NCBI GenBank assembly: GCA_905221615.1 | Contig: CAJNDT010000968.1 | Coordinates: forward strand, 1,076,232 to 1,140,231 | DNA: 64,000 bases | Source: Symbiodinium sp. CCMP2592 | Taxonomy: Eukaryota; Sar; Dinophyceae; Suessiales; Symbiodiniaceae | Direction of reading: 5' to 3' | Part shown: positions 1 through 64,000 of the stretch, piece by piece | How the letters are laid out: each line of letters starts with the position of its first letter | Position numbering within the stretch: the first letter of the stretch is position 1 | Notes under the pieces: generated by a model | What the model was told of the DNA's origin: nothing | Database searches by the model: none | Seen by the model: only the letters and a program-made list of their open reading frames with translations | Position numbers and translations under genes: made by a program

Positions 1-290
1 AGGCACAGGGTTACACGTGAACGCCTAGCTTGGGCCAGCAAGTTAGACGGGCGTTGGTTTACCCAGTGTATGGTTCGCGATGCTGTGAAAGAAATGCTGA
101 AGAATCACTCCGAGATCGAACTTCCCTCCTTGCCGGGACTTACCAGGGATGCTTGGATTGACTCAGTCAGCAGTAGCCTCACAGCAATTCTCCAGCGTGC
201 AAAGAAGAGCTCGGTGCCGTCGACGGCCATGGATTGCATGGACACCCAGCCCTACGAATTCTTAGACCTCGACCCTTCCGAGGATTGGGC
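1..290 (+). CDS. Exon of a + strand gene entering from the left edge
   Basis: Frame 1 is open from the first base of the window. It reads a protein-like, mixed-charge segment containing LDGRWFTQCMVRDAVKEML and ending near LDLDPSEDW, after which the frame runs into unlikely sequence. The gene must start outside the window, so this is a partial internal exon. No domain is recognised. The 3' limit near 290 is estimated from loss of coding character; no strong splice donor stands out. It probably belongs with the acidic exons downstream to 2604, since all lie on the same strand without an obvious gene boundary. That grouping is an inference. Confidence 0.5.
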
Positions 291-489
291 AGTTCTGTGC
301 ATGAGCATTATAATAGTGGATTTTGAGCAGTGTGTTTGTTCGTGGCATGCCAGGACTCCCAGGCCCCGCTGATGAACAAGCGATCTGCGAGTGACCAGAG
401 TGTATCTTGTTCGCATGCATACAAACATGGTGGCATGTTCGAGAGCTGGATTTTAGACTCCATGCGAGCGAGGGCGAGAGATGGACCCT

Positions 490-552
490 ACATGTATGTA
501 TGTATGTATGTATGTATGTACATACATATATATATATATATATATCATGCAA
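490..552. repeat. TATG / TA microsatellite
   Basis: A run of ATGT repeats changes into a pure TA run. It is simple-sequence DNA within a presumed intron and has no coding meaning. Confidence 0.9.
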
Positions 553-569
553 CTATCAAAATAAAGGGA

Positions 570-660
570 ACTGCAGAAAGTTGGAATATGGTTTCAGGGT
601 AGGATACCCTCTATAATTTACCATAAAGGGTTTAGAAAAATCCTATTCCAACTTTTTTTT
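570..660. repeat. Foldback (hairpin) element, type B, copy 1
   Basis: Two inverted arms are visible: AGTTGGAATA near 574 and TATTCCAACT near 643, with about 60 bp between them. The outer flanks extend the similarity (CTGCAGAA left, TTTTTACTGTA right). The same outline (TACAGTA, poly-A/T, TTGGAA, loop, TTCCAA, poly-T, TACTGTA) recurs at 18,462-18,616. This suggests a small dispersed inverted-repeat element, possibly MITE- or introner-like. Confidence 0.5.
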
Positions 661-679
661 ACTGTATTACTCTCGAATT

Positions 680-840
680 GTTGATCGAGGTTGGGGATGT
701 TCGACCGTCCAAGCGGCTGCGGGGCAAAACGCGACTTATCATCAATTTCAATGTTTTGGCGGCCAACGATCGCACTTTCTGTCATCGACCCATGCATGCC
801 GAAACTGAGGCCGAGCTATGTTTGCATCCCCGACGTGGCT
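680..840 (+). CDS. Probable exon, unknown protein
   Basis: An open stretch reads [20 protein letters not shown] and continues through [20 protein letters not shown] before entering the TA microsatellite at about 845, where coding must stop. Residue composition is normal (K/R-rich start, mixed hydrophobics), unlike the surrounding simple sequence. Function is unknown. It is probably part of the same transcript as the exon at the left edge. Confidence 0.4.
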
Positions 841-844
841 TGGC

Positions 845-908
845 CGTCTATATATATATATATATGTATATGTATATATGTATATATGTATATATATGTA
901 TATATATG

Positions 909-941
<33 letters not shown>

Positions 942-1066
942 CTACTCGACCTATAGTAGTGACTCTGATATACCTGTGATAGATGTGTGTGTGTGTGTGT
1001 CCGTGTCGGCAATATATGTATGTGTGTGTATATATATATGTGTGTGTGTATGAATATCTATATCTG

Positions 1067-1121
<55 letters not shown>

Positions 1122-1130
1122 AACCTACAT
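845..1130. repeat. TA / TATG / TG microsatellite block
   Basis: Alternating TA, TATG and TG tracts fill almost 300 bp. All open frames here (strings of Tyr-Ile or Val-Cys) come from the repeat and are not genes. Confidence 0.92.
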
Positions 1131-1174
1131 ATACATATATGAGTGAGATTTCGTATTCTTGCGAACGAACAGAT

Positions 1175-1455
1175 TCGAGGTGACGGATGAACATGAAGAA
1201 AGTCATCGTGAGGATGACAACGGGGACGAGCTTCCTGATTGGGAGATTTTCGAGGATTATGATGAGAATGGCAAGCTTCTGCGGATTCCTGCTGCGAAGG
1301 TTGCTTAGAGATATGATGAAGATACCAGTGCTGCCAATTATCATGCATGATGAGCATTGTGCTGCATCTAAGGAAGATCAGGATCTCTTCAATGATTATG
1401 GTGCAGATGGAAATCTGATGAGTGCTCCTGCCACGAAGGCTGCTTCGAGATACTG
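1175..1455 (+). CDS. Two probable acidic exons, unknown protein
   Basis: The first piece (about 1175-1307) reads [20 protein letters not shown] and then [20 protein letters not shown]. The second (about 1370-1455) reads [20 protein letters not shown]. Both are rich in Asp/Glu and resemble the large acidic exon at 1749-2604, supporting one gene. Splice limits are not resolved. No enzymatic motif is visible. Confidence 0.4.
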
Positions 1456-1748
1456 ATGTCTGGAGCTTCGGGTTAATTGTAAAGCAGTTTTGAATAAAGC
1501 TCGTGTATCTGAGGAGACAAATGATTTGCCGGATGATGAAGATTAGAGAATAAATCATGGATTGCAATGTTTGGTCTGTTTGGGCAACGAATACATATTG
1601 GCTGATCCAAGGCATCTGCCCCGGAGAACTCTGCCCCCAAGCAGTCGAAGTACTATGCTGAGGACGTTTTCTTGCACGCAGTTCGTATATATTTAGATCG
1701 TAGGTTGTTTCAGCCGTTCAACAGTATTCCGTTTCGGTAGGACGGCAG

Positions 1749-2604
1749 TGACTTCGATTGGGAAGCGGCCCATCGGGCCGCTGAATCTTCATGGGGTCAG
1801 GAAGACCAATGGTGGGAAGAGGAAGGTCAGGAAACGGAGGAGGGACAGGATGATGCAGGCAATACCGCCAACGATCAAGAGCACTGGGGCGAGGAAGAAC
1901 AGGAAATGTGGGAGGGCGCTGCGGGCGATACCGTCGGTGCTGATGATCAGGAGCACTGGGGCGAAGAAGAAGAGGAAACGGAGGAGGGAAAAGACGATGC
2001 AGGCGACGCCGCCGCTGATGAAGAGATGCAGGACAGCTTTTGTGATGATGGACAGTGGCTCGATGCCGATGGGGTCTGGCATCGCAACAGCTGCTCGCCG
2101 GCTGAGGAGATAGAGCCGGAGCCGGAAGCAGAGGATCCTGAGGATGAGGTTTGGGACGAGCAAGAGGATCCGGAGGAGGGATGTTGCGATCCCAAAGATT
2201 GGGATGAGGATCCGGTGGCAGAGCCCCACCATGAGGAGGATCTGGTGGATGAGGATTGGCAGGAGGATGTTCCTCTTGAGGAAGAGGAAGCTGCTGGAGC
2301 CGAGGATCATGGCTGGCAGGAGGACTGGCCAGAAAATGATGAGGGCCCGGAGGCTGAGGTTTGGAACACCAAAAATGAGGAGGAAACTTGGAAGGAGGAC
2401 CAGCTTGAGGAAACCACCCATGATGAAGATGCTTGGAAGGATGACCGAGCTGGCCAGCCCGAGGTCACCCAATCAGAGTGGATTGATTGGCCCAAGGCAG
2501 AGGTCGCCAATGTGACTTCTGAGTATCCGAATACGCCAGCGGCGCAGGCCAGGCTGCATTCATTTTGGGCAAAATACAAGACGAAGGAACGGGATACATC
2601 ATGA
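1749..2604 (+). CDS. Long acidic terminal exon, Trp/Glu/Asp-rich repeat protein
   Basis: A splice-like acceptor (ends GGCAG) precedes an open frame running about 285 codons to a stop at 2602-2604. The product is extremely acidic, with repeated Glu/Asp blocks punctuated by Trp (DQEHWGEEE-type units near 1885 and 1945, then EDEVWDEQEDPEE, DEDWQED, HGWQEDWPE). It ends in a less acidic tail, ARLHSFWAKYKTKERDTS. The nucleotide sequence is a loose GAGGA-rich repeat, so the acidity may have grown by repeat expansion. Such tails occur in chromatin or RNA-associated proteins, but no function can be assigned. The other open frames here are shadows of the repeat. Confidence 0.6.
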
Positions 2605-2945
2605 GCATTCTGTCAAAGATGTGTGTGGTGTCAGGCTTGTTGTTTTGGATCACAACCCCTTTAGGAGAAGCAGCACGAGCCCATCGAGGTCCGCAGTGCG
2701 CCGGTTGTCCCCACGAATGTGCCCGAGACAACCCCGGAGCCTTCCGACAAATGCATGTTTGGGGATATCGAAGAACCTTGTCTGTATCTTACATTATATA
2801 GAACATGATGTAAAGCTGTAAAGCTGGTCTTAACAAACAGATGCAAAATTAATTCGATTGTTTTTGAGTGCTAGTCGACCTACATATATCATTCGATGAT
2901 GCTAGTATTAACTTGTACAAAAGCTCCGGGCTACATAATTATTTG
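2605..2945. other. Spacer without a recognised gene
   Basis: No open frame with convincing protein character is seen after the stop of the acidic exon. The stretch may hold a 3' untranslated region and intergenic DNA. Confidence 0.4.
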
Positions 2946-2949
2946 TAAT

Positions 2950-3035
2950 CTGAGGATGTGATTCGAAAGCTCGGCAATGCCACGGACAAGGAGAAACTCG
3001 ACATCTGCAACCAGCTTTTGGCCGCTCAATTTAAT
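2950..3035 (+). CDS. Short probable exon
   Basis: The frame reads DVIRKLGNATDKEKLDICNQ followed by LLAAQF, then an in-frame stop just after a GC/AT transition. Composition is strongly protein-like. Function is unknown. It likely belongs to a gene ending at 3996. A further candidate piece (SPMAPSIVSKPNDAPEAFEK) lies at about 3249-3330. Confidence 0.4.
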
Positions 3036-3589
3036 TAGCTGTCGTCGGTTCGATCATGATCGAAGATTCGCTCTGGCATGCTATCGTAGCTAATAATGGG
3101 ATTGGGCACTGCAGGCTTCAAGAGTGGCCGACGGTGCTGTTGGCGACAAGAACCTGCCGCTGTTTGGTGAAATTAGTCCAGATTGCAGCCGTCTTTATAA
3201 AGATTTAGTAAGACATAGCTAGGAAATAAAACTGCACGCCAAGGAGCCCGATGGCACCAAGCATTGTTTCGAAGCCCAACGATGCCCCGGAGGCTTTCGA
3301 AAAGGCCGAGTTGTGCGCTGCAGTTGTGTGTTTGTGCATGCATGCGAATAGGAGTCAAGTATCTATGATCAAATACCACTATTCGTAATCGATACTTCGA
3401 TACCCTGCTTACAGCTGAATGCAGATCGAAGTCGCTGATACAGCGGCACATATATATCACCAACCGCCATATGCCAGGCCGCAGATGAAGCTCGAGGAGC
3501 TCCAGATCGCACCCGATCCACGACGGGTCCAGGAGTGCCTCGGATATGTTAATGCTCGAGACTGGTTGACGATCAATGCGTTAGCTTTG

Positions 3590-3996
3590 CTGGGTTCAGT
3601 TCGAAATTTGTAGCTCAGGAGTTCCATCTGCCAACCGTCAAACTTTCTGGTGTGCCCGAAGGGGTGCTCTCGGCAGCTTTCGGAGCCCAGAACCCTGTCA
3701 CCCCGCATAAGCAGCGAATTCTGGTCGCTGCGAAGAAAGCCCTCGACGCACAAGCCAAAGCCAAGCCGGCTAAGCCGGCTGATCCTGAAAGCAAGGCTAC
3801 AGAAGATGCCAAGGAGAAGCCCACGAAAAAAAAGCCGGGCCCCAAACCCAAACCCAAGGCGACAGAAGCACCCAAGACCAAAAGAGAGAAGTATCCGGAC
3901 ACTGCTTATAACATCGCAAGGAAAGCCTACTTTTCCACGTTTCTTGACTTGTTTCAATATGAGGCCTCAGTGCTGCCCACTTTGACATACATGTGA
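3590..3996 (+). CDS. Lys/Pro/Ala-rich terminal exon
   Basis: An open frame reads SSKFVAQEFHLPTVKLSG, then VPEGVLSAAFGAQNPVTPHK, then a Lys/Ala/Pro-rich low-complexity stretch with KKKPGPKPKPK. It closes with KREKYPDTAYNIARKAY and a stop at 3994-3996. The basic run resembles AT-hook-like or nucleolar-targeting sequence, but no AT-hook core (RGRP) is present, so DNA binding is only a possibility. Mixed unique and low-complexity sequence in one frame supports coding. Confidence 0.5.
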
Positions 3997-3999
3997 CAT

Positions 4000-4995
4000 G
4001 TGCTACAGTGAGGTTTGGGTTATAACTGTCAGCTTAGGCTGGATCCTGGGATGAAGCAGAAGGAGAAGCAGAAGAGGCTGTCAGTTGTGCAATGTTGCAT
4101 ATCTTCTTGTCTGTATTCAGGGGTTCTAGTCTAGACCCGTATTCGTAATCCCCAAAAAGGCTTCTTGTAAATAGGTAACCCGCACCCCTTAAATTCCGAA
4201 TCCCCAATCTGAAACTAATACGTCCTGCAGTCTGGTCTCTAAAAACTCGATGTGTGTAACTCTAAGTATACCCACTGTTCGTATCAGTTGCTTACTAGAT
4301 CTAGATCCACCTATAATAGGCTTAAGGGTTCTTTAATTTGGGGTGGGGTATAGAAAGGTTTAGGGTGTTCAATTTAGAATTTCCCGCAGGTGGAAGGCGA
4401 GCCCTGAGCATGCGGAAATCCTTTCAAACTTGAGTACGAACGAGATGAAGCGCAGGAGGTACGTTTAGGCACAAGCTTGGATGAGTTTTGCCTGTGCAGA
4501 CATGGCACTTTTCTGCCAAAGCTATCTGGCGGTGTGCATGCACATAGCTATACAGCTCAAAATTTACAGGATGCACTGTGATTTTGGTGCCCGGGACCCT
4601 TGCGCATCAGGTCGTGTCAAAATTAGGAGTGAGTCAATTGCAGATCAGACACGCATCCTCGTCTTGCAGTGCTTGCAGCATGGTCGATGTATCACCTGAG
4701 CCGGATCCACATGAGTCGATTTGCTCATCAGGAGGGTTTAACATGTCAAGGATAAATAGGGTCCAGTACGTAGTCTCAGTCCCCCAAATTTTAAAGGAAT
4801 CTTATAATGGATATCCCGAAACCCTGCAATCTTCAACCCGAAAACCCATTAGTGCAAGCATGAAGTTTTCTCATCTGCTTGTCGCTTTGGCGACCTTGAG
4901 AATGAGTGACTTGTCTCAATGCAACACCAGGATGATATCACTTAAGACAATGATCGTGCAATGCTTCTCATATCGTTCGATAAGCTGAGGTTTTG
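4000..4995. other. Mostly non-coding stretch with one weak exon candidate
   Basis: About 1 kb lacks a strong gene. A weak candidate (SMKFSHLLVALATLRMSDLS) lies around 4855-4985. It could be an upstream part of the gene beginning near 5008, but no splice pairing can be shown. Confidence 0.3.
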
Positions 4996-5007
4996 GGCCC
5001 AAGCCAG

Positions 5008-6200
5008 ATGATCTTGAATTTCTCGAGGTCTTCTCAGGACAGGACAATATTGGTGGGCCCGTTCAATCCGTGTTCATTGCTTGCACATTGCTTTAATTAC
5101 AGGACAACATTTGCTGACTTCGGCAGCGAAATTCTATGGGTTGCAAGCCCACGGGCTGGACGAATCTCTTACGGCATTTCAGCAGTTCATGCATGATCAC
5201 CTGATCGAGAGAATAATTCAATTGATGATCTCAGGTGAGCTACTCCCGAAAATTGGATATATTGTCGGCCTTCGGCTTTCTCGTGTTCTTGAATTGTGCT
5301 TCTCGACTATAAATCTCGAGATCAAGTACTAACCAGTCACGTTTCGACCGCTGCAAATTGTCAATTAAGTGCTTGCCTCGAGTCGACATTGTCCATCCAT
5401 GCACCATCCCAGGCCAGAAGATTGCTTCCAGGTGGCATCGCTTGGTATGCGGTGCCTTGCTCCAGCTGGGTATTTATGAGCTTTAGCGGCATTCCATGTA
5501 ATCATCAGTTCCACGAGGCCAACACGGTAGCCTTGTAAGTGCGGCCTAATTAAGGAGCCGGGGAAGTTCGAAACGGAGACGGTTGAATATCAAAGGCATC
5601 TTCATTGCATTCGATAGAATAATAGTCGTTGTTTCCATACATATATTGATTGCTCATATCGAGGCAACAAGAAGCTGGATAAAGTGCAAAAGGCGAACCG
5701 CATCGCGAGACGTGTGGCCTATCTGCCACCGAGCTGCATTCGAGTCATATATGTAGTTGCCGTCGAATACTGGTTACCGGTTGCGTGCAATCTGAGGATG
5801 GAGTACCACTACAGGGCTGGGACATACTACATCATTGAAAACCCTTCCGGGAGTGTCCTATTTGATTATCCTGCTATCAAGGCAGCTCGGCTATGTAGGC
5901 TTCTCATTTATGTCAAGAGATAGCATACCATGCATGCTCAATTAAGGCTCGGCTACGTGCACACAAAGCCCGGAGTATCAATCTGTGCCTTGGTGCTCTG
6001 GGAGCTCCCTCGCGGAAATGCGCCACTCACCTCCAACATCGATTCCGAAAAGCCCTAGATCGGCGACAACCCAAACCCCAAAGCCGTTCAAACCTCCATC
6101 TCAGGTTACGCTGTGGGGAACAGCTCCGTTTCTGAAGGACCTCTACGAGCAGCTCACAGGAAACCGGAGGCCGGCTTGGATGGTGCAGGTGAGGTACTAA
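5008..6200 (+). CDS. Multi-exon FSG / PCSSW / ENP family gene (methyltransferase-like motif order)
   Basis: Six pieces read in order. (1) About 5008-5085: FLEVFSGQDNIGGP. (2) 5103-5234, bounded by acceptor TTACAG and donor GTGAGC: GLQAHGLDESLTAFQQFMHD. (3) About 5410-5534, donor GTAAGT: LLPGGIAWYAVPCSSWVFMS. (4) About 5684-5725: VQKANRIARRVAYL. (5) About 5815-5895: GTYYIIENPSGSVLFDYP. (6) About 6085-6200: TLWGTAPFLKDLYEQLTGN. This combination is a recurrent dinoflagellate family that I recognise but cannot name. The FxG, PC and EN motifs follow the order of motifs I, IV and VI of C5 cytosine methyltransferases; that link is an inference. Flanking exons may be missed. Confidence 0.6.
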
Positions 6201-6234
6201 ATGAAGATCCAAAGAGCAAAGCATAAACTATAGT

Positions 6235-6530
6235 GTTGAGGGTTTCAAGGTTTAAAGGTTTCGGATGTTTAGATTTGTTGTAGTTGTACACGGGGGTCTG
6301 GATGATTAGGCAACCCAAATAATACTATAGAAGTTATTGTGACCTACGAGCTTAAGCGCAACCATAATGTTTTGGGTTTTGGGCACGACGCCTCTGCACA
6401 TGCATGCATCCGGTCGATGTTACATATCATACACGATTTAGTATTTAGGGCTTTAAGTTTTCTGGGACTTGGGCTTTAGAGGACTTCGGGGTTTCAGGAC
6501 TTTAGTGCTTAGGGCTTTTTCGGGGTATTG
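6235..6530. repeat. Degenerate TTTAGGG-like tract
   Basis: The stretch is dense in GGGTTT, TTTAGGG, GGGCTTTA and TTTCAGG variants on the + strand. It looks like heavily mutated telomere-type repeat DNA in an intron or intergenic region. No gene is seen. Confidence 0.5.
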
Positions 6531-6544
6531 AGATTGCCAGAAAC

Positions 6545-6575
6545 ATTGATTACTGCTGCTCTGCTGCTGCTGCTG

Positions 6576-6626
<51 letters not shown>

Positions 6627-7190
6627 TTACTGCTATACGAGTACTTACCACTATTGCTGCTGCTGCTGCTACTAATACTACTACTGCTGTTTCTACTACG
6701 ACGACGACTACTACAAATTCCTAACACTGGATTTGCATTCTGTATAGTGTTCCGGCAACGTCTGCTGCTACCGCTAGCTACGACTGCCGCTGCGGCTGCT
6801 ACTGCTACTGATACTGCTGCTGCTACTGCCACTAGTGATATTACTACTAGTGCTACTACTACTACTGCTACTACTACTACTACTATTACTACTACTACTG
6901 CTACTGCTACTGCTACTGCTACTGCTACTAGTACTGCTACTACTACTATTACTCTTCCTGCTACTACTTCTCGTCCTACTACTACTACTACTACGACGAC
7001 TACTACTGCTACTACTGCTACTTCTGCTGCTGCTTCTAGTACGACTACTCCTACTACTACCACCACTACTAGTACTACTACTACTACTACTACCACTACT
7101 ACTACTTCTACTACGACTACTACTACTACTAGTATTACTTTCTACTACTACTAGTACTACTTCTACTACTATGACTACTACTCTAACACT
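6545..7190. repeat. CTA / CTG trinucleotide satellite
   Basis: About 650 bp of imperfect CTA and CTG triplets, with one unique interruption near 6715-6780. Because the period is three, all frames are open on both strands (poly-Leu, poly-Thr, poly-Ser, poly-Val). None is credible as a gene. Confidence 0.93.
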
Positions 7191-7282
7191 ATAGTACTCG
7201 TTGAGGATTTGACGGCCGGGTTTAGTGGCTTCCAGGGAGATACGGTGACGGAGGCATATGAGATTCAGGGGGAGATAGGAGG

Positions 7283-7284
<2 letters not shown>

Positions 7285-7322
<38 letters not shown>

Positions 7323-7330
7323 AAAAAAAA
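7285..7330. repeat. GA dinucleotide tract
   Basis: A GAGAGA run followed by GAAAAAAAAA. Simple sequence. Confidence 0.9.
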
Positions 7331-8165
7331 GTGAGATTGACATAAATGGGGAGAGACCCAAAAAGCGAGGGCTTTCGCATGCATTCTTATATGTGTGTGT
7401 TTGAGCACATGAGCCTAGCTCTTTTTGTCACTCGTGCTCGACAAGTCAGGCGACGTTTGTGGGGATTCGCACAGAACAAGACATGCTCACGTTGGAAGTA
7501 GGCTCATAGATCAAGGGACAAATAACAGTGTAGGTTTGGTTATACGTGCATGTGCGCAGGCACGCACACAAGAGAATGCCGGCGATGATATTAGGATAGA
7601 CACAGCATAGATAAGAGATAATGGGAGGAAACACAAATGGACGGTTTGGAATCATTGATTCCAACCGGCCAGTGCTGGCATCTGGCGAATTAATCTGCTT
7701 CGGAGGCAATGATCATGCATGTATGCTGCTACGTGTGACCGCAATTGTGACTCATCATGATCGCTCACTCCACACATCGTCTTTGTCGACATATCGATCC
7801 GGCGCGACCATGGAATGCGCGGCATGCATATACTTGTGCGGTCAAGCGAGCTGCCTTGAGGACGATTGATGATCCTTCGTGTGGAAGGTTGCGATGCCGA
7901 AGTTTGCATGCCGACATTTGCACTCGAACTTCAAAGCAGTACATTCACACGTCGCCAACATCCGGGCTTAATGGTCTCTTTGCTATACTCGGATTTGGGG
8001 GTTGGTGCCTTTGCTTTCGACTCTTGGGCTCGGGATCGATGCATGCGCTGGTTTTAGGACCTGGAGGTCACTGCAACAGGGTGCCTTTAAACCCAATAAT
8101 CTAAGCCCGTGCACCGAACTCCGGAACCGCAAACTGGTCACAAACCGTACATGTTACGTATATTG
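7331..8165. other. Spacer between two satellites, no confident gene
   Basis: Several short frames are open on both strands, but none has splice support or recognisable motifs. CATG/GCATGC motifs are frequent. Confidence 0.3.
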
Positions 8166-8169
8166 CTTT

Positions 8170-8808
8170 TTCCTACTACTATAACTACTGCTGCTACTAC
8201 TACTACTGCTACTACTACTACTACTACTACTTCTACTACTACTGCTAGTACTACTGCTATTATTATTACTATTACTATTACTATTACTATTACTATTACT
8301 ATTACTATTACTATTAGGCGGGTGGCAAAAAATATTATTACTATTACCATTCTACTACTATTACCATTCTACTACTATTACTATTACTATTACTATTACT
8401 ATTACTATTACTATTACTATTACTATTACTATTACTATTACTATTACTATTACTATTACTATTACTATTTCTATTACTATTACTATTACTATTACTATTA
8501 CTATTACTATTACTATTACTATTGCTATTGCTATTGCTATTGCTATTGCTATTGCTATTACTATTATTATTACTATTATTATTACTATTACTATTACTAT
8601 TACTATTACTATTACTATTACTATTACTATTACTATTACTATTACTATTACTATTACTATTACTATTACTAGTACTAGTACTAGTACTAGTACTAGTACT
8701 ATTACTATTACTATTACTATTACGATTACTATTACGATTACTCTTACTATTACTATTACTATTACTATTACTATTACTATCACTATTACTGTTACTTCCA
8801 CTACTACA

Positions 8809-8866
<58 letters not shown>

Positions 8867-8890
8867 TTTCTACTTCTACTTCTACTGCTA
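8170..8890. repeat. CTATTA hexanucleotide satellite with CTACTA flanks
   Basis: About 700 bp of CTATTA units with local variants (CTATTG near 8520-8560, CTAGTA near 8668-8700, CTACTA at both ends). The variants occur in homogeneous clusters, which suggests slippage or unequal exchange. Poly-Tyr/Leu/Val/Ser frames are artefacts. Confidence 0.95.
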
Positions 8891-9009
8891 CGACGACAAC
8901 TACTACTATACACCTATACGTACTACATATATCTACAAAACGTCGATTACGAGTAAAGCCCCACAACCCTTAATCCTAAACCCATATGTAAGCCCCAGAA
9001 TAAACCAAC

Positions 9010-9140
9010 CACCGGTCAGGAACCAACTTCAGCGCATCCAGTCCTTCTTGAAGCTGGACATCAGCAGGGGATACGTGGATGAATTTGGCAATAATAAACG
9101 TGTGCCTTGGCTGCGACTCCATGTTTCGCTGTTGCAGTAC
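9010..9140 (+). CDS. Probable short exon
   Basis: The frame reads RNQLQRIQSFLKLDISRGYV, then DEFGNNKRVPWLRLHVSLLQ, preceded by a GGTCAG acceptor-like site. Composition is strongly protein-like. The protein is unknown. Confidence 0.45.
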
Positions 9141-9379
9141 TTATATAAGCACATGCATGTCAGCTCATGATCAGTCCGGTGGGAAAGACCTCACGGCGTC
9201 GGGTATTTATCCGGGAACCTTCGCGATGAAAGCACCTCGTCTCGATCATAAAGATCCCAAGATCAAAACCGAAAACCCAAATTAAACTAATTTCACCCTC
9301 AACTCTTCATGCAGTCAAGGCAGTGCAGGTTATAAGCTAGAATCGGGCGCACCCTTATAAGTAAGGTCGCTGGGCTCAT

Positions 9380-9535
9380 GAAGGAGCACCTACAGAAATC
9401 CAAATCGCCGGCTGTGGATGAGCTGTCTATGGTGATTGATGACTCCGACAATAACGATTCTGAAGATTCCGGCTTGGAGAACTTAGTCGGTGTCGATGCA
9501 GCTCGGAAGCGGGCAAGGTCACCGGCAGGGCCCTC
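9380..9535 (+). CDS. Probable exon with acidic patch and basic end
   Basis: The frame reads KEHLQKSKSPAVDELSMVID, then an Asp/Asn/Ser-rich acidic patch, then AARKRARSPAG, which resembles a nuclear localisation signal. It may be an upstream exon of the repeat protein that starts near 9831. That link is inferred from order and strand only. Confidence 0.4.
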
Positions 9536-9830
9536 ATAATCACGAGTGTATGCAGTGGAGTGTACAAAAGCATGCCCGAGTGTGCGATTGTAGGGCTTCG
9601 AATCGACCTGTGTTGTGCTACATATACGTGTACTGTATGTATCTTACGAAGCACACTAGCGTGTATCAGCGTGTATCCCCGTGTATTCGACTGCTTGAAC
9701 GGCCGGTCAGCGTGTATCAGCGTGTATCGCTATTAGATGCATAATACAAATTATATACTCGATATGCAGCGTGTCAAGATCCCGAACAGCCGGTGTGTGT
9801 AGAGTCCATAGCCATGGGGGGCCGTGGTAA

Positions 9831-11170
9831 GGCAAGGGTACCGGTGCGACCAGCGTCGCAAAGGTGCCGCAGGAGCCAGCATCGGTTTCCCTCGAAACCG
9901 CCCCTCGAACCTATGTATACGTCGGCAAGACGCCCGATGTGTATGAAGAGAATGCCATGCGTTTGAAAGGTTGCCCCGCTAGCGGCAAAGGCAGTGCTGC
10001 TACAAAAGGTAGCAAGGGCGGCGAAGCGACCCAGCCGTCGACGACAAAGGGTGGCAAGGCTACCGGTTCGAACGCAAAGGGTGGCAAGGCTTCGGGCGAT
10101 GGTGGCAAAGCTTCGAATGCAAAGGGGGGCAAGGCTACGGGCGATGGTGGCAAAGCTTCGAATGCTAAGGGTGGCAAGGCTACGTGCGATGGTGGCAAAG
10201 CTTCGGATGCTAAGGGTGGCAAGGCTTCGTGCGATGGTGGCAAAGCTTCGGATGCTAAGGGTGGCAAGGCTACGGGCGATGGTGGCAAAGCTTCGAATGC
10301 AAAGGGGGGCAAGGCTACGGGCGATGGTGGCAAAGCTTCGAATGCTAAGGGTGGCAAGGCTACGTGCGATGGTGGCAAAGCTTCGGATGCTAAGGGTGGC
10401 AAGGCTACGGGCGATGGTGGCAAAGCTTCGAATGCTAAGGGGGGCAAGGCTACGGGCGATGGTGGCAAAGCTTCGGATGCAAAGGGTGGCAAGGCTACGT
10501 GCGATGGTGGCAAAGCTTCGGATGCTAAGGGTGGCAAGGCTACGGGCGATGGTGGCAAAGCTTCGAATGCAAAGGGGGGCAAGGCTACGGGCGATGGTGG
10601 CAAAGCTTCGAATGCTAAGGGTGGCAAGGCTACGGGCGATGGTGGCAAAGCTTCGAGCGCAAAGGGTGGCAAGGCTACTGGCGATGGTGGCAAAGCTTCG
10701 AATGCAAAGGGTGGCAAGGCTACGGGCGATGGTGGCAAAGCTTCTAAGGGTGGCAAAGCAAAGGGTGGCAAAGCCAAAGGGCTGAACACAGGAAGCCCGG
10801 TGTCGAACGCCGAGGGTGATTCGAATGCTGCTGAGACCACTTTGGCTTTGGTTTGCCACACACCTCCGCCGAAGCAGGCTGCAACCGACGTGGATGAGTT
10901 GCACACTGGCACTCCACCGAGTCAATCGGTGAATCCTGCCACGAGAGCCAAGTCCAAGGGCAAGGGCCATGCAGCCAGCCCAAGCACCACGGTGGAGGCC
11001 AAGCTAGGCTCTGGAAAAGGCCAGGCGCATGCCGAGGAGATGCCGGCTGCAGGCCTGGGTGGCAAGGATGCCGCAAAGGGGGCCGGTGAAGGACGGGGCG
11101 CCAAAAGGGCGGCCGAGGATGCCGATGACCGACGAGTGCATCGCCGTGTGTCTTTCGGAGGAGGACGGAT
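9831..11170 (+). CDS. KGGKATGDGGKASNA 15-residue repeat protein
   Basis: The + frame is open from 9831 to a stop at 11,267. It has unique N-terminal sequence (PRTYVYVGKTPDVYEENAMR), 15 tandem 15-residue units rich in Lys, Gly and Ala, and a unique C-terminal part (LVCHTPPPKQAATDVDELHT, later KRAAEDADDRRVHRRVSFGG). Coding probably ends near 11,160, before a telomere-like CCCTAAACCC motif. The unit is 45 bp, so frames on both strands stay open, but only this frame continues through unique sequence at both ends. The high Lys content suggests a nucleic-acid-associated or nuclear protein; this is inference. The start lies upstream, since a stop at 9828 precedes a splice-like AAG|G. Confidence 0.6.
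10075..10760 (+). repeat. 45-bp coding minisatellite, 15 copies
   Basis: Units differ at three places: A(T/S)(G/C)D and AS(N/D/S)A. In the first seven and again in the middle, the order N,N,D recurs, suggesting a 135-bp higher-order unit. TGD units go mostly with SNA and TCD units with SDA. Confidence 0.9.
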
Positions 11171-11469
11171 CATTATAAAAGCCCTAAACCCAATATATGT
11201 AGTTCTAGTGTATGTTAGTGTATATATGTGTTCTCCGCATTGTGCTTATATAACTGCCGATAAGTGAAACATGCTACGTGATCTGTGCACTAATATCCAA
11301 TATCGTGTGCATTTGAGCTCTATGCACTACATTGTCACTATATACAGCTGGCAGTTTCGACCACCTCCGCGACCCCGAGCACACCGAAGTCACTCGCCCG
11401 ACAATATTGTTTACATGAGCTCTCTGTGTGGCATGCACTAGTGTACTTGTTGGTATAACAACTTACAAC

Positions 11470-11623
11470 CGTGACCCGTTGCCGAATTCCCAGGTCCATT
11501 CTCCGCCAAGATACAGGCATTTCGACTGTCAGTGATGGCACTGGGCCAATCCAGATGGAGCCGCTCGTGACTGCTATCGACGCCCTGATGGATCCCGAGG
11601 GAGAGCCTAAGTTGCAACTTTAA
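11470..11623 (+). CDS. Probable terminal exon
   Basis: The frame reads ISTVSDGTGPIQMEPLVTAI, then DALMDPEGEPKLQL and a stop at about 11,621-11,623. Composition is protein-like. The exon start is not resolved and the protein is unknown. Confidence 0.4.
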
Positions 11624-11781
11624 CTCCAAACGGATACATGTCCTTGCAGGTTCAATTTGTGTGCTTATATACGCCCAGACTAGAAAATCGTAGCACTAAA
11701 TAAATTTGAAGTATGTATGTGAATACATGTACAACTGGGTCTATACTTACGTGTAGTTGCACGCGCACAGACCAGACACCT

Positions 11782-12055
11782 GGTCCAATCGTTTATCTAC
11801 AAGACCCCAGAAACTAAACCTTCAACCGAAGACCCTATGTATACCATCCCCCAAACCCCTAACCCTAAACAGGTCCAACCGTTTATCTACAAGACACCAA
11901 ATCCTAAACCTTCAACCGAAGACCCTATATATACCATCCCCCAAACCCCTAACCCTAAACAGGTCCAATCGTTTATCTACAAGACGCCAACTCCTAAACC
12001 TTTAACCGAAGACCCTATAGTATACACTATTCCCCAAACCCCAAACCCTAAACCC
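11782..12055. repeat. Three 90-bp tandem repeats with telomere-like cores
   Basis: Units begin at GGTCCAA at 11,782, 11,872 and 11,962, exactly 90 bp apart. Each contains CGTTTATCTACAAGAC, then AACCGAAGACCCTAT, then CCCAAACCCCTAACCCTAAA. The third is diverged, with a 2-bp insertion, and runs into CCCAAACCCTAAACCCTA. The 90-bp period is divisible by three, so + frames stay open; I take this as a consequence of the repeat. Confidence 0.85.
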
Positions 12056-12074
12056 TATAATCCCTAAACCCAAT

Positions 12075-12295
12075 GAACATCCACCCAGGCCAGACTGCTG
12101 ACCGATGATGAGCGAGAGGCTGTTCAGGCAGCCAAGTGACGAGCCACACAATCAGCGTGCATCCTGATATCTGTGGGCTTGAGTTATATATGTCCCTGCT
12201 CAGGCTCTGTCGTCGCCCTCCCAAATCCCACTTCAGCAACGCAAAGCCTTGAACGAGAAGCTGAGACGTAGGATGAACAACGGTGCAGGCCGGCT
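12075..12295 (+). CDS. Two small probable exons
   Basis: The first (about 12,090-12,136) reads ARLLTDDEREAVQAA and is followed by GTGACG. The second (about 12,207-12,291), after a CTCAG acceptor, reads ALSSPSQIPLQQRKALNEKL and then RRRMNNGA. They look like pieces of the gene continuing at 12,492. Limits are approximate. Confidence 0.4.
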
Positions 12296-12489
12296 AATAG
12301 GTGCATGAGCTCCCATGTGGTTTAGTCAAAATTCGAACTTTCGTTAGCTGCTGCACGAGGACTTCGTAAAGGGCTCGTGGCACAATGGGCTGCCACCCCT
12401 GCTGGATCCCTGGGACGGCTGCTATTCAGCACTGTCTCTGTGTGCTTTTGGGAGAGTGTTTTGCAGTTTGATCCAGACTCCCGTAGCTC

Positions 12490-13216
12490 AGGTTCGAGTT
12501 CCTCAAGGCGTTTATGCTGGACAGAGACGGCTTGGCAACCATAGAGGTGCAGCCTTATTACGAGGAGCTTCGTGGCTGCATTACCTGTGGCTGCAGTTGA
12601 ATTTGCATTGTGGGCTTTGTCGGGGTTCACGTACTTGCTCATGAGCCGTATCTCCTAAGGTTGTCCGAGAACAAGGCCAAAGAAAAATTCCAGGAATTAC
12701 CTCTATGTGAGATCCGCGAAAAATACGAAAAGACGGCAGCAGGCAAGCGATTTATCGAGGATCTCCTCAAGAGTGCCTGCCTCAATCTTATACAGACTGC
12801 CCTTAAGGCTATACGTAGCCCACACATATTTGGCCGTTCAGCTAAGGCCAACAAGGACGCAAGCACCCCCAATCGGATGACGACGAGATGCGCATATACA
12901 AGGTTTTCGCTTCCGTGGACCTGTCAAGTTCCTCGGTGGTTGAACTGGCTACATGTTCCATGCCATGTGCACATATGTATACGGGGTCCCAGTATACACT
13001 GAACCTTGATCTGAAGGTGCAAGCATCAGCAGAGTCGGGAACAAGACGACAGCTACCGGGCAAGTCAGCAACAATCGGGCTGAACGAGCAGCTGTGGTGG
13101 AGACTTTGCAAGGCAAGGTTGCAGCAATGGGCCAGCCCGCATTGGCCGGCAGCTCGAACAAGGGTGGCAAAGGCAAGGGCAAGAATGTGAAGGGCAAGGG
13201 CAAGAAGGAGCTATAG
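12490..13216 (+). CDS. Multi-exon gene with basic Gly/Lys tail
   Basis: Four pieces read in order. (1) After GCTCAG, FEFLKAFMLDRDGLATIEVQ (12,492-12,577). (2) LPLCEIREKYEKTAAGKRFI (about 12,640-12,775). (3) PQSDDDEMRIYKVFASVDLS (about 12,865-12,950). (4) ERAAVVETLQGKVAAMGQPA followed by a Gly/Lys tail ending KGKGKKEL and a stop (about 13,017-13,216). I recognise the LKxF...LPL...YxxxxxxxFI...MxxYKVF series from dinoflagellate hypothetical proteins; its function is unknown. The stop at 13,214-13,216 could be exonic or could lie just past an unseen donor, in which case the gene would continue into the exons at 13.3-14.25 kb. Confidence 0.55.
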
Positions 13217-13299
13217 TGGGCAATTAATTAGATCTGGCACTCGATTACTAAAGTCGTCCGTGCATACCGCAAACTTCTCACACATGAAGTGCTTGTGTA

Positions 13300-13575
13300 C
13301 AGGAGTTGACGCAAGAACAAATCGACCAGCGCAGCTTCAACAAAGACCTGCAAGCGCCACCCATGTTGCAGTTGAGATTCCGATATCCATCTTGACATTG
13401 CATGATCATCGATCAGCAACGTACCTTGAGGCTGCGGGATCTTGTGGACAAGGCTGTGTCGGTTGCAGGTGGGCTGGGCAATTGTGGCCTAGCCAACCAG
13501 GAAAATGCGGTGAGCCATCTTGGGTTCATCGCCACCCGCACTGGCGAGATCCGTGACGAGACACATGTTTGCATC
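13300..13575 (+). CDS. Two probable exons, unknown protein
   Basis: About 13,303-13,395 reads ELTQEQIDQRSFNKDLQAPP after a CAG acceptor. About 13,400-13,575 reads MIIDQQRTLRLRDLVDKAVS, then NQENAVSHLGFIATRTGEIR. Composition is clearly protein-like. Either these are internal exons of the gene ending at 14,253, or a continuation of the one before. Confidence 0.45.
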
Positions 13576-13609
13576 TAGCTATTCGCTGTTGTGCCGGTTT
13601 AGACTCTAG

Positions 13610-13700
13610 ACTTACCTTAATTTAAACCCTAGGCCCCTATAGATCCTTAAACCCTATACATCCCTGAACCCTATTAACCCTTACCCCTAAACCTTAACAA
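13610..13700. repeat. Degenerate CCCTAAA-type tract
   Basis: Repeated AAACCCTA, GAACCCTA and CCCCTAAACC variants within an intron-like stretch. Confidence 0.6.
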
Positions 13701-13761
13701 AGATTGGAACCACGACTTGTCGATTTACCGAGCAGCAAGACAGCCAATCTAAACCAAGGCT

Positions 13762-14253
13762 CCAGAAGATGATCTTCAACATGGTCCCATTATCCACGTG
13801 CCTGGAAGCTATGGCAGCATACAAAGCTGACCCTCTCAAGGAAACCATGTTGCTTGTTTATGTTGACCCTGAAGTATAGGACTGGACGAACCCCTAATTC
13901 TCACTTTGAATGCAGGACTTCCAAAGCCAAGTTCTTGATGCCGAAGGGATTTGGCTGGGTCAGGAGCGTCGCTCCCCGTCGCAAGTTAACCGGATTTCGA
14001 GCCCCGTGTTTTTTGCTGATGTTGAACCGCTATGTGGCTACCTTATATTGGAATCCTAGGCAAGGCAGCTGCAAAGAGAAAGCTCGAGAAGGCAGAGAAG
14101 GCGAAGCAAGCAAAGGAGCAGGGCCAGGAAGAAGAGGAGGAGGAGTATCAGGATGAAGATTGGAATGGTGAAGACCAAGCAGTGGAGGAGCCCTGGGAAG
14201 ATGATGAAGATGGAACGACGGAAACAGCTGCTACAAAGCGTGTTCGAGTGTAG
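13762..14253 (+). CDS. Terminal exons with Lys-rich coil, acidic block and basic end
   Basis: Pieces: KMIFNMVPLSTCLEAMAAYK (about 13,765-13,873); DFQSQVLDAEGIWLGQ (from about 13,916); and a final exon from about 14,059 reading GKAAAKRKLEKAEKAKQAKE, then a Glu-rich block, then EEPWEDDEDGTTETAATKRV and a stop at 14,251-14,253. The charged coil, the acidic run and the terminal KRVRV look nuclear. The Trp-punctuated acidic block resembles the exon at 1749-2604, hinting at the same family. Function is unknown. Confidence 0.55.
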
Positions 14254-14259
14254 GCCGTA

Positions 14260-15200
14260 TGCACACTGCAAGGATCTGACATGTCGCACTGTCAATGACA
14301 GTGGCGGTTAGTTTTACGGGGCCGGGGAACCGGTTTGTTTCAGGGCATGCACAGGCAGCTGCACAGCCGAACTCAACCTTCAGGTTTATGCCATCTCCTA
14401 CATTATAGCATATATGTGCGGTCCAGGCATGTGCTGTGTGTGTGCCAGTGCTCTGTACAAGCCACAGTGCTAGTACCATGTGAATCCTGGGCAAATGTGA
14501 GTGTCTGGGTGGCTGCCGGCCGGGGTCTACGAAGCTGTGTGAACGATGTCGCAAAAGCAAATGGCTATATGTTTGTGTCGAGGCACATGTCGCATGATCC
14601 ACTGCATCGATCCAGCGGAAGCCAATGTTCCATCCATGCCTCAGCTTGGCTTCCAAATCTTGGCTTGCCTCCCAATACATGCAATGGCATCCTTCATGTA
14701 TGTATCCTTGGCGATCCAGCTTACTATGGTCTGCATGTAACCAAGAGCCCAATATCAAACCCGACACCCGCCGATAGGCCTGTACGCATACGAGTCGCTG
14801 CAACCCTAGACCCATGGTAGTCTAGACCCCCAGTAGACTACGCTGAACTTGAATTTCGATGTCAAGGAGCCTTTTGCAAAACCTTGCGGTTTGTAAAGCC
14901 AGTTTATACGTAGTCCAAATATCAGATGAACTCCAAAGCCTTGTCAGACAGGGTTCGTCAACAATACATATACTGGACTCTATTGTATAAGTGGTTAGAA
15001 TAGAAGACCTAGCACCCGAAACCAAAACTATAGAATCCCTAGCGCCCAAAATCAAAACTATAGAAGACCTAGCACCCAAAAGCAAAACTAGAAGCGCCCA
15101 AAACTAATAACCCAGGAGGTGCAAAACAACTAATTGTACAAGGCCCTCGGTCCGTCCAACGCTTGCTCGCTTGTGAGCTCGATCTGCCATGATCCATCCA
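14260..15200. other. Spacer with one weak Cys-rich candidate
   Basis: No confident exon. One frame near 14,487-14,610 encodes a Cys-rich string (CECLGGCRPG, then CERCRKSKWLYVCRGTC) whose spacing could suit a metal-binding fold, but no splice sites support it. Short CTAGACCC and AGCACCCAAAA direct repeats lie at 15,005-15,100. Confidence 0.3.
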
Positions 15201-15208
15201 GCGATTTC

Positions 15209-18200
15209 CTTTGCAATGGGATATGTGGGCACGAGACTATGTGCAGGAGACTACTGACGACGTTCTACGGCTCCTTTCCACGGGGCAGGCTTTAAAGCTT
15301 GTAGATGCTATAAATTTGATGGTTGTATGAACGTGATGATTCATCAGATTCCGCTGGACGAACTCAACCATGCCCTTGAGAAGCTTCGAAGGCTTCCGCA
15401 GGTTGTTGTGCCGTATCTTGGTTGCAATCTGGCGACCTATATATAACATCAAATGCTACAGTAGCTCGTATGTCTGAGGCCTGATTTCTTGGATCTCGCT
15501 CATGGTTTTATCAACCAAAATTCGTGGGGGCAAATGAGGGCCCTTACGCGATGGGCAGAGCGACAGAGGTGGTTCAATGTTTTGCCAAAGCCTTTCCCGA
15601 CGCCTATCTGCAGTAATCCACGTATTTGTTTGTGCTTCGTACAAAGTATGGTATCTAAGGACGAAGCTCAAAGCCGCACACAACTCAATAGCTTTCGAAT
15701 TGCACCGAATTTTGAGTGCTTGGGACATGTTCAGCCGCATGTTATAGTTGCGGTCGAGTCTCAAGGTATATGCCGATGCATCCGGGCGAAGAGAACGCCT
15801 GGTTGAGCATCATGTTCTTTTGCCGCACGAGATTATTGGCAGCTTGTACGCTGCGGGCAAGATTGGGATGGTCGCTGGGTCGGCTTCTTGCTTCAATATA
15901 CAGGCCCCGAAAGCCCAACCCATTAATTTTTAAAGTAATTCTTTTCTTCCCGTAATATAGATATACACTCTATACCCCCCCAAACCCTTCCGAACCCTCG
16001 ACCCCGCCTAAGGGCTTCTTCCTCTCCGTTGTTATCACTCCTACCATTCCTTCAGCTAGTGCAAAGGGCCCTGGGGTTTAGGAACAAGGGTTTTTGCTAC
16101 ACTTAAGGGCGGGATCAATTAGGGTTATTCGGAGTGTGCCTGATGCCAGATGCTGGGTCGTAGTGTCCAGCTTCCTCGATCCTGGGTGGCACTCTCAGTA
16201 ACAATGTAGAGGAACGGGGTCGGCTTCTAATGAAATTTCCAGGATGAGTAGTTTTAAGTGCATCGTTTGCTTGCCGTGAATATGAAGGTCTACTTCGAGT
16301 ATATACGTGTGTGTGTGTGTATGTGTATATTGTGATTTTATATCCACATATAAAGTATAAAGTCTGAAAAGATTGTAATGCAATATGTGCACATACCTGT
16401 AGATTCGAAGGGCAATCGGGAGTGTTTATACATGCAGACATGTGTGTGGGTATAGCTCCCTGATCTGAGGAACAAGATCGTTGCGACTACTGGTCAGAGC
16501 TATCTGTTACAGAGTGGTTTCGGAAGCATCCGATTCTCCAGGCCGCACTAATGCAAGTGCTCGAGTATACTAATGTCTACTCAGGCTTGACCTATACCTG
16601 AGGCTGCCGACCATCGATATTGTATCCCGCTGCGACTTTATGGCGACGGTGCCGAATCGACGAGCCACTTGGCCTATATGTTGGATCAGGATGGTGTGTG
16701 ATTAGCTTTCGAATTAATGTTGTAGCTGTGCTTGTCCTATATCGCTCAGAACATCAAAATTTCGAGTGCTTCGCACTTTTGGCTCCGCTGGGGAGATCAT
16801 CGACCATGGATTCTCGGTTTCTGCCTCTTGTGACAGCACTTAATGTCCAGAGCGCGGCGGTGAGTGCAACCGCCCTCATAAATTGCATTCACCAAGGATC
16901 AGTTGCATGAATATGCAATACCACAGTGGTGTCTGCCGCGAGATACTTCTCCAGATCCTCAAATGGTCAATGAACTGCCTGAGAAACCCAACTGCATTAC
17001 GAATGCTGATCTGCGATGGATAATTTACATTCGACTTAGATCAGTCGGTCTCAGGTACGGGAATATATCCGCATACATGCCCTTTTGGCAATGAGTTTTC
17101 GGCTTCTTATTTCCCTGACCGAATGCGAAAAGCGGGGCAGAGGATCGCTGGCCCGTACGTGGGGATCTTCGATGCGATTCAAGCAGATTTAGAGTTTGTG
17201 AAAAAGGTCTTCGGCCTTAAACGCCCTTTGAGCAGCACTAGATTGTCATTCGAGACTAAACTACTTGAAGGCTCATGGGACTTAGTAAGTAAGGTTATAA
17301 GTAGGTTATAGTTAGGGTAACCCCAGTATAGGGGACTTATAATCCCAATTATAACCTACTTACTAAGTCCCATGATCCTCTAAGTATGAGAAGGTTTGTA
17401 TATCGGGGCTAGGGGGCCGATCCAACAAAGCCTCAACTTCAGGTGATTATGGTCGCAAGATGATGTGCTTTTACTGCGAAGTGTTTTGGGTTGCATGTAT
17501 AGCTTCCGGCCATAAGAGACTAGTTGGTAGCCCGGCCTACAACCTGAGGCTCTGCAATGGACCTATGAATTTGGCGATCCCGATGGCCTTCCAAATGACC
17601 CGGAACTGTTGTATACGAATTTCGGCAGTGCTACCAAACACAGAGAAACGTGTTGTGGCGGCAAGCAGGGACTTATAATAAGGCTTTTGAGATTCAAGAC
17701 CACCATGGATATGCATAGAAGTACCATGAACCCCCGAAACCCTGACATCCCCAAATAACCCTGTGCCTAAACCCTTAACCCTAATATAAACCCAATTCAC
17801 TTAATCTTGATTCGAGGTTGCTGGATGCACACGGCGGCGACCGATTTCGTGAAATCCACGGCGCGTCACCTTTGACGCAGATCGTTGGATTCTCCCCGTG
17901 GAGTGCTTCGCAAGCATCTATTGAATTTTTATAGCTTAACATCTATGCTGTATACTCAATCCATGCAGGGATCCTGCCGGACATCATGCACTTATCGCAC
18001 CTCGCGATAATACCCGATATTGTTTTGAGCCTGTTGTTGGACCTCACGGATGGGCCTCATCGAGATGACAAGTTGAACGACCTCTTTGAGAACTACAGGT
18101 CCTTTTGCGAAAGCCAAGGCAACTGGGATCCGAATAACCCATACATTCATGGAAGTGCTACACCCTATATAATTTGGTTTTCTCTGGTTTATGGAGGAAC

Positions 18201-19228
18201 TACAATATATCGAGGAACAACCATGCATTCCTTTGAACTATAAATCAATTAACCCAGGAATAGCAGACAGGGCGCGGCGGAAGTTATTCACCACTTCGGC
18301 GCTGAAACCGCTGAGCCGTGAATATCGGCAGATCTCTCAGAAAATGATGAACGCTGCCGCCAGTCGCTTTATCATACTGTGGATGGCCGGCTACATGCTT
18401 TCAATTCTGGCCAATGACCCCGACAGCGAATTCCTACAGTACCCTCGGCTCAAATATGTTACAGTAGATGCCAAAAAATTGGAAACCCGATAGCCTCTTA
18501 AGAGTAATTTATGTACATATAAAAATATATATTTAATTATTTATATGTATATATATGGGGAATCCCAGTAATATTTTCCTTAATTGGGTTTCCAACTTTT
18601 TGGGGTTACTGTAGGACGAGCTAGAGATCAAATAGATCGAGAGGCCTGTGCATGCTGATGTGCGTTGTTTGCGCGAGCGGGCACATGCATACTAATAAGC
18701 GACTGTTCGGGATTTGATATTTGCATTCCGCTGTCCTTAAGGTTGCGTGCGGGTGTTTGCATAGCGATCTCGAAGATGGAGGAGCTTATGGCGATGTATG
18801 GGTGCCTGGATGAAAAAACATAGTGTTCAAGTCTTTAAACCCTAATTAACCCTTAAACCCTAAACCCTATATAAGTCGAACATGTTGTTTAATCCAGGCG
18901 AGTCATGCCCGCCGATGCTTCCAAAGATTTCGAGAACTACAACCTCCTTTATCGAAGCTGCTACAACAAGCTTGCGGCAACAGCTGTTGCAGCCAATATG
19001 TGCAGGTGGCCAGTGCGGCCAAAAATTCACTTCTACGACCACCTCGTATTGGATTTCCGTGTGGGTGCAGAACGCGACCAGTCCCTGAACGGACGCCTTT
19101 TTTCGAACTTCGTTAATGAAGATTTCGTACGCCGTACGAAATCCCTGGCGGTGAGTGCTCACCCAGCGTTTCTCTCGAAACATGTCCTTTTCAAATACAA
19201 GCTGCAAGCGACTCTGAGGTGGCGCTAA
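15209..19228 (+). CDS. Large multi-exon dinoflagellate family gene, function unknown
   Basis: At least twelve pieces in one order match a widespread dinoflagellate hypothetical family that I recognise. These are WDMWARDYVQETTDDVL (15,217); PLDELNHALEKLRRLPQVVV (15,327-15,446); VEHHVLLPHEIIGSLYAAGK (15,800); DYWSELSVTEWFRKHPILQA (16,480); IPLRLYGDGAESTSHLAYML (16,620); LLAPLGRSSTMDSRFLPLV (16,770); CREILLQILKWSMNCL (16,930); PYVGIFDAIQADLEFVKKVF (17,150); MMCFYCE (17,460); DPELLYTNFGSATKHRETCC (17,600); SPLTQIVGFSPWS (17,870); then the exons listed separately. The family is typically long, multi-exon and multi-copy. I know of no established function. One frame break lies near 15,327. Foldback elements sit beside two exons. 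Confidence 0.6.
17274..17374. repeat. Foldback element, type A, copy 1
   Basis: Left arm CATGGGACTTAGTAAGTA (17,274) and right arm TACTTACTAAGTCCCATG (17,357-17,374) are exact complements, and inside them AGGTTATA pairs with TATAACC. The loop carries GGGTAACCCCAGTATAGGGG. Related elements lie at 53,363-53,440 and 53,888. No transposase is present, as expected of a MITE-like element. Confidence 0.75.
17960..18140 (+). CDS. Exon of the large family gene (HLSHLA exon)
   Basis: After a CCATGCAG acceptor the frame reads ILPDIMHLSHLAIIPDIVLS, then LLLDLTDGPHRDDKLNDLFE, then NYRSFCESQG. The hydrophobic D-MHL-H-L core followed by a charged helix and NYRSFC is the most diagnostic part of this family in my reading. 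The frame stays open to 18,243, but the part after about 18,140 may be intron. Confidence 0.6.
18260..18460 (+). CDS. Exon of the large family gene
   Basis: The frame reads RRKLFTTSALKPLSREYRQI, then SQKMMNAAASRFIILWMAGY, then DPDSEFLQYPRLKY. A foldback element (18,462-18,616) begins directly behind it, so the true exon end is uncertain: the last in-frame codons to 18,493 already lie in the element's left arm. Confidence 0.55.
18462..18616. repeat. Foldback element, type B, copy 2
   Basis: Left arm TACAGTAGATGCCAAAAAAT then TTGGAAACCC; right arm GGGTTTCCAACTTTTTGG then GGTTACTGTA. The arms are imperfect complements of about 30 bp. The interior is AT-rich with a TATATA tract. It shares its outline with the hairpin at 570-660. 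Confidence 0.7.
18836..18875. repeat. CCCTAAA telomere-type tract
   Basis: Five near-consecutive units (TTAAACCCTAATTAACCC, then TTAAACCCTAAACCCTA) lie just before the final exon. This is among the least degenerate telomere-like stretches in the window. Confidence 0.7.
18898..19228 (+). CDS. Terminal exon of the large family gene
   Basis: After a TTTAATCCAG acceptor the frame reads DASKDFENYNLLYRSCYNKL, then WPVRPKIHFYDHLVLDFRV, then NFVNEDFVRRTKSLAVSAHP, then LSKHVLFKYKLQATLRWR and a stop at 19,226-19,228. The RPK-HFYDHL..., NEDF-RR and LFKY-L---LRW elements are typical of the C-terminus of this dinoflagellate family. The clean acceptor, single frame and natural end make this the best-supported exon in the left half. 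Confidence 0.68.
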
Positions 19229-19254
19229 AATCGAGTGCGGCTGAGTGATCTGGA

Positions 19255-19544
19255 TTGCTTCAATTCTTTATATATATATATATGCACACACCTAATATTT
19301 TTTCGTATGTTCTTATATATTACACTGATATCTAGAATACTTTTTAATGTAATATCTGGATATTCCCTTTTTACATATATGTATGTATGTATATATGTAT
19401 GCATTTACGTGTACTTTGCTAATAATATATATATATATATGTATATAGATATATACAAATATATAAATATACTATATATATATATATATATATCTGTATA
19501 TTTATATTTATATGTATATTCATATTTATATTTATATTTGTTTA

Positions 19545-19578
<34 letters not shown>

Positions 19579-19620
19579 CACACACAATATACACATATTC
19601 ATGTGTATGTTTTCAATCAT
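19255..19620. repeat. TA-rich microsatellite block
   Basis: Long TATATA, TATG and TATTTA tracts. The long Tyr/Ile-rich open frame across it (19,235-19,756) is a product of composition. Confidence 0.9.
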
Positions 19621-22600
19621 ACTATCATATCATACATCGTGGTGTTTTCTTATGTATATAGTATTGTGGTATAGGCATTCTGGAGTCTTGCATATATTAA
19701 TTCATAATGTATTTCCTATCTTAATGCTGCTATATATAGTACATGATACACCATGATTGCATTTACAATATAAATTCGTATATTATGATATCGTTTCACG
19801 ACTAGTATTACTATGTTCTACTATATGTCTTTTTTATTCTTTCATATAATTGGCTCTATGAAATACCTTGATGCTAAATAGTGTGTGAAATAGAGCATGA
19901 TACTATGTAGTATATATTATTAGCTACTGTAATCGTAGTCGAAAGTCCCGAACCAGAAACCTATATGTTATTGCCTTACATTATTTTCTACTCGTTCTCG
20001 TGGCTCAAACTATTTGCCGAGCTATGCACGGTGATATCTATATGAGTGGCTCAAGATTCGACGAATCTCAACAGTTCGGCTTTCAATTTTGAGCACTTCT
20101 GCCAACAGTATGATACTCATCGAGATCTGCCGTGATATGCTTCATCGTGCTATGCCCAGAATCGAACAGCTGAATCGGCCAACCCGCTGTTGCGTAGAGT
20201 TATCTCCCTAATCGGCTGCTCTAAACGGCCGGCCCGCCCGTGGTGGTTCACGGGGACGCCGGAGCCCGCCGCCGCTGATGAAGAGCCAGGAGTCGTCGAC
20301 ATAGCGTCGAGGAATGAGGCTACAAAAGAAAAGCTTTCAAACGTCGGGACGTCGTTCAGCCAGATGCTGCCGACGTTCGCCGTTCACAGTTGTTACTGCG
20401 CACACACGTGTGCTACACCACACGTCCAGTAGTCGGAATTCAGGGCGGAACTGAGGTGGCCAACTGTAGCAAGTGACAACGAAGAGGGGACCCTGCTCTC
20501 CAACCCCACACTCGAACATGCAGAAGATTGGGGCTGGGGCTTCGGTAACAACTGAAGGCTTGCAGCTTGTAGGGTTTCCGGGATCCAGGGGCTGAACGCC
20601 CACGTCTTTGCGGCTTCTGTGCATCATCTACGAATCTCAAGCTTGCGTCCGAGAAAGTCTCGTGGTGCTCCAGCTAACCCAACAGCGATTCATGCGCGAA
20701 CTGTATGCAGCATGGGTCGGGCCCTTTTTTGGAAAAAGTTGCGACGCACGGCATTCAACTCTTTCGTGCCATGCGCTGGGGTCTGTGTATGCCCTAAGCA
20801 CTAGTATGTTTAGGATCCTTAAAGTGGGCTCAATGGAGGTTCGTTCAGGCCACCGCCCAATAAACAGGCGAGCCCATCCATGAGTCAATGCGGATGCAGT
20901 TCGGTTCTAAGTAAGTTCCGCCATGGCATCCATGAATGCAAAGCAGACTCCGAGCCTGTCTATGTATGTGGCTCCAACGCACCATAGCGTGTGTTAATTG
21001 TGTTTCGTTTGCTGTGCCCAGCCGAGCGTCCGCTCGGAGGAATCCGGAACGGGCCCGGAGGCCCCGAGGGCTCGCGGGCGCCTCAATGCAGCGGGACATA
21101 ACAAGTTTCGGCGTTGGATTGCATGAGGTTCAACATCTGTTCAAGATCAAAAAAGGAAAGCAGCCGGTGTCCTAATTTCCGCTGTTCAAGGTCAACCCTG
21201 GAAACTCCAACTTCCTTGAACAGCTTCCTTGAACTGCTGGAGTAGTGGTGGTAGTCGTCAAGGAGGAGGAGCAGCAGTAGGAGTGGGAGTAAGACTAGGA
21301 CTAGGAGGAGTAGGAGTAGGCGGGGCAGTGGCAGAGGGATTGACAGTAGTGGTAGTCGCAATGGCAGCGGTGTGCGTGATAGCAGTAGCAGCAGTAGAAC
21401 GTTCGTCACAACCACAAACACGAATGATAATCACGCCCTCGCATCCCTTCGAACGAAACCCAGTCCAGGGGTGACATGACCAGATAGCCGAGATGCACCC
21501 GAGCCGCGGCGGGCTCGGGCAAAGTGGCCTGCGCCTCGCAGTGGCTTGAGATGGGGATTAGGGATGGTTAGGGTGAGACGAAGTAATCAAGTCGAGAATT
21601 TAGCACTAACGTGGCAGAGCCTTGCCTGACTTCGATTCGTCAACTCAGCACATGCGAACTCTGTCAAGAAAACTGCTTCAACTGACTTTGACGCGTAACT
21701 GCCAGAGGGAACCAACACGCATGCTTCCGGAACACAACACCCTTAACATTGCGGGCAACTGCTCCGTTCCTGAAGCAAGGATTGACAGTGGCTCCTATAT
21801 CATCCAAGGGGCATGCCCACATGTGAGAGTTTTTGATGTAAGCAACCCCGAGATTGACGTTGCATCGAACCAACATCTTGACGAGCTTTTTTTCTCAGAA
21901 TTCCTGCTGCCACATTCGATAATCTGCACTTCAACCTGCCCGTCAGAATTTCCGAAACACTAAGAAACCCGGAAATGCTTCCGGAATTCTGTCATTTTTC
22001 GACATCTCGAATCCGATAAATCCAAAAACCTCTGCCCTAAAGCCCTACATGACCCCTCATCCCGACAGCCCGCGAGACTCAAGAGACACTGCGCAAACCG
22101 ACGAGCCTGCCCACAGCAAGGCTCCTGGGCTTCCCATCCGATTGTCGACGGGCAACAGTGGCAGGGTTTACGTAGGACCTTTCGTCAAAAACTTTAGGGT
22201 CCGGGGTGCGGTGCTTTCGAGCAGTTGAGGGTCGAGGATCTAGCGGCTTTTGCAGGGAATTGGTGATTTGGTGGTTTCGGGATGTACAGTAGGGTTTCTG
22301 CCCATCAACAAGAGCACTCGTGGCCAGTCATGAGGACCATTCATGAGCTACAGTATGTTTTTGGTCTGCGCACTGCTCGAATTGTGAAACGACTGCTTTC
22401 CCTCATTTTGACCGTGTGGCAGCTGTGGCAGCTATGGCAAGCGATCCCTGTTCAGGATCTCCAGCAAGCTCGTCAAGGGAGCAATCGGCGAAGCCTGGTT
22501 ACCTGTACCTCACACCTGCCCCCAACCCCCCCCCTCCCCTCCTTGGCAGCAGCCTTCTACCAACGTATCCCGAAATCAACAGCCACGCAAACAAAAATTA

Positions 22601-23820
22601 GCTACACGCCACGTATCGCCGGGGCGTATAAGAATGTCCACACGCATCCCCAATAATTAGTCCATGCCGGCAGCCAAAAGAACACCAACCCCGACCACAT
22701 CCATCACCAGGAAAATGCTGCTGTCCAACCACATTTTACCAGGCGCCGCCAAAAGATGGGGCCACGCATGTTAAGCCTTTAGCGGTCCTTCTCTCATGCC
22801 TCGCTACTTCTAGCAAATGCAAACAAGCCTTGTAGGCTTGAGCTTCGGGTAAGAGTTTCTCTCGGGCGTTGCAACGGGCTCAGCCGGGGTACAGCCCCCT
22901 GATACAAGCAATTCAGTGAACATCCCGGCACCAGCTTGCAGCACTCTCATAGCACTACTGGTCACTACTGTAGCATACACGACGGTCTGAATCTTACTTC
23001 GCTTGCCACTTCAACACGCGCAGCTCCGCGAACCGCAGGCCGAGCGTCAACGCCCGCAGCGCCCGCAGAGCGAGCTCCGCACTGGGGGCCTAACAGCGAA
23101 CTCGAGGTGTCGAGACGAGCTGAAGCTCCGGGTTGTCTCTTTGAGCGATGCTACGAGGGCCACGGGAAAGGGGCCCCAACCTCCACCTCGTCCACCTCCC
23201 GGAGCTGCTGGGCCGCAGCCGCCAAGTGCTCGGCGGCCGCAAAGCCGCTCACCGCCTCTGCGGCCTCCGGGGCTCCGCTGCAAGGCTCTTAAGGCCACTC
23301 GCAGGATGTTGCAGGGTTGCTCTTGCTGCGGCCCGCTTCGTCCTGTCTCTGCCGAGTTCGAGTGTCTCGCGTACAGTGAAGGTTATTTTTTGATGTTTAT
23401 TGTGTAAGCTTTGTTTGGGCTTTAAAGTAGATTAGTGGCACGACTTCTCGACACGAGGTTCCTTTAAGTCTCCATGTCATCTGGCCTCAATATGAAGCCT
23501 GCAGTGCAGTTTACCGTAGAAGGCGTCGGCAATATGAAGGCCCACAAAGAAAGATTGAGTGTTAATCTGGTGCCTACATGAGACCTAAACCCTGAACCGA
23601 AAATTACCCAGGGCCTCGGCGAGGCCCCCGGCAAGAAGCTGGTGGAACTCCTCTTGGTAGGAGGCTTGGGGTGCTGCTGGGTTGGATCTAAGGCTTGGCA
23701 TTTTGGGTTTAAGGTTGGGGTGTATATAGGCTCGCAGGAACCTCAGCCGCCCCTGAAACTCTGCAAACCTACAACCTCGACCTCAGAGCTGTATTTCTGG
23801 GGGCTGCACTGAACACGCGA
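19621..23820. other. About 4 kb without a convincing gene; switch between + and - strand arrays
   Basis: No frame on either strand combines length, splice sites and protein-like composition. A short AT-rich part (to about 20.0 kb) gives way to more GC-rich DNA. It contains a small hairpin (GCTGTTCAAGG at 21,181, CCTTGAACAGC at 21,214), a degenerate AGTAGG/AGGAGG tract at 21,240-21,400 and a GGGATTAGGGATGGTTAGGG tract at 21,553. A weak + frame (21,622-21,963) and GC-rich frames at 23,000-23,300 could be exons but are unsupported. Confidence 0.4.
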
Positions 23821-23879
23821 ATCACGGGTTTAAAAAATGGATCCAAGGATGGACCTGCTAGCACCCAGCATGGGACCAT

Positions 23880-24345
23880 TTGAGGGCTTCTCACCGCAAG
23901 TACTTCTTGGACTGGCGGCTGCATGCAGATGTGTAGGTGAACATGAACGCAGTGGATACGTAGACAGAGACATCGCTAGACAAATAGTCTGGTGAGCATT
24001 TACAAATCGGGCTGAAGCCTGCTTCGCCTCGGCAGCTCTTCTCTGCTCTTCCTCACGGCGTGCGGCTTCTGCCGCTTCAGCTTGCAGATGTACACGAGCA
24101 TTTGCTGATGCCAAAGGCAGAATGCGCTGAGTGGCTGCTTGTGCGCCGGCTTTCGCGACAGCACGCTCTGCTGTCATCGGTTCGGCCTCCGCTTGCCTTG
24201 TGGCCTCTTCCGCCAAGGCTTTCTCCTTTGCTATTTTCTCCTCCTCCTCCTCCTCCTCCTTGCGCAACCGCTCGGCCTCCAGGGAGAGCACGGCCATAGC
24301 AGACACCGGTGTGCCGTGACCCTGCTGAGCATGAACAGCCACCTG
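23880..24345 (-). CDS. Coiled-coil exon(s), Glu/Ala/Lys-rich
   Basis: On the - strand the frame reads AVLSLEAERLRKEEEEEEEK, then IAKEKALAEEATRQAEAEPM, then a second block around EAAEAARREEEQRRAAEAKQ. It is a long charged alpha-helical coiled coil, typical of cytoskeletal or scaffold proteins; no specific family can be named. The Glu run is a CTC triplet repeat on the + strand. It resembles the - strand coiled-coil exon at 39.3-39.5 kb. Confidence 0.5.
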
Positions 24346-24699
24346 AAAACACCGTGACTTCCACCCCAACCCCCAACCTGTCACCTGTCACCCTCAACCC
24401 AACCCTCTTCTGCCTAGGCTTTCTATGGAGAATTGGGTTGTGCAGCCACCAGCCTTCAGCGCATACTCCGGGAGTTGTGTCCTACCCGTGGCCATGTTAC
24501 GCTCTGTGATACTCTCTAACACGGTGTCCTTACTCTCGCCGGTCCTTTTGACTGTCTTCAGTTTGAGCTTAACCTCCTCGGCGTTGTACTCGGGCCACTG
24601 TGAGGCGACGTCGGCGAACTGGTGGAGAGCTGGCCTGGTGGTTCGGCGGCGTTCTGGTGCGTTCTTACTGAGGCTTTCTGCGCTCCGGCGCCCCGCCTC

Positions 24700-24858
24700 A
24701 GGTCCACCGTCTGACCCACGTAAGAGCCCTGGTCGCCCAGGAAGGTCAGTCCAATGAATCTTCCGCCTCGGCTGCCCACATCAAAGCAACGGTGTCCTTG
24801 CTGCCGACGCAGAGATGCGTGCGGCTGTCTCCGGGATGCGTGTGAAGCGGGAAGGAAG
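24700..24858 (-). CDS. Probable exon next to the LTR element
   Basis: The - frame reads CFDVGSRGGRFIGLTFLGDQ, then GSYVGQTVDLRR. Upstream (higher coordinates) the exon runs to the edge of an LTR at 24,859, with CGGAGACAG as a possible acceptor about 30 bp before it. Whether the LTR element disrupts the exon or lies in the intron cannot be decided here. Function is unknown. Confidence 0.4.
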
Positions 24859-25136
24859 TGTGTTTGGTAGTGACTTATATGTCATACATGCATATGTAAG
24901 CATTGCTTCGCGGAGTCTGAACGGACTCATTCGCACTATCCAATGCCACGATCGACGTGGCTCAAGCAATGGTGCACAAATCGAGAAGTGTACCGGGTTC
25001 TGGCAGGGGCCTCGGCTTGGAAGCTGGGTTTGGGGTTGTGGTGGTGGTCCCCAGGGTACCCGGTACCCTAGTCGCCCCCATCTCCTGGTACCCTAATCCC
25101 GAACCTTACAGGCTCCTTCGGAGCTTGATTTGCTGA
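24859..25136 (+). repeat. LTR, first copy
   Basis: It starts TGTGTTTGGTAGTGACTT. The end is set provisionally before TGGTGATCGGAAGTAGCGG, a candidate tRNA primer-binding site; the exact boundary is uncertain because the common segment continues into gag. It differs from the second copy by scattered substitutions and a small indel near 24,890, so it is an older pair than the LTRs at 29 and 37 kb. Confidence 0.6.
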
Positions 25137-25157
25137 TGGTGATCGGAAGTAGCGGTG

Positions 25158-27595
25158 ATGCCTAGTGGTTATGATGATGTACCCTATCAGATAAGACAGG
25201 CGCTGCAGCAGCAGCAACAACAGCAGTCACCAGCATTCAGCATCGTTACCGATGGCCCGCAAACACAGGTTATGACACGCCCAAACGCTGAAGCGCATGC
25301 AGAACCAGCCATTGATCAAGGCTTGCATCTGCAGTTCGCAACGGGCAATGTCTCTTCCATCAGGGCTAAGGCTACAGCGGATGTTGCAAGTGCAAGCGCC
25401 GGAAGAGTTTCTGCATATGTTGAGATCAGACAGAACGAATGCCCTTTCTGCCTTATCGTCTTTAGAGGATGTGCAGAGGAGGCTCGATGATCTGAGCGGC
25501 GACATGCAGTTTCGGACAGAACGCTTGGCAGCATGGGTCTCTTCCATCATGGGGGAGGCAGATGTCACTCGACAGCATCTGGGAGCAGCAGGCCAATCCA
25601 TGCAAGACACTGAGACTTTGTGGAAGCGGGCCGATGGCCAGTTCAAGGAGCTCATGACTCGCGTGGGTCAGTTGGAAGCGGCAGTTAAGCATGAAAGCAG
25701 AGCGCAAGCCACGTTTGAAGCTGACATCAGCACGAAGGTGAACACGTTAGTTCAAATTGATAAAGACTTGCAATCAGAGTGGGCGCGGGTGGACGCATCC
25801 GAACAAGCTCACGCAGAGTGCGCAAAAGCAGTGAGTCAAGAAGTCGCGGGGGTCCATGTGCGGCTCGATGAAACCAGTCATGCAACCCTCACGACGGAGC
25901 AGAGCGAGCGCTTTGATGCCTTATGTCCGGCAGACGTCTTGACTAATAATATTGATGGTGCTCAAATACTTCAACAGATGCAAGATGTACGACGGGATCT
26001 TGACAAAACGATGGAGCATCTTGAATCTCATGTGCACGCTACTATTGACCGCGATGCCCGGCTCAACAGCGCTCTTGCTAGGCTGGAAATTGCCACCAAG
26101 TTTCAAAGGCGCTGTGGAGAGCTGGAGACAAACATGGCCGTGCTGATGAAGCACCTTGGCGATGACAAGGCTGCTCAACACTTTATGGCATCTCGAAACA
26201 CGGAGCAGGCCCAAAGTCCTTTGATTGAGAATGCAGGACCTGTTCACCACATCATCGGACGCAGCAGATGCTGCTGATGAGTGGTGGGACGCCCATGATG
26301 ATAAGCCGATATCGTCGCGGGCACAGCCTCCAGGTTTGAGCTTCGCACCGTCGCAACCGCCCCCACCAATACCCTCGAACTTACGACAGATCAAGGGATC
26401 ACCCAAAAGCACGCAAGCAGCATCTGATAAAGTTCCACATGCCGCTTTAAAGCTGCTGAAGGATTGTCCAAAGCTGGACATTCAGCAGGGCGAATGTTGG
26501 GAAATCGGGATGAAGGTCAACCAATGGAAGGCTGAGACGACGACCGTGTTAAGCACCATCCATCGAGACTTCGGAACCTAGTTTCGAGCAGGTGTTCGCA
26601 CAGGCAGCCGAGAGATACAAGCAGAGACAAGTGACAGCATGTGCGCCCCCGATACCAGATGTTCAAGGGAATGGGTGATTGTGAGGTTCGTCTGCCACTG
26701 AGCTTATTGAAGGTGTTGCCGGTCAAGGTAACACAACCCGTCCGGGAGCGACAGGATGGTCCTGTAGTGAGGTCGGTATTGCTCTTAGAGTCCCTGCATG
26801 AGACAGTGGCTCCAGGAGGAAGGGAAGAGAATACATCGTTGCAGAAGTTTCTGCGGTCTCTTCCGTCGGCGGCGCATGGACGTGGAATTCTCGCGACACT
26901 TAGCCGGTGGCAGTTGGCGACGGCGGGTGCGGCGTCATTGGCGTTGCCACCGCAAGCACCAAACGAGGTGCTGTCTGCAATCGAATCTCTTGCGAAGACT
27001 GTTGGACAGGGTAACCCTCAGTTCTCCAAGAAGCTGAACTTGCTGCGCTTGCAGCAGGATGTGGTTGTCACCACAAAATCTGGACTGGATAGGTTCATTC
27101 TGTGTGTGGAACAAGAAGCGCGTCTGCTATCAGCAGATGAGGACGTGCGCACCGCAGCCTGCGGGACATGGGAGCAAGCCACAGCATGATGATGAGTATG
27201 TGATTGCGAAGGCCAGTGGAAAGGGAAGCGAGAAGAGACCTTGTTGGTTTCATTCAACTCCGGAAGGGTGCTCGGGCGGGCGAGATTGTCCATTCTCACA
27301 TGATGGCCCGTCCGGGGCAGCAGGGTCTAAGGGCTCAGAGGGCGAAGGCAAGGGAAAGAAGGGCAAGGATCATGATCAGTCAGCCGATGCAGCAGCAAAA
27401 TCAAAAGCAGAAGCCAAAGCGAAAGCAAAGGCTGCGGCCAAGGAAGTCAAGGCCAAAGCCAAAACCGAAGCCAAGGCAGCTGCAGACGCCAAGGCTAAAG
27501 CAGCTCCAACTGCGTCGTCTGCGAAATCTGCAGCTGGTGGAGCTAGCTTCGCGGAAGATATTTGCACACTGCGCAATCACATATCGGAAGCTTGA
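25158..27595 (+). pseudogene. Broken gag of the decayed LTR element
   Basis: The ATG at 25,158 starts MPSGYDDVPYQIRQALQQQQ. The frame then breaks, and a long coiled-coil stretch follows in another frame (25,297-26,277; for example SALSSLEDVQRRLDDLSGDM). Further pieces are at 26,225-26,581, 26,641-27,189 and 27,150-27,595. The last carries a canonical C-X8-C-X5-C-X3-H finger (CWFHSTPEGCSGGRDCPFSH, 27,240-27,300) and then a Lys/Ala-rich tail. At least three frame changes or stops interrupt it, so it is not functional as read. Confidence 0.65.
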
Positions 27596-28236
27596 TGTGG
27601 CTAGCACTCAAGAGCAGACCGGATATCGCAGCAGTGACGGGTGGAATAGCGTGCATCGCAACACTCAGTCCGACGAAGGCAGTCAAATTGGCTGTAGGGG
27701 TATTGCGCTATGTGCTGTGCACGAAGACGTGTGGCCTGTGGTACAAGAATGCAACTGGAATGAGTGATCCGGTGCTTTTCTATGGTGATGCATCGCTAGG
27801 TGTAGGCGCAAGTCGCAGCCGCACTGAGGCACTTGTGACGTGGGGACAGAATGTCATAGCATGGCGCTCATGTCGACAATCCATCACGGCATGGAGCGCA
27901 TTTGAAGCGGAAGTGGATGCTGGCGCAACGGCGCTGGAAATGGGCATCAAGGTGCGAGAAACACTCAAAAGGCTCACAACACGCAGGCCGGCAGCGACTC
28001 TGTATGGGGACAATGCCGCATGCCTCACAAACCTTTTGAAAGGACATCAGGATCACCAAGCTACGAGAACTAGGCATTTTGGTTTGCGCTGCAGCTGGGT
28101 TCGTGACCAGGCGGTCTCAAAGGGAATCGCTATCAAGTACATGAGTGGTACGGCGATTCCAGCGGATCCATTCACAAAAATTCTGGGGCGCAAGGCCCTG
28201 GAGCAAGCAAGGCCAAAGTTGTTTGTCGACTAGACA
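27592..28236 (+). pseudogene. Copia-type RNase H remnant
   Basis: The frame reads RPDIAAVTGGIACIATLSPT (the reverse transcriptase / RNase H connection), then LFYGDASLGVGASR (first Asp), AFEAEVDAGATALEMG (Glu), TLYGDNAACLTNLLKG (second Asp) and GTAIPADPFTKILGRKALEQ (last Asp), with a stop at 28,234-28,236. All four RNase H acidic residues are kept, yet the domain follows gag directly. The missing protease, integrase and reverse transcriptase core implies an internal deletion near 27,590. Confidence 0.8.
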
Positions 28237-28402
28237 AGCTCTCGTTACAGAAGTCTGCTTGAACGACAGGTGGGTCATTGCGTCTCTGGAATGAAAGTAG
28301 GCAAGTTTGCGCCTGGAAGCTGGTTAGTACTGCGCTTGTTTATGCAATCGTCACTACACACTTTGGAGCACTTTTCCCTGAACAGCGAAATGTGAGGAGG
28401 AG

Positions 28403-28676
28403 TGTGTTTGGTAGTGACTTGTGATGCATGCCTATGTCAGCATTGCTTCGCGGAGTCGGAACGGACTCATTCGCACTATCCAATGCCACGATCGATGTGG
28501 CTCAAGCAATGGTGCACAAATCGAGAAGTGTACCGGGTTCTGGCAAGGGCCTCGGCTTGGAAGCTGGGTTTGCGGTTGTGGTGGTGGTCCCCAGGGTACC
28601 CGGTACCCTAGTCCCCCCCATCTCCTGGTACCCTAGTCCCGAACCTTACAGGCTCCTTCGGAGCTTGATTTGCTGA
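28403..28676 (+). repeat. LTR, second copy
   Basis: It starts TGTGTTTGGTAGTGACTTG directly behind a GAGGAGGAG purine tract. It is followed by the same leader and gag start as the first copy, up to 28,812, where similarity ends abruptly. Confidence 0.6.
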
Positions 28677-28882
28677 TGGTGATCGGAAGTAGCGGTGATG
28701 CCTAGTGGTTATGATGATGTACCCTATCAGATAAGACAGGCGCTGCAGCAGCAGCAACAACAGCAGTCACCGGCATTCAGCATCGTTACCGATGGCAGTC
28801 CGCGAACACAGGAAGCTCTGAGGGCTTCGCAGCCCCATCCCCACTCACTGTCTGCACTCCTGTCCAGCTGTGTAGTTCTCAC

Positions 28883-28971
28883 GAGCACAAGTTTGAGACT
28901 TCAATGCCGACACCCTGCCTCAGCTCGTACTGCTCGGGGTTCGGATGGATCACCATACCGGGCACTGCACC
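28883..28971 (-). CDS. Exon with clear splice sites, unknown protein
   Basis: On the - strand, acceptor CGCTTTCAG is followed by GAVPGMVIHPNPEQYELRQG, then VGIEVSNLCS, then donor GTGAGAAC. Both splice sites are good and the frame is continuous across 89 bp. It lies between the truncated tandem LTR element and the intact copia element, showing that both sit in a - strand gene region. Function is unknown. Confidence 0.6.
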
Positions 28972-29020
28972 CTGAAAGCGAACGACGACTTCGCACCGAG
29001 GCTTGGCATCACTGTCAGGC

Positions 29021-29193
29021 CTCCAGGGTCTTATGCAGCACGGGCAGTTGGGTCTCCACCCAACCACAGAACCTGGCGTCATTCGATGTCACCATACGGC
29101 CTGGCCTCCTTGCTCGCTGAGGCTGGAGCTTGACATGCGCTGCGGCGCTCTTGGCGAGCACTTCCAGGCAGAGGTAATGCCTGGCAGGATTTG
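29021..29193 (-). CDS. Host exon at the copia insertion point
   Basis: The - frame reads PARHYLCLEVLAKSAAAHVK, then a basic stretch, then GRMVTSNDARFCGWVETQLP and VLHKTLEA. The copia element begins at its upstream edge. Mentally removing the element and one ATTTG copy joins it to sequence beyond 37,968 that includes CACGCTGCAG, a possible acceptor. The insertion therefore lies inside or just outside this exon. The downstream donor is not canonical GT. Confidence 0.5.
29189..29193. other. Target-site duplication ATTTG, left copy
   Basis: It is identical to 37,964-37,968. The 5-bp length is usual for copia integrases. Confidence 0.9.
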
Positions 29194-29341
29194 TATGCAA
29201 CCCTGGTGCACAGGGCCGCAACAGGCTCTAACCTTTTGCCTGCCAGTAGCGATATCTGGGTCAAGGCCTAAAAGCAGCGGACAGAAAGAGAGCGTCTCCT
29301 CACACGGTCAAGACCCACTGGCACAAGCCTACGGTTCCACA
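29194..29341 (-). repeat. 3' LTR of the copia element
   Basis: 148 bp, base-for-base identical by eye to 37,816-37,963. On the element's strand it runs from TGTGGAACCGTAGG to GGGTTGCATA, so it ends TA rather than the usual CA. The first 13 bases contain the last codons and the TAG stop of gag-pol. Confidence 0.93.
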
Positions 29342-32300
29342 TTGATCTTCTCTTCTTTTGGGGTCTTGAACACCGTGATCAGAACCGCTGCTTCTCTGTC
29401 CAGAGATCGCAAAAAGCGACCATAGCGCACATCCCTTTCAAGAATGCGCCAGCTCCCACGACCCTGCTGATCATGAAAGAGAGCATAGGACGTTCGAAGA
29501 GGGTACATTTCAGCATCAAATCTCGGCTCGGGGCTCCTGTAGCTCTTGGCCCCGTGAGCCACTTGGATGATCAAGCCATCCCGGCGGTGCCAGCCACGTT
29601 TGGTGGCAAGCCCTTGTAGAAACCCGAGAACAGGGTCCGTTGGGCCTACTTCCTCTCCGCTCACTACCTCCGGTCCGGGGAGCACTTTGGGCTTCGCCTT
29701 GATCGTTTGCTTTACGAACTTCACGTTGTAGCGAAAGCTCCACTCACCAGCCGCCAGGGTATCCCGCATGTGAGATCCGCACATGTCCTTTGTGCCGGCG
29801 TCCACAAACATGTTGCTGGTCTCGGTCCAACGCAAGGAAACATTAGGTTTTCCGAGCATTCCACGAAGCCACGCAATGCTGAACGCCAGGGACTTCTGGC
29901 TTCCGTAAGAAGGCGTGTCGCTGTTCCCCTTGTCAAAGGTGTCCTTGGCGTCCGTGACGACGACAAGCCCCACGGTGTCCAGGATGCAGTCCACGCCTTT
30001 ATGGGCCAAGTCATAGCCCAAAGCTTCCGCCCAATGGCCACGACAGTACTGCCCCACGTCGAACCCTTCTTCAACTCCAAGCAACTCTGCTGCGAAAGTG
30101 CTCCGGCAAACGCGTTGCAAGCGGTGGCTGCGGTAGTCCAGCAAGGTGAACTTTCCGACGTCGCCAGAGAGCAGGGAGCGCTCTGCTAGCAACACACAGT
30201 AGCACGACTGAGAGTAAACCCTCTCAAGAGGCTTGTCACCCACAGCTCCACCACGAGTAACGTTGCCCAAGGAAGCGTCCGAAACCACAACAATGCCGGC
30301 GCCCAGCAGGTCCATGGGCCTGAACTTCAGCATGAAGTCCTTGGTAGCCTTGAACTCCTTCACCAGGACGTTGGCCTTCAGCATGGTGCCAACCGTGGGG
30401 GATTCAGACTGCAGCACACTCAAGTGGTAGCCCATGTCGGCTCGAACTTGCGCCACCAACCACTGCAGCGACCCAACCAAGGCTCGAAGCTGCTTCACTT
30501 CGCCAGGAGTGAGGCTTGCTTCCATGTCCCGACGGCGGCTCGCTGCCACCCGAATCGGAACCAGGTTGTCCACATAGGCCTCCATCGAAACACTGATCAC
30601 GCCAGTGTTCAAGTCCTGGTCCACCTTCTTGCCGCAGTAGACGAAGCTGTCCTTTTCCAAGGAGCCGAAACCCAGTTCATCGCCTAAGCGAGCGATCGAC
30701 TCCCAGGCCTCGGCATTGCCACTGATCAGCAGATCATCCACGTGACAGCACATCATGCCGATGAGCTCCGGTTGGGGTCCCTTAGACCACAAGAAGAAGG
30801 TTGCAGCATCCATGGTGGATTGCACCCACCGCTCTTTCTTGACACTCTTCTTCAGCCTCAAGTACCACTCACGAGGTGCATCACTGAGGCCAAAGACGCC
30901 CTTCACGATGCGACTCAGACGACGGCCCGTGGGTAATGTAGGGCTGCCGTCCTTCGACTCCATGTTTTGCAAGTAGAGCTCCCGGGTCCCATCTAGGTAC
31001 CGCTCGCCCTTCAAGAAGGCGCTTTTCACATCAGCTGTCCCGGTGCGCCACCCCTTCTTGAAGTTACTTGACCCCAGGGTGAAGAGGAGGTGCTGGGAGG
31101 TCCTCGAAGCTGTCGGAGCATCCTTCCGAAGGTCAAAGGCCGTAACATCTTTGTACCCCGGCACAACGAGGCGAGCACTGGCCTTTAAAGGGAGCTCGTT
31201 CGAGACTGTCCTCAAGCTTTCGTTCTTGTCCACGTACACGAACCTGGGCGTGAGGATTTTGTGCATCTCTCCCCTTTGCTTCAAAGTGGCGATGGTTTTG
31301 GCGGTCTCCTCTTCGGATAAGGTCTCTATGGCATCGTTGCGCACCCAAACATTCCAGGCCTCCTCCGACGCCACACGAAAAGCTGCTTTCTGCTCTTGCG
31401 TCATGGAGCGCCAATGGTACTCCTTGCGTGCGGCCTGGGCCGTCAGGGCCTCGCGTCCCGTAGGCCACTTCAAACCGGCCTTCACAAAGGCCTCGTACTG
31501 GGTACGACTTGGCAATGGCCACCTGCCATCCCACGTGCCATGGTCGGGCACGTCAAGGTCCTCGCCCGATGCCTTATCCACAGCAACTTGCGCCTGCAAC
31601 TTCACCAGAGGATGAACTTCGCCTTCTCGAGCTTGCGCCGCCTTGAGCACCATCTCCTTCTCTAGCACCAAAGCATCAAAAGGAACTTGCTCGCTCCCTT
31701 GGCTCCTAAGAGTTTCGGCTTCCACTTCGGCCGGCCGCTTGGTGCCCGTGGATTCCTCAGGAGTCTCTGCAAACGGCTCAATCGGAGAGTGTTCTTCAGC
31801 GGAGGCCCCAGCACGGCGAAACACATCGAACAATGGAGTCCCAGGCGCCCGAGAAGACACCCCAGAAGCCACAGGTCCCAGCAAGGTGGACGGTCGACGT
31901 GACTCCACTGCAGCATCCGAGACTGTTGCCCTAACGAGCTCACCAGGAGAGACAGGAGGTAGATCACGGCCACGTTGGTCACGAGCTCTTTGCATAGCCG
32001 CCTGCAGCTGACCACGGAAATCCTGAGAAGCACGATCATCTATAACAGGACCCCCAGGAGAAGCTGAAACTGCCGGTGGTTCTGAAAGGAGTCCAGCACC
32101 TTCCAAAGAGCCACTCTGGGGCTCACTCAGGTCCAGACCACCACTCGGTTCGCCGCCCCCAGGAGAAGCTGGAACTGCAGGTGGTTCTGAAAGTAGGAGT
32201 CCAGGGCCTTGTTCTTCTCCAGCAGGTTGCTCTTCGTCGCCACCACCATTTGGAACCACAAGCTCCCATTCCTGATCCCGTTCGGCGGCTGCCACCACTT

Positions 32301-35300
32301 CCTTGAGCACTGCTTCCCACTCGCCCGTCGCAATTTGTTCCATAGGGGAAGCCCTTCTCACATGCTCCAGTGCAACCTTGGTGAGAGAACCTCGGGCCGT
32401 CACATAGCAATTGGCATTCCCTTCGTAGGCAACCAAGAGCGCAGGTCCATGCCACCGCTTCAACAAGAGCTTTCGACGATCCTGGTTGCCACGGCGGTTG
32501 TACTTCTGCTCTCTCCAAAAGTAAACAAGGTCGCCTACTAAAGGAGCATCGGCCACCGTTGGGTTCCTCGATCTCGCCAGCTCGGCCCGCCGGAGCGCAC
32601 GGCTAAAGTGAAGCCGAAGCATAGCCATGCGAGCTGTTTCGCGAACCGCGACCAGACGGGCAAAAGTCGGCTGGCCCATCGCCTCGATCTCGCCCAAGCG
32701 GCCCTCAGCCAGAGCATCACCAGGAGGTAAAGGTTGACGGCCAACCGCCGCCTGCATCGGAGAGAAGCCACTGTCTCCCACATCCATGTTGTAGGCCTGC
32801 ACAGCTTCCCCCAGGCCCAAGGACATTTCCTCGAAGCCCATAAGCGACTGGGCCGCTGCACAGGCTCCAAGCAAGGCTTTCAACAGCCCTCCAACTCGCT
32901 CACACAGACCGTTTTGCCAGGGAGCTTGCACCGCAATGTGGTACACGAAAACGTTGTTCTGGCTGGCGAAGTCCTCCAGCTCGATGCTTATGAACTCCCG
33001 GCCCTGGTCACACACCAAGGTCTTAGGCATCCCAAAGATCGGTGCCCAGCGCTCACGCAGGAACTTGATCACCTCTGCGCTCGACTTGTTCTCCACCAGC
33101 ACGGCCATTTGGAACTTCGTGGCCCCGTCCACAGCATGCAAGATCGAGTACCGGGAGCCCGCCGCATCGAAGGCATCGAAAATGTCCAAGGCGATTTGTT
33201 CCCCCGGCTCCCGAGGGCCCGGAAGAGAAGCAGGTCGACGGGCTTTTGGTGGCCGCCGTTCTTCGCACACACTGCACCTCAGCTGCTTTGCCGCTATTAC
33301 CGCCTCAGGTGGCGCTCCTGCAATCACAAGCGCCCGAGCCAGTCTCAAAGGACTCCGGTGGCCCGTGTTCTCGTGCAGCCGACGCACAGCCTGCCTCACC
33401 GCAGTCGGAATGGGAATTTCGGTGCCCGGGTCCCGGCCTTGCTCTATGTCCTCATCATCGGACTCCGCCATGCCCCCCAAGCCTTCAAGAAGCTCGTCCT
33501 CCTCGGCGCCGGTCTCCGCCGCCAGGGTCTCCATCACATTCTCAGGGCCATGGTCCTCGTCGAACTGAAGCTGCATAGCATCCAGCAGTTCCTCCGCCAG
33601 GTTCCCGCCGGAGGTTCGCCGAAACGCCTCTGCCACAGCCCGGCTTGAGGTCACATAGCGCCGTCCATTCAAGGAGAAATCGAAAACACCCGGCTCATCC
33701 ATCAGCTCCCGACCCTCCGGCGTTCGGTGAGGGTCAGCTCCACGAAGAAGCTCCAAGAAGAAGTGCCGGCCAGACCGCCGGTGGGCGAGAGCCGATTGCA
33801 TCACAGAAGCCTCGGCATCCAAAATTTTCTTTTCAGCGGCGAGTCTGGCTTGGCCTCTCGAGTAATTCAAGAAAGGCGAACGGCCGGAAGCACGAAGCAT
33901 CAAGAAGTAAGGAAGCGTAGCATCGGGTTGCCGCCCAACAGCATGGCCTCGTGCCGTCGCCAACTTGCACACGTCAGCCACCAAGGGGTGACGGTCACCA
34001 GGTCGGGGCACATACTGCATGTGGAGGAAGGGCTCGTGGAGGGCCTCGTCATAGATCTGGTCCCGCATCACGGCAAAGGCCTCATAGATGTTTTGCGGGC
34101 TAGCCTTCACGAGCTTGCGGTCATACTTGCCCTTATTCCAGGCCTGGGAAATCAGAAGACGCTGGCCTGCCTTGAGCTGCTGTCGAAGAGGAGGAATCAC
34201 AGCTCGTTGTCGTGCACCTGTTGGAAGCCCATGTCGCTGTCCGGAGATAGGCCACCGGCCCCATCCGACGGCTGGCTGCCGCTGTTGGCCATCGCCATCA
34301 CATGCTGCATAGTCTGGTGGAGCAGCGACTCCAGGCGATGATCCCGAGCATCCAATCGTGCCTCCATCATGGAGCTTACTTGTTGCAGCAGGTCGGCCTG
34401 GTTCACGGCCGACGGTTCCATAGGCCCGGCTGTCCTCGGCCCCATCTCCAAGTGCAGATGCCCTTGAGGAGCGCCCGGAGGTTGAGGTAGTCCCGCCGAA
34501 GATGCCGCCGGCGTCGTCGTTGATGTAGTGGGAGGCGCCGCCTGAAGAGGTATGCCCTTGAGAGCATCGAGGGTCGGCCGCAATTTGTTCTTGAGCTTTT
34601 CCACTGTATCCTGCGCGCTCACCTCCACGTGCAACAAGGTGGCCAGCCTGATGAGGTCTTGCTTTAAGGTAGGGAGGCCTCCTTTGGGCCCCAACAAGGC
34701 CCGAGCAGCCGTCAACTGCTCCTCGCGCGTTTTCTTTTCGGCTGCCTCCTTCTTCAGTTTCTCCACCAACTGACCATGTATGGCGGCTCGAACTCCTTTG
34801 GTGTGGCGGGCTGCCAGCATTCCATCCAACATCGGATCCTCCAAGAACGCCAGCCTGATGCCCAGCCGGTCCCTCAAGTAGGCCGCGTCCTTGAGCAAGC
34901 CCAGGTCCTCGAACTTGTTCTGGAGGGCAGCCGCACGGAAGTGCCGCCGCGACAGGCCCCCACTGCGAACCATAGCTTCGGCTTGCTCCTTCCACTCCGA
35001 CGGGGACCGAGTATTGCTGTACGGTAGGGGCACGTAGCGCAGCAACGGCCGCTGCAGCAACCAGAGCAGAAGCCCAGCGAAGTGCCACACGTTTCTTTCG
35101 AGGAGGCGCAGGCACATCCTTCGAAACCTTGCGACCACTCGCACTGCCCTTCCGGAGTCCATTGGTACCGCGAGAAAACACAGGCACCTCAGAGTGGACC
35201 ATCGAATTTGAAGATTTTGAACCGCTGTGGCCATCATGCGTTTCCCTTGCCGGCTCAACGACCAACTGTTCATGCTCACGACCCTTCACAGGCACACCCT

Positions 35301-37305
35301 TGACTGCAGCAGCACGACGGAGGCTCCACTCAGCACCACTGATCTGCACTTCAAGGATCCCGTCCTGGCCTTCGCGGCGCCAAGGTCTGGTAGTCGAACC
35401 CCAGGCCCGCGGGAACACGTCAAGGAAGAAGTGACCTGCCGAGAGTTGCCGGAGAGGGATACGGGAACCATCCAGGTGATCTGCTCGCAAAGCCCGACGG
35501 GTAAAACTGATCACCCCACCGACGGCCTCGAGGAAGTCTCTGCCGAGAAGAAGCCCCAGCGATTCCACCTCGACAACGCTTGTCCAGACTAGCACACATG
35601 ACTGCCCCACAACCATAGGAAGGCGATGCCGGGAATAGCTTGCCTTCACCCCGTCGTTGCCGAACTTGAAGTTCTCTCTCTCGGGCTCGGTCTTCACAAG
35701 GGGCTGCAGCGCCTGCCACAAAGGAGAGTTAGAGAGTGCTTGCAGGTAGCCCTCCAGCCAGAACCGCCCGCACACCGTACGGTTGCAAGCGCTGTCGAGC
35801 GCACCCACAAGTCTTTTATCCACCGCCATTGCGCTCTGAACCTCGTGCGGCTGGCTGGCCTCAAGTGCTTCCGCAAACGACCCCACATTCGTCACAACAG
35901 CCGTCTCGTGGTACTGGTCTGGCTCGGCCGTCTCCTGGGTCGCCTCGGCGGAGAAAGTCTCAGCCAGCTGCACCCGGCGCTGCGGAGAGGATCCCATTGT
36001 CGCGCCCCCCGTTCTCGACGAAGGCTTGGGCCTTGCAAGGCCAGCCCCAGGCTTCGGGCACCCTTGGTCGCCAGCCCAATGTCCCGGCTGGCCGCAATCA
36101 TGACAAACTCCACGTTTCTTGAAGCCCGGCTTGCTCGGCGACTGCGGCGAAGAAGGCGCCGACGATGCCTTGCCAAAGCCCCGGTCCTTGCGTACCTCCT
36201 GCAGCTTATGGCGCGCCTCTCTCATCGTCAGCAAGGCTTCGGCCGCACTCTCAACCGTGCCTTCCACTTGCTCCAACATCTGTGGCTCCAGCCCTTCCGC
36301 CTCGGCCTGCTCGAGCTCCGTTGCCAAAGCCTCAGCCTCAGCCTCGAGCACTTCATCCAGGGAGAAGCCGTTGCCGTCCTCCTCCGGGACAAGCTCTTCT
36401 TCATCATGGTCCTCTTGCGTCTCCCCGTCATCCTCGCCAAGCTGCTCGGCCGCATAAGCCTGCCGAGTCCGCTGCCCAAAGAAAGACCGGCGAGGAACAA
36501 AGGAGCCAGGCTTGCCACCACCTTTCGCAGATGAAGCTCCCCCGCTGGGGGCCCGGTTCAGCACCGATCCCGTGCTAGCCCCGCGGTACACGGAAGACGC
36601 CGTAGACGAAGAGGAGGAGTAGCCACCAAAAGGGCGGCCCCGGCCTTTATCAGGAGGACCCAGCCGTCTCATCAATGGATCCGCGGCATGGAGGTCCTTG
36701 AACAAGCGCAGGGCCTCCGACTCGACGTCCTCAAAGCGTTCTTTGCCCTGCAAGGCTGTCTCCAACAACTGCTTCCTCAAAGGATCCAAGCCCAGCTTCT
36801 CACGAAGGAACCACCCAAGCTCTGAAGAAGGTAATTCGATGCCCTCGCTCTTCAGCTCAGCAGCCAAGAAGCGAAACCGGGAAAGGAAATCAGCCGGCCT
36901 CTCCCCTGGCTTCCGCATCAAGTCGTTGTAAAAGAGCTTGCGCAGCTCGCCCTTCTTATCCAAAGCGCTGGTTCCATTCATGCCCTCCAGCGCCTTGAGC
37001 AGCTTGTTCAAGCCGGCCAACAGGTCCTCCGGGGTCACGATGATCTCGACCCCTTCGGGGTCCTTTGCTCTCACCTCCTTCTGGTAGGTAAGGTCCTCCG
37101 GTGAGAACTCTTCCCCTCTCTGGCGTACGATCCCCGACTGCCGGAGCAGCCATCGCGCCGCCAGGTTGTACTTCTTCGTGCTTTCCAGGTCTAGAGAAGA
37201 GACCCACCATGCCATTTCCTTCCGGAAGGCCCTCCACGTCACAGGGCTGCCATCCCAGGTTGGTACCTTGTACCAAGCCGATGTCGTCTTGTCATCGTCC
37301 GCCAT
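29329..37305 (-). CDS. Copia gag-pol polyprotein
   Basis: 2658 codons from ATG at 37,305. Gag: residues 1-400. Zinc knuckle CHDCGQPGHWAGDQGC at 401-416 (C-X2-C-X4-H-X6-C). Protease: LDSACNRTVCG with Asp504, a D-S-A version of the usual D-[ST]-G, followed by LLLGRDFL. Integrase: His1311 / His1316 and CSVC finger, then Asp1374, Asp1433 and Glu1469 with exactly 35 residues between the last two (DD35E) and QNGLCER at the Glu. Reverse transcriptase: TADVKSAFLKGE and HVDDLL at 2188-2193 in place of YVDD. RNase H: SDASLG, TFAAELLGVEEG, Asp2452 in VVVTDAKD, and FVDAGTKDM. The stop falls in the 3' LTR. Residues about 760-1037 look like the wrong frame, Gly/Ser/Arg-rich without pattern. Confidence 0.93.
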   Translation of the reverse strand: MADDDKTTSAWYKVPTWDGSPVTWRAFRKEMAWWVSSLDLESTKKYNLAARWLLRQSGIVRQRGEEFSPEDLTYQKEVRAKDPEGVEIIVTPEDLLAGLNKLLKALEGMNGTSALDKKGELRKLFYNDLMRKPGERPADFLSRFRFLAAELKSEGIELPSSELGWFLREKLGLDPLRKQLLETALQGKERFEDVESEALRLFKDLHAADPLMRRLGPPDKGRGRPFGGYSSSSSTASSVYRGASTGSVLNRAPSGGASSAKGGGKPGSFVPRRSFFGQRTRQAYAAEQLGEDDGETQEDHDEEELVPEEDGNGFSLDEVLEAEAEALATELEQAEAEGLEPQMLEQVEGTVESAAEALLTMREARHKLQEVRKDRGFGKASSAPSSPQSPSKPGFKKRGVCHDCGQPGHWAGDQGCPKPGAGLARPKPSSRTGGATMGSSPQRRVQLAETFSAEATQETAEPDQYHETAVVTNVGSFAEALEASQPHEVQSAMAVDKRLVGALDSACNRTVCGRFWLEGYLQALSNSPLWQALQPLVKTEPERENFKFGNDGVKASYSRHRLPMVVGQSCVLVWTSVVEVESLGLLLGRDFLEAVGGVISFTRRALRADHLDGSRIPLRQLSAGHFFLDVFPRAWGSTTRPWRREGQDGILEVQISGAEWSLRRAAAVKGVPVKGREHEQLVVEPARETHDGHSGSKSSNSMVHSEVPVFSRGTNGLRKGSASGRKVSKDVPAPPRKKRVALRWASALVAAAAVAALRAPTVQQYSVPVGVEGASRSYGSQWGPVAAALPCGCPPEQVRGPGLAQGRGLLEGPAGHQAGVLGGSDVGWNAGSPPHQRSSSRHTWSVGGETEEGGSRKENARGAVDGCSGLVGAQRRPPYLKARPHQAGHLVARGGERAGYSGKAQEQIAADPRCSQGHTSSGGASHYINDDAGGIFGGTTSTSGRSSRASALGDGAEDSRAYGTVGREPGRPAATSKLHDGGTIGCSGSSPGVAAPPDYAACDGDGQQRQPAVGWGRWPISGQRHGLPTGARQRAVIPPLRQQLKAGQRLLISQAWNKGKYDRKLVKASPQNIYEAFAVMRDQIYDEALHEPFLHMQYVPRPGDRHPLVADVCKLATARGHAVGRQPDATLPYFLMLRASGRSPFLNYSRGQARLAAEKKILDAEASVMQSALAHRRSGRHFFLELLRGADPHRTPEGRELMDEPGVFDFSLNGRRYVTSSRAVAEAFRRTSGGNLAEELLDAMQLQFDEDHGPENVMETLAAETGAEEDELLEGLGGMAESDDEDIEQGRDPGTEIPIPTAVRQAVRRLHENTGHRSPLRLARALVIAGAPPEAVIAAKQLRCSVCEERRPPKARRPASLPGPREPGEQIALDIFDAFDAAGSRYSILHAVDGATKFQMAVLVENKSSAEVIKFLRERWAPIFGMPKTLVCDQGREFISIELEDFASQNNVFVYHIAVQAPWQNGLCERVGGLLKALLGACAAAQSLMGFEEMSLGLGEAVQAYNMDVGDSGFSPMQAAVGRQPLPPGDALAEGRLGEIEAMGQPTFARLVAVRETARMAMLRLHFSRALRRAELARSRNPTVADAPLVGDLVYFWREQKYNRRGNQDRRKLLLKRWHGPALLVAYEGNANCYVTARGSLTKVALEHVRRASPMEQIATGEWEAVLKEVVAAAERDQEWELVVPNGGGDEEQPAGEEQGPGLLLSEPPAVPASPGGGEPSGGLDLSEPQSGSLEGAGLLSEPPAVSASPGGPVIDDRASQDFRGQLQAAMQRARDQRGRDLPPVSPGELVRATVSDAAVESRRPSTLLGPVASGVSSRAPGTPLFDVFRRAGASAEEHSPIEPFAETPEESTGTKRPAEVEAETLRSQGSEQVPFDALVLEKEMVLKAAQAREGEVHPLVKLQAQVAVDKASGEDLDVPDHGTWDGRWPLPSRTQYEAFVKAGLKWPTGREALTAQAARKEYHWRSMTQEQKAAFRVASEEAWNVWVRNDAIETLSEEETAKTIATLKQRGEMHKILTPRFVYVDKNESLRTVSNELPLKASARLVVPGYKDVTAFDLRKDAPTASRTSQHLLFTLGSSNFKKGWRTGTADVKSAFLKGERYLDGTRELYLQNMESKDGSPTLPTGRRLSRIVKGVFGLSDAPREWYLRLKKSVKKERWVQSTMDAATFFLWSKGPQPELIGMMCCHVDDLLISGNAEAWESIARLGDELGFGSLEKDSFVYCGKKVDQDLNTGVISVSMEAYVDNLVPIRVAASRRRDMEASLTPGEVKQLRALVGSLQWLVAQVRADMGYHLSVLQSESPTVGTMLKANVLVKEFKATKDFMLKFRPMDLLGAGIVVVSDASLGNVTRGGAVGDKPLERVYSQSCYCVLLAERSLLSGDVGKFTLLDYRSHRLQRVCRSTFAAELLGVEEGFDVGQYCRGHWAEALGYDLAHKGVDCILDTVGLVVVTDAKDTFDKGNSDTPSYGSQKSLAFSIAWLRGMLGKPNVSLRWTETSNMFVDAGTKDMCGSHMRDTLAAGEWSFRYNVKFVKQTIKAKPKVLPGPEVVSGEEVGPTDPVLGFLQGLATKRGWHRRDGLIIQVAHGAKSYRSPEPRFDAEMYPLRTSYALFHDQQGRGSWRILERDVRYGRFLRSLDREAAVLITVFKTPKEEKINVEP
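34197..35040 (-). other. Alternative-frame coding block inside gag-pol
   Basis: On the same strand, one base downstream of the gag-pol frame, a frame is open from 35,279 to a stop at 34,197. From about 35,040 it reads as ordinary protein: SEWKEQAEAMVRSGGLSRRH, KFEDLGLLKDAAYLRDRLGI, KLKKEAAEKKTREEQLTAAR, LIRLATLLHVEVSAQDTVEK. The gag-pol frame over the same bases is erratic. In a 19-codon sample (34,681-34,740) third positions are about 74% G/C in this frame against 47% in gag-pol; the integrase sample at 33,001-33,060 gives 75%. The real product probably shifts frame into and out of this block, or two products overlap. Confidence 0.65.
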
Positions 37306-37815
37306 GGCCTCGAAAAGGAGCTGTAGGGCAGCCTAGCTGCTGCCAAAAGAAAAGAACTCAGTCACAAACTCCACGGGGTGCCTAGCTGCACCCAAAAGAA
37401 GCCTCGAAGAAGCCCCAGCCAAAGAAGCCGGACCAATCCGGACTGCGAGGGCCTGCCAGGCAAAAGAGGTTTTCGAAGAAGGGCCGAAGAAGCCGGAGCG
37501 GTCCGGGCAGCCACAGAAAACCGAAGTAGCAGAAGAGGTCGAAGTAAAAAGAGGCGAGGCTTCCCTCGCACCTGTGTCCCTGCTCGCTTTCGTCCCAAGC
37601 CCAGCCAAAAAAGGTGCAGCTGCACACAGCCAAGCCCGGCACGGCTATCTGTGGGAGCTTTCACCACAGGTCGTGCCAGCGAACTCGCCGAGGACAAGGA
37701 CACCCGCCAAGGGCACAATGACGTAGCACTGGCCCCGCAAAGTGGTAAAAGAAGCGGAGGTCGGCAGAAGCAAAGCGCACAAGGTCCCACACGATTGCTC
37801 AGGCTCCGGTGCCAC
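37306..37815 (-). other. Copia 5' leader with candidate primer-binding site
   Basis: 510 bp between the 5' LTR and the gag start. It contains TGGCACCGGAGCC (37,802-37,814), which could pair with a tRNA 3' end GGCTCCGGTGCCA. The tRNA is not identified. The leader is Lys/Arg-codon rich in some frames, but no leader protein is claimed. Confidence 0.6.
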
Positions 37816-37963
37816 TATGCAACCCTGGTGCACAGGGCCGCAACAGGCTCTAACCTTTTGCCTGCCAGTAGCGATATCTGGGTCAAGGCCTAAAAGCAGC
37901 GGACAGAAAGAGAGCGTCTCCTCACACGGTCAAGACCCACTGGCACAAGCCTACGGTTCCACA
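37816..37963 (-). repeat. 5' LTR of the copia element
   Basis: Identical to 29,194-29,341. It should contain the promoter and polyadenylation signals; no TATA box is seen, as is usual in dinoflagellates. Confidence 0.93.
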
Positions 37964-37968
37964 ATTTG
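37964..37968. other. Target-site duplication ATTTG, right copy
   Basis: Directly follows the 5' LTR; matches 29,189-29,193. Confidence 0.9.
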
Positions 37969-39005
37969 ATTGGCGGGGCTGCAGCGTGGACAGTGAAGAG
38001 AAGATGCTTCAGATTCTTGTGCAGCTGCTTGTGCCAGCTTCTGTTCCAGCCGTTGACCAACTCACTAGCCCTGCAAACTGCCAACAACGCAAATGCCAGG
38101 AGTCAGAGGTGCACAACTCACCGTCTTCCAACGTCGACGGGATCACTTGAAGCGGTCGTTGCTGAAGAAATGGAAGGGGTTGTGAACTTCCTGCACCCAG
38201 GAATACACTGACTAAACACTACATCGTGAGAGAACAAAGTTCTCGGCACAATCTGCAGTGACATTGGTAGTACCGGCCGCCAACTCAAACGGGCCCGATG
38301 CTGTCCTTCCAGTCAGCCTTGTTGTTCTCCACCTTGTTCACTACCTGGCTCGGACTAGTGACCAGTGCAGCGGTGCCAAGCAGCAACGATCTGGATGGCT
38401 GTCACAGCGCCTCGTATCCTCGCCGAAACTCGTCGAACAGAATCCGCTTCGTGGTGTCGGTTACACTATGCCTGGGGTAGCCCAGTCGGCAGCCAAGCAA
38501 TGATGTTGAATCAGGGCTTCAACGCTCTCGTCCTCCAGCCAAATTTTAAGCGTGCTCACAACTTCATACTCCCACCTTCCAGACTGTGGCCAAGATCAGG
38601 CAGAAATCTCTCGCAGCCGAGCAGCTTAGACTTCATTGCCGGACAGGCCGGGGTGATGACTGGCATCAGGTGCTGCCTCGCTGCTCGCTTTGGGCAATCT
38701 AGCAGAATCTAGCATGACCCCAGGATCCGCTTGCGGTCCATCTGGTGTTGGCGATCTGTTCCAACTTGCGGCCCAGGTGCTTGTCGGCAAGGCGTGTCTT
38801 CGGATTCCAGGGCTGGCAAGGCTGAAAGATTGGAAAGACTGCACTTGCGCTTGGGGCCGGTCCATGAGCTGACGTGCTGAGACTCCCAAGACCAAAAACG
38901 GCCTTTGGGCTGAAGACTTTGGAAGTTCTCTCGCGAAGGACCTGCACTGCGGTCCCGAGCACAGGGCACTCAGTAGGACTTGGCAGGAAACCTACAGTAG
39001 CTCAC
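37969..39005. other. About 1 kb without a confident exon
   Basis: Short frames are open on both strands, but none has both splice sites and protein-like composition. It probably holds introns of a - strand gene. Confidence 0.35.
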
Positions 39006-39022
39006 TCTGTCGTGCCTCCAGC

Positions 39023-39110
39023 AGCTTGCCGGATTTTGCCCCCTGCAGAAGCGCATCTCTGGCTGTCTGTCGCATCTCCTCCACGGTCGCAGCCTCCCAA
39101 GCGCATGTCA
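39023..39110 (-). CDS. Exon with VTCAWEAATVEEMRQTARDA
   Basis: After the - strand acceptor CCCTCACAG the frame reads VTCAWEAATVEEMRQTARDA, then LLQGAKSGKLLEA. A helical, TVEEMRxTAR-containing segment of this kind is frequent in dinoflagellate hypothetical proteins. The exon is followed by GGCACGAC, perhaps a non-canonical donor. It pairs naturally with the coiled-coil exon upstream. Confidence 0.55.
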
Positions 39111-39280
39111 CTGTGAGGGTTGGAGTGCGAGTTCGGTTTGAAAGGTTTGGCACCAAACCTTCGAGACGGAGGCCGAGGAAAACCGATCTGCAACCTGAGC
39201 TCAGCCGGGCACCGAAGGTGCAATGAGACTTGCTCGTCTTTGCAGTGCTGGCCCCCATGCTGCACCCGGAAACAGCGACC

Positions 39281-39495
39281 CTGAGCACTTCAAAAACTTC
39301 TTTAGCTGCCTCCTCCAGCTTCTTGGCGTCAGCCTCCTGCTCCTTCTTATCCTCTTCTGCCCTGCGCTTGGCCGCTTCCTCTGCGCGAGCCTTCTCGGCG
39401 TCCTCCTTCTCCTTTGCCTGCTCCAGCTTCCTGGCACATGCCTCTTGGTTTTTCTTCGCCACTGCCTTGCGCCTGGCCTCCGGCAGCACTCGTAC
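39281..39495 (-). CDS. Coiled-coil exon, Ala/Glu/Lys-rich
   Basis: The - frame reads EARRKAVAKKNQEACARKLE, then QAKEKEDAEKARAEEAAKRR, then KKEQEADAKKLEEAAKEVFE. It is a continuous charged heptad-like helix. The end at about 39,281 (EVL, then CAGGG) precedes the exon at 39,110 after about 170 bp of presumed intron. It likely belongs to the same - strand gene as the exons near 29 kb and perhaps 24 kb, now separated by retroelements. Confidence 0.5.
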
Positions 39496-39609
39496 AGGTT
39501 TACATGCTGAACCGGTGGGTGCTTGAAACAGCAGAGCCCTTACAGTACGAGAGCAAGTTCTGCTGCGTCTACATGCCCGGCCGAAAACATGCAAAGCATC
39601 AGATAACTT

Positions 39610-40020
39610 GAAATTCGGTGAAGTCAAGGCCTGCTGGCAGAAGCTCAGGTTGCACGTACTCTTAGGTACATGCATGCTTGCTCACTTGTTTACTTGCGTG
39701 TTCGCCCACCTGTCTGCACAAAATCTATTGTCAACAGATGTGTGCGACATGCAATGCCTGCATGCGTACATACGGCAGACAGAACTGCAGGCACGCACGG
39801 CAGCTCGCATGCCTTTGTACACACATACACACAAACAGACACATTTGTTGAGGGGTATCGGGGGGGTTCTGTAAGCTTGACTTTCAATTTTTTCCACAGC
39901 ATCTTACCTTCAAGCCAAGGACCCGAAACCCATTGGCCCAAAAACCAATCCGAGGCAGAATAGGCCTTGCGCTTGCCGTGCCGCTTCTGTTCGGGGGTTC
40001 AAAGGAAGGAACGCGGCTGT
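39610..40020. other. Spacer
   Basis: ACACAC-type simple sequence around 39,820-39,845, otherwise unremarkable. No exon is claimed. Confidence 0.4.
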
Positions 40021-40595
40021 AGCACTTTGCAGCAGGCCTCTTTTGACACCGTGTCGTCTTTGTTGACGTCGATGGCCTTGAGAAGGCTCGTCGGGCATCC
40101 GAAGCGCGGGCAACAGGGTGAGAACCACAACCTGGCCTCGAAAGCCGCAGCAAGCGTTTGCTTGACCTCGCTTAATTCTGCCGATGCGGCTTCACGGAAG
40201 GCACCACCACACAATTCACATTGAATGTTGCTAAGCCTGACACGTCCTTCAACTCCTGCGCACAAGCTCGATTGCGCGTTTCGGCTCTTGTTAGACTCAG
40301 CACGATTGACTCTATAAACTATAGTTCTACACATTTTTTCTTGGGTCTCAATATGTTTCACAAAAGCAACAACATGTATTGAGCAATCTCGTGTCTTTTC
40401 GAAAAAAACCAGACCAAGCTCATGTTCGCCGCCTTCCGCAACGCTTTCACCTCCTGCGGGGCCAACACCACAGCTATGACTCACCCCAAGACACAACTTC
40501 GGTACAATCCTAAACGAATTCCGACAAAAGTCCTTCAACAGCTTGAACATCAGTTGCTTCTGCATCGAAGAGATCCTTGACCTCAAGACGCACAA
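39999..40595 (-). CDS. Probable exon with degenerate EF-hand-like loop (copy 1)
   Basis: The - frame is open for 198 codons: MQKQLMFKLLKDFCRNSFRI, GPAGGESVAEGGEHELGLVF, and near the end LLKAIDVNKDDTVSKEACCK. The last resembles an EF-hand loop (D-x-N-x-D), but Gly at loop position 6 is Asp and the final acidic residue is off by one, so calcium binding is doubtful. In the second copy (59,172-59,846) a 3-bp difference keeps the frame, supporting coding. Many differences between copies change amino acids. Function is unknown. Confidence 0.45.
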   Translation of the reverse strand: MCVLRSRISSMQKQLMFKLLKDFCRNSFRIVPKLCLGVSHSCGVGPAGGESVAEGGEHELGLVFFEKTRDCSIHVVAFVKHIETQEKMCRTIVYRVNRAESNKSRNAQSSLCAGVEGRVRLSNIQCELCGGAFREAASAELSEVKQTLAAAFEARLWFSPCCPRFGCPTSLLKAIDVNKDDTVSKEACCKVLQPRSFL

Positions 40596-41274
40596 GAAGA
40601 ATGTACTGCACAGCCGACCTTGATATCAACACGAGAAGGGCTTCTCTTCGCACTCACACCCTGAGCCTCATATAGCATATTCCGGACAGTTTTGACATGT
40701 ACATGCTCATCACATTGTTGGTGAAGTTAAACCATGATATGCAGTAAATAGGGGTCTGGGGTTGCTGTACAAAGTTGTTACCCGTCTTTCCTGGTTACCT
40801 TTACGAATTTCCACGAAGTCAAACTGTGTCACAGACTGTTACTTTTTGGTACCGTCGACACTTTTGCAACTTACGGCAGATCCGGTCTCGCAAAAAAGCT
40901 AAACTGGGCTCAAGAGATGTCGTGACTCACAGCCCGATCAACCACAGCAGCGGTTTACCAGCAGTCGAACATGTAGAAACACTCACGGTTTGCATGGTCC
41001 ACATTGTTTGTAGCCACGGGACATAGCTTGTGCCTTCACCATTGTGGACTCATTCTACTTGCCTTGGTCACAACTCCGCAGTCTTGACGATGATCGAAAT
41101 TTCCATTGCCAACAGTCCATACGATCTGCTGTGCGTCTCGCACACAGCAAAAATTTCTCTGGAAAGTCCCCAAACAGTCTCGCTGTAGGGATTCTCTCTT
41201 CAAAGCACTGTCCGCGCTAAGGTAAAATGGCGTGTCCGCGCCCCGCTCCTTGTGTGGGTCGATGATACTGTGTT

Positions 41275-42115
41275 GATGCTCACCTCACCGAGCGTGTTGA
41301 TAAGTTGTTGCTGCCCTTTACGAACTTGCAGTTGTCAACCTGTATCCAAAGCAGTCCCTGCAGGCAAACTCGGTCCGAATGTGCTCTCGCCAGAGACACG
41401 CGACGAATTGTCTGTGCAAGGGGATGGCTCGAATCCTCAAGATCAGTAGACCAGAAGCACTTTAGCTTGTATGGCAATAGTTGATATGCCGAAGCATATT
41501 CTTGAGCCAAAGTTGCGTTGTGTGCAGAGAAATTATGGCAGGCACTGTCGCATGGTCCGGCTAGCGGGCCCAAGCGCGGGCAACATAAAAGCAGTGAGAC
41601 AAGATCTGCAAGACGGTGCCTTGCTCTATGTACATGGTGGCACATGACATCAGATTCATAGCTCAGATTGCGACACCTGCGAATTGGACTAAGCATCGAG
41701 GTCCGTTCGCACCCCCCATGAGTTGCGTCTCTGGCACTACACTCACTTTGGAAGAGAGTCGCGATTAGACAAAAAGAAAATATCCGCCGCAACTTTGAGG
41801 ATTGTTTAGGATAAGAGCCATGAGTTCTCAATTTAAAGGTTGTGACACTTCTCTACGTCAGTGACGATCCCCTGAAATGACTTCGCGGAATCAGAGAGAC
41901 ACCGAAGAAATAGGCCACGATTGGATTCCACCTGCACGTAGTAGCCAGTGCCACGAACTTGCCAGCAGTGAAAGACGATATGACCGATTGTCTTCCTCCC
42001 AGCGCCGGAGACGTTGACGTTCACGCTCACGTTCCTTAGGAGTCTTGGACTTGCCTGTGCCTCTGCCCTTGTCGACATGGGTGTTGGCATTCCAAGGACG
42101 CCGATAATACGGTAT
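41275..42115 (-). CDS. Repeated-exon gene, downstream part (copy 1)
   Basis: On the - strand an exon ends LINTLGE before GTGAGCATC (41,289-41,281), and a paralogous exon ends YVNKLGE before the same GTGAGCAT donor (42,128-42,120). The stretch at 41,455-41,830 is a diverged copy of 42,300-42,665, shifted by about 831 bp. The gene thus contains tandemly duplicated exon-plus-intron units. In this copy an exon segment of about 252 bp present at 61,370-61,620 is missing, so the gene here is probably damaged. Confidence 0.45.
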
Positions 42116-42789
42116 AAATGCTCACCTCACCGAGCTTGTTCACATAGTTGACAGTGGTGGCTTTCTACGATGCAGTAGCCAGTCGTACTGATACCAACGC
42201 AATCGCTGGCAAACTCGGCTCACCCTTTTTCGCGGGAGAGATACTCGCAGCGAGTTGTCTGTGCAGACAGGAATTGTTCAATCCTCAAGGCTCGTTAGAC
42301 TCGACAGTAGATGAGTAGATTCACTCATATTCTTGAGCCTAAGTTGCGTTGCACGCGGAGCGTATGGTAAAGTGACTTGTCGCCGGGTCCACACAGTGGT
42401 ACCGGGCTACATGGTACGAGGCCCACACAGTGGCTCCTCGACCCATGGACATGGCGTACCATGACATGTGGCTCATAGCTGTCATACCTAAAGAAGCGAC
42501 ACCTACGAATTGGACTAGGCATCGAGGTCCGTTCGCACCCCCCATGAGTTGTGCCTCCGGCACTGCTCACACGAAGAGAGTCGCGATGGAAACAGAAAAG
42601 GCTCCGCAGCAACTTTGGACATTGCTGAGGATAAGAGCTTTGACTCCCAATTAATAAGGTTGTGACATATCACTACGTCGGTAACGATCCCGGGAAACAT
42701 CACTCGCAGAATCAGAGAGTCATCGAAGAATATCAGTACGGATGCCGCCGCACATGAACGAGCGTCACACAGATGACGATGTAGAGACT

Positions 42790-43702
42790 CACCCTTGGTG
42801 ATCTCTTGCCCATCGTCCCGCTTGCCGACGGGCCTGCTCCCTTTCAGCGGGACGTCGGTTCTTGCCCTTGCCCTTGTCAGCAGCAGTGTTGGCATTGTAC
42901 CGTTGACGGTTCGCAGAAAATGCCTGTGCCCCAGATTCTCGTCCGACTTGCGCACGTTGTTCTGCCGTCACGGTTGTATCCATGATGGACGCTTGCCCAC
43001 GGGACAGATACTCATGCGGTGCAATGTGCTCCAAAGCTCTTCGTCTTCGAATAAGGCACGAGGATTGTTTTCGGCTTCCGCACGGTTCTTGATGAACTTG
43101 TCCAGGTATTTCCTTGGCACAGGGGTGTCACTGTCGATGAGCATGCCGACGGTTGTGACGCTGACGTCTCCAAGACTCACATTGGCCATCACCCCAACAG
43201 AGTCAATGAACAGGAATCCGACCGGACCAGAAGGAGCGGGACGAATGAGCGAAAAGAGCTGGTACCACGTGAGCTTGGGAATGATGTCGCTGAGAACGCC
43301 CACACAGCTGCCGTTCTCGTAGTTCTCTTTTGACTTCAGGGACGTCTGGTACATCTGCAGCAGCAGGCTGCTGTCTTTGGTTGTGAGATACAGGCGGAAG
43401 CTTCGATCGACAAAAACTAAAACGCTGAGAAAATTCAATCGCGATTGAACTTTTTCAATCGGCGGTCCTGTGGGATGCTCCGGAACAGGATCCTGGGAGT
43501 AGCCGAGGCAGGCCGCCTCATTAGACGCCACCGTGTTCCCCGCCGCCCGGCTCTCGCCGCCGTGCTCCTCCCGTTGGCGAAGACGCCGGCACGGAGACGG
43601 TTTCTGGAACCGGTTGTCGCCGCCACGACTGTGGACCCGAGGTCGCAGCCCGTGTGGAGCCTCTGGCCGCTTGCGGCATTTCTTCAGTTTTGTGCGCAGC
43701 AC
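42790..43702 (-). CDS. Repeated-exon gene, 5' part (copy 1), with a frame conflict
   Basis: The - frame from 43,702 to 42,968 includes VFVDRSFRLYLTTKDSSLLL, GSCVGVLSDIIPKLTWYQLF, IRPAPSGPVGFLFIDSVGVM and VPRKYLDKFIKNRAEAENNP, then ends. A second frame (43,034-42,789) reads ALEHIAPHEYLSRGQASIMD, then TVTAEQRAQVGRESG, and stops beside a GTGAGTC donor. The paralogous exon at 61,160-61,620 joins the equivalents of both parts in one frame, so a shift near 43,045 must be bridged by a short intron, or the gene carries an old frameshift. No family is recognised. Confidence 0.5.
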
Positions 43703-44090
43703 CTAGCTGCTTGCCGAAAGGGTGGCAGGGTGGCGTATCCGCTCTATAAATCCCGGACGCTCGTGGCTAGGGAGGCACGGCTATGCTCCCGAAGCGCGAG
43801 GAGTAGCGCCGTTGCTTCGGCTGCTCGTCTCACCAGCCCGTGGCCGCTGTGCGGCGCGGACTGTGGAAGGCTCAGAGCCTCGTGCCAGGAGTGCCGAGAA
43901 AAGTAAGGGGTTGCGCGTGTGTTCGGTTTAGGAAGGGTTGTCGGGTAGGTTTTTGGCAAAGCCTCCGGCCGCCCGCTGCCCTAACGACACACCCCGTGCC
44001 CTCGGCTGAGGGCGAATGTGACTGTACATAGTCTACGGGCTGTGCTGTGAGACTTTGTGCTTTTATGCATGTGTACTGTGAATTCGTGTT

Positions 44091-44111
44091 CCATAACATT
44101 TTTGGCTCAAG
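44091..44111 (+). other. Spliced-leader-like sequence (possible relict SL), copy 1
   Basis: CCATAACATTTTTGGCTCAAG matches the 21-base core of the dinoflagellate spliced leader (CCGTAGCCATTTTGGCTCAAG) at 17 of 21 positions, including the last 12 in a row. Relict leaders mark reinserted cDNAs in dinoflagellates. No intact downstream gene is visible on the + strand, so this is tentative. Confidence 0.4.
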
Positions 44112-44475
44112 CGAGCACGGCAGTAAATCGTAGGTTGCTCCGTGTAGCCTGCGATATATTGGCGGTGCGCAGCACGCTCCTGTGGTAGACGTGCGACCTG
44201 ACACGGTCGCGGGACTTCTGCAGCAGAGCACGTAAACGGGCGGCGCACGATTGCCTGGTGGTAACTCTGCCCCGCTGTGCTCCTTCACAGTAAGCTCAGA
44301 GTTCGTTGCATCAATCCTTGCCAAGCCAAAGAGTATGAGTGTGTTTTTGTGTGTGTATGTGTGTGTGCGTTTGTGCGTGCATGTAAAATTACTTGCCTGC
44401 TTGTGTCTTTAATTCGCGAATTTTCTTCAAACATGCAACTATTGTTTATGTAGTTGATAGTTCTTTACATATTGG

Positions 44476-46100
44476 ATCAGTTGTCTGACTTTTGCTTACT
44501 TGTATTGTCGGCCAGAATCTAGAAACAATGTATAGAACCTGTGCAGGAGCAGATCTTTGGCAGACGGTTGATGGGATCCCCCCACCCTTTGGGGCAATTG
44601 TGTCTGCATGCCCTCCCCTGGATCAGCACCTGGTCTTAATTACGTTCTTTGTGACCCTGAAGGCTGCCGTTCCACCCAGGCGTCCGAAGCCAATCTTGGC
44701 CCTTTTGCATGCTGGAAACGATCAAGAGCTACATCACTTCGCGTGCCATCATGTGCGGAATGACATGGGAGATGAGGCTTGACGGATCATGTGTGGAATC
44801 CGCAAGTGTCCGCAAGCGTGGATAGGATTCCCTGAGGCTCCCACACGGAAAGCGGGGGTCAAAATCACCTCGGCAAGTTTCATGGTGCTTGAGGAACGTT
44901 GCCCCACAGACAGCTGTGCAGACACAGCACAAGAAGCATCCTCCATGCCAAAATGACATGGAGAAGGCTCTGTGCGCTGAGCTTCCGGGCAGAAGCTCAG
45001 CGACCACACAGATGACCCGAGTGAGCCGAGAGCGACACGCTCAAGAAGGGGTACATCAAGAGAGGCTTCCGTCTTCTCTAAGCACATGGCACTTTCAAGC
45101 GTGCGCCCTCCAAGCAACGCAAAATTCACACGAACCTGCACCCCCTGCATCTGTTCATTCAGGCTGGAGCAGAAACATAAGACGACAGTATCTGAAGACT
45201 GGAAATCTCGATGACCACAACCAATATCGCGTTGATCGGCAGACAAGAATAGGTCGTTGGTGCTGGCAGTCGTATTTCGGACAGTACTTGCAATACTGTT
45301 GGAAGAGCAGCAGCAGAGTGAGTCGTCGTCATGCCCCGCCACAACGAGGTAAGGTCGAGCATGCAGGAACGGTGCCTTTGCTTTAGGATTTTGGATATGG
45401 GGCTTTGGAGCTTCTAACTTGTAGGCTTTCGGGTTCAGTTTTGTGGGGTTCTATGGTGATTAGGACCTTTAACGCCTATTCCTCGCAGCACTGCATACCA
45501 AAGGGAGCATAAACCTCACATCTGGATGGAAACGGGACAGGCGTTCTGGCAACTTTCTGGTCACAGACCGCGGCACATCGTGAACTGCACAACACCAGGG
45601 AGCCGCTTCCCCTTGCCTTTTAGGCATGTCCCAGGGAGCAGCAATGCTTTCCACAGTCGACGTGTCAAATTGAAATGTTGCAATTTCAGTACGAGGTCTT
45701 CGCACCATATCGGATGGGCCATCATCCCTCTCACTGCAGCATCATAACGGTGAGATGAATCAGCATCGCCGTGATGTCCATCACCCATGACCGCTGTTGT
45801 CATTGCCATGCTCCAACATCTCCGCACGACTGAGTGCAAATCAAGCTGGATAGCTGAATCTCGACTGAGCCAGGTTTGCCTGCCGGTAGCTAGCGGCTGG
45901 GCAACAGGAGTCATCACTAGATCTTCAACCAGTGGCAAAGGAGCGACTCGTCTCTGCAAGATTTGCAAAGTGGCCAACACGGACAATCGAAGCCACGCCT
46001 GTCAAGATCCTGTCAAGTTTGTACATGTTGATTACGCGTTTCTTGGGCAAGACGGCGCTTCTGTCTAAATCCGTCAACAGTTGCCAAATTTGTCAACCGC
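44476..46100. other. Region without a firm gene model
   Basis: Long frames are open on both strands (- strand 44,749-45,342 and 45,561-45,986; + strand 44,889-45,386), but none has recognisable motifs. Some may be exons of the - strand gene with the dsRNA-binding domain just to the right. Confidence 0.3.
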
Positions 46101-46127
46101 TTCACCCCTTTGGGGAATCTGCGCGAC

Positions 46128-46799
46128 CGCTCCAGCACTGTTGGATCTGTCTTGAAGTTATAGGCTGCAGACTTCTTTGCCCGCTTCTCATTCGGCATCA
46201 CCTGAGGCTCGGGCAAAAACTACCATTGCGCATGGGGACAGGGAGAACCGGGATAACTGTTTCCCTGCTTTTGTGACGCACATGGCCTCTCCCTCGTAGG
46301 ACTCGCTGCTCCAGGCGGGAATACGCAGAGAAGCCTGGAAGCCTCCACTGGTCCGCGTAATGTCATAGAAAACTTCCTTGGACATATCATCCACACCAGT
46401 CAAGCACCTGAATCACGGGAGACGGCCAGCAAATGAATGTGTTCCGGTTGCTACTTACGCGAGACACTGAACGACAACCAACTGCAAAGCCAACTGCGAA
46501 TTCAGCAAGGCACCTTGCAAAAGCATGGACGGCCTCTAGCTCGCCTTTCTTCTCCAGCTGGAGGTCGAAGAAGAACTCTCCGTCTGGATCTGCACGCGGC
46601 TGCGTTGAGCTTCGTCTCGGCGACTTGGAAGGCGTCGAGCTCCGCAGTCGTCGTGACCGCGAAGACGGAGGAGTGCCTTTGTCCTTCGGTGGAGAACCAG
46701 CTTTAGCCTCGCTCGAGCTGCTGCGGACGCTTGCTGAAGGCGGGTAGCTGACTGGGTACAGTGCTTTTGGCATAGGCGGCGTGGTGGTCTGTCTGAAGT
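46128..46799 (-). CDS. Double-stranded-RNA-binding-domain-like gene split over three exons
   Basis: Exon 1 (46,799-46,514; acceptor CCTTTCAG, donor GTGCCT) is Ser/Pro/Arg-rich (KGTPPSSRSRRLRSSTPSKS) and ends KKGELEAVHAFAR. Exon 2 (46,407 to about 46,283; acceptor GATTCAG) reads GVDDMSKEVFYDITRTSGGF, then QASLRIPAWSSESYEGEA. Exon 3 (46,201 to about 46,128; acceptor GCCTCAG) reads MPNEKRAKKSAAYNFKTDPT. The order helix, F-A-x-L/I strands, Y-x-G-E-A, then K-R-A-K-K-S-A-A helix fits a dsRBD fold, with the basic KKxxA helix that contacts RNA. Exact joints are uncertain, and the rest of the gene was not resolved. Confidence 0.55.
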
Positions 46800-46849
46800 C
46801 TGAAAGGACTGTGCATGCGTGCAAGTCAGGCATCGTTCAACCAGCAGTT

Positions 46850-47410
46850 CAACAATCGTGGCTTCTGGTAGAGGTGTGAGATGCTGCTTTTTGTTGACTC
46901 GCGTCCCGACTTGAGTCTGCAAAAGGCTGCGACTTCCTCGAGTTCAGCCCATGTCACAACCGGCCAGCCCCTCCCCGAAACATGCAAATCTTCTTTCAAC
47001 ATCTTTCAACTGCGCCTGGCGGACTGCAAGCTCGGAGTTTAAGCATGCTGACGAGGGAAGCTGAGAAACAAAGAATAGCAACAGCACCCAGATACCTATG
47101 TGCCCCACCATGTGTAAACTGACAGCAGAAATGTGCTGCGTCCGAGCCCCTGACCCGGACTTCAGGACCCAATCGGCAGAGGCCGGATATGAAAGGAAGG
47201 GAGCAGCTGACTCTACCATTCCACGTCATTTTTGAGGCACAGGCTTAGCGACGGAATGTAGCGGTTAGCATTGACAGACCTCCAGCGATGTCATTGAACG
47301 ATTGCGCAAAAGCCATGCCAGGAACTTAGGCGCGGACTGAACAACCAACGCACCGAAGCCCAAGCCGGTAAGGCCATGTCAATACGATGCCGACCTTTGC
47401 TAGCATGACT
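46850..47410. other. Spacer
   Basis: No confident exon on either strand. Confidence 0.35.
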
Positions 47411-47700
47411 TTATGCAAGCACATGCGGTGTCGCCTCATGCAGGGTCGAATGCCTGAGTGTGAGAAAAAATTGCAGATTTCCCAAGGAACATGAGCAGAA
47501 TAACAGCGGTGGCGTAAGAGGACGGTACACAGGAGCAGGAGGCAGAGGAGCAGGAGGAGCAGGAGGAGCAGGAGGAGCAGGAGGAGCAGGAGGAGCAGGA
47601 ACAGGAGGAGGAGGAGGAGGAGGAGGAGGAGGAGGTGGAGGAGTCACTTCTAGCATCCACGAGGCTGAAGGAGGACTGAGGCAGAGGCAAGACGGCTCTC
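47411..47700 (-). CDS. Possible Pro-rich exon over a GGAGCAGGA repeat
   Basis: On the - strand a Pro run is followed by PAP and PP-A units, flanked by SASWMLEV and PVYRPLTPPLLFCS. The DNA is an AGGAGC/AGG minisatellite (47,527-47,640), so the frame may be open by composition alone. Poly-Pro exons do occur in this type of genome. Low confidence. Confidence 0.3.
47527..47640. repeat. GGAGCAGGA / AGG minisatellite
   Basis: Nine-base GGAGCAGGA units pass into a pure AGG run. Confidence 0.9.
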
Positions 47701-47859
47701 CAGCATTGAATTCCGATGCCGTACAGAAAAACAAGGCCGGAACATGTAAAACGCATCCCCAAAACGGCTCAGCCACAGTCTGCATTAGCCTGTCATGACA
47801 TGTCGTGTCGACGGTGTCGGCAGAAGTGGCCTTCCAGAGCAGAATGCTCATGTCTGATC

Positions 47860-50800
47860 TCGTAAACCGGCCATCATGATGTCGGGCTGATGCTTCGAGT
47901 ACCGATCAACAAGATGCTGGATAATCAGCATCTTGGTCATGTCATGGATAGAAGCTGGCCGCAGCCGTTGCAAAGCTACTTCCTCGAGCTTTTAAGCGGC
48001 ACCAGAAAATGCCAGGACACGATGCAGAAGGGTCATGACTCAAGACTACTTGCCTCGTTTGTGCAAGGACCTTTGAAAGCAGTATGCGACCGTACAAGAC
48101 ACTGGTACTGGTCGTCGTCGCAAAGTGTCAGGAGGGAGAGCTGCGGCATTCGCAGGACCGGGGAGAGCAGAGCACTGCTAGTCCAGCCAGCCGTGGCTCC
48201 GAAGAAACGGAAAGCTTCCAGCCAAAGCCATTTGTGGGAGAAGAACCCAGCTTAATGAACAAAGGCCGCGTCTTGGGCTCAGGCATCTTCAAAGACATCA
48301 CCGATCCCAGCCTGAGCGTTTGCCGTCAATTGGCGTTGGCTGTCAGAGGCCCTCTCAGAGCCTCGTTCCCATTCCTTCTCCGGCCTGGCCAAGCCCCGTG
48401 GCAGGAAAACCAGGCCCACGAAGGACCTCGGCGGAAAGGGACATCGGGAACTCCGAAGGAGGGTGTCCTCACAGCTCAGTGCTGTCTGAGCCACAGCACA
48501 GTTGGTGAAGCCAACCCTGCACAACCAAATGCCGAAGCAGAAAATCCAAGCCTGTTATCATCCCCAGCACTACACGCGGCACTGCACGCAGCGAGATTGT
48601 ATGCGACGTCACCTCGAGGCCCTTCTTGGTAGCAGCGCTGACCTGAACACGGGTCACAGTAGAAGGAAGTGGTCTGCCTTAAGGCGCTGGCGCGATACCG
48701 CGCTCAAACTTTTGGAGATCGGCGGATGGGCCGGCATTGGTCCACTCACGGCGAAGTCTGGCACCAGTGCCAACACCTCTGCTGCTTTCTGGTGTCTGCT
48801 CCGGAATCCTGCGCATGCGTGCTCCAGGTATCTGAGGCGGCAGCGTCAGGCTTTCAGTGGCAAAACAACCTGGGCACTCTGGGGCTTGCAGCGCATACGG
48901 ACCCTGTCCCTGAGGCTGAGGGTACAACACCGCGGAGGCGGAGAACTGTCGATCACGGAGGAAACCAGAGCTGACGTGGCCCTGAAGGGCCGTGCAACAC
49001 CTCGATCTTAACTGCCCGTGTTCTGCACAATCCCTTGGGACTTCCAAGCAGGCCGGACCACACGATGCCAAGCTTGAGTCACTGCAGGCCTCCGAGCGTC
49101 AGTGACGAGGAGGAGTCGTTCTCAGGCGCCTAATGCAGAAATGCACTCTCCGCACACTTCACAGCGCTGCGCTCTCCATTCTTCTCAGGCTGGGCCGCGT
49201 ACACAGGATCGTAACAACAGGAGCAGGCCAAGGTGCAAGGAGCCTGAAGCAGATGTGGACGACCTCTGCAACACAGGCGCTCTGAATTGCTTTACATCCT
49301 CAGCTTAGAAGCACTCCAGGATCTGATGGAAAGACCCAGGTTTCGCCGAGCGGCTCAATGCGCTGAAGGCCAGAAGGAGATGCAGCAAAGCCTGACCCTC
49401 CGAGATGCCTCGACGCTGGCGGAGACCCTCCGTGGGCGAAGTCTGAAGCAGACATGAGCAGCTGTGCGACAACAATGCCGACCGGGGTAGCTGGAGTCAA
49501 GAACCAGCATGAAGGTGTCTGATCGGATCCAGCTTGCCAAGACAATGGAGCTGTCCACACCAGCCAACGCACGGAGCAAGTCAAGCTCCCAAGTTTCAGC
49601 GCGCAAGATGCGCGAGGTAGGGCTCATGGCCGCCCGAGACCTTGCAAAGAAACCGACGAGCATAGATGTGCCCGGCCTGAGGCCAGCGATGCCAAATCCA
49701 GGCATGCACTACCGAAGACCGGGAGACCACTGTCAGATGATGCAAAATCTCGGAGGACACCAATGATGCTTGCTGAGGCGGCAAACCCCGTCAAAGAAAG
49801 CCTTAAGGGGGAGGTGGGGAGCTTCCCGAAGACCAAGATTCCACTGCGGACACCGCGGCATCCAGGCGTGTGCAAAGGAACGGGTCGACAGAAAGCTGCC
49901 GAAAGGGCTCCGGATTAGCACAAGCATCGGGGGCCCCTGGTCGAGCGAAGCCCTGTGGCACTAGAGCAAGGCCTAGGCGACAGCTTTCTGGAACCAGAGT
50001 GCTCGCATCGGGCGTCCAAGTGCTCTCGGCACCAGCAGGAAGCCCGTGCTGACAAAAGACAGTCCATTGGACAGTGTTGGGCATCTGCTCAATGTTGGAA
50101 CTGACGCGCTGCGGCATGACAAGGCATAGGCTACCGACGCGACTGTTGCTACAAATTTGGCAACTCCCAAGCACATCGTGTTCCGTATAGACTGCCAAAC
50201 TTCAGCATGTCGAAAACAGCGGCGGGCATATCTAATCATGCCAAGCCGACCAATGATGCAGCCATGCCGAGGCAGGACAAGCTTAGGAAACACTGGAGAG
50301 AAGTCTCACACAGACATGTCACATGCCAACGGCTGGCTGTGCTAGCAACTCGGAGCAAGGGAAACACAAAGTCTTCTCTGAACAAGTTCCTTGGCAGCTA
50401 GATAGCAGCTGAGATCCCGACATCGGGAACAGCACAGAAGGAACCTTGATCGAGCCCTTGCAAACAAAGGCGGCAGCGGATGTGCAGGCAACGGCCCTTC
50501 TTAGACTTGGCGAGTCAGGGCATGAAAGGTCAGGCACAGGCACAGCTGCAAAGTCGGGAAGGGCTCCGGAGTGGCAACACGATGTCCGGCATAGCAGAAC
50601 CAGAATCGATAGCAGGTGTCAGAAGCCCCGCCCAATTTGCCAGGGCTCCTTGGTGGTGACGTAGAGCCGGCACTCGGGTCGATTGTAAACAGGGGAGCAT
50701 TTGGTCTATAGCAGGCCCAAGCCCGGACATGCGGAACTGTGCCATTCGGAAGAAAGACCTGGGAACACGAATCCGACAAGACACCATCGATCTGTTTGGA

Positions 50801-52980
50801 AGAGTCCCAGCCTTGCCAAACGCTGCATGCTGCGAAATGCCCGGTGCTCGCGACGTTCTGTATCACGATCGATGTATCGAAACAAGGCCCGGAAGCTGCC
50901 AGCGAGGACATCCCGAGGCAACAGCAGTTCCGGACAAGTGGGCTAGCTCCAAAGCGGCCAGCACAGGCAGGGAAAGCGAAGTCTCTGCCGCTGCACACAT
51001 CCGAAGAGGGAAGGCCCAAGTCCAGGTGGCCAAAGCTCCTCGGAAGCAACGACGAGACTCGAGTTCGGCGCCGTCAAGCACCGGCGAAGAAGTTTAGCGA
51101 TGAGTCACTGAGGAAACGAACAGTAGAAAGCCTGGATAACAGTGCTGCTGCAAAGACAACAGGCTGCCGCATGCCAAGAGATCCCTTGTCACCGGAGACA
51201 TATCAGAACAGCCCAGCGAGACGGCTGCGGGACGACTGAGGGCTGTGTGAATGGCAGCATACCCAAAGTGACGAGGTCTGGGGCAGGAAAGCGGCGGACC
51301 TGAGCCGAAGAGGCACACGAAGGAAAAAGCAAGGACGCTTCTGAATGCAAAGTTTGCAACGCAGCTGGAGCCAAGCCAACTCCAAAGACACTGCTGCGGG
51401 CCAAGTCGGGCCGAGCCGCTGCGCACGGGCGGCGCCAAACTCCACAAGCCCAAGGCCAGCACGGAGAGGCTGACCCGAGCCCTGCGGTGGAGGAAAAGAG
51501 CCAAGTCACGTCACACCCACAATCGACCAGGAGAAAACGAGTTCTACACGGCTCAAGCCAAGTGTGGCTGTAAAGTCCAGAGAAGAAGCTGGAAGATCTC
51601 ATCAAGTCCGGGCGCCAAGCCCGACCAAATGCAGAGGACAACACGAAACAAGGATGCTGCCCCATGTGAAGAAACATCGAGTTGCGGCGACACGCAGTTG
51701 GGCTATGCAGAACTTTGCAGCAGAGGTGGACTGGCCGTGCGGAGCTGAGAAAGCAGGCCCGAGGCAAGTGGCCAAGTATCCATAGGAACATCGAAACGCC
51801 GACTTGTGCTAGGACCGAGGCGGCCAAGGCTGCTCCAGGCTTTGCAAGCGAGCGAAGTGGCTATGAGGAATCGAGCACAGCTCTTTCTGAAGCGGAGGAC
51901 AAGCCTCAAGCCAAAGCAGTTGGGCCAATTAACGCGAAAGTCCCACATCCAGAACAGATAAACTCACATCCAGGCGCACAGAGCCGGCCACGGCCTCCGA
52001 AAGTCGAAAGAGGCCCAAAATCCGCAGCAAGAGCGGGCTGGCCAGGTGCATAAATCCAGACACCAGACACCAGCAGTGGCAGACCCAGGCAAGCGTGCTG
52101 TTGGGCCGGGGCCGGCAACGGCTCAAGACGGATCCCGGACCGATGGCGCAGGCGCGATCCGGCGAAGGGCAAAAACCGAAGCAGGCGAACCAGCTTTGCC
52201 GAGCTGCTGCATAAATGTCGCTACGCCAGGGTGAGCAAATCAAAGGGGCCAGCACACGAAAGTCCAGGTGTGCACTTGACAACAGCAGGAGTCCCAGATG
52301 CAAGAAGTCCACTAGGTCACTAGTTATGCGAAAAGGGCTAGATCTGAGGCGCTCTCCTTGCTGAGATGAGAAGGGTCCAAGCGGAGGCCGCGAGCTGAGC
52401 CAGCTACATTCCATCCAGGGCATGAGCTTGTGATTCTTGTACGGCAATTGCCCGGCACCTCCGAGCAAAAGGCCATGCCAATCCCCGACTTCGGATCCAA
52501 TTCCCCGTGTGAAGCCTTTCACCAAGGATTCCGTGACCTCAGCAATGCTATGCAAAGCCAAAGAAAGACTTGACTTGCCATTGAATTGAGGCAAGCCGCA
52601 TCGCCCAAAGCTTTCAATGACCTCAGGCGCAAGGGTGAACCCCATGGCAGCCATGCAAAAAGCACACCTGCCCCTTTCGTATTGAGCCGCCCACGTCGGA
52701 CTTCTTTAACTGCTCTGAGCCGGCCAGATCGCACAGAAGAATCCTGGCGAACGTGCGGGAGTGCAGGTTTTGCTGCATACTCTCTGTCGTCTTCAATCTA
52801 CTAGCTGGTTCGAAACTATGCAAGCCAAAGCCAGGGGGCCTTTCCACCCAACTTCTGCTCCGTCTGCTTCAGTGGTCGACATTGCATGCCAATGCGTGCC
52901 GCCTTACTAATGCATGCCTTACTTACTGATACCTTCTACCCTGGACATGTGGGAGTTTCACAAAATCAAGGCCCTGAAGA
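47860..52980. other. About 5 kb with overlapping open frames but no recognised gene
   Basis: Frames of 100-240 codons are open on both strands (for example - 51,929-52,654, - 51,189-51,827, + 50,739-51,239). None shows motifs, clean splice pairs or a consistent third-position pattern by eye. The openness is at least partly due to G/C-rich composition. Confidence 0.3.
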
Positions 52981-52984
52981 CAGT

Positions 52985-53335
52985 CGCGCGGACCGCACAT
53001 GCCCTCAACGCACACAACGACAATCCACGCATTCGTGTGCAACCACTTGCACCCGCATGACTTTCCACTGACAAGCGATGCGACATTTTGGCTCCTTCAA
53101 ACTATGCAAGCCATTCAGTTCCATGAATCGATGAAATGCTCAGGGTGCGCTTCGTCGTGCTGCCATTTGGCCGCCAAACAGACACGAATGAAGCGCCAAG
53201 GCTAACGCGAGCCTCTTGTGAAGTGTGAGTGCTGGGCAGGTGCCAGCCATGCTGTGCAGTGCGAGCTCTGCTGTATCTCGCACGGCACGAAGTCAGAAAC
53301 ATTTACACGAAGACAGCTGTCCCAGAAGATGCTGA
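52985..53335. repeat. Local duplication, copy 1
   Basis: ATGCCCTCAACGCACAC through AGCTGTCCCAGAAGATGCTG matches 54,000-54,490. This copy lacks several internal blocks present in the other, such as the 30 bp starting TTTCGGCACAGG. Confidence 0.85.
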
Positions 53336-53362
53336 TTTACTAATACGTATATTAAATAAGAA

Positions 53363-53440
53363 GGTTATAAGTAGGTTCATACTTGGGGTAACTCCACTTC
53401 GGGTACTTATGACTCTACTTATAACCTACCTGCTACGTCC
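53363..53440. repeat. Foldback element, type A, copy 2
   Basis: AGGTTATAAGTAGGTT on the left and CTACTTATAACCTACC on the right are inverted. GGGTAACTCC and GGGTACTTAT lie inside, as in the element at 17,274. Confidence 0.65.
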
Positions 53441-53629
53441 CCTGCCCCTCCAAGTGACGACTGTTAACAGTCAGAATAGGGTTCTGGAGTAGATTATCCT
53501 ATACTTACAAGGAGGACACCTGGAGGGGCCATGATGCTTAGAGAAGGGTTTTGATTTTTTATTGTTGTCATAAGAAGAAGCCCAATAATAGTGGGAAATC
53601 TATCGGTCTCGATGTTACTTAGGATCGGC

Positions 53630-53880
53630 TTTAGGCTTCAGGGGTGAGAAGTTTAGCGTTCTGGGGTTCAGGGTGTAGGGTTTAGGGCTAGAGGGGTCCG
53701 AGTACTTAGGATTCTAAGCTCCATCATACCTCCTAGGTGAAGAAACTGCAAGATACCCCAAAACCCTGCTGGCCTCTTGTGACTGCGGGGTTTCTGTATT
53801 GGAGCTGAAAGTTCTGAAGGAGGCCAGGTAAGGTTGAGGGTTTAGCAGTTTGGGGTTCAGGGTTTAAGGTCCACCTGGAG
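53630..53880. repeat. Degenerate TTTAGGG-like tract
   Basis: GGGTTTAGGG, GGGTTCAGGG, GGTTTAGCAG and similar variants recur on the + strand. No gene is seen here. Confidence 0.55.
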
Positions 53881-53887
53881 GATCATG

Positions 53888-53960
53888 GGACTTAGTAACT
53901 GACACTAATTACGGTAACTGTACTTAAGAATACTTGTAACCCACTTAAGTCTCGCTAGCG
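53888..53960. repeat. Foldback element, type A, degraded copy 3
   Basis: The left end CATGGGACTTAGTAACTG matches the type A terminus. The interior keeps GGTAACTGTACTTA, and the right arm is only partly preserved (CTTAAGTC). Confidence 0.5.
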
Positions 53961-53999
53961 GCAGGGGACAGCTGGCCATCGGCTCTTGAAAGCTCTCGC

Positions 54000-54490
54000 G
54001 GCTGCGGAGCGCACGTGCCCTCAACGCACACGACGACAATCCACGCCTTCGTGTGCAACCACTTGCACCCGCATGCCTTTACGTTTCGGCACAGGATTCA
54101 ACAGCTCTGGGAAACGATGGGACATTTTGGGCTCCTTGAAACCATGCAAGGCATCCCATGCCCATCGACCACGTTGTTGTCGGCCTTGCTGTGCTCAGTT
54201 CCATGAATGGATGAATCTGTGCTTGAAACCTTCAAATGCTCAGAGTGCGCTTCATGCCGTGCTGCCATTTGGCCGCCAAACCCTCAATAGCACGGCAGGC
54301 TTTGCAACGTCTGCCTTCATTGATGTCTGGAACTTGCACAAATGAGGGTATTGAATAGACACGAATGAAGCGCCAAGGCTAACGGGAGCCTCTTGTGAAG
54401 CGTGAGTGCTGGGCAGGTGCTCTGCTGTATCTCGCACAGCACGAAGTCAGAAATATTTACACGAAGCCAGCCGTCCCGGAAGATGCTGCC
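54000..54490. repeat. Local duplication, copy 2
   Basis: The fuller copy of 52,985-53,335. Frames here (for example HLHPHAFTFRHRIQQLWETM) might include an exon, but the copies do not preserve one frame, so no gene is called. Confidence 0.85.
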
Positions 54491-55660
54491 TCTGCAAAGG
54501 AGCAGAAGGGATGCTGTGAACAATCCTGAGTTTAAACTTAAACCCAACTCTGTAGTCCAAGCAGCCTTTCAACTTACGTTGGCAAAGAACTCCCCGATGT
54601 CAGTCCAAAAACGCTTACCGATTAAATCGAACGAACCCTTCCGGAATAAATGTGTTAGCAGAATCTTCGGGTAGGTTGCGATGCAGTGTCCAGCTTACGA
54701 AGCATCCACAACCCAGGATCCGAAAACCGTCTCGACTATGACGACTGTAGCCCTGTTTCATGGTCTCTGCACTGAGCTTCAGCTGGCCCTGCCTTCCGTG
54801 TCCTTTGCGGGACACCTTTGCCGTCTTGCGGGTTTAGTTTCTAGGACATCCCGTTTCGGGCAAAGTCTGGGGCTCAGCTTGGCCATGCTGAAGGTCGTGA
54901 GAAGAGGTTGGCCACGCAACATCTGCACGTCAACCCCGTAGCAGACTCGTTTCAACTGCTTTGGCCAACGGCTACTTTTGAACACCGCACTGGGCACCAA
55001 AGTCCAGAGCTATGCAATATCGTCTCGCCGCGCCTCTCCTCACTTTGTACGCCACCCGAAAACGTCCGAACATCGACTACGAGCCTACCCTGCTGCCAAT
55101 GCTCGTTTTCCTGACTCAGAACAATTGACGACAGAGGTGAACTGCGCAGGAGTCTTGTGGCAACGGTGCATGTCGCTACCAATTTCGCAACAGCTCCTTG
55201 CAGCACCAGCATCCGCTGGAACACACTGAAAACACCGACTGGGATTGCAACGCTGGATCAACCTGGATCAAGCACCAACGCGAGCTCACTCCATCACACG
55301 GGAAACTCGGGAAACTTTTGACAAACCACATGCGAGACACTAAATGCGCCTGCTGAAACACAAAAAAACACAAGTCCCTCCATCTTACTGACACGAAGCC
55401 CCGCCAGGCTAAACATAGTGAATCCCGCGCAAACATGCTCACACTCACACTCAGACTCACGCACCTTTCATGTCGGGAAGTATCGAGCCCAAAGCCTCAA
55501 ACCATTTGGCCTAGGAGTAATACTTGCTCTGAGCGTCGTTGGGGTGGGCGCCCCATCTTCGGGCGATCTCGCACAGCTGGCTTGACCAGCAATCTTTCCT
55601 GGGTCTCTTTATGGGGGCCCATCTCGAAGGACTGCCAACTAAAGTGGGGCATTGCACATG
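54491..55660. other. Region without a confident gene
   Basis: Open frames on both strands but no motif. A Ser/Thr-rich stretch and a TTAAACTTAAACCC motif occur near 54,530. Confidence 0.3.
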
Positions 55661-55664
55661 AAAG

Positions 55665-55781
55665 GTGGACTCGCCGAAAGGTTCTCTTGGAATTCATCAC
55701 AGGCGTCTCTTCAAGCACTGGCATCTTCACAAGCAACTACGGAGTGGCTGAATTCCAAAAGAACCTTTCGGCGAGTCCCAC
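55665..55781. repeat. Near-perfect 31-bp inverted repeat with 54-bp loop
   Basis: The arm at 55,665-55,695 starts GTGGACTCGCCGAAAG and ends GGAATTC. The arm at 55,750-55,781 is its complement with one extra base and one mismatch. The stem would be very stable. It lies inside a + strand open frame (55,435-55,935) of unknown status. Confidence 0.85.
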
Positions 55782-56270
55782 GCCCTTCCAGACCTTTAGA
55801 TCCTCTGCATCTAGGTGTACCCCAAACTCTATAACCTTTGACAGGGCAAAGGTGGTTTCATCCGTGTCATCGCTGAGTGCACGACGGCTCCAGCGGGTGC
55901 GCCCCAGAAGCCCTGACTTCCAAGTGAGATTTTAGATTCCGAAGGTGCGGAGTCCTGGTTTGCAACTTCAGGACTAGGTGTGTCGAAAGAGTGTTTTGGG
56001 TGGTGCACTGGAGTGAAAGGTACCGCCGGGGCCCTGGCTGCGTCCAAGCGCCCCAGCAAGCGGGCCGCCGCCTGCAAAACTTCAGCGCGAGCTTCTAGCA
56101 CATGTAGGGTTGATTGTTCAGGGTTTACGGCTTCGGGATTTGGAGTCGATGGTTGCGGCTTCAAGGCTTTGGGATGGAGCCTGTGTCACAAATCATAGCC
56201 TGATTGCCAAACTGGGTTGAGGGCATGTCGTTTAAGGATTTGGGCTTGTGGGTTGTGCTCAAGTGGCCAG

Positions 56271-57409
56271 CGAATCAATGCTTCTCCAACCACAGAAGCC
56301 TGAGCATCCTTAGCCCAAAGAGAATCTCTTTCAAGTCAGGGGCCTCTGTGCCAGCAGCACTGACCACCGGCGAGCTGCCTGTCAAAGCCAGCCGCTGCGA
56401 TTGGCTTTGGAGTCTCATGTGACATGGCACACAAAGAAAGCACGAAACTCCCATAAACTGCAGTACCCTAAGAGCTCCTCAGCTTTTCCAGAGCCCATCT
56501 CTCGACGGAGTCTTGCACATCAGCTTGTTGGCTCACGCGCTTCAGTCCAGGTCTCGTGTTCCAGGAACCCAGGTCAGCTCAAGAAACCCCAAAGCCGACA
56601 ATGCAGTGCCCGACTACCTAACGCAAAGCATGGCACAAGACACACAGCCGAGGCACAACAAAGAATAGCTAGCAGCTAGCACTGCATGACAGGATACCAG
56701 AAAGAACAGTGGAAAGCCAAACACGTCAAGGAAGGGCGGGCTGGCACGTACGAGACCTAGCCGAATTACAACTGCCATATTGACAATAATCCAAAGGAAG
56801 CTTTTGGGGCAGCCTCTTCGCCACATTCACATCAACCCCATCTGGACGGAGCATCTCTCTGAAGTGCAGTGACGACCACTGATCTTAACCTCACGAAACT
56901 GGCCTGACCTGTATGGGGAGGGTATTCGTGTAGGGTACTTTGACTTGTATACAGTGGGGCTGTAGGGCTCTAGCAAAGGCGGCGCACCTTGTGACATCGC
57001 TTTGGCCGGGGACGTGCTTGCCTGCTCTTGGCAAAGCCCAAGACGCTTGGGCCTTTGCAATCAACATGCCGATCTGGGCGCCCAGCGGCAGCAACAAGGT
57101 CTTCCACAAACTGCCCCGCGACATCGTGTTCCACCTTGCAGGTGCCGCCCGTGGAGCAGAGCAGGACGTCGAAAACAAATTGAGCTTCTGCGGCAAACAC
57201 CTCGTCCCCTCGAGTGGAAAGCAGTGGCTCTTCCTGACGATTCGTGAGGGCAAAGCTTTTGCTCTCAGTGGCACCCTACAGTAGGCCCTACAGGGAACGC
57301 GGAAACCTTTCCTGAGACTCTACTTCAGGCATGCAGCACAGATTCGAAGGCAAGCAAAGGACTTTGAAAAGCCATATGCTCTGGGACGATCACCGGAAGC
57401 ACAAGCGGC
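56271..57409. repeat. Segmental duplication 2, copy 1
   Basis: It matches 58,135-59,261 from CGAATCAATGCTTCTCCAAC to GAAGCACAAGCGGC. A 12-bp insertion (about 57,280) and scattered substitutions separate the copies. Confidence 0.93.
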
Positions 57410-58134
57410 GTGAACCACGTGACCGCAGAGGGCCGCTTCCACCAATCGCAGCCCAGCGCTGTAGCCACAACCTCCAGAGTCACAAGCATTACAGCTTCAG
57501 GAACCTTCTTCGGAGATTGCGAAGTTTCAGAATGACACACATCAGTAAGCTCTGACTCTGTCTTGCTCAAAAGCGTAGGGAGCAAGCTGGTCCGGCGTTC
57601 ATTTAAAGATGTTGAGGAGGATGACTCGCTTGTGTTGTGCAAAACCGAACGTCCACCTCATGCTAATGGCATTCGTGAAGAAGCAGCACATCACTTCAAG
57701 CATCACCGGAGCTACTACACGACGGTAATCTGGGAACCATCATCAGTCTATCTGCCTCTGCGGTGGGAGTGGGAGTCTGTCGCAGTGGCGTATACCTTTC
57801 AGAGGAAATCGCATGTGGGTCCAAGGTGGGTGCCCTACATGCCGTTCTTGCCACAACAAGCCTGAGCTTCAAGTTGGAAAGCTCTTGTTAGGGCCAAGGT
57901 GCCAGGTTCCGACCGACGCCAGAAATTCCCACGGCTGGGTGGAAAATGCCGCCGCAGGCTGACAAGCCTCGCCCCCCGATGGCTAAAGCTCCCCCACCAC
58001 GCAGCGAGAAGTCAAGAATTCAAGCCATACTTCTATCACTGCTTCCCTTCCTGAGGTTCGGCTGCTGTCTTTGCCAGCTCCAGTGCAGGATGCCCGGTGT
58101 CTACCCGCGAAGATGTGGCGAGCGAGAATTCGCA
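57410..58134. other. Unique spacer between the two duplication-2 copies
   Basis: A - strand frame (57,325-57,642: SLLPTLLSKTESELTDVCHS) and a + frame (57,563-57,865) are open. Neither is recognised. Confidence 0.3.
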
Positions 58135-59261
58135 CGAATCAATGCTTCTCCAACCACAGAAGCCTGAGCATCCTTAGCCCAAAGAGAATCTCTTTCAAGT
58201 CAGGGGCCTCTGTGCCAGCAGCACTGACCATCGGCGAGCTGCCTGTCAAAGCCAGCCGCTGCGATTGGCTTTGGAGTCTCATGTGACATGGCACACAAAG
58301 AAAGCACGAAACTCCCATAAACTGCAGTACCCTAAGAGCTCCTCAGCTTCTCCAGAGCCCATCTCTCGACGGAGTCTTGCACATCAGCTTGTTGGCTCAC
58401 GCGCTTCAGTCCAGGTCTCGTGTTCCAGGAACCCAGGTCAGCTCAAGAAACCCCAAAGCCGACAATGCAGTGCCCGACTACCTAACGCAAAGCATGGCAC
58501 AAGACACACAGCCGAGGCACAACAAAGAATAGCTAGCAGCTAGCACTGCGTGACAGGATACCAGAAAGAACAGTGGAAAGCCAAACACGTCAAGGAAGGG
58601 CGGGCTGGCACGTACGAGACCTAGCCGAATTACAACTGCCATATTGACAATAATCCAAAGGAAGCTTTTGGGGCAGCCTCTTCGCCACATTCACATCAAC
58701 CCCATCTGGACGGAGCATCTCTCTGAAGTGCAGTGACGACCACTGATCTTAAACTCACGAAACTGGCCTGACCTGTATGGGGAGGGTATTCGTGTAGGGT
58801 ACTTTGACTTGTATACAGTGGGGCTGTAGGGCTCTAGCAAAGGCGGCGCACCTTGTGACATCGCTTTGGCCGGGGACGTGCTTGCCTGCTCTTGACAAAG
58901 CCCAAGACGCTTGGGCCTTTGCAATCAACATGCCGATCTGGGCGCCCAGCGGCAGCAACAAGGTCTTCCACAGACTGCCCCGCGACATCGTGTTCCACCT
59001 TCCAGGTGCCGCCCGTGGAGCAGAGCAGGACGTCGAAAGCAAATTGAGCTTCGGCGGCAAACACCTCGTCCCCTCGAGTGGAGAGCAGTGGCTCTTCCTG
59101 ACGATTCGTGAGGGCAAAGCTTTTGCTCTCAGTGGCACCCTGCAGGGAACGCGGAAACCTTTCCTGAGACTCTACTTCAGGCATGCAGCACAGATTCGAA
59201 GGCAAGCACAGGACTTTGAAAAGCCATATGCTCTGGGACGATCACCGGAAGCACAAGCGGC
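58135..59261. repeat. Segmental duplication 2, copy 2
   Basis: It sits only 16 bp before the start of duplication 1 copy 2. Open frames on both strands (+ 58,804-59,481; - 58,834-59,205, which includes VFAAEAQFAFDVLLCSTGGT) make the coding strand uncertain. The - strand is favoured by context. Confidence 0.93.
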
Positions 59262-59846
59262 ATGGACACACCAGCGGAGCACTTTGCAGCAGGCCTCTCT
59301 TGACACCATGTCGTCTTTGTTGACGTCGATGGCCTTGAGAAGGCTCGTCGGGCATCCGAAGCGCGGGCAACAGGGTGAGAACCACAACCTGGCCTCGAAA
59401 GCCGCAGCAAGCGTTTGCTTGACCTTGCTTAATTCTGCCGATGCGGCTTCACGGAAGGCACCACCATACAATTCACATTGAATGCTGTTAAGCCTGACAC
59501 GTCCTTCAACTCCTGCGCACAAGCTCGATTGCGCGTTTCGGCTCTTGTTAGACTCAGCACGATTGACTCTATAAACTATAGTTCTACACATGTCTTCTTG
59601 GGTCTCAATATGTTTCACAAAAGCAGCAACAACATGTATTGAGCAATCTCGTGTCTTTTCGAAAAAAACCAGACCAAGCTCATGTTCGCCGCCTTCCGCA
59701 ACGCTTTCACCTCCTGCGGGGCCAACACCACAGCTATGACTCACCCCAACACACAACTTCGGTACAATCCTAAACAAATTCCGACAAAAGTCCTTCAACA
59801 GCTTGAACATCAGTTGCTTCTGCATCGAAGAGATCCTTGACCTCAA
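59172..59846 (-). CDS. Probable exon with degenerate EF-hand-like loop (copy 2)
   Basis: The counterpart of 39,999-40,595. It reads LLKAIDVNKDDMVSREACCK near its end and then, beyond the duplication edge, continues in frame into duplication-2 sequence (GDRPRAYGFSKSCACLR). An extra Ala codon (VVAAFVKH against VVAFVKH) keeps the frame. The different C-terminal part shows that the duplication breakpoint altered this reading frame. Confidence 0.45.
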   Translation of the reverse strand: MRSRISSMQKQLMFKLLKDFCRNLFRIVPKLCVGVSHSCGVGPAGGESVAEGGEHELGLVFFEKTRDCSIHVVAAFVKHIETQEDMCRTIVYRVNRAESNKSRNAQSSLCAGVEGRVRLNSIQCELYGGAFREAASAELSKVKQTLAAAFEARLWFSPCCPRFGCPTSLLKAIDVNKDDMVSREACCKVLRWCVHAACASGDRPRAYGFSKSCACLRICAACLK

Positions 59847-60543
59847 GACGCACAGGAAGAATGTACTGCACAGCCGACGTTGATATCAACACAAAAACAA
59901 GCCAACGGGCTTTTCTTCGCACTCACACCCTGAGCCTCATATAGCATATTCCGGACAGTTTTGACATGTACATGCTCATCACATTGTTGGTGAAGTTAAA
60001 CCATGATATGCAGTAAATAGGGGTCTGGGGTTGCTGTACAAAGTTGTTACCCGTCTTTCCTGGTTACCTTTACGAATTTCCACGAAGTCAAACTGTGTCA
60101 CAGACTGTTACTTTTTGGTACCGTCGACACTTTTGCAACTTACGGCAGATCCGGTCTCACAAAAAAGCTAAACCGGGCTCATGAGATGTCGTGGCTCACA
60201 GCCCGATCAACCACAGCAGCGGCTTACCAGCAGTCGAACATGTAGAAACACTCACGGTTTGCATGGTCCACATTGTTTGTAGCCACGGGACATAACTTGT
60301 GCTTTCATCATTGTGGACTCATTCTACTTGCCTTGGTCACAACTCCGAAGGCTTCACGATGATCGAAATTTCCATTGCCAACAGTCCATACGATCTGCTG
60401 TGCGTCTCGCACACAGCAAAAATTTCTCTGGAAAGTCCCCAAACAGTTTCGCTGTAGGGATTCTCTCTTCAAAGCACTGTCCGCGCTAAGGTAAAATGGC
60501 GTGTCCGCGCCCCGCTCCTTGTGTGGGTCGATGATACTGTGTT

Positions 60544-61660
60544 GATGCTCACCTCACCGAACGTGTTGATAAGTTGTTGCTGCCCTTTACGAACTTGCAG
60601 CTGTCAAGCTGTATCCACAGCAGTCCCTGCAGGCAAACTCGGTCCGAATGTGCTCTCGCCAGAGACACGCGACGAATTGTCTGTGCAAGGGGATGGCTCG
60701 AATCCTCAAGATCAGTAGACCACAAGCACTTTAGCTTGTATGGCAATAGTTGATATGCCGAAGCATATTCTTGAGCCAAAGTTGCGTTGTGTGCAGAGAA
60801 ATTATGGCAGGCACTGTCGCATGGTCCGGCTAGCGGGCCCAAGCGCGGGCAACATAAAAGCAGTGAGACAAGGTCTGCAAGACGGTGCCTTGCTCTATGT
60901 ACACGGTGGCACATGACATCAGATTCATAGCTCAGATTGCGACACCTGCGAATTGGACTAAGCATCGAGGTCCGTTCGCACCCCCCATGAGTTGCGTCTC
61001 TGGCACTACACTCACTTTGGAAGAGAGTCGCGATTAGACAAAAAGAAAATATCCGCCGCAACTTTGAGGATTGTTTAGGATAAGAGCCATGAGTTCTCAA
61101 TTTAAAGGTTGTGACACTTCTCTACGTCAGTGACGATCCCCTGAAATGACTTCGCGGAATCAGAGAGACACCGAAGAAATAGGCCACGATTGGATTCCAC
61201 CTGCACGTAGTAGCCAGTGCCACGAACTTGCCAGCAGTGAAAGACGATATGACCGATTGTCTTCCTCCCAGCGCCGGAGACGTTGACGTTCACGCTCACG
61301 TTCCTTAGGAGTCTTGGACTTGCCTGTGCCTCTGCCCTTGTCGACATGGGTGTTGGCATTCCAAGGACGACGGCTGTCTCCTCGTCCGGGTGATGAAGCT
61401 CGATTGTGATTTGGACGATTGACACGTTCACGTTGTTCATCTGTGACGGGGGCATCCATGATCGATGATCGTCCTGCTTGCAAATAGTCGGAGGGGCGCA
61501 AATTTTGAAGTGCTTGACGTCCTCCTCTGTGAGCCTGTGGATTAACCTCCCTGTCGATCCTGCTCTCGGTCACTTTGTCCACGAACATAACTTGAATGTT
61601 GTTATCTGCGTGAGATGCCGATAACACGGTATAAATGCTCACCTCACCGAGCTTGTTCAC
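60544..61660 (-). CDS. Repeated-exon gene, downstream part (copy 2, fuller)
   Basis: The - frame 61,660-61,160 reads DNNIQVMFVDKVTESRIDRE, then ALQNLRPSDYLQAGRSSIMD, APVTDEQRERVNRPNHN, then an Arg/Lys-rich part. It is a paralogue of the 62.5-kb exon (ALEHIAPHEYLSRGQASIMD, TVTAEQR), showing tandem exon duplication. Donors GTGAGCATC (60,550) and GTGAGCAT (61,640) end exons at LINTFGE and YVNKLGE. Unlike its partner at 62.5 kb, this exon keeps one frame throughout. Function is unknown. Confidence 0.5.
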
Positions 61661-62310
61661 ATAGTTTACAGTGGTGGCTTTCTACGATGCAGTAGCCAGT
61701 CGTACTGATACCAACGCAATCGCTGGCAAACTCGGCTCACCCTTTTTCGCGGGAGAGATACTTACTCGCAGCGAGTTGTCTGTGCAGACAGGAATTGTTC
61801 AATCCTCAAGGCTCGTTAGACTCGACAGTAGATGAGTAGATTCACTCATATTCTTGAGCCTAAGTTGCGTTGCACGCGGAGCGTATGGTAAAGTGACTTG
61901 TCGCCGGGTCCACACAGTGGTACCGGGCTACATGGTACGAGGCCCACACAGTGGCTCCTCGACCCATGGACATGGCGTACCATGACATGTGGCTCATAGC
62001 TGTCATACCTAAAGAAGCGACACCTACGAATTGGACTAGGCATCGAGGTCCGTTCGCACCCCCCATGAGTTGTGCCTCCGGCACTGCTCACACGAAGAGA
62101 GTCGCGATGGAAACAGAAAAGGCTCCGCAGCAACTTTGGACATTGCTGAGGATAAGAGCTTTGACTCCCAATTAATAAGGTTGTGACATATCACTACGTC
62201 GGTAACGATCCCGGGAAACATCACTCGCAGAATCAGAGAGTCATCGAAGAATATCAGTACGGATGCCGCCGCACATGAACGAGCGTCACACAGATGACGA
62301 TGTAGAGACT

Positions 62311-63223
62311 CACCCTTGGTGATCTCTTGCCCATCGTCCCGCTTGCCGACGGGCCTGCTCCCTTTCAGCGGGACGTCGGTTCTTGCCCTTGCCCTTGTCA
62401 GCAGCAGTGTTGGCATTGTACCGTTGACGGTTCGCAGAAAATGCCTGTGCCCCAGATTCTCGTCCGACTTGCGCACGTTGTTCTGCCGTCACGGTTGTAT
62501 CCATGATGGACGCTTGCCCACGGGACAGATACTCATGCGGTGCAATGTGCTCCAAAGCTCTTCGTCTTCGAATAAGGCACGAGGATTGTTTTCGGCTTCC
62601 GCACGGTTCTTGATGAACTTGTCCAGGTATTTCCTTGGCACAGGGGTGTCACTGTCGATGAGCATGCCGACGGTTGTGACGCTGACGTCTCCAAGACTCA
62701 CATTGGCCATCACCCCAACAGAGTCAATGAACAGGAATCCGACCGGACCAGAAGGAGCGGGACGAATGAGCGAAAAGAGCTGGTACCACGTGAGCTTGGG
62801 AATGATGTCGCTGAGAACGCCCACACAGCTGCCGTTCTCGTAGTTCTCTTTTGACTTCAGGGACGTCTGGTACATCTGCAGCAGCAGGCTGCTGTCTTTG
62901 GTTGTGAGATACAGGCGGAAGCGTCGATCGACAAAAACTAAAACGCTGAGAAAATTCAATCGCGATTGAACTTTTTCAATCGGCGGTCCTGTGGGATGCT
63001 CCGGAACAGGATCCTGGGAGTAGCCGAGGCAGGCCGCCTCATTAGACGCCACCGTGTTCCCCGCCGCCCGGCTCTCGCCGCCGTGCTCCTCCCGTTGGCG
63101 AAGACGCCGGCACGGAGACGGTTTCTGGAACCGGTTGACGCCGCCACGACTGTGGACCCGAGGTCGCAGCCCGTGTGGAGCCTCTGGCCGCTTGCGGCAT
63201 TTCTTCAGTTTTGTGCGCAGCAC
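62311..63223 (-). CDS. Repeated-exon gene, 5' part (copy 2)
   Basis: Nearly identical to 42,790-43,702, including the same change of frame near 62,566 and the GTGAGTC donor after the Arg-rich part. The conceptual start at 63,223 is followed by a basic, low-conservation-looking stretch; the convincing protein begins near RLNFLSVLVFVDR. Confidence 0.5.
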
Positions 63224-63611
63224 CTAGCTGCTTGCCGAAAGGGTGGCAGGGTGGCGTATCCGCTCTATAAATCCCGGACGCTCGTGGCTAGGGAGGCACG
63301 GCTATGCTCCCGAAGCGCGAGGAGTAGCGCCGTTGCTTCGGCTGCTCGTCTCACCAGCCCGTGGCCGCTGTGCGGCGCGGACTGTGGAAGGCTCAGAGCC
63401 TCGTGCCAGGAGTGCCGAGAAAAGTAAGGGGTTGCGCGTGTGTTCGGTTTAGGAAGGGTTGTCGGGTAGGTTTTTGGCAAAGCCTCCGGCCGCCCGCTGC
63501 CCTAACGACACACCCCGTGCTCTCGGCTGAGGGCGAATGTGACTGTACATAGTCTACGGGCTGTGCTGTGAGACTTTGTGCTTTTATGCATGTGTACTGT
63601 GAATTCGTGTT

Positions 63612-63632
63612 CCATAACATTTTTGGCTCAAG
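63612..63632 (+). other. Spliced-leader-like sequence, copy 2
   Basis: Exact duplicate of 44,091-44,111, carried by the segmental duplication. Confidence 0.4.
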
Positions 63633-64000
63633 CGAGCACGGCAGTAAATCGTAGGTTGCTCCGTGTAGCCTGCGATATATTGGCGGTGCGCAGCACGCTC
63701 CTGTGGTAGACGTGCGACCTGACACGGTCGCGGGACTTCTGCAGCAGAGCACGTAAACGGGCGGCGCACGATTGCCTGGTGGTAACTCTGCCCCGCTGTG
63801 CTCCTTCACAGTAAGCTCAGAGTTCGTTGCATCAATCCTTGCCAAGCCAAAGAGTATGAGTGTGTGTTTTTTTTTTTTTGTGTGTGTGTGTGCGTTTGTG
63901 CGTGCATGTAAAATTACTTGCCTGCTTGTGTCTTTAATTCGCGAATTTTCTTCAAACATGCAACTATTGTTTATGTAGTTGATAGTTCTTTACATATTGG

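What the first reader, a model, noticed from the sequence alone, without database searches (positions are those of the whole stretch)
34197..35040. A roughly 280-codon block of the copia polyprotein appears to be coded in the +1 frame while the main frame stays open
Seen: two frames on the same strand are open over about 0.85 kb. The +1 frame reads as normal protein and has the high third-position G/C of the neighbouring integrase (about 74% in a 19-codon sample against 47% for the main frame). Its stop at 34,197 falls just where the main frame becomes protein-like again. Inference: paired compensating indels, two ribosomal frameshifts, or overprinting. Either the 2658-codon frame is an accident over this block, or the element uses an undescribed dual-frame arrangement.
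Basis: partly seen in the sequence, partly recalled or inferred. Interest (0 to 1): 0.75.

Follow-up and report, generated by a model that had tools for sequence, protein, structure and literature searches.

The report
Hidden gene overlapping a retrotransposon polyprotein
Inside the long polyprotein gene of a mobile element, probably from a coral-symbiont alga, a second, unrelated and conserved protein of about 320 residues is written in a shifted reading frame of the same DNA, while the first frame stays open there apparently only as a shapeless linker.

Summary
A dinoflagellate copia-type element (identical 148-bp LTRs, 5-bp target duplication) carries one 2,658-aa Gag-Pro-IN-RT frame. Nested in the +1 frame, between protease and integrase, lies a complete ORF, ATG 35,162 to stop 34,197, 321 aa ("X"). 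X is a conserved protein: 45 database relatives (best 81% identity), helical AlphaFold model (pLDDT 81), codon usage like the element's, no known family found. The main frame also reads through in relatives: some database main-frame proteins and X proteins fit one shared DNA register for up to 341 of 341 residues (controls at most 14). Of 43 main-frame proteins matching both flanks (window included), 36 hide X in +1; the other seven are NCBI gene models that switch frame and read X. X is the more conserved frame in 28 of 28 element comparisons. Main-frame residues there are no more conserved than X forces in diverged pairs, and are predicted disordered, yet the window copy lacks stops where 7-13 are expected. 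Best reading: overprinting, an accessory gene overlapped by a read-through linker. Compensating indels and a double frameshift are not supported. How X is expressed is unknown. Relatives' nucleotides could not be fetched, so dN/dS was not run.

The parts
34197..35162 (-). Nested ORF X, 321 aa, in the +1 frame of the polyprotein; ATG at 35162, stop ending at 34197
   Evidence: 45 relatives; closest relative P0003 starts and ends at the corresponding residues
34557..35129 (-). Conserved helical core of X (about residues 12-202)
   Evidence: alignment A2; AlphaFold2 model with pLDDT about 82-97 per ten-residue block here
34284..34400 (-). C-terminal long helix of X (residues 255-293), coiled-coil-like by eye
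   Evidence: AlphaFold2 model
35163..35285 (-). Upstream stretch open in +1, ahead of the X ATG; a +1 shift, if used, would have to lie between here and the conserved core
29329..37305 (-). Main polyprotein frame, 2,658 codons from the ATG at 37305 (Gag and protease parts named from recall of motifs; integrase and RT by Pfam)
34197..35162 (-). Main-frame read-through linker over X: low-complexity, predicted disordered, about residues 725-1046 of the open frame
32923..33213 (-). Integrase core (Pfam rve) in the main frame
   Evidence: E 6.9e-11
30562..31269 (-). Reverse transcriptase (Pfam RVT_2) in the main frame
   Evidence: E 6.8e-12
37816..37963 (-). 5' LTR, 148 bp, identical to the 3' LTR
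29194..29341 (-). 3' LTR, 148 bp; the polyprotein stop lies inside it
29189..29193 (.). Target-site duplication ATTTG, left copy
37964..37968 (.). Target-site duplication ATTTG, right copy

Best explanation
A recently inserted copia-type LTR element, probably of a symbiodiniacean dinoflagellate, carries a nested accessory gene, X, in the +1 frame between protease and integrase. Shown by computation: X is a discrete, conserved protein of about 320 aa with a helical predicted fold; in many diverged relatives the same nucleotides also keep the Gag-Pol frame open; inside the block X carries the sequence constraint, while the main frame seems constrained mainly to contain no stop, so that it acts as a flexible linker joining Gag-Pro to IN-RT in one polyprotein. 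Inferred: X is translated as a separate protein from its own ATG, most likely from a separate mRNA (internal promoter, cis-splicing or spliced-leader trans-splicing; about 45%), less likely by internal or re-initiation (about 20%) or a +1 ribosomal frameshift giving Gag-Pro-X (about 20%), with the rest open. Inferred, weakly: X is an accessory factor of the element's own cycle (RNA handling, particle or localisation), not an enzyme. Codon usage of the window copy suggests that X is the older frame in this block and that the main frame was opened across it later. The confidence given is for the conserved dual coding, not for the expression route.
For: X has 45 relatives, best E 1e-158, with shared conserved motifs. 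Main-frame relatives read straight through the block. Joint-coding test: database main-frame and X proteins fit one +1 register for 341/341 (P0089 x P0012), 325/325 (P0122 x P0008), 242, 218, 212, 196, 161, 156 and 154 residues; the +2 register and reversed X give at most 13 and 14 over 460 comparisons each. Gapped version: 74 of 119 main-frame proteins (window included) exceed every control; of 43 that match both flanks, 36 hide X in +1 and 7 are NCBI gene models that read X wholly or partly directly. X identity exceeds main identity in 28 of 28 element pairs. In the window copy 7.3 or 13.0 main-frame stops are expected given X and none is present. X matches the element's codon usage (RSCU r 0.73; null 5-95% 0.34-0.78), the main frame in the block does not (0.24). 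AlphaFold2 mean pLDDT is 81.1 for X and 46.5 for the main-frame block with short flanks. 29 ATGs lie between the polyprotein ATG and the X ATG, so scanning from the genomic RNA cap is unlikely. X start codons are followed by GNN codons more often than internal Met (17/29 vs 156/436, p 0.017; some of the 29 are near-duplicates).
Against: No transcript, ribosome or peptide evidence for either frame was available. Nucleotide sequences of relatives could not be fetched (15 identical genome requests did not complete), so there is no dN/dS. Relatives with an open main frame were found by a main-frame query, which selects for openness, so the stop expectations for relatives cannot count as independent proof. 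Of 73 relatives carrying X in +1, 23 main frames end inside or at the end of the X region, and three of the 73 besides P0048 switch into the X frame part-way (P0074, P0085, P0098), whether from decay, contig ends or another layout. 25 of the 119 show no X; most of them end before or early in the block. Main-frame residues in diverged pairs show no conservation of their own. Database starts were called by unknown programs. X has no relatives detected outside this set, so its function is a guess.
Confidence: 0.86

Rival explanations
1. Single programmed +1 frameshift: ribosomes leave the Gag-Pro frame in the 35,285-35,129 stretch and make a Gag-Pro-X fusion that stops at 34,197, while unshifted ribosomes make Gag-Pol.
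For: The +1 frame is open for 41 codons upstream of the X ATG, and a few relatives have long open extensions upstream of the core (up to 132 residues before the anchor Trp).
Against: Of the few shift motifs I scanned (typed from recall, including the Ty1-type CTTAGGC), two occur in the overlap, TTTCGA at 35,126 and GGGAAAC at 35,246, both out of main-frame codon phase. A review passage says that only 2 of 51 surveyed animal LTR elements had pol in +1, against 28 in -1. Sister relatives keep similar N-termini from a Met (P0007/P0008, P0017/P0023, P0026/P0027), and GNN after Met is enriched.
Confidence: 0.2
2. Spliced reading: introns join Gag-Pro to X and X to integrase, as NCBI gene models such as P0048 show.
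For: 24 of the 118 listed main-frame relatives read part of X directly. Cer1 CERV is a precedent for a spliced, frame-switching product.
Against: In P0048, mapped on the near-identical window copy, the implied introns around X are only about 46 and 65 nt and the model also leaves out part of X's most conserved segment; P0025 switches elsewhere. This looks like a gene caller following coding potential. I mapped only P0048. Splicing alone would not explain why the unbroken main frame is kept open.
Confidence: 0.06
3. Two compensating indels (or assembly errors) put one copy's normal polyprotein segment out of frame.
For: The main frame in the block looks non-coding by GC3 and codon usage.
Against: The same register occurs in diverged elements. 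X ends in a stop at the same place in the closest relative and does not rejoin the main frame. The two LTRs of this copy are identical, so little time for indels.
Confidence: 0.01
4. X is the only real gene here; Gag-Pro and IN-RT are separate products and the open main frame is a by-product of X composition.
For: Main-frame residues are no more conserved than X forces (mean z 0.9 over 28 pairs); 23 of 73 relatives have main frames ending in the X region.
Against: Given X, 7-13 stops are expected in the window copy and none is present; frames of about 2,700-2,800 aa exist in nine relatives (P0056, P0057, P0061-P0064, P0066, P0068, P0069).
Confidence: 0.07

Closest known systems
Cer1 CERV (C. 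elegans Ty3/Gypsy-type element; PMC10309623, abstract and passages seen)
   Same: An accessory protein of an LTR retrotransposon, without obvious relatives outside its host group, with an exon read in a different frame from gag and the polyprotein.
   Different: [quoted passage not shown] X is one uninterrupted ORF fully nested between protease and integrase of a copia-type element, and no splicing is shown.
Ty1/copia elements (Pseudoviridae)
   Same: LTRs, integrase before RVT_2 reverse transcriptase, single polyprotein.
   Different: The standard plan as I recall it has no nested +1 gene in pol; [quoted passage not shown]
Nested overlapping genes of RNA-virus polyproteins (for example potyvirus PIPO, cardiovirus L*; recalled)
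   Same: A separate accessory protein in a shifted frame inside a long polyprotein ORF.
   Different: There the polyprotein is the older, structured frame and the overlapping protein the newer one (recalled). Here codon usage and predicted order point the other way.
DNMT-carrying Symbiodinium retrotransposons (PMC5890265, passages seen)
   Same: Symbiodinium retroelements with an added gene.
   Different: Those are LINE and DIRS elements with a cytosine methyltransferase; the passages say Copia elements there lack it and mention no overlapping ORF in Copia elements.

Membership tests
Ty1/copia LTR retrotransposon | Flanking LTRs and target-site duplication | tested here: met
   148/148 identical LTRs; ATTTG on both sides
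Ty1/copia LTR retrotransposon | Integrase N-terminal to a copia-type reverse transcriptase in one frame | tested here: met
   rve at residues 1374-1470, RVT_2 at 2022-2257
Ty1/copia LTR retrotransposon | Gag zinc knuckle | tested here: inconclusive
   zf-CCHC 14.6 bits, below the 20.8 cut-off
Ty1/copia LTR retrotransposon | RNase H domain and primer binding site | not tested
   no specific search run; one search printed the sequence next to the 5' LTR but no tRNA match was made
Overlapping (overprinted) gene pair | Both frames open in one register across relatives | tested here: met
Overlapping (overprinted) gene pair | The two frames are constrained differently in the shared block | tested here: met
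   X more alike than the main frame in 28 of 28 element pairs
Overlapping (overprinted) gene pair | Selection on the second (main) frame | tested here: inconclusive
   For openness, window copy 0 stops against 7.3-13.0 expected; relatives were found by a main-frame query, so their openness is by selection of the set; for residues, no excess over the X-imposed level in diverged pairs
Overlapping (overprinted) gene pair | Both products made in the cell | not testable with these tools
   no RNA or peptide data
CERV-like accessory protein | Spliced mRNA and a role in export of genomic RNA | not testable with these tools
   no transcripts; no sequence family found for X

The most novel reading that the evidence does not exclude
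A whole family of dinoflagellate copia elements obligatorily carries X, and the newer frame is the polyprotein itself: a disordered linker of about 320 residues that evolved across a pre-existing structured gene to fuse Gag-Pro with IN-RT, selected for being stop-free and not for its residues, while X is expressed from its own (perhaps spliced-leader trans-spliced) mRNA.
Probability: 0.35. Interest if true: 0.82.

Novelty: new variant of a known kind. Interest (0 to 1): 0.72.

Why it matters
Gene overlaps of hundreds of codons with both frames kept are familiar in viruses but, as far as I recall, rarely shown in elements resident in eukaryotic nuclear genomes. Here one protein family without a known relative is hidden in many database copia polyproteins, including those of coral symbionts, and some gene models seem to respond by inventing introns. 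It gives a measurable case of a polyprotein segment that appears to be kept only to stay open, and a testable question on how dinoflagellates express an internal gene. A review reports heat-activated Ty1-copia elements in S. microadriaticum (PMC11453091, passages), so expression could be looked for there.

Full report
What is there. On the minus strand, two identical 148-bp direct repeats (29,194-29,341 and 37,816-37,963) flanked by ATTTG bound a copia-type element. Its main frame runs unbroken for 2,667 codons, 2,658 from the ATG at 37,305, with integrase and RVT_2 in copia order. The 18 hits that carry an organism name are all Symbiodinium or Durusdinium, and one gene model of Symbiodinium sp. 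CCMP2592 is 99% identical over its first 757 residues, so the window is probably from that genus.

The +1 frame. The longest +1 stretch of the element (362 codons; the next is 154) holds an ATG-to-stop ORF, X, of 321 aa at 35,162-34,197. A protein search found 45 relatives. The closest, P0003 (81%), starts with nearly the same motif as the window's ATG and ends with the same last residues. In an alignment of the window and 39 relatives the consensus core reads LLLWLLQRPxLR, RNRxGxxLAFLEDPLLxGMLAA and GPKGGLPTLKxDL. AlphaFold2 gives an all-helical model with mean pLDDT 81.1. No Pfam family, PDB sequence or fold match of weight was found; this does not show that the fold is new.

The main frame over X. 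Two further searches with main-frame sequence gave 22 long and 96 mid-length proteins. Many align to the window polyprotein through the block. In the 19 that I tabulated, identity in three sub-segments of residues 700-1040 is 15-67%; it is lower than in the protease side (45-93%), while the first stretch after the block (27-76%) is often intermediate and in the most distant relatives no better than the block. Nine are polyproteins of about 2,700-2,800 aa. So an open main frame is not a quirk of this copy.

Joint coding. Without nucleotides I asked whether a main-frame protein and an X protein from the database could be written in one DNA stretch with X in the +1 register. The median longest run is 10 residues. 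P0089 with P0012 fits for 341 of 341, P0122 with P0008 for 325 of 325, and seven more pairs for 154-242; the window pair gives 362 by construction. Controls on ten of these main-frame proteins, in the +2 register and with reversed X proteins, reach 13 and 14 over 460 comparisons each. One search hit its time limit after P0142; P0143 on and P0001 were run (order checked). A gapped version over all 119 main-frame proteins (window included), with seven X proteins as probes and three for the controls, put 74 above the highest control score of 244. Of the other 45, 20 read X directly because the listed protein switches frame (many are annotated gene models, some are ENA predictions of unknown making), and 25 show no X, most of them ending before or early in the block. 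Of the 43 that match both the protease side and the integrase side, window included, 36 hide X in +1 only; the other seven (P0048, P0052, P0053, P0054, P0067, P0079, P0159) are NCBI gene models that read X wholly or partly directly. Against a simple story: of the 73 relatives above threshold, 50 main frames run past X and 23 end inside or at the end of it, and P0074, P0085 and P0098 switch into the X frame part-way.

Which frame is constrained. In all 28 comparisons among eight elements the X frame is more alike than the main frame of the same block (for example 91% against 64%, 88% against 71%, 42% against 28%; the window's main segment there was cut one residue late, which hardly matters and was corrected). 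Simulating synonymous codings of X with codons of the nested ORF shows that main-frame identity in diverged pairs is about what X alone forces (mean z 0.9 over 28 pairs, 17 positive; 1.6 and 22 positive with the other codon pool; the two close pairs, z 8-10, are high as recent common descent predicts). What is not forced is openness: 7.3 or 13.0 stops are expected in the window block and none is seen. The other seven elements give 2.4-15.1 expected stops by the two pools (weakest P of an open frame 0.069), but none can be seen there because they entered as open main-frame proteins. X uses the element's codons (r 0.73), the main frame in the block does not (0.24, under the null's 5th percentile of 0.34). 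The main-frame block with short flanks is predicted disordered (mean pLDDT 46.5, from a loose 19-row alignment) and rich in G, R, S, A, P, Q and T. These facts fit a linker selected to stay stop-free over an older structured gene. The order of events rests on the codon usage of one copy and is an inference.

Expression. The 510 nt between the 5' LTR and the polyprotein start hold no ATG, but 29 ATGs lie between that start and X's ATG, so ordinary scanning from the genomic RNA is unlikely. Start codons of 29 X members with an N-terminus long enough are followed by GNN in 17, against 156 of 436 internal Met (p 0.017; near-duplicates not removed). Sister pairs keep similar N-termini. I therefore favour independent initiation, probably on a separate mRNA; a single +1 shift giving Gag-Pro-X is not excluded. 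The introns around X in the one annotated model I mapped are about 46 and 65 nt and probably annotation artefacts.

Comparison. The nearest described case I found is CERV of Cer1, a spliced accessory protein with an exon in a frame other than gag. A fully nested, uninterrupted +1 gene inside a copia polyprotein was not met in the listings of seven literature searches of an incomplete library. I class it as a new variant of a known kind.

Limits. No nucleotide copies of relatives, no dN/dS, no RNA or peptide data; all relatives are database proteins, mostly of unnamed origin, clustered at 90% identity, so counts are of clusters, not of genomic copies. The protein searches scored only the candidates sharing most words.

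Noticed in passing
40021-44475 and 59278-64000: Duplicated stretches about 19.3-19.5 kb apart, 97.8% and 99.2% identical, running off the window's right end.
   Followed up: no
44091 and 63612, + strand: Two copies of a 21-nt stretch with 4 mismatches to the dinoflagellate spliced leader (recalled sequence), both with the exact core TTTTGGCTCAAG; they lie in the duplicated stretches; possible relics.
   Followed up: no
24857-25269 and 28401-28812: A 95% identical direct repeat of about 410 bp, 3.5 kb apart, perhaps LTRs of a small element lying next to this one.
   Followed up: no
31850-32380, - strand: In the linker between integrase and RT the main frame again has low GC3 (down to 0.28) and +1 high GC3 (up to 0.88), but +1 has stops there; includes a 41-bp repeat.
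   Followed up: no
10067-10744: Array of about 15 copies of a 45-bp unit inside open frames on both strands.
   Followed up: no
about 35035-35091, - strand: The main frame over the start of X has a recurring basic-hydrophobic stretch that AlphaFold2 models as the only helix inside the linker; probably forced by the Leu-rich X codons.
   Followed up: partly
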